This document shows, in pieces, positions 1 to 60,326 of a stretch of 60,326 nucleotides of DNA. Position 1 is the stretch's first letter. Every line of letters starts with the position of its first letter. The notes under the pieces were generated by a model. That model made no database searches and was not told where the DNA came from. It saw only the letters and a list, made by a program, of their open reading frames with translations. The stretch comes from Oscillatoriaceae cyanobacterium M7585_C2015_266 (GTDB taxonomy: Bacteria > Cyanobacteriota > Cyanobacteriia > Cyanobacteriales > Oscillatoriaceae), in contig DVEG01000035.1 in NCBI GenBank assembly GCA_015295835.1, positions 1 to 60,326 of the forward strand, in the 5' to 3' direction. The translations under genes and the position numbers were made by a program.

Positions 1-21
1 ACCAACCCAAGGGAGGGGAAA

Positions 22-966
22 ATGTCAGTAGAAATCACCGCCCATAACCCAGAAACCGTTGTGGAGCCGGATTGGCAACCTCCCATGCCGCCGACAGACT
101 TGATTTTTGATGATGGAGAACCTTTGGAAACTAACCGCCACCGTATTGCTATCAACGTCCTAATTCGGTCATTGCAACAAGCCTGGAGCAGGCGTAATGA
201 TTTCTACACGGGCGGCAATATGTTTATTTACTATAGCAGTGAACAAGTTCGTAACAAAGATTTTCGCGGTCCAGATTTTTTTGTTGTCTTAGATGTAGAT
301 GGCACAAAAGAAAGACTGGGTTGGGTTGTCTGGCTTGAAGGTGGTCGCTATCCAGATGTAATTGTCGAGTTTATGTCTGCCAGTACCGCCAAAATAGATA
401 AAGGAATTAAGAAAGATATTTATCAGCGGGTTTTCCGAACACCGGATTATTTTGTCTTTGATCCTTTTGAGCCGAATTCTTTGCAAGGGTGGCATTTGCA
501 CAGTTCTCAGGGTTATCAGCCCTTAGTGCCAAATGAGCGTGGGTGGCTGTGGTGTGAGAGTTTAGGCTTTTGGTTGGGAACTTGGTCGGGTACTATCGAC
601 CGAGAAACCGCAGTTTGGTTACGATTTTACGATTCGGAAGGCAATTTGGTGTTGTTACCGGAAGAGGCTGAACACCAAAAGGCTGAGGCTGAACGCCAAA
701 AGGCTGAACAAGCGCAAATGCTTGCTGAGGCTGAACGCCAAAAGGCTGAGGCTGAACGCCAAAAGGCTGAACAAGCGCAAATGCTTGCTGAGGCTGAACG
801 CCAAAAGGCTGAGGCTGAACGCCAAAGGGCTGAACAAGCGCAAATGCTTGCTGAGGCTGAACGCCAAAGGGCTGAACAAGCGCAAATGCTTGCTGAGGCT
901 GAACGCCAGCGGGCAGAGCTTCTCGCAGAACGGTTGCGGGCGCTTGGGCTAGACCCTGATATTTAA
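22..966 (+). CDS. Uma2 family (DUF820) endonuclease-like protein with repetitive coiled-coil tail
   Basis: This 314-residue protein belongs by pattern to the Uma2/DUF820 family, a PD-(D/E)XK nuclease-like fold very common in cyanobacteria and of unknown target. The family core spans about residues 25-205, with GPDFFVVLDV near residue 82, PDVIVEFMS near 111 and a YFVFDP strand near 138. The tail (about residues 214-305) is built from near-identical 14- and 21-residue units ending in AEQAQML, rich in Ala, Glu, Gln and Arg, and should form a long coiled coil. It ends in RALGLDPDI, a usual Uma2 ending. A purine-rich GGGAGGGG lies a few bases before the ATG and supports the start. The fold is confident, the biological role is not known. 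Confidence 0.85.
   Translation: MSVEITAHNPETVVEPDWQPPMPPTDLIFDDGEPLETNRHRIAINVLIRSLQQAWSRRNDFYTGGNMFIYYSSEQVRNKDFRGPDFFVVLDVDGTKERLGWVVWLEGGRYPDVIVEFMSASTAKIDKGIKKDIYQRVFRTPDYFVFDPFEPNSLQGWHLHSSQGYQPLVPNERGWLWCESLGFWLGTWSGTIDRETAVWLRFYDSEGNLVLLPEEAEHQKAEAERQKAEQAQMLAEAERQKAEAERQKAEQAQMLAEAERQKAEAERQRAEQAQMLAEAERQRAEQAQMLAEAERQRAELLAERLRALGLDPDI
661..906 (+). repeat. In-frame 63/42-bp tandem repeats in the Uma2 tail
   Basis: Three 63-bp units (AEAERQK twice, then AEQAQML) are followed by one 42-bp unit lacking the inner heptapeptide, then a partial unit. The nucleotide copies are almost identical, which points to recent expansion by slippage or unequal recombination rather than old divergence. 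Unit lengths are multiples of three, so copy number can change without breaking the gene. Confidence 0.85.
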
Positions 967-1663
967 GGGAATTAGAAACCGGGTTTCTGAGTCAAATCTT
1001 TACTCAAGTTGCCAAAGTTTGGGAAAAATCTCACAGAAACCCGTACACTTTCTTCACTAAAAAACCAACTGCAAGAATTTTTGTACATTCTTAACAGCGA
1101 CGATTATTGACAATAATTATTTACTTTCGTTACTGCCGTTGCTTGGTTATCTTCAGATGAATTGCATAATCTTTTTTAAAACTTTGAACTAGTCGGTCAA
1201 TATTTAATTGCAAATAAAGACTAGCAGAACCGCTCCCAAACGTTGGCGCGCGTTGGTGGTCATGTGTTGATGATTTCTATTGAATTTTCTAGGTTCGTAT
1301 GATGTTCTCTATGTTAAGCAAAAATTTAAAAATTTAAAAAGAAATTAATTAAAATTCATTTTTATTTTGAAAAGATTAATTGCCTACTTGTTTAAAACTG
1401 AAATAGCTAGCGTCGTACTTGAAAAAATAACCAAATTGGCTTACAATATTAAGGTGATAGTTTTACTGCTACTTTATAAACTAAATCTTAAAAATGCTAC
1501 GGTCATTTTCAAGTCAGAGTGACAAAATATTCTTCTCTCAGCTCTGTCAATAGCTAGGCACTATGCACAGCCTGTTTTTTAAGATTTACTTTATAAAGTA
1601 TGGTGTAAAATTATCAAGGCGAGCGCGCCGCTATTGCAATTTTATACGCTATAATGAATACCA
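967..1663. other. AT-rich intergenic region, about 700 bp
   Basis: No convincing gene is visible. The left end carries one copy of the dispersed palindrome AGAAACCGGGTTTCT (974-988) and a half copy near 1040. The rest is AT-rich. It should contain the promoter of the chemoreceptor gene, but I cannot point to a clear -10/-35 pair. Confidence 0.5.
974..988. repeat. Dispersed palindrome AGAAACCGGGTTTCT
   Basis: A perfect 7+1+7 palindrome. The same word recurs at 23269-23283, and longer hairpin versions with the AACCCGG/CCGGGTT core occur at 9076, 11756, 38411 and 44343, always outside genes. It looks like a dispersed intergenic repeat of this genome that often doubles as a terminator. Confidence 0.7.
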
Positions 1664-3517
1664 ATGTTTCGGAAACTGCCGTTACAAACTAAAGCCATTG
1701 TTTTTGCGATCGCACTCGGTACTCTGCCAGTTTTAAGTATTGGTGCAGTCGCTTATTATTTTGCCAATCGCTCTATTACTAGAGACGTGATGCAATACCA
1801 AAAATCCTATGCAGTAGAATTAGCCGATAAGGTAAGTCGCTTTATGTTTGAACGCTATGGGGATATTCAAGCGATCGCTGCCTTAGCCATCCTTGCCGAT
1901 CCGCGCGTCAGCAGCATCGTCCCTCAGCAGCAAAAAGAAGAAACCCTCAACCGCTATCTAAAAATATACCAAGTTTATGACAATATTGCAGTTTTCGATA
2001 TGGAAGGAAAACTGTTCCTTAAATCCCTAGGTGAAACTGATCAAAATGCCAAAAATAAAGTTTATTTTCAACAAGTTGTAGCCACAGAAGCACCATTCAT
2101 CAGTTTTCCCGAATTTTCGCAAAGTACTCAGGAGTGGGCGATTTATCTGGCAGCCCCTGTCAAAGATGTGCTGACAGGTCAAATGATTGGAGTGGTGCGC
2201 TCGCGCCTACCCGTAAAATATCTCAAAGAACGGATTAAAAGTATCGGCAACGAAAACTTGCAATCCCATTTAATCGATGCTTCTGGAAAAATATTCGTGA
2301 CTTATGATCCCAAAGATATAGGTCGGGAAATTGAAGTAGAATATCCATTTATAGCACGGGAAATCATCAAACAAGCTGATGTCAAGGTAGTTTTTTCAAA
2401 TATTCAAAAAACAGAAAAGGTGCTCGCGTATGCTCCTAGTCCCGAGCTAGCAGGGATGCCAAACCTAAATTGGCTCATCCTCGTTGATAGAGATACGGCA
2501 GTGGCTTTTCAAGCACAGCACGAATTGATGATTACAATATTAATTGGCAGCGGATTGACGGCTTTTGTCGTGAGCGCGATCGCAGCAATAATTGCCCAGA
2601 AAACAACCAAATCTATAAACATCATTGTCAATGCGATCGCTACTTCGGCAACAGAAATTGCCTCCACAGTAGAAAAACATGAACGAGTCACCGCCCAACA
2701 AGCAACTTCCGTCAATCAAACGACGACTACTATGACGGAATTGAGTGCTTCTTCAAAATCTTGTGCAGAACAAGCAGAAATCTCAGCCAAAAATGCCCAT
2801 GATATGCTTTCTTTGGCAGAAACCTCTGAATTGGCAGCCCGTCAAGTTTTAACTCTAGCAGAAACGGGAAGCAAAACATTGGAACGAACTCGCGTAGCTA
2901 TGTCTGCCCTGGAAGAAAAAGTTAGAGCGATCACTTTTCAAATCGCGCAGTTAAATGAACAAACCCGCCAAATTGGCACCATCACCAGTTTGGTTAGCGA
3001 AATAGCCAATCAAACCAATATACTTGCTCTCAATGCCGCTGTGGAAGCCGTTCACGCTGGAGAGCAGGGAAAGGGATTTGCAGTTGTTGCTGCAGAAATT
3101 CGCAAACTCGCCGATCAAAGTAAGCAATCAGCTCATAAAATTCATACTCTAGTTAGGGACGTGCAAGCAGCGATCGACTCTACAGTCAGCGTTACAAAAG
3201 AAGGGCAGAAAGTAACCGAGTCAGCAATTCAGTTTTCTCTAGAAGCAGCCGAAACTTTTAGCAATGTCAAAACTGCAATTGAAGAGGTAATATTGAAGAA
3301 TCAAAAAGCTTCCTTACAAGCGATTAATGAAGTAGCTGTTAACTCTCAGCAAATTTCCCTAACGGCGAAACAACAAGCGATCGCAATAGAGCAGGTGGTA
3401 GAAGCAATGAATGCCCTTAATCAAGGTGCTGTAGAAACCGCAAGCGGCATCACCCAAACTAAAATCGGCATTCAAAAATTAAATCAAGCTGCTCACCATC
3501 TCAATTCTCTTGTTTAA
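1664..3517 (+). CDS. Methyl-accepting chemotaxis protein
   Basis: This is a 617-residue transmembrane chemoreceptor. A first membrane helix (about residues 11-33) and a second (about 288-311) enclose a periplasmic sensor domain of roughly 250 residues that looks like a dCache domain. The cytoplasmic part is a methyl-accepting signalling domain, recognisable by the hairpin-tip segment [17 protein letters not shown] followed by [18 protein letters not shown], which in this family binds CheA and CheW. There is little or no room for a normal HAMP domain: after the second helix the sequence runs directly into signalling-type coiled coil. The ligand cannot be read from sequence. No che genes are nearby, so it must work with a chemotaxis/phototaxis cluster elsewhere. 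Confidence 0.9.
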
Positions 3518-3526
3518 AATTGTATA

Positions 3527-3889
<363 letters not shown>

Positions 3890-4215
3890 TTAAAATTCAC
3901 TAATAACGCCGCTACAGCACCCTACTACAATTTCCCCTTTGCTGTCAATTTCTTTCTATTTTCTCATATTACTTGTTGCCCCGGCGGCGTTTCTCATTTT
4001 TGTTTGCGATCCATGCTGCTGCCCGCTGCTCAGCATCACCGACAAGCTTTCTCAGCTTTTTCCCTTTTTTCTCTTCTTTACCCTTTTGTGAGAACTCAGT
4101 ATCAGAATCTTACATTTGGCTGATTTTGTTAATAATTGTTGCCTACTCTTGATGTAATTGCTAAGGTGTGCATAGACGATGACAAGAACAAAAACATCGT
4201 TGTGATGAGTGCTTT

Positions 4216-4256
4216 AAGTTCCCCAAAGGCAAAAAATGGCCTGGGGAGCTTTTTTA
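4216..4256 (+). terminator. Strong rho-independent terminator without an upstream ORF
   Basis: AAGTTCCCC pairs with GGGGAGCTT (nine pairs including one G-T), and an inner AGGC/GCCT stem closes the loop; six T residues follow. The T-run is only on the plus strand, so it would end a rightward transcript starting inside the gap. Confidence 0.6.
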
Positions 4257-4261
4257 TCAAT

Positions 4262-4293
4262 CAGATAATTCAGATAATTCAGATAATCAGATA
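4262..4293. repeat. Short tandem repeat of CAGATAATT
   Basis: About three and a half copies of a 9-bp unit lie between the hairpin at 4216 and the ComM-like gene. No function is apparent. Confidence 0.7.
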
Positions 4294-4345
4294 TAGTTTT
4301 CTCAGAGGGCGCTCCGCCGCGCCTTAAAAATTAATATCGGTAACT

Positions 4346-5884
4346 GTGAAAGTGCTTGCCAGAGTTTGGAGTGCATCCCTAGTCGGCATTGACGCCGTCA
4401 AAGTCGGCGTAGAAGTTGACATATCTTCTGGAGGATTACCGGGAATCGTTATTTTAGGGCTACCGGATACGGCGGTACAGGAATCAAAAGAACGAGTAAA
4501 AGCCACCCTCAAAAACGTCGGTTATGCCTTCCCAATGCGTAAAATCGTCATCAACCTCACCCCTGCCGATTTGCGAAAAGAAGGCCCAAGTTTTGACCTT
4601 CCTATCAGTATAGGAATTCTCGCCGCCTCCGAACAAATTAGTACTAACCTGCTAGATAATTACTTATTTATCGGCGAACTTTCTCTAGACGGGAGTTTAC
4701 GCCCCGTTGCCGGAGTACTGCCTATCGCCGTAGCCGCCCAGAAAATGGGCATCGCCGGCTTAGTAGTGCCGGAGGCAAACGCACGGGAAGCCGCTTTGGT
4801 GAAAGATATCTCTGTCTACGGCTGTCGAGATATAACAGATGTAACAAACTTTCTCAACAATCCAGAACGCTATCAAACAGTAACGTTGGATGCGCAAGCT
4901 GAATTAGCTGCTAATCAATATACAGGTTTGGACTTGCAAGACGTAAAAGGCCAATTGCACGCCCGCCGCGCCTTAGAAATTGCCGCCGCCGGAGGTCACA
5001 ATTTAATTTTTGTCGGTCCCCCTGGCAGTGGAAAAACAATGCTGGCAAAGCGACTCCCCAGTATACTGCCACCGTTGACATTGCAAGAAGCTCTGGAAGT
5101 TACACAAATTTATTCTGTTGCAGGGCTTTTGAAAAATAGGGGAACGCTGGTGAGCGCTCGCCCTTTTCGCAGTCCCCATCATTCTGCCTCTGGCCCTTCC
5201 CTCGTCGGCGGCGGTACCTTTCCCCGCCCCGGAGAAATCTCCCTCGCCCACCGAGGTGTACTTTTTCTCGACGAACTGACAGAATTCAAGCGCGATGTGC
5301 TAGAATTTTTACGCCAACCCCTCGAAGACGGGTACGTTATTATCTCCCGTACTAAACAATCGGTAAGCTTTCCCGCTCAGTTTACTCTCGTTGCTAGTAC
5401 TAATCCCTGCCCATGCGGTTATTTTGGCGATCCAATCCAAGCTTGTACCTGTTCGCCCCGACAACGAGAGCAGTATTGGGGTAAGCTATCTGGCCCTTTA
5501 ATGGATCGCATAGACTTGCAAGTAGTCGTAAATCGCCTTAAACCAGAAGAAATTACCCGATATTCCTCCTCAGAGACGTCGGCATCCGTCAGGGAAAGAG
5601 TACAAGCCGCTCGCGAGCGCGCCCGCCACCGCTTCGCCTCCGAACCCTCCCTGCGCTGTAACGCTGATATGCAAAGTCGCCACATACAGCAATGGTGTCA
5701 GCTCGATGAAACTTCCCGCAATTTATTGGAAGCAGCTATTCGCAAACTCGCCCTTTCCGCACGCGCTACTGATCGCATCCTGAAAGTTTCCCGAACTATT
5801 GCCGATCTCAGCGGCGATGAAACCATCCAACCCGCTCACGTCGCTGAAGCAATTCAGTACCGCACTATTGATCGGATGACTTAA
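4346..5884 (+). CDS. YifB/ComM-like magnesium-chelatase-type AAA+ ATPase
   Basis: A 512-residue YifB family ATPase. The N-terminal third (residues 1-165) is the Lon-protease-like ChlI domain starting MKVLARVWSASLVGID. The AAA+ module has Walker A GPPGSGKTM (about residue 226) and Walker B VLFLDEL (about 306), then a Cys cluster CPCGYFGDPIQACTC and the C-terminal Mg-chelatase lid. In proteobacteria the homologue ComM is a hexameric branch-migration helicase used in natural transformation; the same role here is inference. The start is a GTG; the protein matches family length. No partner genes are adjacent. Confidence 0.9.
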   Translation: MKVLARVWSASLVGIDAVKVGVEVDISSGGLPGIVILGLPDTAVQESKERVKATLKNVGYAFPMRKIVINLTPADLRKEGPSFDLPISIGILAASEQISTNLLDNYLFIGELSLDGSLRPVAGVLPIAVAAQKMGIAGLVVPEANAREAALVKDISVYGCRDITDVTNFLNNPERYQTVTLDAQAELAANQYTGLDLQDVKGQLHARRALEIAAAGGHNLIFVGPPGSGKTMLAKRLPSILPPLTLQEALEVTQIYSVAGLLKNRGTLVSARPFRSPHHSASGPSLVGGGTFPRPGEISLAHRGVLFLDELTEFKRDVLEFLRQPLEDGYVIISRTKQSVSFPAQFTLVASTNPCPCGYFGDPIQACTCSPRQREQYWGKLSGPLMDRIDLQVVVNRLKPEEITRYSSSETSASVRERVQAARERARHRFASEPSLRCNADMQSRHIQQWCQLDETSRNLLEAAIRKLALSARATDRILKVSRTIADLSGDETIQPAHVAEAIQYRTIDRMT

Positions 5885-6067
5885 ATATATTATTTGTCTT
5901 TGTTTGCTAAGCAGATTTTGGCTATAAAAATTATCAAAGAATAAATCAATGAGTAGAGCCTGCATTAGATTCGCAATCACCCACTAAAGAGCTAGTGAAC
6001 AGAACATAACCACTTTCGTCGAGTGCCGAATAGTTGTACAATAACAGGTTGTACTCTATGGCGGATT

Positions 6068-7363
6068 GTGATCGAGCGTTATACCCTGCCCGAAATGGGC
6101 GAACTGTGGACAGAAGAATATAAATTAAAAACTTGGCTACAAGTAGAAATAGCCGTCTGCGAGGCTCAAGCAGAACTGGGTTACATCCCAGCTGCGGCAG
6201 TTGAAGAAATAAAAGCAAAGGCCAAGTTCGCTCCCCAAAGGGTGCTGGAAATAGAAGCCACTGTTCGCCACGACGTCATCGCTTTCTTAACAAACCTTAA
6301 CGAGTATGTAGGAGATGCAGGGCGCTACATACACTTGGGATTAACTAGTTCCGACGTGCTGGATACAGCTTTAGCGCTGCAATTAGTAGCAAGCGTTGAC
6401 GTACTGTTGGGGCGGCTGGAAGATGTAATCCATGCCATTCGCTACCAGGCACAGCAGCACCGCTACACGGTAGAGATCGGTCGTTCTCATGGGGTTCACG
6501 CTGAACCAATTACTTTTGGGTTTAAATTGGCAGGGTGGCTGGCAGAAATGTTGCGCCATCGTGAACGTCTGGTGCGCCTTAGAGAGCAGATTGCCGTAGG
6601 CAAAATTTCAGGGGCGATGGGAACATATGCTAATATTGATCCCGAAGTAGAAGTGATCGCAACTCGCAAACTCGGACTCAAACCAGATACCGCCTCCACC
6701 CAAGTCATATCCCGCGATCGCCACGCCGAATTCGTCCAAGAACTCGCACTTTTAGGAGCCTCAATCGAACGCTTTGCCGTAGAAATTCGCAACCTACAGC
6801 GCACCGACGTTCTCGAAGTTGAAGAATACTTTTCCAAAGGTCAAAAAGGCTCCTCCGCCATGCCCCATAAACGCAACCCCATCCGCTCCGAACGCTTAAC
6901 AGGAATGGCAAGAATTTTACGCGGTTATGCAGTTGCAGCTTTGGAAAATGTTGCCCTCTGGCACGAGCGAGATATTTCTCACAGTTCCGTCGAGCGCGTA
7001 ATTTTGCCCGACGCTTGTATTTTAACACATTTCATGCTTGTAGAAATCGCCGACTTGGTTAAAAATCTCCTGGTTTATCCCGAAAACATGCAGCGAAATA
7101 TGAACGTCTACGGCGGCGTTGTTTTCAGTCAAAGGGTACTGTTAACTCTAGTCGAAAAAGGTATGAAACGGGAAGAAGCTTACGCCCTCGTGCAGTCAAA
7201 CGCTCATCAAGCCTGGAATCAACCAAATGGCAACTTCCGAGAGCTAATTTCCAAAGATCCCCGAATAACATCAATACTGTCGCCGCAAGAAATAGAAGCT
7301 TGTTTCGCCCCCGAACATCACTTACAACACCTGGAGCGCATTTATCAGCGCTTAGGAATTTAA
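6068..7363 (+). CDS. purB: Adenylosuccinate lyase
   Basis: PurB catalyses two steps of purine synthesis: cleavage of SAICAR to AICAR and of adenylosuccinate to AMP, releasing fumarate each time. The fumarase/aspartase superfamily signature GSSAMPHKRNPI is present near residue 260, as are the substrate-binding segments GLTSSDVLDT and SHGVHAEP. I chose GTG 6068 because it gives the family start VIERYTLPEMG (read as Met) and the expected 431 residues; the upstream in-frame extension to 6023 looks untranslated. It is followed by a bidirectional hairpin and a convergent gene, so it is probably monocistronic. Confidence 0.95.
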   Translation: MIERYTLPEMGELWTEEYKLKTWLQVEIAVCEAQAELGYIPAAAVEEIKAKAKFAPQRVLEIEATVRHDVIAFLTNLNEYVGDAGRYIHLGLTSSDVLDTALALQLVASVDVLLGRLEDVIHAIRYQAQQHRYTVEIGRSHGVHAEPITFGFKLAGWLAEMLRHRERLVRLREQIAVGKISGAMGTYANIDPEVEVIATRKLGLKPDTASTQVISRDRHAEFVQELALLGASIERFAVEIRNLQRTDVLEVEEYFSKGQKGSSAMPHKRNPIRSERLTGMARILRGYAVAALENVALWHERDISHSSVERVILPDACILTHFMLVEIADLVKNLLVYPENMQRNMNVYGGVVFSQRVLLTLVEKGMKREEAYALVQSNAHQAWNQPNGNFRELISKDPRITSILSPQEIEACFAPEHHLQHLERIYQRLGI

Positions 7364-7372
7364 TCACTAATA

Positions 7373-7418
7373 GGTAATGGGAAAAGTATTTCAATTCCTC
7401 ATTACCCATTACCTTTTT
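7373..7418. terminator. Hairpin terminator between convergent purB and SH3 genes
   Basis: GGTAATGGG (7373-7381) pairs with CCCATTACC (7405-7413) over a 23-base loop, followed by five T residues on the plus strand. It lies between two convergent stops. Confidence 0.55.
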
Positions 7419-7424
7419 AATCAG

Positions 7425-8111
7425 CTATTTTACCTGCACTACAAACTTATAATCGTAGCCGCTACGGTTTGATTCCAGTTGCAAAATGTATTCGCCCGTC
7501 TCGGCTAACTTCCCAGACCAACTTTTTTTGTTATTGTAGGCACCGCCGCCAGTTAGATCCTTTTGCTGATTGCGATCGCTAGGAGCAAAAACAAAAGGCA
7601 AAGGACCTTTTTCAACAGTTACAGTCATTGTCTTACCCTTCGTAGCTTTTAGCAAATACTTATGACTGCCAGTACCAATAAAACGACTTGAAATCGTTGT
7701 TGCAGTGCGATTAGCCGGGAAACTGACATACTTTATTTTTTCATTACAGTCGCTTTGCGTTAAAGATTTAGAAACCCAACCTTTAACAGGGCTGGTAATC
7801 TCAAACCAGCCGTTTTTCTCGGATTTTACTGACACTAAAGTACCATTATTCAGATTGCCAACAATATTGTTGGGTTTAACTTCAGGGCTAGAACGAACGG
7901 TAGGGGGTTTGGAATTAGAGATTTTCGCTGTTGTAATTTTGCAAATATCCCGCTGAGTATTTTGAAGTTTAGTTGCTGCAGGAGCATTGGCAGTTGAAAA
8001 ACGCAGGGATTGCTGCGATTGAGGGAGTTGTGTGCAGCCACCAGCTAGCAGCAACGTCAGACATATGCCTGCCCTGCTTAGTCTATGATTGAATGACATC
8101 TTTTGTTTCAT
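7425..8111 (-). CDS. SH3 domain lipoprotein-like protein
   Basis: With the start at ATG 8111 (MKQKMSFNHRLS), this is a 228-residue protein with a lipoprotein signal ending in LTLLLAGGC, so it is probably anchored to a membrane by its cysteine. An SH3b-type domain (PPTVRSSPEVKPNNIVG through GWVSKSL) follows, then a C-terminal domain of about 100 residues ending in YKFVVQVK. An AGGAT lies about ten bases before the ATG; the open frame extends upstream to 8249, but that part has no signal and looks untranslated. The gene is a close paralogue of the one ending at 9145; the two face inward around the dipeptidase gene. Bacterial SH3 domains often bind peptidoglycan, which suits the neighbour, but that is inference. 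Confidence 0.8.
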   Translation of the reverse strand: MKQKMSFNHRLSRAGICLTLLLAGGCTQLPQSQQSLRFSTANAPAATKLQNTQRDICKITTAKISNSKPPTVRSSPEVKPNNIVGNLNNGTLVSVKSEKNGWFEITSPVKGWVSKSLTQSDCNEKIKYVSFPANRTATTISSRFIGTGSHKYLLKATKGKTMTVTVEKGPLPFVFAPSDRNQQKDLTGGGAYNNKKSWSGKLAETGEYILQLESNRSGYDYKFVVQVK

Positions 8112-8305
8112 ATAATTATTATCCTGTGTGCCTGCCGCCTGCGCTTCTAGCAAAAACTGGTATCTCTCGCCGCGCAGAAAAACAGCATTTTTAATTATTT
8201 TTTCTAGTTGACAGGAATTCATATTTCTTCTCCAATTGTCAAAGTACAAGCTGATTTTGAAGACGATTAAGCGAAATAATTTATACCTAACGAACTGGAA
8301 AAACT

Positions 8306-9061
8306 ATGAAAGTCAATCAACGGACTTTACTTGTAATTTCTATTGCAATGCTTGTCGGGCTGTGGTTGACTATTACCTTGCCTTTTCAGATAGCGAGCGC
8401 TCAAACGCCCACACCAATCGAGAGCCAATCGCACCCTCTCTCCACAAGTGTGCTCCCATTGGAGAATATTCAAGCTAAGCTTCCAGACTGGGCTCGTCTA
8501 GTTGATATACGCTCCGTGAATGCTAACATCAGACTTGATATCCGCTATGCGACAACTAATAATTTCCTTAAGAAAAAACTCTATCCGGAAGCTAGATGCA
8601 TTCTCAGAGCTAGCGTGGCGGAAAAACTATCCCTAGTTCAAAATGACTTACAAAAAAGAGGGCTGGGGTTAAAAGTCTTCGATTGCTATCGCCCCCTTTC
8701 TGTAACCAAGCAGATGTGGGCAGCCTTGCCCGACGAGCGCTATGTAGCTAATCCCGCTAGAGGTTCTCGGCACAATCGCGGTGCAGCAGTCGATTTGACT
8801 CTAGTTAACCGCAATGGCTCCGAACTGGTGATGCCCACTGGATTTGACGATTTTACAGAAAAAGCAGCCCGCAATTATCAGGGTTCAGGGGTTAGCGCCC
8901 AAGCTCGGAAAAATAGTCAGTTGCTCGAAGAGGTGATGAGAAAATATGGGTTTCTCCCCATCACCTCAGAATGGTGGCACTTCGATTCTACAGATTGGCA
9001 GAAATTTAGCATTCTCGACATTAGTTTCGATGATATTCCTAAACCTATAGGAGCTAAGTAA
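8306..9061 (+). CDS. D-alanyl-D-alanine dipeptidase (VanX/DdpX type, peptidase M15D)
   Basis: A 251-residue exported zinc dipeptidase. The signal segment is residues 8-33 (LLVISIAMLVGLWL through ASAQ). The M15D motif SRHNRGAAVD gives zinc ligands H156 and D163, and SEWWHFD supplies catalytic E222 and ligand H225. VanX enzymes cleave D-Ala-D-Ala; in non-resistant bacteria they are thought to recycle wall dipeptides. Here export and the two flanking SH3 genes suggest a wall-turnover role rather than glycopeptide resistance; no vanH or vanA ligase is nearby. It is followed directly by a strong terminator. Confidence 0.9.
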   Translation: MKVNQRTLLVISIAMLVGLWLTITLPFQIASAQTPTPIESQSHPLSTSVLPLENIQAKLPDWARLVDIRSVNANIRLDIRYATTNNFLKKKLYPEARCILRASVAEKLSLVQNDLQKRGLGLKVFDCYRPLSVTKQMWAALPDERYVANPARGSRHNRGAAVDLTLVNRNGSELVMPTGFDDFTEKAARNYQGSGVSAQARKNSQLLEEVMRKYGFLPITSEWWHFDSTDWQKFSILDISFDDIPKPIGAK

Positions 9062-9075
9062 TCTTTTGGTAATTT

Positions 9076-9112
9076 AAAAAACCCGGCAATTTAAATAAAC
9101 CGGGTTTTTTCT
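9076..9112. terminator. Bidirectional hairpin terminator with AACCCGG core
   Basis: AAAAACCCGG pairs with CCGGGTTTTT over a 13-base AT-rich loop, with A and T runs on the two sides. It separates the convergent dipeptidase and SH3 genes and belongs to the dispersed AACCCGG repeat group. Confidence 0.8.
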
Positions 9113-9144
9113 TGAAATTTATAAATTTATTTGTGCTTGCTTAC

Positions 9145-9876
9145 TCACTTCACTTTTACGGTGAATTCATAAACAAATCCCTTGAAATTAGAGTCGAGTT
9201 GTATTTGGTAGTCGCCTGTGTAGGGTATCCTTCCGCTCCAGCGGTTTTTTCCGGTATAGTGACCCCCTCCAGTCATCTCTTGTCTGCCATAAAAATCATT
9301 GGCAGGAAATACGAACGGCAAAGCACCTTGGTGAACGATTATCGTCATAGTTTGACCTTGGGCGGCTCTAAGCAGGTAAGCGTGAGAGCCACCTCCTATG
9401 ATGCGACCTTTAACAAGGGCTTCTTCTCCTCCAGCAGGAAAGTTGATTCGGGTTTTGACATCGCTACAAGTACTTTCGGTAAGTTTTTTGAAAATCCACC
9501 CTTCTATGGGGTTGTTAATCCGAAACCAACCGTTTCTTTCTTCGCTAACGCTAACAAAGGTGCCATTTTCGAGTTGACCAACAATGTTACTAGAAGTGAC
9601 TTTAGGGCTGGAGCGCACATTCAAAGGCGGATTGGGATCGGAAACGATCGCCTGAGTAATTTTGCAGCCCTCTGAAGGCGGAGTAACTATGATTGGCGCA
9701 GGTTTAGCAGTGTTCGCTGGCTCGGAAGGCGTCGGCACCGTGTTAGCTTGCGTTTGCAACAGTTGCGTGCGCACGGCGTTTGATTCTGGCGAACGATATT
9801 GAATCGTGGCTAAGCCTGCCCCGATTGCTGTCGCTATCCCAACCAAGCAAATAACAATTAATTGGGAATTTTTCAT
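9145..9876 (-). CDS. Membrane-anchored SH3 domain protein
   Basis: A 243-residue paralogue of the gene at 7425-8111. Here the N-terminus MKNSQLIVICLVGIATAIGA is a membrane anchor or uncleaved signal with no lipobox cysteine. A Pro/Thr-rich linker leads to an SH3b domain (PPLNVRSSPKVTSSNIVGQL to GWIFKKL) and the same C-terminal domain ending in YEFTVKVK, with conserved GGSHAYLLRAAQGQTMT and GALPFVF blocks. The shared architecture shows a duplication around the dipeptidase. Function unknown; a periplasmic location is inferred. Confidence 0.8.
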   Translation of the reverse strand: MKNSQLIVICLVGIATAIGAGLATIQYRSPESNAVRTQLLQTQANTVPTPSEPANTAKPAPIIVTPPSEGCKITQAIVSDPNPPLNVRSSPKVTSSNIVGQLENGTFVSVSEERNGWFRINNPIEGWIFKKLTESTCSDVKTRINFPAGGEEALVKGRIIGGGSHAYLLRAAQGQTMTIIVHQGALPFVFPANDFYGRQEMTGGGHYTGKNRWSGRIPYTGDYQIQLDSNFKGFVYEFTVKVK

Positions 9877-10321
9877 AGTCTTTTATAGTTATTTACATTC
9901 CTATCCTCGACTGCTTTTTGGTTAAAATTCAACCCTTTACAGTCTGATAACTTCATCTTCACCGTGATGAATTTTCCGGTTTTTTGTATAAAAAATTTAC
10001 CTCAGAGCAAATTTTAGCCTTATTAAAACCGCCGAACGGAAATTATTCTAGGGAATTATTTTTCTCTTTTAGCGACTAACTTTAGCGATATTGAAACGGC
10101 TAAAAAACGGGTATAATTTTAGACAATCTCATTTTTATTTTACAACCTGTACGGCGGGAGCGATTGTTAAGAAAATCAAAAAATTATATCCAAGGCGGGG
10201 GCTTATAGGCCAAAAATTGACGCTTAGGGGGTGGGGAGATGAGAAAAGAAAATTATTCCCTAGGGTGGCAATCCACTTTAAGATTAGCAATCAAGCCCCT
10301 GCTGAATAGCTATCCTCTCTC
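9877..10321. other. Intergenic region, 445 bp
   Basis: AT-rich spacer between divergent genes. It contains no convincing gene; a 72-codon open frame at 10091-10309 has no family features and is probably chance. Promoters of both flanking genes should lie here, but no clear motif is visible. Confidence 0.4.
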
Positions 10322-11737
10322 ATGCCAAAACTCAGCTTTACACCAATATCCACAGCCTTTGTAAATATCTGTAACTATTTGTTATCACTGGGAATGACGT
10401 CTGGGAGGAAACGCCACCGACGCATCGGCGCTGATGTTCGCGTGGCGAATCGACAGGAGGAGTATCGCTTTAAATCTTGCCCGTCAGTACCTATTTCCGA
10501 AAAGGAAAGTAGCCGCTACCGACAGCAGTTGTTGGCGGCGGTTGGAAAAGAAATTGCTCTCTTACAGCAACAGTCTCTGCACGCTGCTGTGGTGGCGAAC
10601 TTTTTCCCAGAGCAACAACAGCAATTTTTAATTCGCCCGGATATAGAAGTGATCATTGGTAAAGCGCAGCGCTTTCGGTTACAGCCAGAAGATAGTATCG
10701 TGCAAGTGTTTGATAAGTGCGGGGGCAAGCTTTTGATTTTTGGAGGTGCTGGTGCTGGTAAAACTACGCTGCTGCAACAGTTGGCGTTGGATTTGTGCGC
10801 TCGCGCTCTTGAAAACCCTCTTGCGCCAGTGCCAGTTATGTTTCATCTCTCATCCTGGCGTAACAAGGAAATCGCCCTTGCTGCTTGGCTAGTTACTGAA
10901 ATCCAATCTAAATACGGTATCCGCCCTGATGTCAGTCACTACTGGCTGGAAAATGCTCAGATTTTACCCCTCTTCGATGGCTTGGATGAATTAGAAATCG
11001 ACTCCCAAGAAATTTGCATTCAAGCGCTCGCTCGCCTTATTTCAAACCCCAAACCACTACAGTTTGTTGTCTGTACCCGCTGGAGCGATTACTGTAACTG
11101 TCGGTTCAAACTGCACTTGCATGGGGCTGTTTTGCTGCGCCCGCTTTCTGACACGCAAATTCGCGAGTATCTGCTCACCGCCAAAAGTCGAGAACTCTGG
11201 TATAATATCGAACATCAGCCGCAGCTTTTGGCAGTTGCTAGAACGCCGCTTTTCTTGAGCATGATGACGCTGGCGTATGAAGAAATTTTAATTCACTCTT
11301 GGAAACGCTTGACTGAAAAAAAAGACCTGTGCGATTATGTTTTTAATGCATATATTCGCCGTCAATTGGGGCGAGAAATTCGCCAGAAGCCAACACCAGA
11401 TAAAATTCGCTATTGGCTAAGCTGGCTAGCCAAGCGCATGGAGGAAGAAAATCGAGTTGAGTTTTCTCTGGAAAATATACAGCCTAGTTGGTTGCAAACT
11501 CGGGCGCAGCAGCGTTTATATCGAATTGGCACAATGCTCCTAGGCGGCTTCTTACCAGGTTTGGCGTTCATTCGCCATTTCTGGCTGCGGTTTATATTGT
11601 GGCGGAGTGGTTATATTCCTTGGAATTATCGTCGCTTTCTTAAATTAGCAACGCAGCGAGTATTTTTGCAAAAAACTGGCGAGCGCTATAGATTTGTCCA
11701 CCGCTTACTACAGTCACATTTTGCTCAGTTACCCTAG
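10322..11737 (+). CDS. NACHT-domain NTPase with C-terminal membrane segments
   Basis: This 471-residue protein has a NACHT/STAND-type ATPase: Walker A GGAGAGKTT (about residue 141), Walker B ILPLFDGLDEL (about 218) and a sensor-like VVCTRWSDY. After the helical region, a hydrophobic stretch around residues 405-430 is followed by SGYIPWNYRRFL and a final FVHRLLQSHFAQ block, a layout I know from many cyanobacterial NACHT proteins. It lacks an obvious C-terminal ligand-binding repeat array. Related NACHT proteins elsewhere act in phage defence or regulated cell death, but no effector domain is visible here, so the role is open. A hairpin terminator follows. Confidence 0.85.
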   Translation: MPKLSFTPISTAFVNICNYLLSLGMTSGRKRHRRIGADVRVANRQEEYRFKSCPSVPISEKESSRYRQQLLAAVGKEIALLQQQSLHAAVVANFFPEQQQQFLIRPDIEVIIGKAQRFRLQPEDSIVQVFDKCGGKLLIFGGAGAGKTTLLQQLALDLCARALENPLAPVPVMFHLSSWRNKEIALAAWLVTEIQSKYGIRPDVSHYWLENAQILPLFDGLDELEIDSQEICIQALARLISNPKPLQFVVCTRWSDYCNCRFKLHLHGAVLLRPLSDTQIREYLLTAKSRELWYNIEHQPQLLAVARTPLFLSMMTLAYEEILIHSWKRLTEKKDLCDYVFNAYIRRQLGREIRQKPTPDKIRYWLSWLAKRMEEENRVEFSLENIQPSWLQTRAQQRLYRIGTMLLGGFLPGLAFIRHFWLRFILWRSGYIPWNYRRFLKLATQRVFLQKTGERYRFVHRLLQSHFAQLP

Positions 11738-11755
11738 ATTTTTAATACAACAAGC

Positions 11756-11784
11756 AACCCGGTTTTTCTAAAAAACCGGGTTTC
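11756..11784 (+). terminator. Perfect hairpin terminator with AACCCGG core
   Basis: AACCCGGTTTTT and AAAAACCGGGTT form a perfect 12-bp stem with a three-base loop, about 20 bases after the NACHT stop. The T-run is short, but the stem belongs to the recurring AACCCGG hairpin group. Confidence 0.7.
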
Positions 11785-11883
11785 TATGTACTCGGCAGTA
11801 AAAATTTTTACACAGTATCCCGATTTGTATGAAACCAGCCGTATTAGAGAGACAAATCAAAGCGCGTATATTAAATTCTGTTA

Positions 11884-12231
11884 ATGGACACTGGATTTGC
11901 TGTGAATATCGAAATGTTCCGACAACCACTCCTGGGTATAGTTGAAGAAGCGATCGCCCCGAATCAGCGGGGAAGAGTCAAATTTGACGGTACCTATTGG
12001 CCAGCTCGTTTCTTTGAAACCAATTGTCAAACAACTGTTTACCCAGAAGCATTAGTCGCTATTGTCGGAATCCAAGGTATTACCCTACTGGTAGAACCCT
12101 TAGAGCCAGAAGATATACTGAAATTGATCAGTGAACCTGCCGGCGAGAAAAAAGCAGTTGCCGATTCCAGTAACCGTTTATACTGGGGTTTGCCTTTGGG
12201 CAATAAACCCAGTTATGCTCGTATATTCTAG
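11884..12231 (+). CDS. NfeD-like OB-fold protein
   Basis: A 115-residue protein whose middle (IAPNQRGRVKFDGTYWPARF to ALVAIVGIQGITLLVEP) matches the pattern of the NfeD C-terminal OB-fold domain, in which a GRVxFxGxxWxAR strand and a VxVxxxxGxxLxV strand recur. Membrane helices of full NfeD are absent, so it is a stand-alone soluble domain; an FtsH- or flotillin-type partner is not encoded here. The start is uncertain: GTG and ATG codons at 11902 and 11911 (about MFRQPLLG) are alternatives. Function unknown. Confidence 0.65.
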   Translation: MDTGFAVNIEMFRQPLLGIVEEAIAPNQRGRVKFDGTYWPARFFETNCQTTVYPEALVAIVGIQGITLLVEPLEPEDILKLISEPAGEKKAVADSSNRLYWGLPLGNKPSYARIF

Positions 12232-12392
12232 AAATTTAATCAGTATAGTCTGAAAGGGCATCTGCACCAGGCAGTGCCGCCTTTTTGGCGCGCCCCCAGA
12301 GGGGTGAGGGGAAAGCTCTTACTAATTAATTTTTTTTAATTTTTTGCTAATGCCCAGGAGCTTGCCAACTGCAAACGCCATACAATATAGAA

Positions 12393-13229
12393 ATGAAACC
12401 GCAACCCCGCAAAAGATTTGCCCAACACTGGCTGCAAAGTCAGGAGGCTTTAAATCAAATTATCCGTGCAGCAGAACTGACTGAGAGCGATCGCGTCCTA
12501 GAAATTGGCCCAGGCACTGGCATCCTGACACGACGGCTCCTGCCTCTAGTGCAATCAGTAATAGCCGTCGAAATTGACCGCGATTTATGTACTATTCTTA
12601 ACAAACAACTGCAAACGGCAGATAATTTCTTACTCCTGCAAGGTGACATCCTTACTCTAGATGTGGAAGCCCAACTAGCAGAGTACCCGAAATTCCAAAA
12701 ACCTAATAAAGTAGTTGCCAATATTCCCTATAATATCACAGGTCCGATTTTAGAAAAACTTTTGGGTACGATCACCGCCCCGACACAGCCAGCTTTCGAT
12801 CTGATCGTGCTGTTAGTACAAAAAGAAGTTGCACAGCGCCTGAATGCTAAACCAGGCTCAAAAGCATTCGGCGCCCTTTCAGTGCAAGTGCAGTATTTGG
12901 CCAATTGTGAATTAATTTGTCACGTGCCAGCACAAGCATTTCAGCCACCCCCAGAGGTAGACTCGGCAGTGGTGCGCCTACGCCCTCGACTTTGGCAACC
13001 ACCTGCTGACAATCCCCGCAAATTAGAAATTTTAATCAAACTAGGTTTTGCTAGCAGGCGAAAAATGTTACGCAATAATCTTAAAAATGTAGCAGAGCGC
13101 GAGCGCTTGACGCAGTTGCTGGAACTATTAAAAATAAACCCATCTGCTCGCGCCGAAGACCTTAGTGTCGCCGAATGGGTTGCTCTGAGCAATCAGTTGC
13201 AGAAATTAGAAATAATAGGAGAGCTATAA
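12393..13229 (+). CDS. rsmA: 16S rRNA (adenine1518-N6/adenine1519-N6)-dimethyltransferase
   Basis: RsmA/KsgA dimethylates two adjacent adenines in the 3'-terminal helix 45 of 16S rRNA during small-subunit maturation, using S-adenosylmethionine. The 278-residue protein starts PRKRFAQHWLQ, as the family does, and has the SAM motif EIGPGTGILT (about residues 37-46) and the catalytic NIPYNITGPI (about 110). Length and order match the family. It lies 42 bases upstream of ispE in the same direction, a common cyanobacterial pairing, probably one transcript. Confidence 0.95.
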   Translation: MKPQPRKRFAQHWLQSQEALNQIIRAAELTESDRVLEIGPGTGILTRRLLPLVQSVIAVEIDRDLCTILNKQLQTADNFLLLQGDILTLDVEAQLAEYPKFQKPNKVVANIPYNITGPILEKLLGTITAPTQPAFDLIVLLVQKEVAQRLNAKPGSKAFGALSVQVQYLANCELICHVPAQAFQPPPEVDSAVVRLRPRLWQPPADNPRKLEILIKLGFASRRKMLRNNLKNVAERERLTQLLELLKINPSARAEDLSVAEWVALSNQLQKLEIIGEL

Positions 13230-13271
13230 AAAGTAGAATATGTCCTATCCCTGATTCTTTATTTCCTAACC

Positions 13272-14249
13272 ATGCAATCCTACTCCCTCATTGCTGCCGC
13301 TAAAATTAACTTATATCTAGAAATTATCGGCGAGCGCCCCGACGGTTATCATGAGCTGGCAATGGTACTTCAAAGTATAGACCTTGCCGATTATATCAAT
13401 CTGCGGGCAAATGGCACCGAGCAATTTCGCATCTACTGTCAGCACCCCCAAGTTCCCCTTGACAAAACTAACCTCGCCTATCGAGCGGCAGAATTGATGG
13501 CATCTGCATTCCCAGATGTTTTTGCTAAATACGGGGGCGTAGACATTACTATTCACAAAAACACTCCTGTAGCAGCAGGGCTTGCCGGCGGTTCGAGTAA
13601 TGCTGCAGCAGTTTTGGTGGGGCTAGACTTAATATGGAAACTGGGTTTGACTCAATCGGAATTGCAGGAATTGGGAAAACAACTCGGCTCGGATGTTCCT
13701 TTCTGTATAACAGGGGGAACGGCTCTAGCTACAGGGCGGGGCGAACAACTCTCACCTCTGCCAGATTTGGATAACTTTTATGTTGTGCTGGCAAAATACC
13801 GTTCTCTCGCTGTCTCTACGGCTTGGGCTTATCAAACCTTCCGGCAACAGTTCGGCGCTTCCTATGTTCGCGATGCTCAAAAACTGCTAGAACGGCAACA
13901 ACGGGTACATTCTGGCTTAATGGTGAACGCGATCGCTCATCGCGATGGCGCAAAAATCGGCCAACTGCTCTACAACGATTTAGAAAAAGTTGTCTTCCCC
14001 GCCTATCCCCAAGTAGCAGATTTGCGAGCTACTTTCTACCAACTGGGTGCTAAAAGCAATGGCAATTTTTTAGGAGCAATGATGTCCGGATCTGGACCTA
14101 CCGTTTTTGCCTTGACAGCATCTGAGGCGAGCGCACGATACCTCGCAGAAGAAATTAAAGCCGCTAAAGCTGGTACCGATTTAGAAGTGTGGGTGGCAAG
14201 GTTCTTACCAACTGGTATTCAAATTGCCCCAACGTTACCGAAAAACTAG
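13272..14249 (+). CDS. ispE: 4-diphosphocytidyl-2-C-methyl-D-erythritol kinase
   Basis: IspE phosphorylates CDP-methylerythritol with ATP in the non-mevalonate (MEP) isoprenoid pathway. The 325-residue GHMP kinase has the substrate motif AKINLYLEIIGERPDGYHEL, the glycine-rich ATP loop PVAAGLAGGSSNAA (about residues 97-110) and the C-terminal MMSGSGPTVFA. The stop codon falls immediately before the 42-bp tandem repeat array, whose insertion did not shorten the protein. Confidence 0.95.
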   Translation: MQSYSLIAAAKINLYLEIIGERPDGYHELAMVLQSIDLADYINLRANGTEQFRIYCQHPQVPLDKTNLAYRAAELMASAFPDVFAKYGGVDITIHKNTPVAAGLAGGSSNAAAVLVGLDLIWKLGLTQSELQELGKQLGSDVPFCITGGTALATGRGEQLSPLPDLDNFYVVLAKYRSLAVSTAWAYQTFRQQFGASYVRDAQKLLERQQRVHSGLMVNAIAHRDGAKIGQLLYNDLEKVVFPAYPQVADLRATFYQLGAKSNGNFLGAMMSGSGPTVFALTASEASARYLAEEIKAAKAGTDLEVWVARFLPTGIQIAPTLPKN

Positions 14250-14424
14250 AACGGAGGGCACGGAGGGCACGGAGGATACGGAGAGGGGAACCACGGAGGG
14301 CACGGAGAGCACGGAGAATACGGAGAGGGGAACCACGGAGGGCACGGAGGGCACGGAGAATACGGAGAGGGGAACCACGGAGGGCACGGAGGGCACGGAG
14401 GATACGGAGAGGGGAGAGAAGAGA
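14250..14424. repeat. 42-bp tandem repeat array of CACGGAGG-type units
   Basis: About four copies of a 42-bp unit, each made of 9-bp sub-units of the form CACGGAGGG or TACGGAGAG and ending GGGGAACCA. It starts right after the ispE stop and lies ahead of the DUF3082 gene. All three plus-strand frames stay open through most of it, so several apparent small ORFs here are artefacts. The same CACGGAG words reappear at 56073-56206 and, inverted, at 56427-56478 around the GxxExxY gene. Confidence 0.9.
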
Positions 14425-14585
14425 GTAAATAAAAAAGTTAAATCCAAAACAATATTAATTCATTAATTCCTTTTGGAGAAGAAATAGTAATAATATAGGT
14501 TTAAAGTATTTATAAATTTAAATGCTTAATTGAAAGTTTATCCATAATAAACTTGAAAATATGTATCCTAACTTTTAGTTTACCT

Positions 14586-14924
14586 ATGTCTAATTATACA
14601 CTGCCTCAGAATTCAACTAATTCAGCAACGGAAGCAAATCAGATTTCTGTAAATCCTTGGCGTTGTATAAGTGGTGCGACGTTTTCTTTGGTGTTGGCAA
14701 TAGCTTGTTACTGGATGACAAGCGCGATCGCTCGGACATTTGCAAATAAACCTATTCACTCGAATAATGCAATTGTACAGAATATTTCCTCTGCAATCCG
14801 CACCCTTGTCTTAGGTATTAGCTGCCTGGGTACTTTTATCTTTGGAATTACTGCTTTGGGATTGATGGCTCTAGCAATTCAACTCTTTTTCCGGCAATTG
14901 ACTAAACCACCGGAAAAAGCATAG
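14586..14924 (+). CDS. DUF3082 family small membrane protein
   Basis: A 112-residue protein starting MSNYTLPQNS. Two hydrophobic helices (about residues 25-48 and 70-100) flank a loop with FANKPI, and the protein ends in a charged tail; this matches the DUF3082 family of cyanobacteria. It follows ispE, as I recall for other cyanobacteria. I prefer ATG 14586; the longer frame begins with TTG at 14553 and adds eleven unconserved-looking residues. Function unknown. Confidence 0.75.
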   Translation: MSNYTLPQNSTNSATEANQISVNPWRCISGATFSLVLAIACYWMTSAIARTFANKPIHSNNAIVQNISSAIRTLVLGISCLGTFIFGITALGLMALAIQLFFRQLTKPPEKA

Positions 14925-15032
14925 TTTAAAATAGTTTAATTTAAACGAGCATTATTAGTTCAGGGATAGCACAGATACCTGCAAATAATTCATGATTACC
15001 GGGAAACGGTTGATGACTAGAACCCCCCCCTA

Positions 15033-15665
15033 ATGAAGAATATGTTTTATCGAGATAGTAAACCGAGGTCCCATCATCCCTATTTAATAGGGCCACTTCT
15101 GGAAGTGCTTTCCCTAGTTAAACAGGCTATCCCTTCACAGGTGCGGATTTTAGATTTAGGTTGTGGTAATGGCAGTCTGACTAGTGTAATTGCACGGCAC
15201 GGGTATGAAATGGTGGGGCTAGATAGCTCTGAAGCGGGAATTGCGATCGCTCGTCAGAGTTTCCCAGAATGCAAATTTATTTGCTCCGATATTTATGATC
15301 CTCCCCCTAAAGATTTACTACAGGCATTTGACATAGTTCTAGCAGTAGAAGTTATCGAACATCTGCTTTATCCCAGAGAGCTAGTCAGGTATGCTAAAAA
15401 ATGTCTCAAACCCAACGGGCGTTTGATTCTTACCACCCCCTATCATGGCTATTTAAAAAACCTTGCCTTAGCTCTTACCGGCAAACTGGATAACCACTTT
15501 ACCGTACTCTGGGATAACGGTCACGTTAAGTTCTTTTCTGTTCCTACTTTGACAGCTTTACTCAAAGCAGAAGGCTGCACTGATTTACAATTTAAATTTG
15601 CTGGCAGATTCCCTTATTTTTGGAAATCAATGATATGTTCTTGTCGTTTTGCCGAGGAACTTTAA
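15033..15665 (+). CDS. Class I SAM-dependent methyltransferase
   Basis: A 210-residue methyltransferase with motif I VRILDLGCGNGSL (about residue 40), motif II acid in MVGLDSSEAG, and the post-motif segment ILAVEVIEHL followed by LKPNGRLILTTPYHGYLKN, the pattern of the UbiG/Methyltransf_11-23 group. The substrate is not deducible. A run of eight C residues precedes the start, and the upstream frame is closed, so the ATG at 15033 is the likely start. It lies 56 bases before the photolyase gene, possibly co-transcribed. Confidence 0.8.
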   Translation: MKNMFYRDSKPRSHHPYLIGPLLEVLSLVKQAIPSQVRILDLGCGNGSLTSVIARHGYEMVGLDSSEAGIAIARQSFPECKFICSDIYDPPPKDLLQAFDIVLAVEVIEHLLYPRELVRYAKKCLKPNGRLILTTPYHGYLKNLALALTGKLDNHFTVLWDNGHVKFFSVPTLTALLKAEGCTDLQFKFAGRFPYFWKSMICSCRFAEEL

Positions 15666-15721
15666 GAAAAAATTGTGGCATATTAGAGACGAATTTGAAA
15701 TAGCTATAATAAGGAGTAAGG

Positions 15722-17233
15722 ATGACAGTAGGCATTTGGATATTAGGCGATCAATTGTCGATGACACAAACAGCCTTAGCACGAGTGATCGCTTCTTTGA
15801 AAAAACCCCCTGTCATTTTGATTGAGTCGTTGCGCCACGCCCAAAAACGACCCTATCACCGTCAAAAACTTATCTTAATTTGGTCTGCTATGCGGCATTT
15901 TGCCGAAGAATTGCGTCGCTCTAGTTTTCCTGTTACTTATGCTACCGCTGATGATTTTGAAACTCCCCTTACTGCCTGGGTGAAGAAAAACGGGATTTCT
16001 GAAATTCAAGTAATGATGCCGAGCGATCGCCCTTTTTTCCAGTATATTCAAACTTTGAAATTGCCTTGTAAAATTACTCTTCTTCCTAACAATCAATTTC
16101 TCTGGAGTGAAGAAGAATTTGCCCAGTGGGCAAAAAAACGTAAGCGCTTTTTGATGGAAGATTTCTATCGGGAAGGGCGTCGCCGTTTCGGAATTTTAAT
16201 GGCAGGTGACAAACCAGTTGGCGGAAAATGGAACTATGATAAAGAAAACCGCCAACCGCCCAAGGGCAAGAAGCTAAAAGTACCTAGAGCTTTCTGGTTT
16301 GAGCCGGATGAAATTACGCGAGAAGTCATTCAAAAAGTACAATCTCTCTCTTTTCCAACTTACGGAAATGCCGAACCTTTCCGCTGGGCAGTAAGTCGCG
16401 AGGGCGCTCTTCAAGTTTTAGATTATTTTATTGAAAAACGCCTGCCTAATTTCGGCTACTATCAAGATGCAATGATAGCAGGCGAAGAAACTATGTGGCA
16501 TTCTTTAATTTCTCCTTATTTAAATATCGGTTTATTACATCCCTTAGAAGTCATCCAAGCAGCCGAACGGGCTTTCTTCGAAAAAAGATTACCTATAAAT
16601 AGTATAGAAGGCTTTATTCGTCAAATATTAGGCTGGCGGGAATATATGCGAGGGCTGTACATTTATTTAGGTGCAGAATATCCAGAAAAAAACTGGTTTA
16701 ACCATACTGAACCACTACCCGATTTTTTCTGGAATGCCGAAAAAACGAATATGAATTGCTTACGCCAAGTTCTCATTCAAGTGCAGCAAACTGGATACGC
16801 TCACCACATTCAACGGTTGATGGTATTGAGCAATTTTGCCCTGATTGCTGGGTTAAATCCCCAAGAAGTAGAAAATTGGTTTCATGCGGCGTTTATTGAT
16901 AGTTATGATTGGGTAATGCAGACAAATGTTATTGGGATGGGATTGTTTGCTGATGGAGGAATTTTAGCTTCTAAACCGTATGCTTCATCTGCTAATTATA
17001 TTAACAGAATGAGTAATTATTGTCAAAATTGCCAGTTTGATTGGCGCGATCGCCTGGGGGAAAATGCCTGTCCTTTTAATTTTTTATACTGGAATTTTTT
17101 AGAGCGAAACCGAGACAAACTAAAAAAACAAGGTCGTCTGAGTTTTATCCTGGCAAATCTTGAACGCATGAGTTCTGAAGAGCTGGAAATAATTCGTAAA
17201 AAATCTACAGAATATTTGCGCAACTTTCTATAA
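15722..17233 (+). CDS. Cryptochrome/photolyase family protein, Fe-S bacterial (6-4) type
   Basis: A 503-residue flavoprotein of the FeS-BCP/CryPro group. The N-terminal antenna domain starts TVGIWILGDQLS. The C-terminal FAD domain contains EGFIRQILGWREYMRG and YAHHIQRLMVLSNFALIAG. Four cysteines at 346, 434, 437 and 450 have the C-x2-C-x12-C spacing that holds a [4Fe-4S] cluster in characterised (6-4) photolyases of this group (PhrB, CryB). Such enzymes repair (6-4) photoproducts in light, and some have signalling roles. AAGGAG lies just upstream of the ATG, an unusually clear ribosome site for this window. Confidence 0.9.
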   Translation: MTVGIWILGDQLSMTQTALARVIASLKKPPVILIESLRHAQKRPYHRQKLILIWSAMRHFAEELRRSSFPVTYATADDFETPLTAWVKKNGISEIQVMMPSDRPFFQYIQTLKLPCKITLLPNNQFLWSEEEFAQWAKKRKRFLMEDFYREGRRRFGILMAGDKPVGGKWNYDKENRQPPKGKKLKVPRAFWFEPDEITREVIQKVQSLSFPTYGNAEPFRWAVSREGALQVLDYFIEKRLPNFGYYQDAMIAGEETMWHSLISPYLNIGLLHPLEVIQAAERAFFEKRLPINSIEGFIRQILGWREYMRGLYIYLGAEYPEKNWFNHTEPLPDFFWNAEKTNMNCLRQVLIQVQQTGYAHHIQRLMVLSNFALIAGLNPQEVENWFHAAFIDSYDWVMQTNVIGMGLFADGGILASKPYASSANYINRMSNYCQNCQFDWRDRLGENACPFNFLYWNFLERNRDKLKKQGRLSFILANLERMSSEELEIIRKKSTEYLRNFL

Positions 17234-17732
17234 AAAACTAAAGCGCCAAGTGGTTTTTTGATTGTTTTTCTCTGTTAAAATACTTCGGCTAAGAATAGGG
17301 GGCGGTGGATATTGGCGAGCTTCAATACAAGTGAAAAATCAAAAGATTTGCAAATCTTATTTTTTGCTAAAATTTTCCCCACACATTCCCCAAAATTTCC
17401 ACAGTCAGGCTTAATTTTTCCACAATTTAGACAGGCTTTTCCACAAGAGAAAGTGCGATCTTCTCCTCTTGCGGTTGGGTTGGGGAATTCTCAAACCAGC
17501 CGCCTACAGCAGGAGAAATGTAAAGATTTGCAACAAAAACAGGGCTGAAAAGCTGATTCTTTCGTAAATTTATTTTTAATATGAAGGCGTTTGTAACATT
17601 TCGTAGCATTGACAGCACCCCCCCTCTGAGAGCACAATGAGGCGGCTAAGGAAAAAATGCGCTGTCTATTAAAGCCCGATATGGCCAAAGTCCCAGCGCA
17701 GTAAATAACTGGAAAAGAGGAAAAGGGTATAT
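17234..17732. other. Intergenic region containing a phased DnaA-box-like array
   Basis: About 500 bp without a convincing gene. It contains the 16-bp palindrome AAGATTTGCAAATCTT (17343-17358), an AT-rich run, the 21-bp-phased TTTTCCACA-like array (17374-17445) and a second AAAGATTTGCAA (17522-17533). The right end should carry the DUF2811 promoter. Confidence 0.55.
17374..17445 (+). promoter_or_regulatory. Array of DnaA-box-like sequences at 21-bp spacing
   Basis: TTTTCCACA occurs perfectly at 17416 and 17437, ATTTCCACA at 17395, and a weaker TTTCCCCAC at 17374. All are on the same strand and exactly 21 bp, two helical turns, apart. TTTTCCACA is the DnaA box described for cyanobacteria. An AT-rich stretch and a perfect 16-bp palindrome lie just to the left. 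The array could be part of a replication origin or a DnaA-controlled promoter. Confidence 0.55.
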
Positions 17733-17969
17733 ATGAACGCAACTATCAGCATCCTGGCAGAAATACCTGAAGAATTACATGAATCGCTAAAAAACTATTT
17801 AGAAACCCATCCAGAATGGGATCAAGACCGAGTGTTTTCTGCTGCCCTATCTCTGTTTTTATTGCAAAACGGAAATAATGCCACGCCAGAAGCCTCGAAA
17901 AGCTACCGTCAAGCGGCGCGAGTGTATCTGGAATCGCTGTTTCGGTATTCTGCTTCCAAATTGATATAG
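17733..17969 (+). CDS. DUF2811 domain protein
   Basis: A 78-residue protein starting MNATISILAEIPEELHESLK and containing DQDRVFSAALSLFLLQNG, the pattern of the DUF2811 family of cyanobacteria. The ESLKNYLETHP and VFSAALSLFLL segments look like a ribbon-helix-helix-like helical pair, but this is only a visual resemblance. It ends 34 bases before hemG in the same direction. Function unknown. Confidence 0.8.
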   Translation: MNATISILAEIPEELHESLKNYLETHPEWDQDRVFSAALSLFLLQNGNNATPEASKSYRQAARVYLESLFRYSASKLI

Positions 17970-18003
17970 GATTTTATTCTAAAATTTTTTCACCGCCAGA
18001 GTA

Positions 18004-19485
18004 ATGCAAACGACAGAACCAACTAACATATCAAACGTTCTAGATACATTAATTGTGGGTGCAGGCATTAGTGGCCTGAGTTTGGCCCATGCTATGCAAG
18101 CAGAGCAAGAATCAAACCAAAAACCATGGCAGATTTTGCTTGCAGAAAAACAAGGACGAGTAGGGGGCCGAATTGTGACGTCATCGGGGGATGGTTTTAT
18201 TTGGGAAGAAGGGCCAAATAGTTTTTCCCCGACACCGGCACTGCTGAAACTGGCGGTAGATGTGGGGCTTGAGCACGAGTTGGTATTAGCGGATAGGCGA
18301 CTGCCACGATATATCTATTGGCAAGGAGAGTTAATGCCAGTGCCAATGAATCCACAGGCAGCGATCGCAACTCGATTGCTCAGCTTCCCCGGCAAGCTAC
18401 GAGCAGTGATTGGCGCTCTGGGATTTGTGCCGCCAGCAATGGGCAACGACGAAGAAACGGTATTTGAGTTTTTCCAGCGGCACTTGGGCATTGAAGTAAC
18501 GCAGCGGCTGGTAGAACCTTTTGTCTCTGGGATATATGCCGGCGATCCCCACCAGCTAAGTGCAGCAGCAGCTTTTCCGCGTATAGTGCGGTTGGCAGAC
18601 ATAGGTGGGGGGTTGTTGGCAGGAGCGGTACTCTCGCGTCGGATGTCTGTAAAACCAACGGCACCACCCGATCCTAAGCTGCCGAAAACTCGTCCGGGAG
18701 AATTGGGTTCGTTTCGAGAGGGAATCGAGGCACTGCCACGAGCGATCGCTTCCCGTCTCGGCGAGCGCGTTAAACTTAACTGGCACCTGCTCAGCCTGCG
18801 TCTTACTGAGGGCCAAACTTACTTAGCAGAATTTTCTACACCCTCTGGCAATGTTTGCATCGAGTCACGCTCAGTCGTCTTGACAACGCCGGCTTACGTC
18901 ACCGCCGATTTACTACAACCGTTGCACCCCCAAATCGCCTCGGCACTGCGGGGCATAAGCTATCCACCCGTAGCCTGCGTAGTGTTGGCATATCCCGTCG
19001 AAGCTTTCAAAATACCACTGCGCGGCTTCGGTAATTTGATCCCGCGAGGACAAGGAATTCGCACTTTGGGAACAATCTGGGCGTCGAGCCTATTTTCTGG
19101 ACGCGCTCCTCATGGATGGAATTTGCTTATTAATTTTATTGGCGGCGCAACTTTCCCGGCGATCGCTTCTTTAGATAAAAAGCAAATTGCCGCCGCGGTG
19201 CATCAAGATCTCTGCCACACACTTTTAAAGAAAAACGTAGAGCCGAAAGTTTTGGCAGTGCATCTTTGGCAGCGCGCCATTCCCCAATACACTAAAGGAC
19301 ATCACCAGCGGCTCGAACAAATAAATCAGGGCTTGCAGCAGTTGCCCGGATTGTATTTGTGCGGCAATTATACCGATGGCGTCGCCTTGGGAGATTGTGT
19401 GCGACGAGCGTTTGATTGCGCTACTAACGTTCGTCAATTTTTGCAAAAACAAAAAATAAATAATAGTAATAGTAATAAAAAATAA
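18004..19485 (+). CDS. hemG: Protoporphyrinogen oxidase (HemY-type flavoenzyme)
   Basis: A 493-residue FAD enzyme that oxidises protoporphyrinogen IX to protoporphyrin IX, the last step shared by haem and chlorophyll synthesis. The dinucleotide fold LIVGAGISGLSLAH begins at about residue 16, EGPNSFSP follows the usual FAD region, and the C-terminal FAD motif is GLYLCGNYTDGVALGDCV. It is the oxygen-dependent HemY type, which many databases list as hemG. A strong TATA-rich stretch is not visible, so it may be transcribed with DUF2811. Confidence 0.92.
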   Translation: MQTTEPTNISNVLDTLIVGAGISGLSLAHAMQAEQESNQKPWQILLAEKQGRVGGRIVTSSGDGFIWEEGPNSFSPTPALLKLAVDVGLEHELVLADRRLPRYIYWQGELMPVPMNPQAAIATRLLSFPGKLRAVIGALGFVPPAMGNDEETVFEFFQRHLGIEVTQRLVEPFVSGIYAGDPHQLSAAAAFPRIVRLADIGGGLLAGAVLSRRMSVKPTAPPDPKLPKTRPGELGSFREGIEALPRAIASRLGERVKLNWHLLSLRLTEGQTYLAEFSTPSGNVCIESRSVVLTTPAYVTADLLQPLHPQIASALRGISYPPVACVVLAYPVEAFKIPLRGFGNLIPRGQGIRTLGTIWASSLFSGRAPHGWNLLINFIGGATFPAIASLDKKQIAAAVHQDLCHTLLKKNVEPKVLAVHLWQRAIPQYTKGHHQRLEQINQGLQQLPGLYLCGNYTDGVALGDCVRRAFDCATNVRQFLQKQKINNSNSNKK

Positions 19486-19598
19486 AAAAATAAAAAAAAT
19501 AAAATTAATTAGCCCGCTGGTTAGCTGAATAGCAAACAATAGCTAATAAGTAAGCGGTAAATCTCCAAGCGGAGAAAAGAAGCCCCTGATGTCACTAT

Positions 19599-20303
19599 TT
19601 ATTCAACCATTGGCACGTCGGGGGCCTCAAACTTATAGCCCACACCCCGTACCGTTTGAATTATCGAAGGATTGCTGGCATCCGCTTCGATTTTGCGACG
19701 AATTTGACCAATATGTACGTCCACAACTCGCTGATCCCCTACATAGTCGTAGTCCCAAACTTCTTGCAAGAGTTCACTCCTGCGCCAGACTCGATTGGGG
19801 TGGCTGGCCAAAAAATACAGCAGGTCAAATTCCAAGGCGGTTAAGGGCACTATCTCATTGTTGAGTGTTACCTCCCGCCGCACCGGATCGATCAACAGAT
19901 TACCAAACTTTAGAACTTGCTGTTCGGCAGAGTTGACGCTGCGCTGGCGCTTGAGAATCGCCGCTACTCTCGCTCCTAGTTCAACCAAACTGAAAGGCTT
20001 GGTGATGTAATCATCAGCCCCTTGGGCAAATCCTCGGATTTTGTCGGCTTCGTCTGTCCGAGAAGTCAGCATCAGGACAAATACCCCCGTGCGCTTCTGC
20101 ATTTCTTGACATAACTGATAGCCAGTCGTATCCGGTAAGTTGACGTCCAGAATCACCAAGTCTGGATTGAACTGTTCAAAAATCTCCCTCGCCGTCTTTC
20201 CATCGGCGGCAGACTCCATTTGATAGTCTTTGCTTAAGAAGCGATAAATTAAATTGCGGATGGCGGGGTCATCATCAACTACAAGAATCTTAGCAGGGGC
20301 CAT
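19599..20303 (-). CDS. OmpR-family response regulator
   Basis: A 234-residue two-component regulator from MAPAKILVVDDDP. The receiver domain (residues 1-120) has the acidic pocket VVDDD, phospho-acceptor Asp in LVILDVNLPD and conserved Lys in DDYITKPFS. The C-terminal winged helix includes LTALEFDLLYFLASHPNRV and ends RGVGYKFE, as in OmpR/PhoB proteins. The sequence differs from RpaA and RpaB as I remember them; it may correspond to the NrrA/Rre37 regulator of nitrogen and glycogen metabolism, but that is a weak memory-based guess. An upstream in-frame extension to 20384 looks untranslated. No kinase is adjacent. Confidence 0.88.
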   Translation of the reverse strand: MAPAKILVVDDDPAIRNLIYRFLSKDYQMESAADGKTAREIFEQFNPDLVILDVNLPDTTGYQLCQEMQKRTGVFVLMLTSRTDEADKIRGFAQGADDYITKPFSLVELGARVAAILKRQRSVNSAEQQVLKFGNLLIDPVRREVTLNNEIVPLTALEFDLLYFLASHPNRVWRRSELLQEVWDYDYVGDQRVVDVHIGQIRRKIEADASNPSIIQTVRGVGYKFEAPDVPMVE

Positions 20304-21191
20304 GTCTACAACCTTGCTCTGAGAACTGGGCAAGAAGGATTTGTCCCACCGATGGCTTTCGCCAGGTGCCACTAGGCAAGACAACTAGAGCTTTTGCTAG
20401 CGATACATTCCCAGCAGGGGGATTTATCCAGCATTCTAGATAATAATCAATATTTATGACCCAGCGGTTAATCATCTATTACCTATGGGCATGAGCAAAA
20501 CAACCTGTCTGGTAGAATGAGAGCGCCAATTCTCTTAACTTTTTGTTTGCTGGTGCCTGCACTGAACGGGCTGGACATTTGCTCCTGTTCGACTGCTTTC
20601 GCTTACGCAGCTTCAGCAGTCGCATTTGCTTTCTGGCGTTCAAAACTTACCCCTCGCAACAACCCGAATTGGCACACAGTCGGGACTCTACCCGTGCAGA
20701 GAAGCGTTCTCCTGCACGCTTTCCCTTATAACTTATGTTATAGCAGCGGTTGTTTCTATGCCACAAGATATACAATCTATTCCCCTCGCCGGCGCTTAAG
20801 CTAAATGGTATCAAAAATTGTACTATCTGCTATATTGTAGTGGTTTAGGCCCTCGAAAATTCAGGACTGAAATTAAAACCAGTTATGGTGCGTTTCGGCG
20901 ATCGCTTTTTTTCTCTTATACCTTGTTAACAATCGGCGTTTTTCTCCTAATGCTGCCCTCCCCCCTGTAGTCAACTTCCATGTGCCTGAAAAACTGCTGC
21001 GCTCGCTCTATCACTTGCTAAATCCCTTTTCCCCGGATAATTCTATACACAAATGCTGATTTTCTTCTCTCTAAAAAATATTTATAAAATTTTAAGAATA
21101 TTTAATAAGTTAAATATAGGGTTAAAATATAAAATAGACCAGGGAAAAACAAAAGCGATCGCTTAAATACAAAACAAAAAACCCAAAGAAA
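20304..21191. other. Long intergenic region, about 890 bp
   Basis: Overlapping open frames at 20517-20804 lack family features and look spurious. A hairpin GTGCAGAGAA/TTCTCCTGCAC with a three-base loop occupies 20694-20717. The right 150 bp are AT-rich and contain a HIP1 site; promoters for the pentapeptide gene should be there. Confidence 0.4.
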
Positions 21192-22169
21192 ATGCCCTAC
21201 ATTGTAGCCCGCTTTCTCAAACTGAACAGTTATTGGAAAGCGAAGCCTTCACAGCAACGGTTTTTCATGCTAGCTAGAACAAGCTTGAGATTTATATTAG
21301 TAACTTTTACATTCTTAGCCGCTCCCAGATTGACAGCAGCACAACCACTCATCAACCAGCTAAACATAAGCGATTGTCAGGGGTGCGACTTACGAGGAGC
21401 CAACTTTCGAGAACGCAAATTAGTAAATGTTAGCTTCAGGAATGCCGATCTCAGAGGGGCTGACTTAAGTGGTTCTGACTTACGCGGAATAGACTTAATG
21501 AATGCCGATTTGAGAAGTACTAACCTAAGCAATACCGATCTCAGAGGAGCCAATCTAGCAAATGCCGACTTGAGAAGTGCCGAGCTCAGGGGTGCCAACC
21601 TCCAAGGAGCGAATCTGACTCGTGCTAACCTGCAAGGAGCAAACCTATTGCAGATTCAACTATTACAAGCAACCCTAGTTGAAGCTAATCTCAGCGGTGC
21701 AGACCTCAGAGATCTTTACTTAGAAAAAACAGTCTTGCGAGGTGCAATCCTAGCGGCAGCCAATCTAGAACGTGCCGATTTAGTAGGCGTTGACTTAGGA
21801 AGATGCAACCTCAAGGGTGCCAATCTAATGAGTGCTAACCTTCAAAGTGCCAACCTGAAAAATGCCGACTTGCAAGGAGCAAACTTGAGTCGTACCAGCC
21901 TGCGAGAAGCTCAACTGACAGGGGCAAACCTGCAAGGGGCTAATCTGGAGAATGCTGATCTCGAAGAAGCCGGATTGGAAAATGCCGATCTCAAAGGTGC
22001 CAACTTGACAAGAGCCAACCTGACTCGAGCGAGCTTTTTTGGTGCTGATTTGGAGGGCGCTCGGTTCAATCACGCACTATTAAACGATGCCGATTTGAAA
22101 AATGCCCGATTGCGGGGAGCAGATTTCTGCGATGCTATTATGCCTGATGGCAAAAAACGCAACTGCTGA
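21192..22169 (+). CDS. Exported pentapeptide repeat protein
   Basis: A 325-residue protein with a signal segment around residues 26-50 (SLRFILVTFTFLAA) and then about 45 pentapeptide repeats of the A(D/N)Lxx form, such as ADLRGADLSGSDLRGIDLMN. These fold into a right-handed quadrilateral beta-helix. A break LLQIQLLQATLVEANLSG near residue 160 still keeps the five-residue phase. Cysteines in SDCQGCDLRG stand at the helix cap. The start may instead be the ATG at 21267, which puts the signal peptide at the N-terminus. Role unknown. Confidence 0.85.
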   Translation: MPYIVARFLKLNSYWKAKPSQQRFFMLARTSLRFILVTFTFLAAPRLTAAQPLINQLNISDCQGCDLRGANFRERKLVNVSFRNADLRGADLSGSDLRGIDLMNADLRSTNLSNTDLRGANLANADLRSAELRGANLQGANLTRANLQGANLLQIQLLQATLVEANLSGADLRDLYLEKTVLRGAILAAANLERADLVGVDLGRCNLKGANLMSANLQSANLKNADLQGANLSRTSLREAQLTGANLQGANLENADLEEAGLENADLKGANLTRANLTRASFFGADLEGARFNHALLNDADLKNARLRGADFCDAIMPDGKKRNC

Positions 22170-22264
22170 ATTTCTACTTTCCCTTGCAAGGAAATCGGAA
22201 GTTTTCTCAGAAACGTCACGAATTGTTAAAATAAGGGGGCAATTGACCACAGGAGGCTGAACCC

Positions 22265-23245
22265 ATGCAGCGCATTCTGAAATGGGAGCATACTGTTTTT
22301 GCAGCGCGTTTGCGAAAAGAGTGCGTAAATATTGTGGCTGCGCAAAAGCAAGCTCCAACTTCTTGCTCGCTACTAGTAGCGATTTTGAAATGGCTTGGTA
22401 TTAGTGCTATTGCTATTAGCACTTGTTTTCAGTCACCAGCACTAGCTATAGAAAATGACCAAACTCAGCCTGCCAATGCCGAACCTGAGACGACGCAACC
22501 AGCAGAGCCAATCCAGCCGGAAGAAGCTGCCCCTGCTAAATCTTCTGAAGTAGAGTATTGGCTCAAACAAGCTCAATACCTGTTGAGCAGGAAACAGTAT
22601 AACCAGGCTCTGGCGGCTTATGAGCAAGCGATCGCTCTTATGCCTGACTCAGCACCGGCTTTGACAGGTAAAGGAATTGTACTCAGTGAACTTAAACGTT
22701 ACGATGAGGCGATCACTTTTTTGCAAAAGGCGATCGATATTAAGTCTGACTATTCTCTGGCTTGGTTTCAGCAAGGCATGGTTTTCAGGCAGTTGAATCG
22801 CAACTTCGAAGCAAATCAAGCTTTTGATAAAGCAATTCAAAGCAACAGCGACTGGGGCAATCAAAGCATAGAGACAGCTTGGACATATAAAGGCGCTACT
22901 CTTTGGAAGATGGGGCGAAAGGAAGAGGCGATCGCGGCTTTTGACGAAGCCCTCAAACTTAATAGCCAACTTCCCCTAGCTTTATACAATCGCGCCACCG
23001 CTTTATTGCAAATGGGCAAGTACGAAGACGCCGTTAAAGATTATGAGCGAGCGCTGCAAAGCAAAGGATTTTGGGGATTAGATACCGGTCCTACTAATGC
23101 TTGGTACAATCGTGGTATCGCCCTAGAGCAACTTGGCAAATACGATGACGCTCTTGAATCTTATAACCGAGCGCTGAGAATTACTCCCAACCATACTAAA
23201 GCTAGGCAGCAGTTAGCTAATTTGCGTCGCCGATTGCAGCGATAG
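22265..23245 (+). CDS. TPR-repeat protein with N-terminal membrane/signal segment
   Basis: A 326-residue protein. A hydrophobic segment (LGISAIAISTCFQSPALA, about residues 43-60) follows a long N-terminal extension, then a Pro/Glu-rich linker, then about six tetratricopeptide repeats from residue 98, for example YNQALAAYEQAIALMPDSAP and YDDALESYNRALRITPNHTK. TPRs bind protein partners. An AGGAGG lies just before the ATG. It follows the pentapeptide gene by 95 bases in the same direction. Partner and role unknown. Confidence 0.85.
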   Translation: MQRILKWEHTVFAARLRKECVNIVAAQKQAPTSCSLLVAILKWLGISAIAISTCFQSPALAIENDQTQPANAEPETTQPAEPIQPEEAAPAKSSEVEYWLKQAQYLLSRKQYNQALAAYEQAIALMPDSAPALTGKGIVLSELKRYDEAITFLQKAIDIKSDYSLAWFQQGMVFRQLNRNFEANQAFDKAIQSNSDWGNQSIETAWTYKGATLWKMGRKEEAIAAFDEALKLNSQLPLALYNRATALLQMGKYEDAVKDYERALQSKGFWGLDTGPTNAWYNRGIALEQLGKYDDALESYNRALRITPNHTKARQQLANLRRRLQR

Positions 23246-23557
23246 AGTGGCGGTATAGTAATTTTTTTAGAAACCGGGTTTCTTAAAAGTAGGGGGGTTA
23301 TAGTATACACCCCTTCTGAAAAAACTTTTAATAATTTAATAAACAGTATACCATCACTTGGGAAAATTGCCCGCAGATTATCAATTACCAGAGGAGTCAG
23401 TAGAAAATCTTCTTCATCCCTTATTAGCCTTGAAGTAGCGGATTTTATCGGAGCCGCAGCAACTACCCGTAAAGGGAGTGGCTGTACGAATACGCCCTAC
23501 CCCCTTTTTACGGTGTGAGCATGCTAAGCTGCTCAGCAGACAAAAAAGATGCGATTT
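23246..23557. other. Intergenic region between convergent genes
   Basis: Holds one copy of the palindrome AGAAACCGGGTTTCT (23269-23283) shortly after the TPR stop. Nothing else is recognisable. Confidence 0.5.
23269..23283. repeat. Dispersed palindrome AGAAACCGGGTTTCT
   Basis: Identical to the copy at 974-988. It lies 24 bases after the TPR gene stop and could serve as its terminator. Confidence 0.7.
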
Positions 23558-25225
23558 CTAAGGTATCCAACGCGGGCGTACGCCAATAAAAGGCAATTGC
23601 TCCGGTTGCAACTTTATAGTACCATCTGTACTGGGAATTAACGGCAACAACCAGAGGCGACTTGTAGTAATGATTTCACCGGAATCAGTACGAGGTCCCA
23701 CGGCTGACTGGTTTTGTCGCTCTGTTACCAATTGATCGAATATCAGTGCTAAACCGTCGGGCGACAAGCTCATTTGGATGTCTCGCTGTTTTGGCAATAC
23801 AACCAGCGGTGTTAACTTACCAGTCTTCAAATCGATCGCGGCGATATAAGGTTCTTCTTGATATTTTTCCCCTTCAATCAGTTGTGTTAGCAGACAGTAT
23901 AGAGTCTGTTTCAGAGGAGCAAACTGAGCGCTAATAATCGAACCTTTTATACGCAGGAGTTCTTTTTCTCCGGTTTGATTGACAAGAAATAGCGAGCGCG
24001 TGTAATCCGTATTGAATTTCACCATCGCCGCATCCAAACCATCTCTAGAAAAAGCCAGCAATCTGCCAAACTTCGGAAGAAAATCTAGCGGTTGTACCAG
24101 GGATTTTTCTTGAGATTTATCCTCAGGTTGCAGTGGCAGTATGGCGATTCCCTGCCCTTGGGCGAGAGCGAGAGAATCACCGCTAGGGTGAATTAAAAAC
24201 TCTCCCCCTGGTGCAGTTTTTAGTTGTTTCGCTTCCCCGGTGGTATCAACCACCCACAATCCAAAATCTGCTCCTGGGTTTTTTCGATTCACTCGCTGCA
24301 CGACGATGGTTTTGCCATCTGATGACAAGTCATATTTTAAGTTTTGGTAATCATTGTTATCTAGAATCCGGTCAATTTTACCAGCCGGTTCGGGAGGGCG
24401 GGATATTTTTTCAGGAGCGGAAGATCTCAAACCGGTTGTAACTGAATACAGCCGCGCATTAAAGGAGCCTTGCTCGTAATTCGAGCGATCTTCAGCAGAA
24501 AATAAAATCCGCTCGCCGTCTGGATATGGTTTAAAATCCATTACTACTAAATCTGGCGGGGTGAGAGGAATCGGATCTTTGGCTTGCTTCTTGTTTTCAG
24601 TCATATTAAACAGCATTAATCTTCCTGCTTCTTTCCCCTCAATGCCAATGTAGGCAAAGACGCGAGCGCGGGTGCCGAAACGCCCGATAAACGGCTGCAT
24701 CTGTTTCCCCTTGCTATTTTTTCCCCTGTACTCTCTCCCCCCGACGATTCGCACTTCAAACTGGGTGCCGTAGGGCGGCGGAACGGTGAGGGTGTAAATC
24801 ATCCGACGCCCAGCCCAACTAATTTTTCCTGGCAGCGGCGGCTCTATTCTCAAATTATCTTCCACGCTAGCACGATCCATAGCTCTGCTGAAGGTGATGA
24901 TGAACTGCCCCCATTGTTGGGAATTCCAGGTGAAATCTTTCTCTTGGAATTGAGGCGATAGATGAATGTTCAGGCACAAAACATCATTTTGCTCGTAAGC
25001 AGAGACATTGCTTGTTTTTTCTTTATCTTTTAGCTGACAGTCTTTTTTAGTTTCTGCAACTGTCACTAATTCTGGAGAGCCGCTAAAATCTCGCACACGC
25101 GGCACTGCTTGCTCCCCCTGCCACAGCACAAGTGCGATCGCCAGACTCAGTATCAGCATCAGCCCAATGGCCACGCGATCTAGCGGTAAAAATTTTGGCT
25201 TAGAAGTCATTTCTGAGCTTGACAT
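23558..25225 (-). CDS. Membrane-anchored protein with Ig-like and beta-propeller-like regions
   Basis: A 555-residue protein with one N-terminal membrane helix (about residues 17-34, VAIGLMLILSLAIALVLW). Residues about 75-190 look like a Big_5/SbsA-type Ig-like domain (ITFSRAMDRASVEDNLRIEP and IYTLTVPP). The C-terminal half has repeated blades of the WD40-like/PD40 type, for example FKPYPDGERILFSAED, DLSSDGKTIVVQRV and MSLSPDGLALIFDQL. The bulk should lie outside the cytoplasmic membrane. I do not know a function; it stands alone between AT-rich gaps. Confidence 0.7.
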   Translation of the reverse strand: MSSSEMTSKPKFLPLDRVAIGLMLILSLAIALVLWQGEQAVPRVRDFSGSPELVTVAETKKDCQLKDKEKTSNVSAYEQNDVLCLNIHLSPQFQEKDFTWNSQQWGQFIITFSRAMDRASVEDNLRIEPPLPGKISWAGRRMIYTLTVPPPYGTQFEVRIVGGREYRGKNSKGKQMQPFIGRFGTRARVFAYIGIEGKEAGRLMLFNMTENKKQAKDPIPLTPPDLVVMDFKPYPDGERILFSAEDRSNYEQGSFNARLYSVTTGLRSSAPEKISRPPEPAGKIDRILDNNDYQNLKYDLSSDGKTIVVQRVNRKNPGADFGLWVVDTTGEAKQLKTAPGGEFLIHPSGDSLALAQGQGIAILPLQPEDKSQEKSLVQPLDFLPKFGRLLAFSRDGLDAAMVKFNTDYTRSLFLVNQTGEKELLRIKGSIISAQFAPLKQTLYCLLTQLIEGEKYQEEPYIAAIDLKTGKLTPLVVLPKQRDIQMSLSPDGLALIFDQLVTERQNQSAVGPRTDSGEIITTSRLWLLPLIPSTDGTIKLQPEQLPFIGVRPRWIP

Positions 25226-25566
25226 CTGCTTGTTGATAATTTAAGCAAACTAAATATTTTCTGGCGGCACTCTAGTCATTAACGCTTTTGTTTTTGCTAT
25301 CGACCTAATATTTGGCTTATTAAATTTAAGGTTCATCTCAGCCGCACCTATTTCCTGCTTTGTACTTTATTGACTCGCCGAAAAAATCCAAATTCAAATT
25401 TACCACCTTTTGACGCTTTAGCAATTAAATTTCTAAATTTTTTCTCATTAATCAATACGAAGGTGTCGGCTTTAAATTATGTGGAGGCTGAATTTTTTGC
25501 TGCCACTGTAGAAATAGCGCCGCCCTGACTTTTTTATTCAAATTGCACTACAGTGACTGCTGACTT
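25226..25566. other. Intergenic region, about 340 bp
   Basis: AT-rich, no gene or motif recognised. It separates two minus-strand units. Confidence 0.4.
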
Positions 25567-26352
25567 TTAATAATCATAAGGATTTGGCGGTTTAGGTATT
25601 GGTTTGAGAGAGCTAGCTTCAATCACGAGTTGCCTCTTATCTGCCAAGACTTCGACACCCATTTGACCTTCAATTTCCAGCCAAGTGTCGGCAGGATAGG
25701 CGGTACGGCTTTGGGGCAGTTTCACAGGCAATCCCACGGGGTAGGCATCGGCAGCACAGCAAGTAACAATAAAGCGAGCGATGATTAGATATTGTTCTGG
25801 CAGAGAGGGCGGATGAATAACAAATCCCTGAACTTTTACTTTTTGTCCCCTATATGTTTCGGGTTCAGGATACACGCTCAAAGTGCGTACCCAGTCTATA
25901 AGCGATCGCTCTTCTGGGCGAGTTCTTGCTCGAAACGATTGTCTTTGCAATCGAGGGGATATGATCACGTCGGTAACGCCTCGTTCCAGTGCGGTTTGGC
26001 TAGAAAATACTTGGGGGGTAATCAATAAACCCAGTAGTGCCGTAACTAGCAGCAGCCCGCTACCAAAACCGGGTGGAAACATACTGAGATGCTCGTTGTT
26101 TGCCAGTTGCGTTATTTTAACTCCTTGGCGGTTTTGCCGGATAATTTCTTTAGCTTTTAACGCGCTCAGGGCGAGAAACGCCAACCCAGCCATCACCACC
26201 AACCAAAAATAATTGGGGTGAATCAGTAAGTATAATTTACCAGTCAGCCAGTATTTCAGCATCATCATGCCCCAAGCGGCGAGCGCTGCAACATCCAGCC
26301 AGGGAGAAAAAACAATTTGAAAGAAAATTTTTTTGTTTTGCGTTCCACTCAT
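25567..26352 (-). CDS. TIGR03943 family (YcgQ-like) membrane protein
   Basis: A 261-residue protein with four N-terminal hydrophobic segments in the first 125 residues and a C-terminal soluble domain with FIVTCCAADAYPVGLPV near residue 200 and TWLEIEGQMGVE, the TIGR03943/DUF1980 pattern. Family members are the partner subunits of the adjacent permease type and are often linked to metal homeostasis; the B. subtilis ycgQ-ycgR pair is zinc-responsive. It follows the permease gene by 50 bases on the same strand and is surely co-transcribed. The two Cys in TCCA could bind metal (inference). Confidence 0.85.
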   Translation of the reverse strand: MSGTQNKKIFFQIVFSPWLDVAALAAWGMMMLKYWLTGKLYLLIHPNYFWLVVMAGLAFLALSALKAKEIIRQNRQGVKITQLANNEHLSMFPPGFGSGLLLVTALLGLLITPQVFSSQTALERGVTDVIISPRLQRQSFRARTRPEERSLIDWVRTLSVYPEPETYRGQKVKVQGFVIHPPSLPEQYLIIARFIVTCCAADAYPVGLPVKLPQSRTAYPADTWLEIEGQMGVEVLADKRQLVIEASSLKPIPKPPNPYDY

Positions 26353-26402
26353 ACTTTGTTCACTTTCGCATCATTTTTCGCCGCTCGCTGCCCTTGGCTT
26401 AC

Positions 26403-27422
26403 CTAACTAAAATGCAAATTGAAAAATAGGGTTAACAAGAAAGTCAGCTGCGCAGCTAGGGCGAAAAAATAAATCACCGCCCTTTTCTGAAAGACCATTA
26501 ACATCAACCCGACGCCTTTGATATCAATCATTGGTCCAAATACTAAAAAAGCCAATAGCGAACCGCTTGTAAAGGTGGAGGCAAAGGAGAGGGCAAAAAA
26601 TGAATCCACTGTTGAGCAGATAGAAACAACGGCAGCCAGCACTAGCATCGCCAAAATAGAAGTGACTGGACCTTGTCCCAGGCTGAGGATAAAATCTCGG
26701 GGCACGGCTACTTGGATAATGGCAGCGATCGCACTTCCTATCACCAACACTCCCCCCAGCTCCCGCAGTTCCTGCACCGTATTATCTGCCAGCAGTCGCA
26801 GCTTATCTTTTAGGGGTTTTTTCGCCCAAATCTTGGTTCTGGCGTTTTGCATAAGTGTTGCATCCATACGTAGCGGCACGCCCGTTTCGCCTAGCAAAAA
26901 CGTCCCCGACTGTAACAAATGTGAGGAGGAATTAGCTACAGAGGAGGATAATGCGGGTTGCGGCAGTTCCCGCGCCATTGGCGGCTGTAACAGGGGTCGT
27001 AAGTCAGACTGAACGCTGAATACGCAGCCTATTACCGTTGCTACTACTAAGGAAAAGACTACTCGCAGTACGACGATTTCTGGTTGGATATCCCAAAAGG
27101 CGATCGCTGTTGACCAAATCACTATTGGGTTAATTGTCGGAGCCGCCAGCAGAAATCCAATCGCCACTGGTGTTGGCACGCCTTGGAGCAGCAATCGCCG
27201 CGCCACTGGCACATTACCGCATTCGCACACGGGAAACAAGCAACCGATCAAACTGCCGGCAAAAGCACCTAAGAGTGGGTTACGTGGCAGCATTTTAATC
27301 AGTTTGCTCTCATCGACAAACAGTAGCAGCACACCTGAAAACAACACCCCCAGCAGTAAGAAGGGCATCGCCTCGACTAACAAACTTAAGAATATAGTGA
27401 AAGCTTGGTTTAATTGATTCAT
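26403..27422 (-). CDS. Permease of the UPF0718/DUF318 (YcgR-like, ArsP_1) family
   Basis: A 339-residue membrane protein with about eight helices. The family signature FPVCECGNVPVARRLL follows the second helix (about residue 63), and AAPTINPIVIWST comes after the third. A charged cytoplasmic loop (about residues 145-215) splits the two halves. It is the first gene of a pair with the TIGR03943 gene. The transported species is unknown; the CxC signature suggests a soft metal or metalloid. I saw no clear Zur box upstream. Confidence 0.85.
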   Translation of the reverse strand: MNQLNQAFTIFLSLLVEAMPFLLLGVLFSGVLLLFVDESKLIKMLPRNPLLGAFAGSLIGCLFPVCECGNVPVARRLLLQGVPTPVAIGFLLAAPTINPIVIWSTAIAFWDIQPEIVVLRVVFSLVVATVIGCVFSVQSDLRPLLQPPMARELPQPALSSSVANSSSHLLQSGTFLLGETGVPLRMDATLMQNARTKIWAKKPLKDKLRLLADNTVQELRELGGVLVIGSAIAAIIQVAVPRDFILSLGQGPVTSILAMLVLAAVVSICSTVDSFFALSFASTFTSGSLLAFLVFGPMIDIKGVGLMLMVFQKRAVIYFFALAAQLTFLLTLFFNLHFS

Positions 27423-28108
27423 GCTTGCTTTTTGAGTTAGGAGCGTTATTTAGTTTAGACGGAAAGCCCAAGAATTTGTCCGGCCAGCTTGCAAAAAATC
27501 CTCTACAAAGTCTACTCTTTTTGGTTTGCTGGTGGCCATAAATTGGCCCTCTCCCTGCTTTCCTTTCTGATTAAATTTAATTAAATTTAAATTAAATTAT
27601 ATTTAATACGGATTTTTTATCTGCAAATTGATTGCTTAATTAATGCAAATATATTTATTTAAAAAGCAGAAACTCTCTGCATATTTCAATTTTTGTTTTC
27701 GTTTCCTATTCAAAAATTGCGTCAAAATACGAGGCATATCTTTTGGTTAAATTTAGTTTAATTTATATTTAAATTAAATTTAGCTACTTTTTATTTATTT
27801 ACAATTTCAAGGCTTGAGCTTAGAAAAGTATAAATTTTTATAAAAATTAACAACTTTCAAAAAAAATCAGTTTACTATAATAAACTAGGGATGTGAAAGG
27901 GAAGGCGGCCAAAAACAAGCGCTCACAGCGCAATTCTTTATTGAAGGTATAAGCCTAAAAAGAAACTAAGATTATCCCCTATTATCTTCCAAATCCACCT
28001 AGCTTTAGGGGGTTAGGGTTTATTTATCTACACAACAGAAAAGCCTTCCAGAGTTGTGAAGGTGAAGCTATAAGGCACTGTCTTGCTATGAATTAAATAT
28101 TTTATGTT
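27423..28108. other. AT-rich intergenic region, about 690 bp
   Basis: The region between divergent transcription units is strongly AT-rich, with runs built from AAATTTAA words at 27568-27610 and 27760-27785. No gene is apparent. Confidence 0.45.
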
Positions 28109-29164
28109 ATGTTAGATAGATTAATTTGTGATTTATCGACTGCACCAGGCTTGACAGAGTGTCTTCCACCTCTGAGTTTAGAATCAAAGCTTCGAGAACT
28201 GTCGCTTTGTGAGTGCGATATTGAATTGTCTCATCCAGGAAAAGAAATCGCTCAAAAATTTAAAGAAAATCCTCTCCTGCCTGGAGTGATTCTCACGGAG
28301 CAAGGAGAATTAGCAGGTATGATTTCCCGACGACGTTTTTTCGAGCATCTCAGTCGTCCTTACGGATTAGAACTATTTTGGAACAGGCCACTAACGTGCT
28401 TATATCGCTTTATACGCACTGAAATTTTAATTTTTTCTAGCGAAACTTTAATCGTAGATGCAGCACATCGCATCCTGTATCGCTCGGCTGAGTTACTTTA
28501 CGAACCGATAGTGGTTGAAATGCAGCCCCGGGTTTACCGATTGTTAGATGTGCATCAATTACTGTTGGCTCAGTCGCAAATTCATATATTAGTCACTCAG
28601 CTACTCAATCAAACTCGTCAACAGCTAGAGAGCGCAAACCAAGAATTACAGCGCCTTGCTACTTTGGATGGGCTTACTCATCTAGCTAACCGACGGCGGT
28701 TTGATGAATACTTAAATCAGGAGTGGCAGCGGTTGCAGCGATCGCGGGCTTGTTTATCTCTAATTCTATGTGATATTGATTTCTTCAAACGCTACAATGA
28801 CGCCTGCGGGCACCTAGCCGGAGATGATTGTTTGCGAAAAATCGCCACCGCTATTCAAAATGCTGCCAACCGCTCTACAGATTTGGTGGCGAGATACGGC
28901 GGGGAAGAATTTGCTGTTGTTTTGCCCGATACAGACGCTAAGGGCGGTATTCGCGTTGCCGAGAAGATCCGAGAAAATGTCCGCGGGTTGCAGTTGCCTC
29001 ACCCCCACTCCCCAGTCAGCCCCTACGTCAGTATAAGTTTGGGTGTGGCTAGTATGGTTCCTGCTCGCGATTCTTCCCCCCTTCAGCTTATTGCCGCTGC
29101 CGATCTCGCTCTCTATAAAGCTAAGCAGGAAGGTCGCGATTGCTTTTTCTTCAATGGTTTTTAG
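28109..29164 (+). CDS. Diguanylate cyclase with an N-terminal CBS-like sensor module
   Basis: A 351-residue protein. Residues about 20-170 form a module (LLPGVILTEQGELAGMISRR, RPYGLELFWNRPL, LYEPIVVEMQPRVYRLLDVH) shared with the next two genes; it resembles a CBS-domain pair. A coiled-coil linker leads to a GGDEF domain from LATLDGLTHLANRRRFDEYL. The active-site motif is GGEEF and an RSTD sequence five residues before it matches the inhibitory RxxD site. It should make c-di-GMP from two GTP and be product-inhibited. The signal is unknown, possibly a nucleotide if the module is truly CBS. Confidence 0.88.
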   Translation: MLDRLICDLSTAPGLTECLPPLSLESKLRELSLCECDIELSHPGKEIAQKFKENPLLPGVILTEQGELAGMISRRRFFEHLSRPYGLELFWNRPLTCLYRFIRTEILIFSSETLIVDAAHRILYRSAELLYEPIVVEMQPRVYRLLDVHQLLLAQSQIHILVTQLLNQTRQQLESANQELQRLATLDGLTHLANRRRFDEYLNQEWQRLQRSRACLSLILCDIDFFKRYNDACGHLAGDDCLRKIATAIQNAANRSTDLVARYGGEEFAVVLPDTDAKGGIRVAEKIRENVRGLQLPHPHSPVSPYVSISLGVASMVPARDSSPLQLIAAADLALYKAKQEGRDCFFFNGF

Positions 29165-29958
29165 TATAGTACCCCTCCCCTCCATCAACAATTTTTTATA
29201 ATTCCATATAGTAATTGCTTAAGTTAATTTAAATTTTTTTATTTTTTGGAAGTTTGTAAGCTAGGTTACAACGCGCTCGCCACTAAATTTTGTAATCTAA
29301 ATAACGGAAAACCATACCGGAGTTGGGCTTGCTCCACAGGGAGCAGCCATTGGGGTATGAGGGGAGAAAATTTTATTTTAGCGTCTGATGAAATCTTTAT
29401 TATTTTACTCTGGAGGTTATTCATGGAATACTTGCAATGGTGATTCTATCATGCCGATTTCCTGGCTTAGTTTTCAGACTAAGGAGGTTGGTGTGACTAT
29501 AATTTACGTCTCACAGCCTTTAACCTTCTCAAAAGCCATAAAGCAGTTAATACTATTCTGTGAGCTTTATCAGCTTTTTATTACCTATTATTTCGGTTAC
29601 TTGCTACTTTGGCTTTGCTATCTTGTCTTATCGGTTTATCTGATTCTAAAATAGCTACGCTTCATATAAAAGAAAGAATAGCTATCGCGCTATAAAATCG
29701 CCTGCTTATCTGCTCTGTAAAAATTTTTTACAATTTTTTCTTGCCCTCGCTCTTTTTCTAATTCGTTTTCTAATTCGGAACCTGTGTTCTGCATTTTATT
29801 AGCAACATTTTATTAGGTTAATTTTAGTTAAAATTTTGTAATTTTAAAGTTAAAAATTAAACTTCCATTATAATCTTGGCTTTTTCTTTTTTTAAGGGTT
29901 TATAATAGGGAGGTAAAAAAGACACTTTCTGAGAGATGATTTAATAGAGTAATTGGTT
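29165..29958. other. Intergenic region, about 790 bp
   Basis: AT-rich. An 88-codon frame at 29388-29654 encodes a hydrophobic, low-complexity sequence with no family features and is probably chance. A GGGAGG at 29910 precedes the next gene by about 45 bases. Confidence 0.4.
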
Positions 29959-31365
29959 ATGTTGACCCAGCCTGATTCTCCTTGCGAATCACTTGCACAA
30001 ATGCTATCCGAGGTAGATAACTTAGAACTTAATCTAGAGTCAACACTCGAAGATCTGACGCTCTATGATTTTCAGATTGAATGCAACAGTCCAGGGCAAA
30101 AAGTAGCACGGGCTTTCGCAGAGAATACCCTACTGCCGGGAGTGATTTTAACAGAAGAAGGGCAATTTGTAGGCATGATTTCCCGGCGACGATTTTTGGA
30201 GCATATCAGCCGCCCTTACGGATTAGAACTTTTTTTACATAGACCGATTAAAGTTTTATATCGCTTTGCGCAAACAGATATTTTAATTTTACCCAGTAAG
30301 ACCTTAATTATAATGGCTGCTCGCCGCTCTTTACAACGCCCCTCTGATTTGCTGTACGAACCTATTGTCGTTGAGATATCTCCTCAAGTTTATAGGCTTT
30401 TGGATGTGCATCAATTACTGGTTGCTCAATCTCACATTCACGAACTTACTGCTCGTTTGCTCAGAGAACAAACTAAAGCCCAGATGATCCAAACAGAAAA
30501 AATGGCTAGCTTGGGGCGGATGGTGGCAGGGGTGGCTCACGAAATTAAGAATCCTGTTAATTGTATTTCGGGGAATATGGGATTTCTGTCTAATTATTGT
30601 GGCGATCTGATGGAGCTGCTGGCAGCTTATCAAAAGGAAGTAGGTGAGCGATCGCCAATTATTAACGAAATTAAACAAATGATTGAATTAGATTTTCTTC
30701 GAGAAGATTTGCCTAAAATTCTGGAAAGTATAAAAGTCAGTGCCGAACGCCTCACTAAAATTGTCGGAGGATTGCAAAACTTCTCTCACATGGACGAGGG
30801 AAAACGCCAACCAGCAGATATTCACGAATGTATAGACAGTACTTTATTAATTTTACACAACCGTATTAAATATGGCATTGAAGTAGTGAAAAAATATGGT
30901 AATCTGCCGCTATTGGAATGTTACTCTGGACAGTTGAGTCAAGTATTTATGAACTTGTTGAGCAATGCGATCGATGCTTTAATGGAAAAATCAGAAAAAC
31001 TGAACAAAAAATTTGGTAATTCTTTGAATTGGAAACCAAAAATAGAAATTATCACAGAATTTATCGAACTTCCCAATCCCCGCATATCCATCCGAATAAT
31101 TGATAACGGACCAGGAATTCCACCGGAAATTCAAGGACGAATTTTTGAAACTTTTTTCACCACCAAACCAGTGGGGAAAGGAACAGGGCTGGGGTTAGCC
31201 ATCAGCCACGAAATCGTTACCCAAAAGCACGGCGGTTGTTTGAATTTGCGGAGTACCTACAGCGATAAAGATTTGCAATCCGATACAGGTACGGAATTTG
31301 AAATCCAATTGCCCTTGCAACCGCCGCCAATCGAGCGCTCAACTCTCAGGGAAATGATAGGCTAA
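29959..31365 (+). CDS. Sensor histidine kinase with CBS-like N-terminal module
   Basis: A 468-residue kinase from ATG 29959 (MLTQPDSPCE). The N-terminal 175 residues match the module of the preceding diguanylate cyclase. The dimerisation domain carries the phospho-acceptor in GVAHEIKNPVN (about residue 193), and the ATPase domain has NLLSNAIDAL (N box), DNGPGIPPE (G1), FFTTKPVGKGTGLGLAIS (F and G2). All catalytic boxes are intact. There are no membrane helices, so it is cytoplasmic. No response regulator is adjacent. The upstream TTG start at 29953 is a less likely alternative. Confidence 0.88.
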   Translation: MLTQPDSPCESLAQMLSEVDNLELNLESTLEDLTLYDFQIECNSPGQKVARAFAENTLLPGVILTEEGQFVGMISRRRFLEHISRPYGLELFLHRPIKVLYRFAQTDILILPSKTLIIMAARRSLQRPSDLLYEPIVVEISPQVYRLLDVHQLLVAQSHIHELTARLLREQTKAQMIQTEKMASLGRMVAGVAHEIKNPVNCISGNMGFLSNYCGDLMELLAAYQKEVGERSPIINEIKQMIELDFLREDLPKILESIKVSAERLTKIVGGLQNFSHMDEGKRQPADIHECIDSTLLILHNRIKYGIEVVKKYGNLPLLECYSGQLSQVFMNLLSNAIDALMEKSEKLNKKFGNSLNWKPKIEIITEFIELPNPRISIRIIDNGPGIPPEIQGRIFETFFTTKPVGKGTGLGLAISHEIVTQKHGGCLNLRSTYSDKDLQSDTGTEFEIQLPLQPPPIERSTLREMIG

Positions 31366-31394
31366 ATGGGAATGTATCGCTTACCCTATTCCCC

Positions 31395-32762
31395 GTGCAA
31401 CTACCCATACCATCTTTATCAGAAGGCTGCTCTCAAGATCTCCGCTTGGAGTCAACTCTACAAGAATTGCCCCTGTATGATTTTCAAGTCGATATAAGTT
31501 GTCTTGGAATTGAACTTGCCCAAGTGTTTGAAAAATATCCCCTACTGCCTGGAGCCATCTTGGCAGAGCAGGATCAGTTCGTTGGTTCAATTTCTCGCTC
31601 GCGACTGCTAGAGTATTTGTTGCACCCCCACGGGCTAGAGTTGTTTTTAAATAAACCCCTCAGGGTTCTTTATAGCTACGCTCGTACAGAGATGTTGGTG
31701 CTGCCTGAAAGCACTCCAATTGTGGAAGCAGCGCGCTTTGCTCTCCGACGCGAGCCAGCACTTTTGGGCGAACCGATCATCGTCCAAAGTGACGCCAACC
31801 GCTATTACTTATTAAATATTCACGAACTTAATATCGCCTATTGGCAAATCCGAGGCATTGAAACTCAGGTGAAATTTGAGCAGATTCAAGCTCAAATGAT
31901 CCAAAACGAAAAAATGGCAAGTTTGGGTCGTCTCGTGGATGGAGTGGCCCACGAAATTTTAGATCCAGTGGGTTTTATCTGGGGAAATATCGCTTATGTT
32001 TCTAATTATTCGCAGGCTTTGCTGAAAGTTCTCTCGGCTTATGAAAAATATTTGGATAAAACGCCGCCGGAAATTGAAAAACTTAAGCAAGAGATTGAAT
32101 TGGATTTTTTGAAAGAAGATTTGCCACAAGCGATCGCCAGTATCCGCACTGGCGCAGAGCGCTTGAAAAAACTCGTCATCAGCTTGCAAAATTTTTGCCA
32201 TCTCGACGAAGTTTATCCAAAACCAGCCGATATTCACAGCTGTATTGATGGTGTTTTGTTGCTGCTCAATAGCCGCTTGACTGGCGAAATTGAAATCGTT
32301 AAAAATTATGGTCACCTGCCACCAGTTACATGCTATATTGGACAACTCAGTCAAGTCTTTGTCAATATTCTCACTAACGCTATTGATGCTTTAATAAATC
32401 AATCTATTAATCGTAAGTTTGCTAGAGAATTTAGAGAAGCAGGGATGACTTTTCTCCCCCCTACCAAAACTCACAAGCCTCGCATCGAAATTTCTACACA
32501 AGTGTGTTCTTTTTCCGCTACTCAGTCAAAACAACCCTACACCCGCGCAGTTTTGATTAGGATTGCTGACAATGGTCCAGGTATTTCTCCGGAAAAACAA
32601 CGGCAGATTTTGAATTCTTTCTCCACAGAAAAAAGAGTTGAGAAGGAAACCAGTCTGGCAGTCAGCTATTGGATTGTAACTGCTAAGCACGGAGGCAAAT
32701 TTGAAATGCATTCAACCCCCGGTGCCGGCACGGAATTTGAAATTTTTCTGCCTTTGGTATAG
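31395..32762 (+). CDS. Degenerate histidine kinase paralogue with CBS-like N-terminal module
   Basis: A 455-residue paralogue of the preceding kinase, starting with GTG 29 bases after its stop. The sensor module is kept but diverged (LLPGAILAEQDQFVGSISRS). The acceptor His is present in GVAHEILDPVGF, but the Asn/Pro context of the intact copy (HEIKNPVN) is changed. The N box NILTNAIDAL and G1 box DNGPGISPE remain, whereas the G2 box GTGLGLA is replaced by KETSLAVSYW, removing the glycines that close the ATP lid. It may be a pseudokinase or a partner that forms heterodimers with its neighbour. The reading frame is intact, arguing for a maintained role. Confidence 0.85.
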   Translation: MQLPIPSLSEGCSQDLRLESTLQELPLYDFQVDISCLGIELAQVFEKYPLLPGAILAEQDQFVGSISRSRLLEYLLHPHGLELFLNKPLRVLYSYARTEMLVLPESTPIVEAARFALRREPALLGEPIIVQSDANRYYLLNIHELNIAYWQIRGIETQVKFEQIQAQMIQNEKMASLGRLVDGVAHEILDPVGFIWGNIAYVSNYSQALLKVLSAYEKYLDKTPPEIEKLKQEIELDFLKEDLPQAIASIRTGAERLKKLVISLQNFCHLDEVYPKPADIHSCIDGVLLLLNSRLTGEIEIVKNYGHLPPVTCYIGQLSQVFVNILTNAIDALINQSINRKFAREFREAGMTFLPPTKTHKPRIEISTQVCSFSATQSKQPYTRAVLIRIADNGPGISPEKQRQILNSFSTEKRVEKETSLAVSYWIVTAKHGGKFEMHSTPGAGTEFEIFLPLV

Positions 32763-33328
32763 GTTAAATTTTATTTAAAATTTGTAAATTTTGTGATAAA
32801 TAGGCAGAACAAGCTGCCCTGGCTACCCTCAGCAGATTGTAAAATTTCCGTAAAGCTACAAAAGCCCTCATGCTATTTGTCAACTAACTCTGCTTCTAGA
32901 AAATAAAGGCAATTCTAAATAAATTAACTGAGATATTCCTATGTCAGCATAAATTTTGCTATTTATTTTCCTGATAGTTTTCCAGAAAATAGGGAGCAAT
33001 CAGAATTGTATCGGCGTCGTTTTCTTTCTATTTAGCTCTGGCTGGGCGGTCTTTTTACAACTTTTCTTTAGCGCTAGTCTTTCTGTTGGTAGAATTCTCC
33101 AATGCCTGTGGCGTACTTTCACTTAAAACGTTGCGCTTTTCAAAGCAATGTTTTTTGTTATTTAAGATACATATTTTAGATTTTGATAAGGATTTTTATA
33201 CGCAAAAATTTAATTTATATATTAAAAAACTTTGAAATGTGAAGGGTTTTGATAAAAACTTGTGCAATAATTGGCCTAAATGTTAAATATCTATAAGGTT
33301 TGGGAGTGGCAAGGGAGGTTTAAGAAAT
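32763..33328. other. Intergenic region, about 570 bp
   Basis: AT-rich, no gene recognised. A GGGAGG lies about 15 bases before the next gene. Confidence 0.4.
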
Positions 33329-34555
33329 ATGGCTTTATCATTGAGCAAAGAATTTATCCGCAACTTGTATAACCAGAGAAGCCAAGAAAAACAAGTGAAT
33401 GGATATCCTCTGGCAGTAAGCCCGCTGGTGGTGAGCATCTGGAAAAGACTGCAACAAAATAATGAAAAATATCGGCGAATCTTTGAAAATGCCGCAGTTG
33501 GTATTTATCAGGCAACTCTACAGGGGCAGTTTTTAACAGTCAATCCTACGTTAGCGGAAATTTTTGGTTATGAGTCTGCCCAAGAGATAATCGCTAACAG
33601 CAGTATTAATCTCAAGGCAAAAGTATATGTAGATACTAATCGACATCAAGAGTTAGTGCGCTTGTTGCAGGAGCAGTCGGCAGTATGGAGATTTGAATCG
33701 CAGGTTTATCGCAAAGACGGCAGCAAAATATGGATTTCAGAGAATGGTCGCTTGCTTTACAATACTAAAGGCGAACTGGTGGGATATGAAGGAACTGTAG
33801 AAGATATTACTTATCGTAAGCAGGCTGAGGTAGCTTTAAATGAAGCGCTGGAAAAGGCAAAAGAACTAAGTGAGCTAAACTCACAATTTGCCTCAATGGT
33901 GTCTCACGAATTGAAGAATTCTCTGACGATTATTTTAGTGTCTACGGATTTGCTGAGACTGCACAGTCAGAAGATGACGGCTGAAGAAAAATTGAACAGG
34001 CTCGAAAAAATTCGTTCAGCCGTGAAAAATATGACAGGGCTGCTGGAAGGAGTTCTAACGATTAGCAAAGCAGAAGCGGGAAATATTAATTTAGAAAATG
34101 TTCGGGTGGATGTGAAGGGGTTTTTTCAAGAAATTTGGCAAGATGTGCAGGCAATGACGAAAACAAATCACCAGTTTAAAGTGATATGCGATCACAGCGC
34201 CTGTGTTACCCTGGCAACCGATATCAGATTGTTACGGCAGATTTTTTTTAATTTGATTTTAAATGCTGTCAAGTATTCGCCTAATGCTACTCAAGTAGAA
34301 TGTGAATTTAGTTGTCAAGGGGCAGAAGCAAAATTTCGGATAAAAGATGAAGGGATCGGAATTTTGCCAGAAGATAAAGAAAATTTATTTAAAATTTTTC
34401 ATAGGGGTAAAAATGCTAGAAGATTTGAAGGAAATGGATTGGGACTTGCTCTTGTAAAAAAGGCAGTAGATTTACATGGCGGTAATATATCTGTGGAAAG
34501 TAAAGTTGGGGTGGGAACGATTTTTACAATTACTTTGCCAAAACTCTCTGGTTAA
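33329..34555 (+). CDS. PAS-domain sensor histidine kinase
   Basis: A 408-residue soluble kinase. Residues about 48-165 form a PAS-PAC domain (RIFENAAVGIYQATLQGQFL, YRKDGSKIWISENG, EDITYRKQAE). The HisKA domain carries SMVSHELKNSLTIILVS (acceptor His about residue 193) and the ATPase domain has LILNAVKYSP, DEGIGILPEDK and FEGNGLGLALVKKAVDLHGG. All boxes are intact. A clear GGGAGG ribosome site precedes the ATG. No regulator gene is adjacent; the last of four consecutive signalling genes. Confidence 0.9.
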   Translation: MALSLSKEFIRNLYNQRSQEKQVNGYPLAVSPLVVSIWKRLQQNNEKYRRIFENAAVGIYQATLQGQFLTVNPTLAEIFGYESAQEIIANSSINLKAKVYVDTNRHQELVRLLQEQSAVWRFESQVYRKDGSKIWISENGRLLYNTKGELVGYEGTVEDITYRKQAEVALNEALEKAKELSELNSQFASMVSHELKNSLTIILVSTDLLRLHSQKMTAEEKLNRLEKIRSAVKNMTGLLEGVLTISKAEAGNINLENVRVDVKGFFQEIWQDVQAMTKTNHQFKVICDHSACVTLATDIRLLRQIFFNLILNAVKYSPNATQVECEFSCQGAEAKFRIKDEGIGILPEDKENLFKIFHRGKNARRFEGNGLGLALVKKAVDLHGGNISVESKVGVGTIFTITLPKLSG

Positions 34556-35380
34556 TGCAAGGCGAGCGCGAACTCTAGTCATTAATATTAGTTTGGTTTT
34601 TGCTTAAGATAATCGCAATAAATCTGCGGCAAGTGACAATCAAAACCTTATTCCCCCCCTACAAACCGTCACTTTTCGGGGTAGCCGTCTGTCTTACAGG
34701 AAAAAATGGGCCAAACCTCGGCCAAACTATTCCTCGCCGCAATAGGGCTACCCACTCCTTGTTGCCCCCTCCTAGTGCAAAAACGGTTGTTATCATGTAT
34801 ATAAATAAAAATTTATATATTTAAAAATTTTTTAAAATTATTGTTATAGTTTAAACTGGCTTTAAACATGCTGAGTATTTACCAAATTACAAATCTTATG
34901 GTATAGTAGCTGTTGAAAGAGAAATAAAGATAACAGCAAACAGATTCCCAAAAGCCAGCACGCTATTTTAAGCGTTAGGCTAGAAAAAGGGGCTACAAGC
35001 ACAAAAGGTAAAGCAGTAGGCATTAAAGGGGATCGAGAAGCATTACCAACAGGGAAGCATCACCAACAGGGAAGCATCAAACTGATTATTCACGTCAGGG
35101 TCTTTCTTTAAGGGGGAATTCTACCCGCCTGCTCAGTATCACAAAAGCAAAGACAATTAGCAGCTAGTTATTTCTAGCAAATCAATTGACGGGATAATTT
35201 GATGAATTTTTCCCATGCTCCCCTTTAGGGGATGTCTTGGCTAATCCAGTCAGATAAATAACTGCTATTTATCCCTAGCAAATCGCTCGCGATATATAAG
35301 CGCGATCGCTTTGCTACGTCCTGAAGCATAAAAATATACAATGAAAACTTCTGTAGGTCAACCCCTGCAGAGGAAGCCTC
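34556..35380. other. Long intergenic region, about 825 bp
   Basis: No convincing gene. A 17-bp tandem repeat lies at 35037-35082, and a HIP1 site near 35305. The promoter of the HEAT/NACHT gene should be at the right end; AGAGGAAG lies 8-10 bases before its ATG. Confidence 0.4.
35037..35082. repeat. 17-bp tandem repeat
   Basis: About two and a half copies of GAAGCATCACCAACAGG. No function is apparent. Confidence 0.75.
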
Positions 35381-38300
35381 ATGATCAAATACTTCCGAAA
35401 TCAACCTCTAACGGCGCTCAGAATTGCCATTTTATGTCTTTCACTGCCGCTATTTTTAATCGAAAATAGCGAAACACAAGTTTTGGCGAGCGCAGATATA
35501 AACTATCACATCTCTCAGTTTAGAGATGATGACGAATCCAACGATCCGCAGGCGATTGATGCTCTGGTAAAAATCGGCGAAAGAGCAGTTTCCGAATTAC
35601 TAACTGTATTAAAAGAACCCGACGCCCGCGTTCGCGCCTCAGCGGCAAAGGTACTAGGGAAGATAGGCTCAGAATCCGAAAATAAAGCTGACGCGCTCGC
35701 CTCCACTCTGGTAGAATACCTCAACGATTCTAACCAAGAAGTACGCCGCGCAGCAGCAGAAGCACTCGGCAGAATCGGCTCAATCGCTGTTCCTAAAATA
35801 GTCGAAGCCCTACAGGCGGAACCAACTGTAATGCGAACAGCAGCCGCTGAAGCTCTAGGGCAAATGGGAACAGACGCAAAAGAAGCTATACCCAGCCTAG
35901 TGGCAAGACTGCAAGATTCCGACTGGCGTGTTCGCTCTGCGGCGGCTAGAGCATTAGGAAAAATCGGCACAGAAGCAAAACTAGAAGCACCTGCGCTCGT
36001 GCCCCCCTTAATTCATGCCCTAGAAGACTCCGATCCTGAGGTGCGCCGCTCGGCGGCTGAAGCCCTTGGACGAATCGGTTCTCCTGTGGTTCCCGACTTG
36101 ATTAACGCTTTGCAAGATGAAAATGCTTCAGTGCGGGCGGCTGCGGCTGAAGCACTAGGTCAAATTGGTGCAGACGCAAGAGAAGTAGTTCCCCATTTGA
36201 TTGCTAGGCTACAGGATAGTGACTGGCGTGTGCGCTCAGGGGCTGCCAAAGCCCTAGGAACTATTGGCTCGCAAGCATCTTTAGAAGCTAGTATCGTCGT
36301 TGAACCGCTAATAGATGCGCTCAAGGATAAAGATCCTGAGGTGCGCAGGGCTGCTGCTGAGGTTTTAGTAAAAATAGGTTCAGAAGCTGTGCCGAAACTG
36401 ATTGCAGCTCTAGATGACGAGCGCAGTACTGTGCGGGCTGGGGTTGCCTGGGTACTGGGACAAATTGGTGCTGGCTCGGCGTCGGCTGTTCCGCAATTGA
36501 TTGCCCGCTTGCAAGATAATAATGAAGAAGTGAGAGCTGCTGCTGCAGAGGCTCTGGGAAGAATGGGGGTGTATGCTTCAAAGGCGATCACACCTCTATC
36601 TCAATTACTGTACGATTCGGATAAGTTAGTGCGCGGCTCTGCAGCAGAAACTCTGCGCCGAATTGCCGGTAGTCTACAAGATGAATCTGATAAGTTACGT
36701 CTGAGTGACTTGGAAAAAGCTCTTTCGGATTTGTCTCTGGCTGAATCGGCTCTCAACGATCCTAAGGTTATTTTTATTAATGACCCGCTTTTGTTTAAGT
36801 TTTCTAAGGAAGAAATTGCAGTTGCGCTCGCCCGCTCTCTCAAAGCCCTGAAAACTGAAAAACAAACCCGCTTCTTTGAATTGGGCACAGCTTGGTTTTT
36901 CCGTCACAAATGGTTGCTAGCAGCACTTATATATATAGTTTCTCTACCTACAGTTTGGTTGTTTATCCTCTGGCTGCGCCCTCTCTGGCTGTTGAATATT
37001 AATCAAGCTCTGAAACGATACACTCTCCCCCTGCCTGGGCTGAAAGATAAAGGGTTTTCTCTGCGTCACTTACTATTTGTCGGGTTTTTCGACTATCACC
37101 CTAGAGTTCTCGATGCTTGGGTGGCGGCTCATGTGGAAACAGCGCGAGCGCGTTTTTCTCAACTAGCTACAGTCAGCGAGCGCTCAGTTTACATTCCTCT
37201 GCCTGTTGTTATAGACGGCAACACTATAGCTAATCTTACTGGTAAAGAGCTGCGCAGCATCTTTGCTAATAAGCAAGTTCGCCTACTTATCTGGGGTGAA
37301 GCAGGTTCGGGTAAAACTAGCCTTGCCTGTCAGTTAGGAAAATGGGCTATGTCTGATAACCCGGAAGAGCGTCTTTGTGAATATCGCCAGTTACCGATTT
37401 TAATAGAACAAGAATTTGACTACATGCCGGAAAACAACTGGCTACAAAATTCTATTCGCTGGCGGTTGCAATCTCTAATCGGTTCACAAAAACCTCCTCA
37501 CGAAGAGCTAGTGAAACATCTGACTCTGAGTGGGCGCTTATTGGTGATTCTCGATCGCATTTCTGAAATGAGCGAAGCAACGCGCTCGCAAATCCGCCCA
37601 ACACATCCTGATTTTTTGGTTAACGCTCTCGTAGTTACTTCACGGCTGGAAGAAACCCTCGACGGCGTACCCAAAACCACTCTCAAACCTTTGCGGGTAG
37701 AGGGTAATCGTCTTTCTTCTTTTATGGAAGCGTACCTGACGCAGCGCGGTATGCGCGATCGTTTTAGTGATTTAGAGTTTTTCGACGCTTGCAGTCTTTT
37801 ATCTCTTATCGTTGGGCAGCGAAATATTACCGTTTTGCTTGCAAAATTGTACGCTGAACAATTGATTGCTTTTAAGGAAGGTACTAGCACAAAAGGGCTA
37901 GCTAATAATATCCCTGACTTAATGCTTTCTTATCTTAATGAGCTTAACCGCAGTATTTTGGAGAATCGCTTTGATGATGCCCTTGTTCATCACGATGCTA
38001 AAATTGTAGCTTGGGAATGTCTTAAACAGACATTTCGCCCTTCTTCTACTCTTAAAAAGACTGCCCTTGCTTCTTTAGCAGGTAAACAAGCTGAATTGCG
38101 ACTCGAATATCTCGAAAAACGCTTACGCTTACTTCAAACCTGCGGAGCTAGTGCAGATAAAATCCGCTTTTCTCTCGCTCCTCTCGCTGAATATCTTGCT
38201 GGATTGCACTTAGTAGAGCTTTATGGTAGCAATGCTGAGCAGTGGCGATTATTTTTAAAGCAAACTGATACTATACCTGGGGTTCCCAAAAGTGCCCAAG

Positions 38301-38398
38301 GTTTTTTACTTGCTCTCCGTGATTGTTGTCTTGCTAAAGGCGCAGAATTCGGAGTTCCTCACTTTGTCATTGAAGAACTTAGCAAACGAGCAGCTTAA
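35381..38398 (+). CDS. HEAT-repeat, membrane and NACHT-like ATPase protein
   Basis: A 1005-residue protein. A signal or membrane segment (about residues 12-30) is followed by a HEAT/PBS-lyase-like repeat array (about 38-430) with motifs such as VRRAAAEALGRIGS. A hydrophobic segment around residues 512-534 (LLAALIYIVSLPTVWLFILW) is followed by an ATPase with Walker A WGEAGSGKTS (about 647) and Walker B-like LLVILDRISEM (about 720). The domain order, repeats before NTPase across a membrane, is the reverse of typical STAND proteins and suggests an extracytoplasmic sensor array coupled to a cytoplasmic ATPase. The function is unknown; defence or stress signalling is inference. Confidence 0.8.
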   Translation: MIKYFRNQPLTALRIAILCLSLPLFLIENSETQVLASADINYHISQFRDDDESNDPQAIDALVKIGERAVSELLTVLKEPDARVRASAAKVLGKIGSESENKADALASTLVEYLNDSNQEVRRAAAEALGRIGSIAVPKIVEALQAEPTVMRTAAAEALGQMGTDAKEAIPSLVARLQDSDWRVRSAAARALGKIGTEAKLEAPALVPPLIHALEDSDPEVRRSAAEALGRIGSPVVPDLINALQDENASVRAAAAEALGQIGADAREVVPHLIARLQDSDWRVRSGAAKALGTIGSQASLEASIVVEPLIDALKDKDPEVRRAAAEVLVKIGSEAVPKLIAALDDERSTVRAGVAWVLGQIGAGSASAVPQLIARLQDNNEEVRAAAAEALGRMGVYASKAITPLSQLLYDSDKLVRGSAAETLRRIAGSLQDESDKLRLSDLEKALSDLSLAESALNDPKVIFINDPLLFKFSKEEIAVALARSLKALKTEKQTRFFELGTAWFFRHKWLLAALIYIVSLPTVWLFILWLRPLWLLNINQALKRYTLPLPGLKDKGFSLRHLLFVGFFDYHPRVLDAWVAAHVETARARFSQLATVSERSVYIPLPVVIDGNTIANLTGKELRSIFANKQVRLLIWGEAGSGKTSLACQLGKWAMSDNPEERLCEYRQLPILIEQEFDYMPENNWLQNSIRWRLQSLIGSQKPPHEELVKHLTLSGRLLVILDRISEMSEATRSQIRPTHPDFLVNALVVTSRLEETLDGVPKTTLKPLRVEGNRLSSFMEAYLTQRGMRDRFSDLEFFDACSLLSLIVGQRNITVLLAKLYAEQLIAFKEGTSTKGLANNIPDLMLSYLNELNRSILENRFDDALVHHDAKIVAWECLKQTFRPSSTLKKTALASLAGKQAELRLEYLEKRLRLLQTCGASADKIRFSLAPLAEYLAGLHLVELYGSNAEQWRLFLKQTDTIPGVPKSAQGFLLALRDCCLAKGAEFGVPHFVIEELSKRAA
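35732..36631 (+). repeat. Three 300-bp supra-repeats in the HEAT array
   Basis: The coding sequence repeats every 300 bp: the segment encoding (N/D)xEVRRxAAEALGRIGS starts at 35732, 36032 and 36332. Each 100-residue unit holds three HEAT repeats in the same order. The exact period indicates duplication of a three-repeat block; the third copy is less complete at its end. Confidence 0.8.
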
Positions 38399-38410
38399 AC
38401 TACCAAACAA

Positions 38411-38442
38411 AAAAGAAACCCGGTTTTTCAACCGGGTTTTTT
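38411..38442. terminator. Bidirectional hairpin terminator with AACCCGG core
   Basis: AAACCCGG (38416-38423) pairs with CCGGGTTT (38432-38439) with A and T runs outside. It lies between two convergent stops. Confidence 0.8.
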
Positions 38443-38444
38443 AA

Positions 38445-41381
38445 TTAAGCGATCGCTCTCCTTAACATATCTTCATTTACAGTAACTTCTGCATTTTTGG
38501 CTACATTAGCAAGACGCGCCAACAATTCCTGCCAATTTACACCTTCTAAACTGGGAAGTACGATATGAGCTGCACCGACGATATCGGCTCTTCCTAAGCC
38601 TACTACCCACATACCTGCTGCAAGCGCAGCTTCCACTCCTGCAGCCGCATCTTCCACTACTAAACATTCTACAGGGCGCAATTTGAGTAGTTTAGCAGCG
38701 TGTAAAAATAAATCTGGTGCCGGTTTTGAGCGCTCTACACTATACCCATCAGCAAGTGCATCTATTTTGTTAGCAATTCCTAACCGCTCAATCACTTGAC
38801 GTGCGTTTTTGCTAGCTGAGCCTATAGCGATTTTAATTCCAGATGCACGCAATTCATCTAGTAATTCGCCTGCTCCTGGTAATAAATCACTTGCTGTTAT
38901 CTGCTCTGTTAATTTTAAATAATAGGCATTTTTGCGCTCCATCATTTCTTGCATTTTGATTTCGGAAACAATCCGCTTCCCCAGTAGTTGCAGCAGCGAA
39001 TCTCGGCGTGACAACCCTCGCATTTTTTCATTCGCTTCTTCATCAAAAGGAATTCCCTCTTCATCTGCGAGTTGTTTCCATGCTAAATAATGGAATTTTG
39101 CCGTATCTGTCAGCACCCCATCTAAATCAAAAATTACGCCGCGAATTAAAGATTGTGGTATAATCAATCCTGGCGATTCTGGTTTTCGCATATCCTCTCC
39201 CTTCAAATCAAATTTGTACCAATGCCCTCGCCAATTCAATTTAAATTGCAAGCGCATCCAGCCAGCGGGTAAACGAGGATTGGCCACTGGGCCATATTCT
39301 GTCAGTTTGACGCCAGCAAAACCAAAGACAACAGCCTGCCAGACTCCGCCCGCAGACGCGGCGTGAATTCCATCAGCGGCGTTTCCGCGAGTGTCTTCTA
39401 AATCAACTAGGGCTGCCCGCATGAAGTGTTCATAAGCTTCAGTCGGATTGTTTAAATCGCAGGCTAAAATGGCATGAATTGCTGGGCTAAGAGATGAGCC
39501 GTAAGTGTGATCAGTGCGAGGATTATAGTAATTCCAGTTAGCTACTAAGGTTTTTAAATCAAAGCGATCGCGCAGCAAGTACAGTAACATCAGTACATCA
39601 GCTTGTTTAATTACTTGCCGCTTAGCCGCTTCTTCAATCCCTAATAGAGCCTGCATAGAGCAGCGGCGAGGTTCATATTCAGCAAGATTGATATCTTCTA
39701 GTTGGAAAAATCCCTCAAACTGCTCTATTAATCCTGTTTCTGGGTTGTAGGGTATCCACATGCGCTCGATAATATCCGCCCAGCGCTCTAACTGTTGGGA
39801 ATTGAGATTAAGCTGTTGTTCTAATTCAGCAGCGCGAGCGGGATATTTGGCACGTAGCCAATCCAGTACGGATAATGCCGCTTCTAAGTTCCACTGTACC
39901 ATTTTATTTGTAAAGGCGTTGTTATCAACGCGATCATGGTACTCGTCAGGACCTATGACATGGCGAATTTCGTAGCAAGGGCCATCGCTACAAGCTAATG
40001 TACTATCGCGGGTTTCAACACGAGAACTCCAAAATCTTGCTGTTTCTAGGAGAATTTCTGCTCCATAACGGCACATCCACTCGTCGTCTGCCGTTGCTTT
40101 CCAGTAGTGCCAAACGGCATAAGCAACATCAGCGGTGATGTGCAGTTCGATATCTCCGCACCATATCCGTACTAAATCTTTTCCATTGGGGCTAGGTACC
40201 CAGCGCGGAGTTACTTCATCTCCGGTAGCGGCGCTTTCCCAAGCAAACATTGCCCCTTGATAACCCGCTTCTCTGGCTTTGCGTCTTGCACCAGGGAGAG
40301 TATGATAACGGTATGTCAGTAGATTACGAGCGATCGCTGGTTGGGTATATGTTAGCAAGGGCAGAATGAAAATTTCTGTATCCCAGAAATTGTGTCCCCG
40401 ATAGGCAAACCCAGATAGAGTTTTTGCGGGTATGCCGACGCGCTCATCATGGCGAGGTGCGGCTGCAATAATTTGAAATAAGCTGTACCGTACTGCTTGT
40501 TGGGCTTTGCGATCACCTTCGATTACTACATCGCTATTTTCCCATATCTTTGCCCAAGCTTTTTCATGTTCTGCCCGTAGGGTTTCATAGTTCGGTAGTA
40601 CCAGTAGTTTTTGACGTGATACTTCCGCAGGTGCCTCTACTTCTCGGGAAGTGAAGACTGTTACCAGTTTTTCTATAGTTATTGTATCTCCCTGCCGCAC
40701 TTTTATAGTAGTTGAAACAGCTGGGTATCCGGGAACGCCGCTATATTCTACTGGAGTTTCAATGCCATTGTGAAAAACGCGCACTAGCTGTGCAATACCT
40801 AATTCGATTCGCGATCGCAGCGTTATTCCCCGCAGCCAAACTCCTTCTATATCTTCTCCTTGCTCTAGCCACTCCCAGTGGCGAATTCCTTCATTATCTA
40901 AATAGCCATTAATTCCAGCCTGTAGTTCAATTTCGCCTTCAAAATCTACAGAAGTGACGAAGCAGCGAAGACATAAGACGTGCTCATCCGCTAGTGACGC
41001 AAACCGCTGGAAATGAAAGTCTAGAGTTTGATTTGCTTTGCTGCGCCACCTTACTTCGCGGCTGAGAATCCCTCGGTACATATCTAGCTCTCTTTTGTAG
41101 CTGACTATCGTGCCGCGATTGAGGCTAAAGTATTCTTTTCCGATTCGGAATACTAGCGGCAGCCAATCAGGGCAATTTGCTAATTCTGTATGGGCAATTG
41201 CCACATCGTCGTATACGCCATTTATCAGCGTAGCTGGCTTCGCCCCCGGATAGCCCTCTTCAAAGCTGCCCCGTGTACCTAAATAGCCATTTCCGAGGGT
41301 AAATACGGTTTCTTTGTGGTGTAGCTTCTTAGGGTCAAATTTAGATTCTTTGATAATCCAAGCGGTTTCGTACATGAGCAT
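38445..41381 (-). CDS. GH65 glycoside phosphorylase fused to beta-phosphoglucomutase
   Basis: A 978-residue fusion, from MLMYETAWIIKESKFDPKKL. The first 740 residues are a glycoside hydrolase family 65 protein: GNGYLGTRGSFEEGYPGAKP near the start, catalytic-domain segments FAYRGHNFWDTEIFILP and VIGPDEYHDRVDNNAFTN (the EYHD Glu is the general acid). The last 220 residues are a HAD beta-phosphoglucomutase with VIFDLDGVLTDTAKFHYLAW, GSASKNARQVIERL and VVEDAAAGVEAA. GH65 phosphorylases split alpha-glucosides with phosphate to beta-glucose-1-phosphate, which the mutase turns into glucose-6-phosphate, so one chain does both steps. Maltose, trehalose or kojibiose are possible substrates; sequence alone does not decide. 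ATG 41375 is an alternative start. Confidence 0.9.
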   Translation of the reverse strand: MLMYETAWIIKESKFDPKKLHHKETVFTLGNGYLGTRGSFEEGYPGAKPATLINGVYDDVAIAHTELANCPDWLPLVFRIGKEYFSLNRGTIVSYKRELDMYRGILSREVRWRSKANQTLDFHFQRFASLADEHVLCLRCFVTSVDFEGEIELQAGINGYLDNEGIRHWEWLEQGEDIEGVWLRGITLRSRIELGIAQLVRVFHNGIETPVEYSGVPGYPAVSTTIKVRQGDTITIEKLVTVFTSREVEAPAEVSRQKLLVLPNYETLRAEHEKAWAKIWENSDVVIEGDRKAQQAVRYSLFQIIAAAPRHDERVGIPAKTLSGFAYRGHNFWDTEIFILPLLTYTQPAIARNLLTYRYHTLPGARRKAREAGYQGAMFAWESAATGDEVTPRWVPSPNGKDLVRIWCGDIELHITADVAYAVWHYWKATADDEWMCRYGAEILLETARFWSSRVETRDSTLACSDGPCYEIRHVIGPDEYHDRVDNNAFTNKMVQWNLEAALSVLDWLRAKYPARAAELEQQLNLNSQQLERWADIIERMWIPYNPETGLIEQFEGFFQLEDINLAEYEPRRCSMQALLGIEEAAKRQVIKQADVLMLLYLLRDRFDLKTLVANWNYYNPRTDHTYGSSLSPAIHAILACDLNNPTEAYEHFMRAALVDLEDTRGNAADGIHAASAGGVWQAVVFGFAGVKLTEYGPVANPRLPAGWMRLQFKLNWRGHWYKFDLKGEDMRKPESPGLIIPQSLIRGVIFDLDGVLTDTAKFHYLAWKQLADEEGIPFDEEANEKMRGLSRRDSLLQLLGKRIVSEIKMQEMMERKNAYYLKLTEQITASDLLPGAGELLDELRASGIKIAIGSASKNARQVIERLGIANKIDALADGYSVERSKPAPDLFLHAAKLLKLRPVECLVVEDAAAGVEAALAAGMWVVGLGRADIVGAAHIVLPSLEGVNWQELLARLANVAKNAEVTVNEDMLRRAIA

Positions 41382-42074
41382 TTTCCAGTGGGGTAAGCAA
41401 TACAAGGGAAAATATATTTATCCAGCATTTTTTTGCTCTGGATTAGTTGTTGCACCCACGATAAGTTTATTTGAATGGCCAGTATTTTTTTTCTGGCTTA
41501 GTTTTTACATCTCTCTATAGATAGAGATTACCCATATCGCGGACTTAGTTCCTGACATACTTTAAAAAAATCAACAAAATCAAGAAAACAAAACAATGAC
41601 AATATATGTTATATTTTGTACTACGTATATATTTTAAAATTTCTAGATTCTTTCGGTAAACTTTAGAGAATTTACCTAGGCAACCGAGCTGAAGTTTAGC
41701 AGTTTTGCCAATAGTGGCAATCACTTGCTCCCAAGTCGACCTTTAAAGCAATTCTTCCGCCGACTCGTAAAACAACTGCTCGATTTCTGTTCCCTACTTC
41801 TATTTTATAACGCATAAATTTACTTGATAAACCAATCGGGGATCACGAATATAAAAAAAATTAATCATGAGCTTGCTCGCTTTATATATGCGCGTTTAAC
41901 ACAAAAAAAACAATTACCTCCGGATTTAAAAGACTGCAAATGAAGAAAAAGCTCTCTTATCGCCGCCACTTTGCTGGCGGAGCGAAAGAAAAATTATCGC
42001 TCTTTGAAAAGCTATTGTAAGTAATTATGAAAAGAAGGCGAGTTTTACTCGCCTAAGGAAAAATATGATATAAT
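41382..42074. other. Intergenic region, about 690 bp
   Basis: AT-rich. Contains a six-pair hairpin CCGCCA/TGGCGG (41963-41980) and, next to the upstream gene, the terminator at 42028-42054. No gene recognised. Confidence 0.45.
42028..42054 (-). terminator. Terminator of the amylo-alpha-1,6-glucosidase gene
   Basis: AGGCGAGT and ACTCGCCT form a perfect eight-pair stem with a three-base loop, about 20 bases past the stop on the minus strand, followed there by TTCTTTTC. Confidence 0.7.
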
Positions 42075-44315
42075 TTAGGCCTCGATAACTACTCGCAAGT
42101 TGCCTCGTTTCTTGGCAACGCGGCAAGCAGTTGTATTGCCAGAACGCTCGAATTCCAAATCCAGAAGAGTGGTGCCGACACGTAAATTTTTCAGTGATAA
42201 ACGATTGATCCGATCGGGTAGGGCCGGATCAATAATTCGCAGGTAATTGTTGGGAGCATCTGGAACTAAATTTACCATAGTCTGTAGTAGTTGAAAAATA
42301 CTGCCACTTGCCCAGGCTTGTGGCGAACAAGCAACGGGATATCTTACAGGCCAGTCATTATCGGTACGCTCGTAGCCGCAGAAGAGTTCGGGGGGACGTT
42401 TATATGGTTGATGTTGCATCATGTCGAATAATCCACCCGCCAGTTCTAGAGCTTGATCGATTAAACCGAGCGAGCGCAATCCAACAGCAATGAGGGCATT
42501 ATCATGAGGCCAAACCGAGCCTACGTGATAGCCCATTGGGTTATAAGCCGGTGACAAACTACTAAGAGTACGAATACCCCAACCACTAAACATATCTGGT
42601 GCTCGTAACCGCTCTGCCACACTGCGAGCTTTTTCCTCAGTAAAAATACCCAAACTTAAACAGTGACCGGGATTAGAAGTAATGCTATCTACCGGTTTGC
42701 CATCGCCATCGAGAGCCAAAGCACAGAAATCCAAATCTTCTACCCAGAAATCGCGATTGAAGCGCATTTTTAAATCACGAGCTTCTTCTTCCCAGCGGTC
42801 AGCTAAGTCAAGACGTTTTTTCAGACGGGCAATTTCTGATAGCCTGACTTTAGCGGCATAAACGTAGCCTTGCACTTCCGAAAGAGCGATCGCCCCGCTA
42901 GCTCTTCGCCCGTAGCGATCAACTATACAGTCAATAGAATCCTTCCAGCCTTGATTATCTAAACCGCGCTTAGATTTGCGATAATAGGTGAGATAGCCTG
43001 TTTCTTTAATATTGCGATCAATCCACTCCATTGCCGCCATAGCATTTGGCCACAATAGCTCCAAAGTATCGCGATCGCCCGTCCAAGCGTAATATTCTGC
43101 ATACAGCATCAACCACAGCGGCGTTGCATCTACTGAGCCGTAGTAAGGAGTATGGGGAATTTCATTGCAGCGTGCCATTTCTCCGAAGCGGATTTCGTGC
43201 ATAATTTTCCCCGGCTGTTCGTCGCGCCACTCGTCATCTTTTTTGCCTTGATATTCCGCTAGAACCATTAGCGTTTCCTTAGCAATTTGCGGATTTAACA
43301 TCAAAGTTTGTGACGCTGTAATAATCGAGTCGCGCCCGAACAGCGTTGAAAACCAAGGTACCCCGGCAGAAATTATTTTACTTTTGCCAAACGACTGCCG
43401 CATTATGTACAAATCTTGCTCAGCCCGTTCGATAATTTGATTAAACGTATTTTTATCTGAGCGAATTTGTGTACATTCGTGAGTCCAGTGCTGCTCTTCT
43501 AGAAACTCTGCTGCGATCGCTTGAGCATAAGTCGCTGCCGGATTCACCGCAGACGTTGGGCGACCATTCGTAAACATTTGCAACCGATAGCCCAACTTTT
43601 CCGTCGCATGGGAATCCAACTGCACTTGCCAAACAGCAGTATAACCCTTAAAATAATCTGGCTTCCGGTAGTCAAAGCGGATACGCGATTCCATCAAGGA
43701 ATTATCCAAACCCCGATAAGCCAAAATTAACTCCTCATCTGGATTAAAAAAACCATCTCCTAGTGCCCCATTCCCATCATTTGGCAACCGCCGCAACAGT
43801 TGTCCACGTCCCTTGCGCCCATAACCCCGGACCTCAAATAAATCGACGAAATCCGCATCAAAACTGATGCTTATTTCAAAGCTTACTGATTCAGTCGTGT
43901 AATTCGTTATTTCAATCTCTGAAAAAAGTGCCCCATTTAACAGCAATTCTCGGCGAATACCGATAGTTTCTGGAGCCAAGCGATTTTCTATCTTCGGATT
44001 AGTACACAAAACCGTCAGCGCAAAACCTTTATCCGCCGTACTGCTCAGTAAAATTGGCGCTCGCTTTTCTATTTGTAGCTCCAAACGACTTAGAAAACGC
44101 GTATCACAGCAGAATAACCCCATACTGGTGTTTTTGTCATCTTCTAGGCTGCCTGCAATATTGCCCAGAGTATCAGTCACTAAAAACATGTCATTATCTT
44201 TTATTGTCAGCGTTGGCTGGGGTTGTTCACTAATAACTGAAGCCCATTCTGGTAAGGGCATCTGTTCTGCTGGAACAAAAAGTTTCCCGTCGATTTCGAT
44301 TGTATCCGCACTCAT
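42075..44315 (-). CDS. Amylo-alpha-1,6-glucosidase family protein
   Basis: A 746-residue protein with an N-terminal beta-sandwich domain (GDE_N-like: MFLVTDTLGNIAGS, GLFCCDTRFLSRLELQ) and a C-terminal (alpha/alpha)6 barrel of the glycogen debranching type, with SAGVPWFSTLFGRDSIITA, QPGKIMHEIRFGEMA and YHVGSVWPHDNALIAVGL. Members trim alpha-1,6 branches or act on other glucosides; specificity is not proven by sequence. It lies upstream of the GH65 fusion on the same strand, but a terminator lies between them, so they are functional neighbours rather than a tight operon. Both fit glycogen or maltodextrin use. Confidence 0.85.
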   Translation of the reverse strand: MSADTIEIDGKLFVPAEQMPLPEWASVISEQPQPTLTIKDNDMFLVTDTLGNIAGSLEDDKNTSMGLFCCDTRFLSRLELQIEKRAPILLSSTADKGFALTVLCTNPKIENRLAPETIGIRRELLLNGALFSEIEITNYTTESVSFEISISFDADFVDLFEVRGYGRKGRGQLLRRLPNDGNGALGDGFFNPDEELILAYRGLDNSLMESRIRFDYRKPDYFKGYTAVWQVQLDSHATEKLGYRLQMFTNGRPTSAVNPAATYAQAIAAEFLEEQHWTHECTQIRSDKNTFNQIIERAEQDLYIMRQSFGKSKIISAGVPWFSTLFGRDSIITASQTLMLNPQIAKETLMVLAEYQGKKDDEWRDEQPGKIMHEIRFGEMARCNEIPHTPYYGSVDATPLWLMLYAEYYAWTGDRDTLELLWPNAMAAMEWIDRNIKETGYLTYYRKSKRGLDNQGWKDSIDCIVDRYGRRASGAIALSEVQGYVYAAKVRLSEIARLKKRLDLADRWEEEARDLKMRFNRDFWVEDLDFCALALDGDGKPVDSITSNPGHCLSLGIFTEEKARSVAERLRAPDMFSGWGIRTLSSLSPAYNPMGYHVGSVWPHDNALIAVGLRSLGLIDQALELAGGLFDMMQHQPYKRPPELFCGYERTDNDWPVRYPVACSPQAWASGSIFQLLQTMVNLVPDAPNNYLRIIDPALPDRINRLSLKNLRVGTTLLDLEFERSGNTTACRVAKKRGNLRVVIEA

Positions 44316-44342
44316 GCCAAAAAAAATTTTCAGGTTTTCAAG

Positions 44343-44374
44343 AAACTCGGTTTTTTCAAAAAACCGGGTTTTTT
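44343..44374 (-). terminator. Hairpin terminator with AACCCGG core
   Basis: AAACTCGGTTTTTT pairs with AAAAAACCGGGTTT over a single-base gap, with one mismatch. It lies downstream of the minus-strand methyltransferase gene ending at 44441 and upstream of the debranching gene. Confidence 0.65.
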
Positions 44375-44440
44375 ATTAGTACTGAGCAATTTTTTTGAGA
44401 AGAAAGCAACTCTTATAAAAACTGGTTGCTCAAAAATATT

Positions 44441-44956
44441 TCAGTATAGCATAGGAACTAGCTTTTTAACCCGTTTTTTGTAATCTGCATAATCCGGGTA
44501 TTTTTGGCAGAGCCAAGCTTCCTCCCGCGTTGCTTTCGCATCTAAAAATGCAAAAAGAACAAAAGTTCCTAGCAAATGAGACAGGCTGAATACAAAAATT
44601 GTCCTGCTCAGCGCTGCCAAAATCAAGCCAGTGTAGAGCGGATGACGCACCGTAGCGTAAATACCAGTTTGAACAAGGTAGCCCTCTTCCTTGGGATAGG
44701 GAAAGGGAGTAAGATTGTTTCCCAAATCGAGCAATCCTTTTAATAGAAAAGTAGCTGCTGCCAGCCCCAACAAAGCAGCAACAACCTTTAGGGCAGCGCT
44801 CCCGTACCCAGGCAATGGCATTAGCCAAGCTGGTTGCCATACGGGCAAAAATACAAAGCCTATCAATAGGGCACCCTGGAGTAAGACAAAATATTCGCCG
44901 CGTGAACCTATTCGCCCGCCAGTGTTAGTGAAACCCCAATCTTTTAAGAGTTTCAT
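44441..44956 (-). CDS. Isoprenylcysteine carboxyl methyltransferase-like membrane protein
   Basis: A 171-residue integral membrane protein with about five helices. The signature GYLVQTGIYATVRHPLYTGL (about residues 92-111) and the ending EEAWLCQKYPDYADYKKRVK match the ICMT/PEMT-like methyltransferase superfamily. Bacterial members methylate various small or lipid substrates; the substrate here is unknown. Confidence 0.85.
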   Translation of the reverse strand: MKLLKDWGFTNTGGRIGSRGEYFVLLQGALLIGFVFLPVWQPAWLMPLPGYGSAALKVVAALLGLAAATFLLKGLLDLGNNLTPFPYPKEEGYLVQTGIYATVRHPLYTGLILAALSRTIFVFSLSHLLGTFVLFAFLDAKATREEAWLCQKYPDYADYKKRVKKLVPMLY

Positions 44957-45344
44957 GGTTGCATCGCCTTTACTTGATTGGGTATTGGGAAGTCATGAGG
45001 CTATGACATTGGGTATTAGTGCTGAAAACTCTAGTGCCTCTTCGGTTGAATTTTTCTCTACACTTGAGTCAAAGCCGAAGAACACTCCCAACTCTATTGC
45101 TCCATGCCCTTTTTCCCTACTCCCTATTCCCTATCAAAACTTGATATTACCCTAGTCAAGAACAAAAAGTTCATCTTTGATGAAATTTTATATTTGGCAT
45201 CCAGGGGAGGGCTGCCGCACTTTAGCGCGCTTGCCCTGCTGTTTTTGTGCCCGGAATTGAATTTTATACTTCTTACCCTCTCCGCTTGCTAATTCTGGCA
45301 GGGAAAATTATTGAGTATAATAGTTTCCAAGCCTATACAGGTGC
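44957..45344. other. Intergenic region, about 390 bp
   Basis: No convincing gene. Apparent small frames on the plus strand have no family features. The region would hold the promoter of the methyltransferase gene on its left side. Confidence 0.4.
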
Positions 45345-46121
45345 CTACATACCCATAATTGAATAGCCTGAATCAACGTAGATAATTTGACCCGTAATCC
45401 CACTAGCCAAATCGCTGCACAAAAAGGCGGCAACATTGCCCACTTCCGTTTGTGTGACTGTACGACGTAGGGGCGCCACCTTTTCGACGTGGTGAATCAT
45501 GTCCAAAATCCCGCTCACTGCCGAAGATGCCAAAGTACGGATGGGGCCGGCTGAAATGCCATTGACACGGATATTTTGAGGACCAAGTTCGGCTGCCAGA
45601 TAACGTACATTCATTTCTAGTGCTGCTTTCGCAATCCCCATGACATTATAGTTGGGAACGACGCGGACGCCGCCGAGGTAAGTGAGGGTGATAATACTTC
45701 CCCCTTCTGTCATCAAGGGTTTGGCTTCAGCAGATAACTGAATTAGGGAATAGGCGCTGATATCAAGGGCGCGGATAAAGCCTTGCCGGGATGTTTTGCT
45801 AAAATCCCCAGAAAGTTCTTCTTTGTCGGCAAAGGCAAGACAATGAATCAGAATGTCCAGCTTTCCCCACTTCTCCCGTACCTTTTCAAAGGTGGATTGA
45901 ATTTGGGTGTCATCTTGGACATTGCAGGGAACAAATAAACTGGGATTTAGGGGTTCTACGAGTTCAGCTACTTTTCTTTCCATGCGCCCTTTTTCATCCG
46001 GCAGATAGGTGATGCCAAGATTTGCCCCTGCTTTGTGGAGTTGTTGAGCAATCCCCCAGGCGATTGAGCGATTATTGGCAATACCGGTGACAAGAGCGTT
46101 TTTTCCGGTTAAGTCAAGCAT
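45345..46121 (-). CDS. fabI: Enoyl-[acyl-carrier-protein] reductase (NADH)
   Basis: A 258-residue short-chain dehydrogenase-type enoyl-ACP reductase, the last step of each fatty-acid elongation cycle. The N-terminal ALVTGIANNRSIAWGIA nucleotide motif with the typical FabI spacing is present, as are DILIHCLAFADKEELSGDF and the catalytic Tyr and Lys in PNYNVMGIAKAALE. It ends in the family's GQIIYVDSGYSIMGM. It diverges from ntcA across a 357-bp gap. Confidence 0.95.
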   Translation of the reverse strand: MLDLTGKNALVTGIANNRSIAWGIAQQLHKAGANLGITYLPDEKGRMERKVAELVEPLNPSLFVPCNVQDDTQIQSTFEKVREKWGKLDILIHCLAFADKEELSGDFSKTSRQGFIRALDISAYSLIQLSAEAKPLMTEGGSIITLTYLGGVRVVPNYNVMGIAKAALEMNVRYLAAELGPQNIRVNGISAGPIRTLASSAVSGILDMIHHVEKVAPLRRTVTQTEVGNVAAFLCSDLASGITGQIIYVDSGYSIMGM

Positions 46122-46478
46122 AGTAATCCATAATAGTTAATAGGGTAATTGATAGGCCACATAATGCCAGAACAATCTAAACCCCTCAGGTAAGCATACC
46201 ACAGCTTGCTTTCACCTACCCGATATCTCCCTCGCTATGATAAGTGTCAAACTGAAAGCGCTTTTAACTCAGTTTTCTCGCGGTAGGGCTTTCACTTGGC
46301 TGGGGAAGGCTTTCCCTGAATCGTCCAGTTATTCACGGCACCTCAAAAATTATGTATCGAAATGTACAAAAAAACATAGAAGAGTAAGTTTATCTGTTTT
46401 TAAGTCAAAGTACGAGCGCAAGATAATTTGTTTGTTAAATAGTAGTCACACAAAATAGCGAGGGCACGGGTAAAGGCA
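46122..46478. other. Divergent promoter region of fabI and ntcA
   Basis: Holds the NtcA-type palindrome at 46354-46367. A 73-codon open frame (46237-46458) spans it and is not credible as a gene. Confidence 0.6.
46354..46367 (+). promoter_or_regulatory. NtcA-binding site (GTA-N8-TAC) upstream of ntcA
   Basis: GTATCGAAATGTAC is an exact GTA-N8-TAC match, 111 bases before the ntcA start. A TAAGTT at 46385, a TAN3T-type -10 element, lies 17 bases after it; usual spacing in NtcA-activated promoters is about 20-24, so this is slightly short. NtcA autoregulation is established in other cyanobacteria. Confidence 0.65.
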
Positions 46479-47156
46479 ATGGAGCTGGTAATGATGCAAG
46501 ATAAACCGCTCGCATCTGTGTTTCGTCAGATGGGAGGTGGAGGGTTTCCTCTGGTGGTGGAAACCTATGAACGAGGCAAGACTATTTTTTTCCCGGGAGA
46601 TCCGGCTGAAAAGGTATATTTCTTGCTCAAAGGCGCTGTCAAACTCTCTAGGGTATACGAAACAGGAGAAGAAATTACTGTGGCGCTACTGCGGGAAAAT
46701 AGCGTGTTTGGAGTTTTGTCTCTGATTACAGGGCACCGCTCTGATCGATTCTACCATGCTGTGGCGTTTACACCAGTAGAATTGTTCTCAGTACCTATCG
46801 AACAAGTTGAAAAGGCGCTTAAAGAAGATCCAGAGCTGTCAATGGTGATGCTGCGGGGTTTGTCTTCCAGAATTCTGCAAACAGAAATGATGATCGAAAC
46901 TCTGGCACACCGCGATATGGGTTCGCGGCTGGTGAGTTTCCTGCTAATTCTCTGCCGCGATTTTGGGGTTCCCAGCCCAGAAGGAATTACTATTGACTTG
47001 AAGCTCTCTCATCAAGCGATCGCTGAGGCAATCGGCTCGACGCGAGTCACTGTCACTCGCTTACTAGGAGATTTGCGCCAAGAAAAAATGATCTCAATTC
47101 ATAAGAAAAAAATTACAGTCCACAATCCTGTCGCTCTTAGCCAACAGTTTACCTAA
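46479..47156 (+). CDS. ntcA: Global nitrogen regulator NtcA
   Basis: A 225-residue CRP/FNR-family transcription factor. Blocks essentially diagnostic of NtcA are present: [57 protein letters not shown] and the helix-turn-helix [20 protein letters not shown]. It senses 2-oxoglutarate and, with PipX, activates nitrogen-assimilation genes. An AAAGG precedes the ATG at 46479; ATG 46494 is an alternative. An NtcA box upstream suggests autoregulation. Confidence 0.97.
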
Positions 47157-47465
47157 CCCTTTTGCCAACATGACTTTGACCAAGAAATTTCGCTACAAGC
47201 TACCTTCTAATCGAGGACTTTGAATAGCTAAAACCAAGCTATCGCCAAGTTCAAGCATCGAGGCGTGTTAAAATGGCATCAAGAGATATTCTCTCTGCAT
47301 CGATTCTCCTCGCTCCTGGCTCGTTCCCTAGCACCTCTATCATCTCGATCATAAAATAGTCAGGCTCCCTCCTGGAATAGAAAACCTGTCACAGCCTTGC
47401 TTAAACGCTAGGCTGTAATTTGGTTGGCACTGGGATTGCAAAGTCAAGAGCGTTTCTAAGGATAG
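47157..47465. other. Intergenic region, about 310 bp
   Basis: No gene and no clear motif seen between ntcA and the DUF3084 gene. AAGGAT lies at the very right end, just before the DUF3084 start. Confidence 0.4.
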
Positions 47466-49034
47466 ATGAATACCGCCGCATACGTCCTGATTCTGTCTAT
47501 CTTATTATTGGGCGGCGCGATCGCAACAGCAGGGGATCGCATTGGCACTCGTGTTGGTAAAGCTCGTTTGAGTCTGTTTAACCTCCGCCCTCGCCAAACT
47601 GCCACCCTCGTCACTATCCTAACCGGTGTTTTAATTTCTGCCTCAACTCTGACTATCCTGTTTGCCACCAGTGAATCCTTGCGCAAAGGGCTTTTTGAAT
47701 ACGATCAAACTCAGAAAAAATTGCGAAATGCCCGCAGCGAATTGCAAGAAACTCGCCGTCAACTCGAACAAACTAAATATCAGAAAAGTAAGGTGGAAAA
47801 AGAATTATCCCACGCTAAATCCCAGCAAACTATAGCCCAACAGCGTCTCCTGGAAACTAATCAGTCTCTGCAAACAGTTTTGGCTGAACTAGAAAAACGT
47901 CTCGCTCAACAAGCCCGCACTGAAACTAATCTTAGAGAAACTCAGCAAACACTGGAACGCATTGAAGCTGATTTTCAAGCTAAACGAGCAGAACTGGAAA
48001 AACTGCAAGCCGAACGGCAAGCACTTATCGTAATGCTGGCAGATGGAAAAGCTCAAATTCAACAGCGCGAGCGCGAAATTCAACAGCGCGATCGCCAAAT
48101 TTCCGAGCAAGATCGCGAAATCTCTCTGCAGGAAAAACTCCTCGCTGAACGTAATCAACTCCTCGCTCAACGCGAACAACAACTGAAGCAGCAAGAACAA
48201 CTCCTTGCTGAAAGGGAAAAACAACTCGCTGAACGTGATCAAATTCTTGCTGAACGAGAAAAACAACTTGCCGAACGCGATAAATTACTTTTAAAGCGCG
48301 ACGAACTTCTCGCTGAGCAAGAAACTCGTTTAAAAGAATTGGCTACTCAAAAAGCTTTCATAGAACAAGAAGTCAAATTTCTCGAACGCGATTTACAAAT
48401 TATCAAAGAAGGTACGATCGTACTGCGTCGCAATCAAGTTCTTGCTTCTGGTGTCGTCCGCATCCTTCAACCTACTGCCGCTCGTCAAGCAGTAGACAGA
48501 CTTTTGGAAGAAGCAAATCGCAATGCTCTTAATTTAGTTCGTCCCGGTTTACATAATAATAATCAGCAAATTATAGAAATTCCTCGGGCTGAAGTTGAAC
48601 AGCTCATCAATCAAATTAATGATGGTCAGGATTATGTAATACGGATTTTGTCAGCTGCAAATTATCTGCTCGGAGAAGAAAAAATACAAGTCTTTATCGA
48701 TGCAGCTCAAAATCGCGTTGTTTTTCTCCCAGGAGATGTGGTGGCAACTACTTCTATCGATCCGGCTGTAATGAATGGGCAACAAATTCGAGAGCGAATT
48801 GAATTGCTTCTGGTTGCTTCTTCTTTCCGAGGTCGTCGCGTTGGCATTATTTCTGATACTATACAGATCGCAGATGGTCGTATTGAAACATTGATTCGTT
48901 TTATCCAAATACTTCAACAGCAACCTTACCCAGTAGATGTACAGGCGATCGCCGCTGATGTCACTTATACCGCTGGCCCCTTGAAAATGAATCTGGTTGT
49001 TGTCAAAAATGGTAAAATATTATTTCAAACCTGA
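47466..49034 (+). CDS. DUF3084 protein with a long coiled coil
   Basis: A 522-residue membrane protein of the DUF3084 family. Two N-terminal helices (residues 4-21 and about 45-68) flank a cytoplasmic-type loop GTRVGKARLSLFNLRPRQTA. A coiled coil of about 220 residues follows, rich in Glu, Gln and Arg, with repeats such as LAEREKQLAERDQILAEREK, and a globular C-terminal domain starts near residue 310. The coiled-coil DNA has near-repeats of a 21-24-bp unit. Next to it, 40 bases away, is an RNase H-fold gene, a pairing I recall in cyanobacteria. Function unknown. Confidence 0.8.
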   Translation: MNTAAYVLILSILLLGGAIATAGDRIGTRVGKARLSLFNLRPRQTATLVTILTGVLISASTLTILFATSESLRKGLFEYDQTQKKLRNARSELQETRRQLEQTKYQKSKVEKELSHAKSQQTIAQQRLLETNQSLQTVLAELEKRLAQQARTETNLRETQQTLERIEADFQAKRAELEKLQAERQALIVMLADGKAQIQQREREIQQRDRQISEQDREISLQEKLLAERNQLLAQREQQLKQQEQLLAEREKQLAERDQILAEREKQLAERDKLLLKRDELLAEQETRLKELATQKAFIEQEVKFLERDLQIIKEGTIVLRRNQVLASGVVRILQPTAARQAVDRLLEEANRNALNLVRPGLHNNNQQIIEIPRAEVEQLINQINDGQDYVIRILSAANYLLGEEKIQVFIDAAQNRVVFLPGDVVATTSIDPAVMNGQQIRERIELLLVASSFRGRRVGIISDTIQIADGRIETLIRFIQILQQQPYPVDVQAIAADVTYTAGPLKMNLVVVKNGKILFQT

Positions 49035-49074
49035 TTTTTCTAAAATCTCAAAGAAATAAAAAAATAGCAATACT

Positions 49075-49488
49075 ATGAGCAATTCCACCGATTTTATAAT
49101 AGGTTTTGATCCGGGACGACAAAAGTGCGGTATTGCTGTGATGCGAGCAGATAGACAAGTGGTTTATCACCAAGTGGTGCCCTCAGAAGAAGCGATCGCA
49201 ACTATTCAATCCCTATGTCAAAAATTTCCTATCCACCAGCTAGTTATCGGAGATCAAACTAGCTCCAAAACCTGGAAACAGCAACTCGCATCCGTTTTAA
49301 ATCCTTCCCTGTCTCTGATAATGGTAGATGAACGCTACAGCACTTTGGAGGCACGCGATCGCTATTGGCAAATGTATCCTCCCAAAGGATTATTGCGTTT
49401 CCTTCCTAAAGGAATGCGACAACCCCCCCGCCCCATTGACGATATTGTAGCAATTGTTTTAATTGAAAGATATTTAGCTAAAAAATAA
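49075..49488 (+). CDS. RuvC/YqgF-like RNase H-fold protein
   Basis: A 137-residue protein with the RNase H-type first strand IIGFDPGRQKCGIAVM (catalytic Asp at 11), a central LVIGDQTSSKT, an Glu-containing VDERYSTLEARDRY and a final RPIDDIVAIVLIERYL whose acidic pair could complete the site. This matches the YqgF/Holliday junction resolvase-like family, though it is not the canonical RuvX sequence. Likely a structure-specific nuclease or RNA-processing enzyme. It follows the DUF3084 gene by 40 bases. Confidence 0.75.
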   Translation: MSNSTDFIIGFDPGRQKCGIAVMRADRQVVYHQVVPSEEAIATIQSLCQKFPIHQLVIGDQTSSKTWKQQLASVLNPSLSLIMVDERYSTLEARDRYWQMYPPKGLLRFLPKGMRQPPRPIDDIVAIVLIERYLAKK

Positions 49489-49536
49489 CGCCTTCATAGG
49501 CATTACTATATTTCTTATCTACCCCTCCTAAACTTA

Positions 49537-50211
49537 TCATATAAGTAGTAGAGCAAACAAACCACACAAAGCAATACCATCAAATACTCCGGCACCACCA
49601 ATGCTTAAAATTCCAGGAGTCATACTTTCTATTTCCGGTAAGTGCAGAAGATCAGCCCCAATTAGAGTGCCCAAAACTCCCCCTGCAAAAGCAACTGGAG
49701 AAGCATTAATTCCTCCTGTCAATAAAAAAGCACTCATAGCCGCCGTCAAGGGTGCTACTAAAGCATTCATCTGAATACCAATTCCTGGTACAATTTGAGC
49801 AGAATAGTAACTTACTACAGTTACGAGCGCAGTTACAGCCAGAATTTGTAAAGGGTTAGCTCTACTAAACTGGTATAGAGCCAATAGCGTAGGAATAAAA
49901 CCGCCCCCTACATTCAAAGCTACAATCGTTTTCTGCTCGATTTTACGCAGAGGAATACCCCAGAAAAAACGAGTACTCCATAACTCCAGCCAGTCGGGAA
50001 CAAGTTCTACTTTTGACACCCGCTCATAAAGAGGTACATTGATTGTACTACCAATAATAATCAAAATCAGTATTAGAAGAGAAGTCTCAGGGGCAAACCC
50101 CAACTTGCTAACAGCTACACGCACTGCTTCAATAGTGATAACCAACCATAAAAACGGGAAAGTCAAAACCAAAACCAGAAACAACAGTAAAGTTACAGGT
50201 AGATATATCAT
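49537..50211 (-). CDS. DUF1614 membrane protein
   Basis: A 224-residue membrane protein with about seven hydrophobic segments, including LLILILIIIGSTINVPLYER and a C-terminal GGAGVFDGIALCGLFALLL. This matches the DUF1614 family found in archaea and cyanobacteria. IVALNVGGGFIPTLLALYQF is the characteristic mid-protein block. Function unknown. It is the last clearly intact gene before the decayed region. Confidence 0.8.
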   Translation of the reverse strand: MIYLPVTLLLFLVLVLTFPFLWLVITIEAVRVAVSKLGFAPETSLLILILIIIGSTINVPLYERVSKVELVPDWLELWSTRFFWGIPLRKIEQKTIVALNVGGGFIPTLLALYQFSRANPLQILAVTALVTVVSYYSAQIVPGIGIQMNALVAPLTAAMSAFLLTGGINASPVAFAGGVLGTLIGADLLHLPEIESMTPGILSIGGAGVFDGIALCGLFALLLI

Positions 50212-50234
50212 TTACGCTTTTAAAAACCCCCTTC

Positions 50235-50890
50235 TCACTCATACAACTTTTTTATTTTTTGCCACCCCTTCATCAAAGCATTGTTTTCTTCAAAATACTC
50301 AGCTAAAGCTTGATTATATGTTTCTACAAAAGTTTGCTGAGCTTCTTCAGACATATCTACTTTCATTCAGCGGCAATTTGATCTATTCCTTCTAGCTTCC
50401 CCTTATTCATACTAGGAATCTGCATTTCTGTAGTTGCCACTTCCTCCCAGCAGCTTGCAGCAGTAAAAATCTCTCCCAACTCTCCCAAATTATTAGCATG
50501 CACTTCTACAACAAGTAAAAATTCTCCTGCCTATACTCTAGTTTGATAAATAGCTGCTCTTTCCTAAGGATAGAGTGCGCCACTTGTATCTTTACATCTT
50601 TCCTTGTCATAAAACCTGTGATTCTTGCTTCTGTCTGAAAGTTGCGTCTAATGATAGAAGTTTGTTCTTTGGGTAACCCCTATCCAGCAGGCGACAGCAT
50701 CTTGTAATTTCTGTTCACTCTTGAAAGTAGCAGAAACATATTTTACTGTGGTTTCTAGAAATGTAGAAGCATATTTAGCATATTTTTTTGATTGTAACTT
50801 TACATTCCTAACTCTACAGGTAAAGTGTAAGTTAGTCAAGGGGGCATCCTTGTTTTGCAGCCTTATGCAAAAGTTGTAAGCCATCAAATG
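50235..50890 (-). pseudogene. Decayed gene resembling a stress-protein/ChaB fusion
   Basis: On the minus strand, three pieces in different frames follow one another. Right piece (50648-50887): contains KYVSATFKSEQKLQDAVACW. Middle piece (about 50371-50570): AGEFLLVVEVHANN and CWEEVATTEMQIP, interrupted by a TAG. Left piece (50235-50366): MKVDMSEEAQQTFVETYNQA ending WQKIKKLYE, which looks like the C-terminal half of a ChaB-family protein. The first parts recall the general-stress-protein domain that I remember fused to ChaB in cyanobacteria. Stops and frameshifts between them mean it cannot be expressed as one protein; the 43-residue ChaB-like piece could be. Confidence 0.45.
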
Positions 50891-51405
50891 TACCTATTGC
50901 CCAGAAATGCCCTATAGCTAAACTTTAGGTTAAAATTCTAGGTGCTAAATCGAATATACCTAACCAATGCCGAGTTTGCCCACCTATTCCGGATACTGCT
51001 AAATGCACTTTGTGGCTCGCAATAAAAAAGAGCCAGTATAATGCCCATAACGCCCAATACACCCCAGATGGTTGCTTTATCTGATAAGTTGTATGGTAAC
51101 CGCCCCATCCAGTATCAGTAGATTTCCTTTAGGTTGAGCCTTAGAAGCCGTAAACTTCAAGTCAAGCTGTTTTTATGGTATCCTTTCTATACCAATTTGT
51201 ATTTGATTTATCCCCTTGATGCTTCCAAGAAGTCGCTACAGAGCGTGCTACACTAAGGAAGATAGTGAAAATCGCTCTCCAGGTGCGGAGAAAGAATCAC
51301 TGGGGCTCCCGAAGATTTTGTGGTGAATGGTATCCCCAACATAACAAGCCACTATACCTGATAGTATACTAGACTACTTTTATCGTCATTAATTTTAAAT
51401 TTACA
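50891..51405. other. Non-coding region with a helicase gene fragment
   Basis: No intact gene. The only recognisable item is the degenerate copy of the PLD-helicase at 51150-51215. Confidence 0.5.
51150..51215 (+). pseudogene. Degenerate fragment of the PLD/SNF2 helicase gene
   Basis: Reads KLQVKLFLWYPFYTNLYLIY, matching KLQVKLFLRYPLHAKLYLIY in the helicase gene at about 56886-56945. Nucleotide identity is high over about 60 bases and fades outside. The catalytic His and Lys of the PLD motif are lost in this copy. Confidence 0.7.
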
Positions 51406-52430
51406 ATGAATCTGTTAACAAAATTTAAACAAGTTTCGGTTGTATTAAATCGTTTTCTAGTAAAAAAACTAAGTGAAAATGAACTCACATTCCATGAGTA
51501 TCAGTGCCAATTTACTCAGCCACTACAACAAGGTGATTAGCAACGAGCGATTTCAAGTATTTGTTACAAATTGGGAGTAACCGCTGTTCGATTAGGCAGT
51601 CGAATCATTACTAGGGAAGAAGTTAGTAGCTACTCAGTAGATTGTGCCAACGCAAAAGGCAGACGCTTATAAAGCTCTAAATGTCGCTTTGGGAGTCTTG
51701 TATAAAGCTGGTTGGCAACCTGTATGCTTAGCATTGAATGAGCCTGAAGTTGCTGAACTGATTATTGGTTTTGATACAGGCACAAATCGGCAACTGTATT
51801 ATGGTACTTCTGCATTTGCTGTGCTGGCGGATGGATAAAGCTTGGGTTGGGAGTTGCCAGATGTTCAAAGAGGAGAAACCTTTTCTGGAAAAGCAATTTG
51901 GCAAATAGTATCTAAGTTAGTTCTCAAATTTTATCAGAGGTATAATCGCTTGCCTAAAAAGCTACTTTTGATGAGAGATGGATTAGTTCAGAAAGGAGAA
52001 TTTCAGCAAACTATAGAAGAGCTAAAAAAGAAAAATATAGCTGTAGATGTTGTAGGAGTTCGTAAAAGTGGCGCAGGCAAATGGGACATGAGAATCATTA
52101 AAATGGGAAAATAGCTTATTGTGATGCCGAAAAGGTACTGTTATTTTTACTCCAAAAGAGAAGTCATTCACTTTGGTTACAAGCCAGCCAATTAAAAACA
52201 TCGGGAGTGCAATATCTCTGCGAGTAGTGCACGAGTATGGTAATACTCCCCTAGAGTTGTTAGCTTTACAAAGCTATTATCTAACTCTACTGCTCCCTGC
52301 AAGCGGGTTTCAGTATTGTCGGTTACCTTGGGTATTACACATTGCTGACAGAAGCAGTAAAGAATTTCAACGGATAGGGCAGATTAGTATTTGGCAAAAT
52401 ATCAGCCGTGAAAAATTGTTTGCTGTCTGA
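51406..52430 (+). pseudogene. Decayed prokaryotic Argonaute (long-A type) gene
   Basis: Pieces read in order as a cyanobacterial Argonaute. N-terminus 51406-51540: MNLLTKFKQVSVVLNRFLVK, then an in-frame TAG, then AISSICYKLGVTAVRLGSRI in the same frame. After about 51635 the frame changes and the text jumps to PTQKADAYKALNVALG, then LIIGFDTGTNRQLYYGTSAF, a TAA at 51836, ELPDVQRGETFSG, LLLMRDGLVQ, and RVVHEYGNTPLELLALQSYY with WVLHIADRSSKEF to a stop at 52430. Two one-base losses in A-runs near 52110 and 52130 shift the frame. The catalytic tetrad D-E-D-D is still readable. The PAZ, MID and linker regions, some 450 codons, are deleted. It resembles the Synechococcus elongatus Argonaute as I recall it. 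Confidence 0.85.
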
Positions 52431-52777
52431 AATTGGTAAGATAACAAATCACTGAACGCGATCGCATGCTAAACTATTTTTAGCATCCAGAATCTATGAC
52501 GACAGATGATTTTAACCGGTGAGTTGCTTCGTGATGGTGTGCATAGGCTTTATAATCATCGTGGATAAAAATTTAAGCGGAAACAGGTGATCAGGAAGTA
52601 AGCGTATTGCAAGGTGAAACGCTGATTATCTCACTAGAATTTGGACGGCATCACTGCTGCCCAGATTCTCCAGGGGAAAAGCGGTGATGTTCTGCAGCAA
52701 GGACAAAATTATCTCAATGTTTTCTGTTTGTAGCTTATAGATTTAACAGAGCGATCGCGTTGATTTTTCAATTTCCC
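52431..52777. other. Non-coding region, about 350 bp
   Basis: Between the Argonaute relic and the integrase relic. No gene recognised; a short open stretch near 52640-52730 (DGITAAQILQGKSGDV) may be another remnant but I cannot assign it. Confidence 0.4.
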
Positions 52778-53215
52778 TTACTCATCCAATGGACTCCTCA
52801 CCCCATAATCTCCCCGGTTAAGAACGTGCGTGTAGATCATTGTTTTTTTGACATCCTTGTTACCGAGTAATTTCTGTATCGTGCGCATGTCATAGCCATT
52901 TTGCAGCAAGTGAGTTGCGAAGCTGTGGCCAAGAGTATGACAGCTGGCTTTTTTGTTAATTCCTACCTGCCTGATTGCTGCCTTGACTGCCTTTTGAATC
53001 ACACTTTCATCCAAGTAATGACGACGGATAACACCACTGCACGGTAGAGGAAGGCTTCCACTTCAGATGCCCCATATCCTTGGGGTGGCGTTTGTTATGG
53101 AAAAGGATATAACGGCGAATCCTGGCCACATAGCTTTGCTCAGTGCGATCGCTGTAGTGTTTGAGTCCGCATCTCGTATCTAGTCAAGGAGCTTGCGTTT
53201 CGGCCGGAGGTGGCG
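52778..53215 (-). pseudogene. Decayed integron-type tyrosine recombinase (IntI-like)
   Basis: On the minus strand the N-terminal part reads RPKRKLLD, an in-frame TAG, IRDA, then after a frameshift LKHYSDRTEQSYVARIRRYI and LFHNKRHPKDMG, another frameshift, and [11 protein letters not shown]: the start of integron or phage-type integrases. The middle is deleted. The C-terminal part (52778-53014 and slightly upstream) reads [40 protein letters not shown], and [18 protein letters not shown]. The catalytic Tyr is kept but the second catalytic Arg (HTLRH) has become Gly. RRHYLDE and NRGxxGVRSPLD are integron-integrase features. Inactive. Confidence 0.8.
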
Positions 53216-53547
53216 GTTCCATATCAAAACTGGCTGTACCCCCTTAAGTTTAGCACTCAAAGCTTTCCTGTGACTGACTTTCAGCCTTTCTAAGGAAGAG
53301 TGCATATCTACACCTGCTTCTTTAGGAGCCAAAAAGCTTATCCAGCAAAGCTTTTGCCGCCATTTTTATAGAGTGACTGCGAGTAAGGGTACTATTCGCC
53401 GCCTAATTAGTAGTTATGCCAAATAGCGAGAAGTCCGCTTATGTTATTTGTCGGCGCCCCAGGCTAGCTAAGCAAAGATAGTTGGCTGCGTTGTTAAGTT
53501 CATAGAGATGAACAGCGCGAAATGCAACAAATTATTAAGCAAGCGGG
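53216..53547. other. Region between integrase relic and attC-like site
   Basis: In an integron this position would hold attI and the first cassette. A GTTAAGT at 53493-53499 matches the GTTRRRY core used in attI/attC sites, but one heptamer is weak evidence. No intact gene. Confidence 0.35.
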
Positions 53548-53640
53548 GCATAACACATCATTGGAGCCGACGCCAACAAAGGTGTGAGACTTTAGTGAAA
53601 AGCAAAATCTCTCTGCTGCCGCTCAATTCAGCCGTTAGGA
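53548..53640 (+). other. attC-like integron recombination site (decayed)
   Basis: The left half GCATAAC...TTGGAGCCGACGCC (53548-53574) and the right half GCTGCCGCTCAATTCAGC then GTTAGGA (53614-53640) are partly complementary. The right half read backwards gives CCTAACGGCTGAATTGAGCG. The left copy has TTGGAGC against TTGAGC on the right: one extra base, like the extrahelical base of L boxes. R'' is GCATAAC and R' GTTAGGA, close to RYYYAAC and GTTRRRY. The site lies on the side and orientation expected from the integrase relic. Confidence 0.6.
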
Positions 53641-53693
53641 AGAAATTGACTTTTTACACCTTCACCCTTATGCTTATGTCAGAAAATTCCTAA

Positions 53694-54685
53694 CGTAACT
53701 CTGCTTTCAATGCTGCTGCGAGTTCAAAAGTTTACCACCCTCAACTGGATGATATCGCCAAATACACACCAGAAAAGTTAAGGCATCTGGACAGGGGTGG
53801 TATACGTAATGGTCCGGGGCGAACTGAAGCGCAAGCTCAACAAATGTTGGACAAAATTCCACCCTCTCAAAGGGCAGGAGTTGATGGCCAATCTGCAGCT
53901 GCTAAAGTCAAAGAATATTTAGCTGATAAGGATGCTAGTCATATAATACCACACAGTAAAGGTGGCTCAAGTCATCCAGACAATATCAAATGGGAAAGTA
54001 AAACTGCTAATTGTGCTCGTGGCGAACAATACATGACACGCCAAGAGCAAAGACAACTCGATATCAAAGCACAAATTGATAATCTACGTGGAGCATTAAA
54101 AGCTGGTATCGAAGCTGCATCCAAAGGGGCGTTAATTGGTGCAGTAACGACGGTTCCTTTCTCTCTGCTCAGAAATGCGTTGCGAGTTGTACGAGGGGAA
54201 TGTCGGCTCAAGACGCTGCTCTGGAAACTATAAAAGAAACCGCTAATGGTGCGGGAATGGGAGCGGCGACAGCGTTCACAGTTACAACGGTTGCAGCCGC
54301 TTGTCCTCCTGTTGCCTTGGCACTAACAGCTATGTCGCCAGTTTTACTCGCTGCTGGTGGTACTGGAATGATCTATGAGTTTTTCAAGATTCTTGATGAC
54401 CACAAGCAACAAGTTAAAGAGTATTATGCATCTCTGACGCAGAGAGAGCTGCAATATCTCCAGGATATTGAGAATAAACTTCTATATGAACACTCTAAGA
54501 ATTTAGAGTTTCTGAATGAGTCTAAAGCATTAAATGCTGAGATTACGCAAAGACCTATCGAGTCTGGTGTGGAAGGTGCATTAAAGCGATATCTCGAGTC
54601 TGCTGCAATTGCTGAATCGTTGGGAGCTACACCAATCGGTAACAAACTGTTGCCCGTTTTCCAGAAATCTTTGCCCTCAGCTTAA
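53694..54685 (+). pseudogene. HNH-domain and membrane-segment gene broken by a frameshift
   Basis: The first frame (open from 53694, first ATG 53844) contains ASHIIPHSKGGSSHPDNIKW and ESKTANCARGEQYMTRQEQ, an HNH-nuclease-like pattern, and continues to VVRGE at 54199. The second frame (ATG 54200) continues the protein: MSAQDAALETIKETANGAGM, a hydrophobic pair (TAFTVTTVAAACPPVALALT and PVLLAAGGTGMIYEFFKI), then a helical charged tail. Restoring one A at about 54199 would make one protein of roughly 330 residues. No ATG precedes 53844, so the N-terminus may also be lost. Lies just after the attC-like site, so it may be a former cassette. Function unknown; a toxin or defence effector is possible. 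Confidence 0.6.
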
Positions 54686-54716
54686 CAATTTCAAATTTCA
54701 GAATTGGTGAATACTT

Positions 54717-55241
54717 ATGTTTTTTCTGCTTCCTTTAGTCGGTGTAGCGGTGGGTGCTACAGTTGCTGCCCTTATTAATGATGCTAGCAGTGAAAAAGAT
54801 AGACAAGCAGCAGAGCATCATAGAAAAGTTGCTAATGATCTCACTAGCAAATACTCGAATCTAGAGAAAAGGTATAACAAATATGTTGATAAAAGCAAGA
54901 GTCAAATCGATGAGTTGACTAAGCAGCACGCTTTAGATGAAGCAGAGAAAGATATTCTGCGCTTAGCTCTCAGATTGCAGCAGAGCTTGTATATGCTTAT
55001 GTGGGACATAGATAACAATCCTACGTATGAGGCTTTGATAAAATTTAAACAAGCTGTTGAGGCAACTAACAAAGTTTTAGAAGAGTTGCGTGAAGAGACA
55101 ATTCAAATTCCAAATAAATATTTTTCTCGCCACCTGACAAGAGTTAAGATAAGTGAAAAAATTGCTGAAACAAAGCGAAAGAAAATTAAGAGTAGCAGCG
55201 CAACTATTCTGGTGCAGCGGATTGACCACTTTTCCACGTAG
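54717..55241 (+). CDS. Hypothetical protein with glycine-rich N-terminal membrane segment and coiled coil
   Basis: A 174-residue protein. The first 20 residues (FFLLPLVGVAVGATVAALI) are a glycine-zipper-like hydrophobic segment. The rest is charged and helical, with SKYSNLEKRYNKYVDKSKSQ and EKDILRLALRLQQSLYMLMW. It lies 31 bases after the broken HNH gene and may be its partner. The last 13 residues read into DNA antisense to another decayed gene, so the natural C-terminus may have been altered. I do not recognise a family. Confidence 0.5.
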   Translation: MFFLLPLVGVAVGATVAALINDASSEKDRQAAEHHRKVANDLTSKYSNLEKRYNKYVDKSKSQIDELTKQHALDEAEKDILRLALRLQQSLYMLMWDIDNNPTYEALIKFKQAVEATNKVLEELREETIQIPNKYFSRHLTRVKISEKIAETKRKKIKSSSATILVQRIDHFST

Positions 55242-55675
55242 AGAAAATGCGATTGAAATCTTCCTGTGCCGTCACCCGTCGCTCAAGTGTAGCAATCCGC
55301 TGCTGTTGTTTATCGAACTTGCGATCGCACACCTGCGCACACCTGAATCAACGACAACAGATCACGTGCTGAGGCTGAGCTGCTTACCCTCGAAGCTCAC
55401 GTGTGTTGCGGTTAAGGGCTTCTCGCGTTTCTAGTAGCGACTGGTGGCTCACCGGCATATTCCGCAAATTGCAGCTTTTGGAAAATTTCATGGGTGAGCT
55501 GCAACAGTGCCTCTTCATAAGTACACCCCCTCAAGCTATCCACAAATTTGCCAAACAAGCTCCGACTAGCACGATAGGCAGTCAAAGACTTATTCGTGTG
55601 AATGCCATTCACCAGATCAATCAGCAATTGGTCATGGATGAGGGGAACCCGCTGTTGGACATTAGAAAGGCTCAT
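55204..55675 (-). pseudogene. Decayed gene of unknown family
   Basis: The start ATG 55675 gives MSLSNVQQRVPLIHDQLLID and LVNGIHTNKSLTAYRASRSL, then RGCTYEEALLQLTHEIF, then the frame breaks near 55412. Later pieces in other frames read REALNRNTRELRG and RKFDKQQQRIATLERRVTAQ, with FNRIFSTWKSGQSAAPE and a TAG at 55204. The pieces form one helical protein when joined, with at least two frame breaks and probably a deletion after LFGKFVDSL. No family assigned; I have a vague resemblance in memory to diguanylate-cyclase-regulator-like proteins, not usable as evidence. Confidence 0.5.
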
Positions 55676-56021
55676 AACACTGATGAACTTGGCAGAAATT
55701 GTCCTACCCACTCTAGATAGCTTGGAATTTCTTTCAGAATATTTTGAGTATTAGCCTTAAGCTCATTAAGTTGCCGCATCTCTTCTTCCTTTTCATAATA
55801 TTAATTAAATTCTGTATAACAAAATCTTTAGTTTATTTTTGGGCATTCTCTTCCTCTTTTAAAATACGATTAACATCTGTTTTTGCCTTGTTTTTTAATA
55901 TATTAACCTCATATTCAATATATTTCTTGATATTATTTTTGTATTCCTCAATGAGATTTATAAGCTTGACTGATTTTTCGACTACCTCAATATCTTGATT
56001 CAGTTGCTTGACTTCTTTCAT
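55676..56021 (-). pseudogene. Broken helical (coiled-coil) gene upstream of the previous one
   Basis: ATG 56021 has a good AGGGG site and gives a 62-residue piece MKEVKQLNQDIEVVEKSVKL to ILKEEENAQK and a TAA at 55833. The text continues in the same frame as TKDFVIQNLINI and then, one frame over, as YEKEEEMRQLNELKANTQNI and IPSYLEWVGQFLPSSSVL, ending in an ATGA overlap with the next gene's start. Restoring one stop and one frame would give about 115 residues. The ATGA coupling suggests the two were an operon. Function unknown. Confidence 0.5.
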
Positions 56022-56072
56022 GAATGACCCCTGTGCAAAACTGGCGAAATTATAAGCATAGAGCATAAAACC

Positions 56073-56206
56073 ACAGAGGCACGGAGACCAAACTTTCTCT
56101 GTCCCCGCCTCCGTGGTGAATTAGCTTAACAGCGCAAGAGTGGAAAGTGGCAAGGATCGTAAATGGGATAAACTGTTACAGCAGAGGCAGGGAGGGCACG
56201 GAGATG
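56073..56206. repeat. CACGGAG-type repeats ahead of the GxxExxY gene
   Basis: ACCACAGAGGCACGGAGAC (56073-56091), the inverted GCCTCCGTGGTGA (56109-56121), and GAGGGCACGGAGATGG running into the start codon (about 56191-56206) use the same words as the 42-bp array at 14250-14424. The first two can pair. Confidence 0.6.
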
Positions 56207-56425
56207 GAGTTGGATGAAATATCGGGTCAAGTGATTGGTGCGGCGATCGAGGTGCATCGAGAGTTGGGTCCAGGATTGTTAGAATCGGCTGTTGAAACCC
56301 TCTTACCCATTCACGAAGCCCAGCTTTTGACCTACCTCAAACTTCGCAAGCTCCGTCTAGGCTTGCTCATCAACTTCAACGTCCCCATCCTCAAAAACGG
56401 CATCAAACGCCTCCTAAACGGTTAA
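56204..56425 (+). pseudogene. GxxExxY protein with internal deletion
   Basis: A 73-residue frame from MELDEISGQVIGAAIEVHRE. The normal family start ends at LGPGLLESxYExxL; here LGPGLLESA runs straight into VETLLPIHEAQLLTYLKLRK, the C-terminal part. About 55-60 residues that carry the GxxExxY-region and core strands are missing, in frame. The remaining ending, RLGLLINFNVPILKNGIKRL, is normal. The product would be non-functional as a GxxExxY protein. The family is a PD-(D/E)XK-like fold of unknown function. Confidence 0.8.
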
Positions 56426-56426
56426 C

Positions 56427-56478
56427 CCCCCTCTCTGTCCCCTCTGTCCCCTCTGTGCCCTCTGTGCCTCCGTGGTTC
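56427..56478. repeat. Inverted CACGGAG-type repeats after the GxxExxY gene
   Basis: A run of CCCCTCTGTCCCCTCTGTGC-type units ending CTCTGTGCCTCCGTGGTTCC is the inverse complement of the CACGGAG words upstream of the gene. It also lies just before the helicase start. Confidence 0.6.
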
Positions 56479-56506
56479 CTTCCTCAACCTCCCTGGAGTC
56501 AAACCA

Positions 56507-59500
56507 ATGTCCAGTATTTACGACAATATCGAAAAGCCTCTTCTACCTGAGTTGCAGCATTACCTACAACAAGCCTACCGTGCTGATTTCTGTGTGGGCT
56601 ATTTTAACTTGCGAGGATGGCAAGAAGTTGATACCTACATTGAGCAATTTAAGGGGGGTGAGGGGCAGGCTTGTCGATTGCTGGTAGGTATGTACCGGTT
56701 GCCGAAAGACGAACTAAAACAAGCATTAGCGATCGGAGTTGAGCAAAAACGCATTGATCAAAAACAAGCTCTGCAGCAACAAACTCTGATAGCGGAGGAG
56801 TTTCGGCAGCAGTTAACCTATGGTGTGCCCACTACGGACTCTGAAAAGGGATTGCGTCGGTTGCGATCGCAACTTATAAGTGGTAAGCTTCAAGTCAAAC
56901 TGTTTTTGCGGTATCCTCTCCATGCCAAATTGTATTTGATTTATCGCGATGATCGCGCCACCCCCATCATTGGTTATGTAGGCAGTAGTAATTTAACCCT
57001 ATCTGGATTAAAACATCAAGGGGAACTCAATGTGGAAGTGGTCGAACGAGACGATACATACAAGCTGAAGCAGTGGTTTGAAGAGCGTTGGAACGATAAG
57101 TTTTGTTTAGATATTTCTGATCAACTAGCAGAGATTATTGATGAAAGTTGGGCGACGGAGAAATTACTTAAACCCTATTTTATTTATTTAAAAATAGCTT
57201 ATCATTTGTCTCAAGAAGCACGGGAGGGGTTAAGTCGCTATCAAGTTTCTAAAAAATTTAAATTACTACCTTTTCAAGAAGCAGCAGTGCGCATTGCTGC
57301 CCATTATGTCAGTCAGCGGAATGGTGAGATAATTGGGGATGTAGTTGGTTTGGGAAAAACACTGGTGGGGATAGCAATCGCCTACATCTTTGAGGAAGAG
57401 TATGACACCAGTACCCTGATCATCTGCCCCAAAAATTTACAAAAAATGTGGCAAGATTATATTGATAAATATGGTCTACGGGCCAAGGTGGTGTCCATAA
57501 GCCGCGTCACTCAAGAACTCCGCGAAATCCCAAAGCGCTTCTGCACCGTTTTAATTGATGAAAGTCATAACCTCCGCAATCGCGAGGGCAAACGCTACCA
57601 AGCCATCCAAGAGTACATTGAGCAAAATGGCAGTCGCTGTATTCTCCTGACGGCAACTCCCTATAATAAATCCTACCTTGACTTGTCCGCCCAGTTGCGC
57701 TTATTTCTGCGTCCGGATACAGATCTGGGCATTAAACCCGAAGCCCATATCCGTCGGGTTAAAGGTGAGAAAAATTTTCCCAGCCTTCACAACAACATTC
57801 CTGTTCGCTCCCTATTGGCTTTTGAGCAAAGTGTTGAACCGGAAGATTGGCAGCAGCTAATGAGCCGCTACATGGTGCGCCGCACACGCAGTTTTATTAA
57901 GAAAACCTATGCTAAACGGGATGACAACGATCGCTATTATCTAGAATTTGCAGACGGGCAGCGCTTTTATTTTCCTACACGGCAACCCCGTACCCTAAAA
58001 TTTCCAGTGGGTGAGCCGCAAACCGATCCCTACGCTCGCCTCTACAGTGAGGCTGTTGTTGACAATTTGAAATCCCTGCACCTCCCTCGCTATGGCTTAG
58101 GTAAATACGTAGCCAAAGAACCCTCCCCTCTACCGACAGATGAAGAGCGGAAACTACTGGGTAATCTATCCCGTGCGGGCAAGCGGCTCATAGGCTTTTG
58201 CCGTACTAATCTGTTTAAGCGGCTAGAAAGTAGCGGCTTCACCTTTTTGCAATCGTTAAAGCGGCATATTTTGCGAAACTACGTTTACCTGCACGCCATT
58301 GAAAATAATCTGGATTTACCCATTGGCACCCAGGATGTCAGCTTTTTAGAGCTAGACACAGATGAGGATGAAACCCAACTGCCTACCGACGAGGATACTG
58401 AAGAGTCTAATGTTTTGCCTGATGAAGCTGCGTCAGTAAACGAAAAGGAAAGCTCAGAACATTTGAAACAAAGTGCTGCTAAAATCTATCAAAATTACCA
58501 GGCTCAGTATTCGCGTCGATTTAAGTGGATTCGCGCAAATTTATTTAATAAAAAAGAACTGCAAAAAGATTTGCAAGAAGATATTCAAATTTTAACGCAA
58601 ATACTAGTTCTTAATCAGGTTGATACTTGGAATTAAGATACGGATAATAAATTTGCTACTTTAATCGATTTACTTCAGAATAAACATCCCAAAGAAAAAG
58701 TCATTATTTTCACCCAATTTGCAGATACCGCGAATTATTTGTCTCAATCATTATGTGAAAAAGGTATCCGCCAAGTGGGTTTAGTAACAGGTCAATCAAG
58801 TGATCCTACGAGTATGGCTTGGTGTTTTAGTCCGCGTAGTAATAATAAAAATATCCCAGCCGAGGAGGAGTTGCGTATTTTGATTACGACGGATGTTTTG
58901 AGTGAGGGGCAAAACCTCCAAGATTGTGCCATTATTGTTAACTTTGATTTGCCTTGGGCGATTATTCGCTTGGTGCAACGAGCCGGACGCGTAGATCGTA
59001 TTGGCCAGCAAGCGGACGAGATTCTTTGTTATTCTTTTTTGCCGGCGGATGGGGTAGAGCGCATCATTAACTTGCGCGGTAGGTTGCGCGAGCGCTTGCA
59101 GCAAAATTAAGAAGTTGTCGGCTCTGACGAAGCCTTTTTTGAAGATGAGCAAGCACGCGAGATTCTTCTCAACTTGTATCATGAACGCTCAGGTATTCTC
59201 GAAGAAGTAGATAAAGCAGAAGAAGTAGACTTATCTTCAGAAGCTCTGCAAATTTGGCAAAGTGCTATTAATGCTAATCCTGAACTTGAGAAAATTATTG
59301 AAAACCTACCTAAAGTCGTTTACGCCACCCGTGAGCATCAACCCACTACTAGGGATCCAGAAGGTGTACTGGTATATTTGCGCACGGAAAACGGTATTGA
59401 TGCCCTAGCATGGATAGACAAGGAGGGCAACAGCGTCACGCAATCGCAATCCCGAATTCTCCGCATGGCAAAATGCAGTATTGATACTCCGCCTTTACCC

Positions 59501-59905
59501 CGCCATCCCCAACATTATGAACTGGTAGCACGGGGGGCAGAACTCATTGCTGAGCAAACAAAAATTGTTGTCGCTACCCTCGGCAATAAGCTTAGTATAG
59601 CAACACGGGTTTATGATCGCCTGATGGCATATGTTCAAAATATCCGCAAAAATACTCCTCTGCTGGCAATGGAAACAAAGTGGAAAAATTTAGAACTGGC
59701 TATTGAAGAGATATCTCAGTATCCGCTGAAGCAAAATGCGATCGCCAACCTCAATCAGAAACTCAAAGCAGGCATCAACGACAAGGAGCTAGCCGATCTA
59801 GTCATATCTTTGCGAGAGCAAAATGAGCTATGTGTAATCAATTCAGACAAGCAATACGGTGTGCAAATTATCTGTTCGATGGAAATTTTTTCAGGTATAA
59901 ATTAA
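56507..59905 (+). pseudogene. PLD-nuclease/SNF2-type helicase gene interrupted by two in-frame stops
   Basis: The reading frame is continuous over 1133 codons apart from TAA at 58634-58636 and TAA at 59108-59110; there is no frameshift. N-terminal 230 residues: phospholipase D-like nuclease with LHAKLYLIYRDD and GYVGSSNLTLSGL. Helicase: Walker A GDVVGLGKTLVG, TLIICPKNLQKMWQ, DEAH-type VLIDESHNLRNR, CILLTATPYNKS. The second part (from 58637) has VIIFTQFADTANYL, ITTDVLSEGQNLQD and motif VI LVQRAGRVDRIGQ; the third is a C-terminal domain. The first ORF (709 residues) keeps PLD and the first RecA lobe only. Either the gene is dead or only fragments act. With the following genes it looks like the helicase of a restriction-type defence operon. 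Confidence 0.8.
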
Positions 59906-59920
59906 AGGAGAAGCAGGGGA

Positions 59921-60052
59921 ATGGCAACGCGAGCAAAGAAGAAGAATTTTTCGAGTTTTACCTATGCAGAAGCATTGAAAGCCTGTCATCTAATCAATTA
60001 CTGGAGCAAAATATTGACATTTATGGTATTGTAAGCAATGGGGAAGTGTAGC
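59921..60052 (+). pseudogene. Deleted second gene of the helicase operon
   Basis: ATG 59921, preceded by AGGGGA, gives MATRAKKKNFSSFTYAEALK, which looks like the start of a known companion protein of such operons. After about 59980 the frame changes, and the other frame reads LSSNQLLEQNIDIYGIVSNG and EV, then TAG where a Trp (GEVW) is expected. Most of the gene between is deleted. The family appears to be a restriction-endonuclease-like protein (memory-based); inactive here. Confidence 0.6.
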
Positions 60053-60158
60053 AAATTAGCTTACGTTGTAATCACAACGAAGGGGATAACTAGCAATCAT
60101 TTCAGTTAACAAAATATACTCTAATTTATTAGAAAATTAAGTCATTTGTAAAGCAAGA

Positions 60159-60326
60159 ATGTCAGGAAAGCAATTGAATCGTCAACGTGCCCATCAGTAC
60201 CTCCAACAGTTTGATTTTGAATCACTATTTATTGAAGAATTGGGCTGGGATACCGTCAATCGCGAAACATTATCCCTTGAAATCGCTCAACAATCATTTG
60301 AAATAAACTCAATCGCCGAAAAGCGA
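60159..60326 (+). CDS. Start of an Eco57I-type restriction-modification methylase (cut by the window edge)
   Basis: 56 codons without a stop to the end of the window. The start MSGKQLNRQRAHQYLQQFDF and FESLFIEELGWDTVNRETLS, ending INSIAEKR, matches the N-terminus of large Eco57I-class restriction-modification methyltransferases as I know them. The helicase, small protein, methylase order fits a defence operon. Whether the rest is intact lies outside the window. Confidence 0.65.
   Translation, partial: MSGKQLNRQRAHQYLQQFDFESLFIEELGWDTVNRETLSLEIAQQSFEINSIAEKR

What the first reader, a model, noticed from the sequence alone, without database searches (positions are those of the whole stretch)
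51406..52430. Relic of a prokaryotic Argonaute with readable catalytic tetrad
Reading pieces in three frames gives a recognisable long-A Argonaute from its first residues to its end: the N-terminus, then, after a deletion of roughly 450 codons, the PIWI domain with FDTGTNR, QRGETFSG, MRDG and HIADRSS. The lesions are clear: TAG at 51538, TAA at 51836 where Gln is expected in LADGQSLGWEL, a junction near 51635, and two one-base losses in A-runs near 52110 and 52130. It shows the lineage once had Argonaute defence and lost it. The PIWI part is well preserved, so the loss may be recent.
Basis: partly seen in the sequence, partly recalled or inferred. Interest (0 to 1): 0.78.

Follow-up and report, generated by a model that had tools for sequence, protein, structure and literature searches.

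The report
Dead Argonaute gene on an integron cassette
The region holds the wreck of a bacterial Argonaute defence gene, and its flanks, together with an intact copy in another cyanobacterium, indicate that this Argonaute travels as a gene cassette of integrons, a route that a limited literature search did not turn up for Argonautes.

Summary
Window 51406-52430 is a broken TtAgo-type long-A Argonaute (best piece E 6.9e-39 against PADLOC pAgo; 77-81% protein identity to intact cyanobacterial relatives). All four catalytic codons are readable. Corrections: about 387 codons are missing, not 450; there is a third stop (TAG 51638); neutral decay is about 6% per site (2-11%).

The fourth base after the Argonaute stop begins a decayed integron attC site (52434-52528, E 1.9e-11), the only match at E<=0.01 in the 3.98-Mb genome (150 of 350 candidates scored). 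A broken integron integrase and a second attC follow. An attC follows the Argonaute in 5 of 35 relatives' genes.

Reading: this Argonaute lineage spreads as an integron gene cassette; the window holds a dead cassette beside a dead integron. Passages read report integron-borne defence genes, none an Argonaute cassette. Recombination was not tested.

The parts
51330..52528 (+). dead Argonaute gene cassette (leader, broken gene, decayed attC); the left edge is approximate and judged by eye
   Evidence: leader resembles the leaders of L036, L038, L039 (alignment, weak); attC at the right end
51406..51627 (+). N-terminal piece of the Argonaute, stop TAG at 51538-51540
51622..51629 (+). deletion junction, out of frame, about 387 relative codons missing (rest of N, PAZ, most of MID)
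   Evidence: PAZ_3 lies at residues 185-275 of the intact relative L007; MID limits recalled
51629..52078 (+). PIWI piece with three tetrad residues (D 51773, E 51875, D 51977); stops TAG 51638-51640 and TAA 51836-51838
52079..52132 (+). frame-broken stretch between the PIWI pieces
52131..52430 (+). C-terminal PIWI piece with the fourth tetrad residue (D 52347-52349) and the original stop
52434..52528 (+). decayed integron attC site directly behind the Argonaute stop
   Evidence: model R1 43.9 bits, E 1.9e-11, 7 of 16 stem pairs marked non-standard; only own-genome match at E<=0.01, 150 of 350 candidates scored
52781..53044 (-). C-terminal part of a broken integron integrase (TIGR02249 positions 227-314)
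   Evidence: E 3.0e-38, 132.9 bits, below the curated cut-off of 265
53067..53174 (-). N-terminal part of the same broken integron integrase (positions 8-43); positions 44-226 missing
   Evidence: E 9.3e-7
53543..53644 (+). second attC site, on the 5' side of the dead integrase; 2 of 16 stem pairs marked non-standard
   Evidence: 26.0 bits, E 8.1e-6

Best explanation
A TtAgo-type Argonaute with a full catalytic tetrad reached this cyanobacterium as a gene cassette of an integron: a single gene with a short leader and an attC recombination site directly behind it, which integron integrases can excise and insert. Integron and cassette then decayed together: the Argonaute lost about 387 codons and gained three stops and frame changes, its attC lost 7 of 16 stem pairs, and the integrase gene lost its middle. 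Shown: the dead gene, its lesions, the attC sequence behind it, the broken integrase, and in relatives an intact Argonaute frame between two attC sites and a copy inside an attC array. Inferred: that integrase-catalysed recombination moved it, that it once acted as a guided DNA nuclease like SeAgo and TtAgo, and that the decay happened in this host.
For: Argonaute identity and lesions. Clade of the relic with L007, L036/L037, L038, L039, L099 (support 0.989). attC: model R1 from nine sites of L037, L038, L039; its stem pairs in 93.8% of cells against at most 54.2% when slid. In a mix of eight sites, three of them also in R1 and the relic among them, six pairs change on both sides (1 of 500 shuffles reaches this) and 0 of 500 reach the covariation score. 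R1 finds three places it was not built from: the relic site (E 1.9e-11), a site that begins 20 bases after the Argonaute stop of Chlorogloea CCALA 695 (L047), and sites on both sides of the intact Argonaute of L099 (82 and 93.5 bits). Negative control: 0 matches at E<=1 in 221,806 bases, 160,000 from the same genome and 61,806 from its family. L038: ten same-strand attC around its Argonaute, seven of them used to build R1; elsewhere in that genome four attC lie about 3-7 kb from an integron-integrase fragment. In G000, G388 and G398 the site behind the Argonaute is the only match at E<=0.01 among the 150 candidates scored.
Against: attC behind the gene was found in only 6 of 36 distinct Argonaute genes of the family, relic included; the close relative L007 has none. 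R1 was built mainly from one attC type, so misses are possible. In the nine-site alignment the shuffles are weak support: 271 of 500 reach the number of double-change pairs, 25 of 500 the pairing, 9 of 500 the covariation score. Of six sites folded as single-stranded DNA only L039 clearly beats its shuffles (z -4.9); the others lie between z -2.2 and -0.1. The relic lies on the 3' side of the dead integrase, not on the 5' side where the second attC lies. No complete attC precedes the relic; a 14-bit match at 51334-51424 (E 0.05) is not convincing. The genome-wide search scored 150 of 350 candidates in G000.
Confidence: 0.84

Rival explanations
1. An ordinary horizontally acquired Argonaute pseudogene; the attC-like sequence is an inherited 3' flank with no role in its movement.
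For: Published work infers horizontal spread of cyanobacterial pAgos without naming a carrier (PMC10653904, section 5 read). 30 of 36 genes, L036 with its half-site among them, show no full attC behind the stop.
Against: Intact Argonaute frame between two attC sites in L099; IS-interrupted copy inside a ten-site array in L038; two different attC types (L047 against L039) sit at the same place behind the gene.
Confidence: 0.1
2. Sequencing or assembly artefact of an intact gene.
For: Draft assembly of 35 contigs; frame changes near A-runs are a common error type (recalled).
Against: A deletion of more than 1.1 kb, three stops and raised second-position change (20 of 274 against 16 of 817 in three control branches, p about 1e-4; against 23 of 1091 with the L036 branch added, p about 6e-5) are hard to get from base errors; long frames to the left of ruvX are open.
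Confidence: 0.02
3. A reduced but working PIWI protein or split protein.
For: Truncated long pAgos without PAZ exist (PMC6299218, passages); open frames of 90 and 85 aa remain.
Against: The PIWI part is cut by stops and frame changes, and codon-position counts show relaxed constraint.
Confidence: 0.02
4. The repeat is not attC but another palindromic mobile repeat that happens to end beside Argonaute genes.
For: The core GTTATC departs from the textbook GTTRRRY (recalled). Five of six single-strand folds are not clearly better than shuffles.
Against: Two-helix layout with unpaired central bases and a variable middle, double changes in six pairs, ten same-strand copies around the L038 Argonaute, and an integron integrase over the curated cut-off in 8 of 27 Argonaute-bearing genomes (17 of 27 have a match at E<=1e-12, but so do 9 of 14 control genomes, so the weaker ones say little).
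Confidence: 0.06

Closest known systems
TtAgo / SeAgo-type long-A prokaryotic Argonautes
   Same: Same profile from end to end with a gap, tetrad D-E-D-D, TtAgo best solved match. Published: predicted active cyanobacterial pAgos form one cluster with T. thermophilus and were probably acquired horizontally (PMC10653904, section 5); SeAgo is the closer of two cyanobacterial pAgos to TtAgo (PMC10269773, passages).
   Different: This copy is dead, and its flanks are those of an integron cassette, which the passages read do not mention. SeAgo itself was not aligned here.
Defence genes as integron cassettes (chromosomal integrons of V. cholerae and V. parahaemolyticus, mobile integrons)
   Same: Defence genes followed by attC, in arrays (PMC12409362, section 16 read) and in clusters without integrase (CALINs, PMC8618304, passages).
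   Different: That review says cassette-borne defence genes are streamlined and that systems of more than two genes are absent; here a full-size single gene of about 2.2 kb is carried, in cyanobacteria.
Argonaute knock-out by insertion (TTP0026::ISTth7 in Thermus thermophilus HB27E)
   Same: An Argonaute gene lost in a TtAgo-type lineage (PMC6352166, passages).
   Different: In the window the loss is by deletion and point lesions; the insertion case here is the relative L038.

Membership tests
Long-A prokaryotic Argonaute (TtAgo-type) | Full-length match to a pAgo profile with N, PAZ, MID, PIWI | tested here: not met
   Relic matches positions 2-70, 415-569 and 575-672 of 672; PAZ and most of MID are deleted. 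Filed as a pseudogene of this family, not as a working member.
Long-A prokaryotic Argonaute (TtAgo-type) | DEDX catalytic tetrad | tested here: met
   All four codons readable; the columns read D, E, D in all 35 relatives' rows and, for the fourth, D in 32, H in 2, gap in 1 (two of the 35 rows are one gene)
Long-A prokaryotic Argonaute (TtAgo-type) | Phylogenetic placement inside the clade | tested here: met
   Groups with L007, L036/L037, L038, L039, L099, support 0.989
Integron gene cassette | attC directly 3' of the gene, same orientation | tested here: met
   52434-52528, E 1.9e-11; decayed
Integron gene cassette | attC with conserved stem pairing of the folded single strand | tested here: inconclusive
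   Pairing conserved in the set, folding energies mostly unremarkable; in the relic itself 7 of 16 pairs are non-standard
Integron gene cassette | Recombination boundary G/TT at both ends of the unit | tested here: inconclusive
   Seen by eye in L038, L039 and L099 and at the left end of L036; in the relic only a degenerate likeness
Integron gene cassette | Excision or insertion by an integron integrase | not testable with these tools
   needs a recombination assay
Integron (complete platform) in the window | Functional intI, attI and attC array | tested here: not met
   intI broken, positions 44-226 missing; two attC; attI not searched

The most novel reading that the evidence does not exclude
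Full-size Argonautes with a complete catalytic tetrad are gene cassettes of cyanobacterial integrons; integron recombination is a main route by which TtAgo-type Argonautes spread across cyanobacterial orders, and the window preserves a cassette that died together with its integron.
Probability: 0.75. Interest if true: 0.7.

Novelty: new variant of a known kind. Interest (0 to 1): 0.62.

Why it matters
The patchy distribution of active Argonautes in cyanobacteria has been put down to horizontal transfer (PMC10653904, section 5) without a vehicle being named in the passages read. Cassette boundaries give one that can be tested at the bench. It would also add a large single-gene nuclease to the defence genes known to travel in integrons, which a review describes as streamlined (PMC12409362). 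Part of the Argonaute supply of cyanobacteria would then behave like other integron cassettes: gained, shuffled and lost as a unit.

Tried and rejected
Rejected: a functional remnant (stops and frame changes inside PIWI). Rejected: a second Argonaute copy elsewhere in the genome (none at E<=0.001). Phage carriage: no match in the phage records, no confirmed relative in viral contigs. Plasmid carriage: 38 plasmid records match, all under 60% identity, 27 of them Thermus. Partner gene: ORFs of at least 80 codons around 24 relative loci and one same-family locus matched, right of 49489, only the Argonaute, a piece of integrase (from L039) and the PLD-SNF2 helicase (from the same-family locus). 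The idea that an integron integrase usually neighbours the Argonaute was not upheld: its tail motif was scanned in the same 24 loci and occurs once, in L051, in a frame that ends at once and looks like chance; UBA999 (L039) has an integrase N-terminal fragment about 5 kb away. Junction microhomology: at most one base against L007, so no deletion mechanism is claimed. Structure prediction was not run.

In the codon-position test the branch of L036 (second position 7 of 274, third 2 of 68; 18 nonsynonymous, 2 synonymous) was first left out of the pooled control; with it the estimates change from 0.061, 0.064 and 0.074 to 0.056, 0.061 and 0.072. The L036 ratio itself looks relaxed and is unexplained.

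Literature: three searches joined integron with Argonaute (the last asking for three of four terms), one sought integron defence genes without that word, one integrons in cyanobacteria. Of the eight papers that one search lists I read passages of two (PMC12409362, also its section 16, and PMC12342005); from other lists, passages of PMC8618304 and PMC9668308. None of these reports an Argonaute cassette. The other papers were seen as listings only, and the primary papers on integron defence cassettes only through PMC12409362. Passages of PMC2743648 and the outline and abstract of PMC11442185 were also seen.

Full report
CHECK OF THE OBSERVATION. The window is a whole contig (C9, 60,326 bases) of a 3.98-Mb cyanobacterial draft genome in 35 contigs, 98.5% complete. 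The three frames over 51406-52430 contain Argonaute pieces in order. PADLOC profile PDLC02387 matches five pieces with E from 5e-7 to 7e-39; a search of the own genome finds three ordered stretches and no other copy at E<=0.001. Pfam Piwi does not find it. The best solved relative is Thermus thermophilus Argonaute. The tetrad codons lie at 51773, 51875, 51977 and 52347; in 35 relatives' rows (two rows are one gene) the columns read D, E, D in all, and for the fourth D in 32, H in 2 and a gap in 1.

LESIONS. Frameshift-aware alignment to L007, L036, L039 and L045 gives a stop at 51538, a junction at about 51622-51628 with 387-391 codons missing and a change of frame, stops at 51638 and 51836, and frame changes between 52079 and 52103 and near 52132; against L039 one further stop at 52099. 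At the DNA level the two parts are 75% and 76% identical to L007. The missing part spans the PAZ domain (residues 185-275 of L007) and reaches residue 461, so most of MID is gone (domain limits recalled from TtAgo).

AGE. Changes on the relic branch at sites unanimous in four relatives number 21 of 222, 20 of 274 and 19 of 92 at codon positions 1, 2 and 3; the intact L007 gives 17 of 222, 7 of 274 and 26 of 92 at the same sites. A two-phase estimate gives 0.061-0.074 neutral change per site over three reference sets (95% ranges within 0.025-0.112), or 0.056-0.072 (0.018-0.112) when the odd L036 branch is added to the controls. Simulation shows that 6-8% yields about 2.5-3.4 stops; three are seen. 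So the gene was under selection for much of its separate history and has been dead for a minor part of it. Whether the living phase was in this host is not known.

RELATIVES. In the order, 107 of 388 genomes match the profile, 15 of them at E below 1e-160 (the own genome, at 5.6e-76, not among these); among the seven other genomes of the family only two match, with a distant 741-aa type. The genome-collection scan gave 23 loci; the phylum search gave 8 of 386 genomes at E<=1e-60, one being the own genome. The tree puts the relic with L007, L036/L037 (Thermosynechococcus MAG), L038 (Gloeomargaritales VI4D9), L039 (UBA999) and L099 (unnamed, same class but another order), support 0.989; its nearest neighbour is unresolved (0.732 for L007, 0.249 for the rest without L007). 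Protein identity to these is 77-80% or 79-82% (another alignment). The clade crosses orders, so transfer is likely.

THE CASSETTE. Printing the flanks showed that L037, L038 and L039 carry the same element a few bases behind the stop, with complementary arms; L038 and L099 carry one before the gene as well. Ten matches lie on one strand of L038 at 1126-12859, two of them weak at 32 bits, with short frames between them (a mechanical list). This is the anatomy of integron attC sites (layout recalled; pairing tested here). A covariance model from nine sites pairs in 93.8% of cells against at most 54.2% when slid, but shuffling gives weak support there: 25, 271 and 9 of 500 shuffles reach the pairing, the double-change pairs and the covariation score. 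In a mix of eight sites, five of them not in the model, six stem pairs change on both sides (1 of 500) and the covariation score exceeds all 500 shuffles; slid versions reach at most 4 pairs and 46.1% pairing. Shuffles overstate significance for related sequences. Folding energy of the single strand is clearly better than shuffles in one of six sites (L039).

THE MODEL APPLIED. In window 45000-60326 with filters off the best match is 52434-52528, beginning at the fourth base after the Argonaute stop (43.9 bits, E 1.9e-11); the second is 53543-53644 (26.0 bits, E 8.1e-6). In the whole genomes of G000, G388 and G398 the single match at E<=0.01 is the one behind the Argonaute; G389 has 24, G390 7, and G289 one that is not beside its Argonaute; 150 candidates per genome were scored of 207-517. 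L099 carries an open frame of 743 codons (1477-3705; the match begins at residue 1 of L039 at 1501) between sites at 1349-1443 and 3720-3814. L022 and L023 (distant type) and L024 (a short piece) are not in this count. Control stretches: 0 matches at E<=1 in 221,806 bases.

THE DEAD INTEGRON. The own genome's only matches to the integron-integrase model at E<=0.001 are two pieces, 52781-53044 and 53067-53174 on the minus strand, with positions 44-226 missing. The second attC lies on the integrase's 5' side, the usual place of an array (recalled); the Argonaute lies on the other side, which I cannot explain. To the left, a gene that I take for DUF3084 (name recalled) and ruvX are neighbours in four same-family loci, with an ntcA-like gene (name recalled) before them in the two loci that reach that far; no window frame right of ruvX is found in those stretches. 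So the integron lies in an accessory stretch. Coding density in 50212-56500 is 0.40; the lowest of 112 overlapping windows of equal size in eight sampled 20-kb stretches is 0.58.

OTHER BROKEN COPIES. Besides the relic, L038 is interrupted by an insertion with a DDE transposase, L053 and L055 each show one frame change, and L021 (G174) at least two and a stop: 5 of 36 genes. Single frame changes in drafts may be errors; L052 runs off its contig and was not judged.

VERDICT. The new part is the vehicle: an Argonaute gene cassette. What it works like: TtAgo and SeAgo as guided nucleases; SeAgo reduces natural transformation and plasmid maintenance (PMC10653904, abstract in the listing). Whether an integrase moves it remains to be shown at the bench.

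Noticed in passing
window 56507-59905: A PLD plus SNF2-helicase gene (anti-phage-like) with two in-frame stops, at 58634 and 59108; an open 1132-aa copy lies in a same-family genome, 57% identical.
   Followed up: partly
window 51140-51220: An 81-base stretch 83% identical to part of that PLD-helicase gene (56873-56953), just upstream of the dead cassette: perhaps a remnant of a second copy.
   Followed up: partly
L038:5782-7025: An insertion with a DDE transposase (IS5-like, name recalled) interrupts the Argonaute cassette of Gloeomargaritales VI4D9; 13-base inverted ends, flanked by a short repeat.
   Followed up: yes
L036 and L037, 6371-8616: Two Argonaute copies about 13.8 kb apart on one Thermosynechococcus MAG contig share only this 2246-bp block (99.8%; the frames are identical); one keeps the cassette's left end, the other a complete attC.
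   Followed up: partly
L036 branch of the Argonaute tree: 18 nonsynonymous against 2 synonymous changes on the branch of this open, duplicated gene: looks relaxed, unexplained.
   Followed up: no
window 56147-56422: Remnant of a PDDEXK_3 gene among the eroded genes.
   Followed up: no
L047:8614-8708 and L038:4818-4912: Nearly the same second attC type behind the Chlorogloea Argonaute and in the Gloeomargaritales array: attC shared across orders.
   Followed up: partly
window 53844-54230: A small ORF with weak HNH and Ntox15 matches below the curated cut-offs.
   Followed up: no
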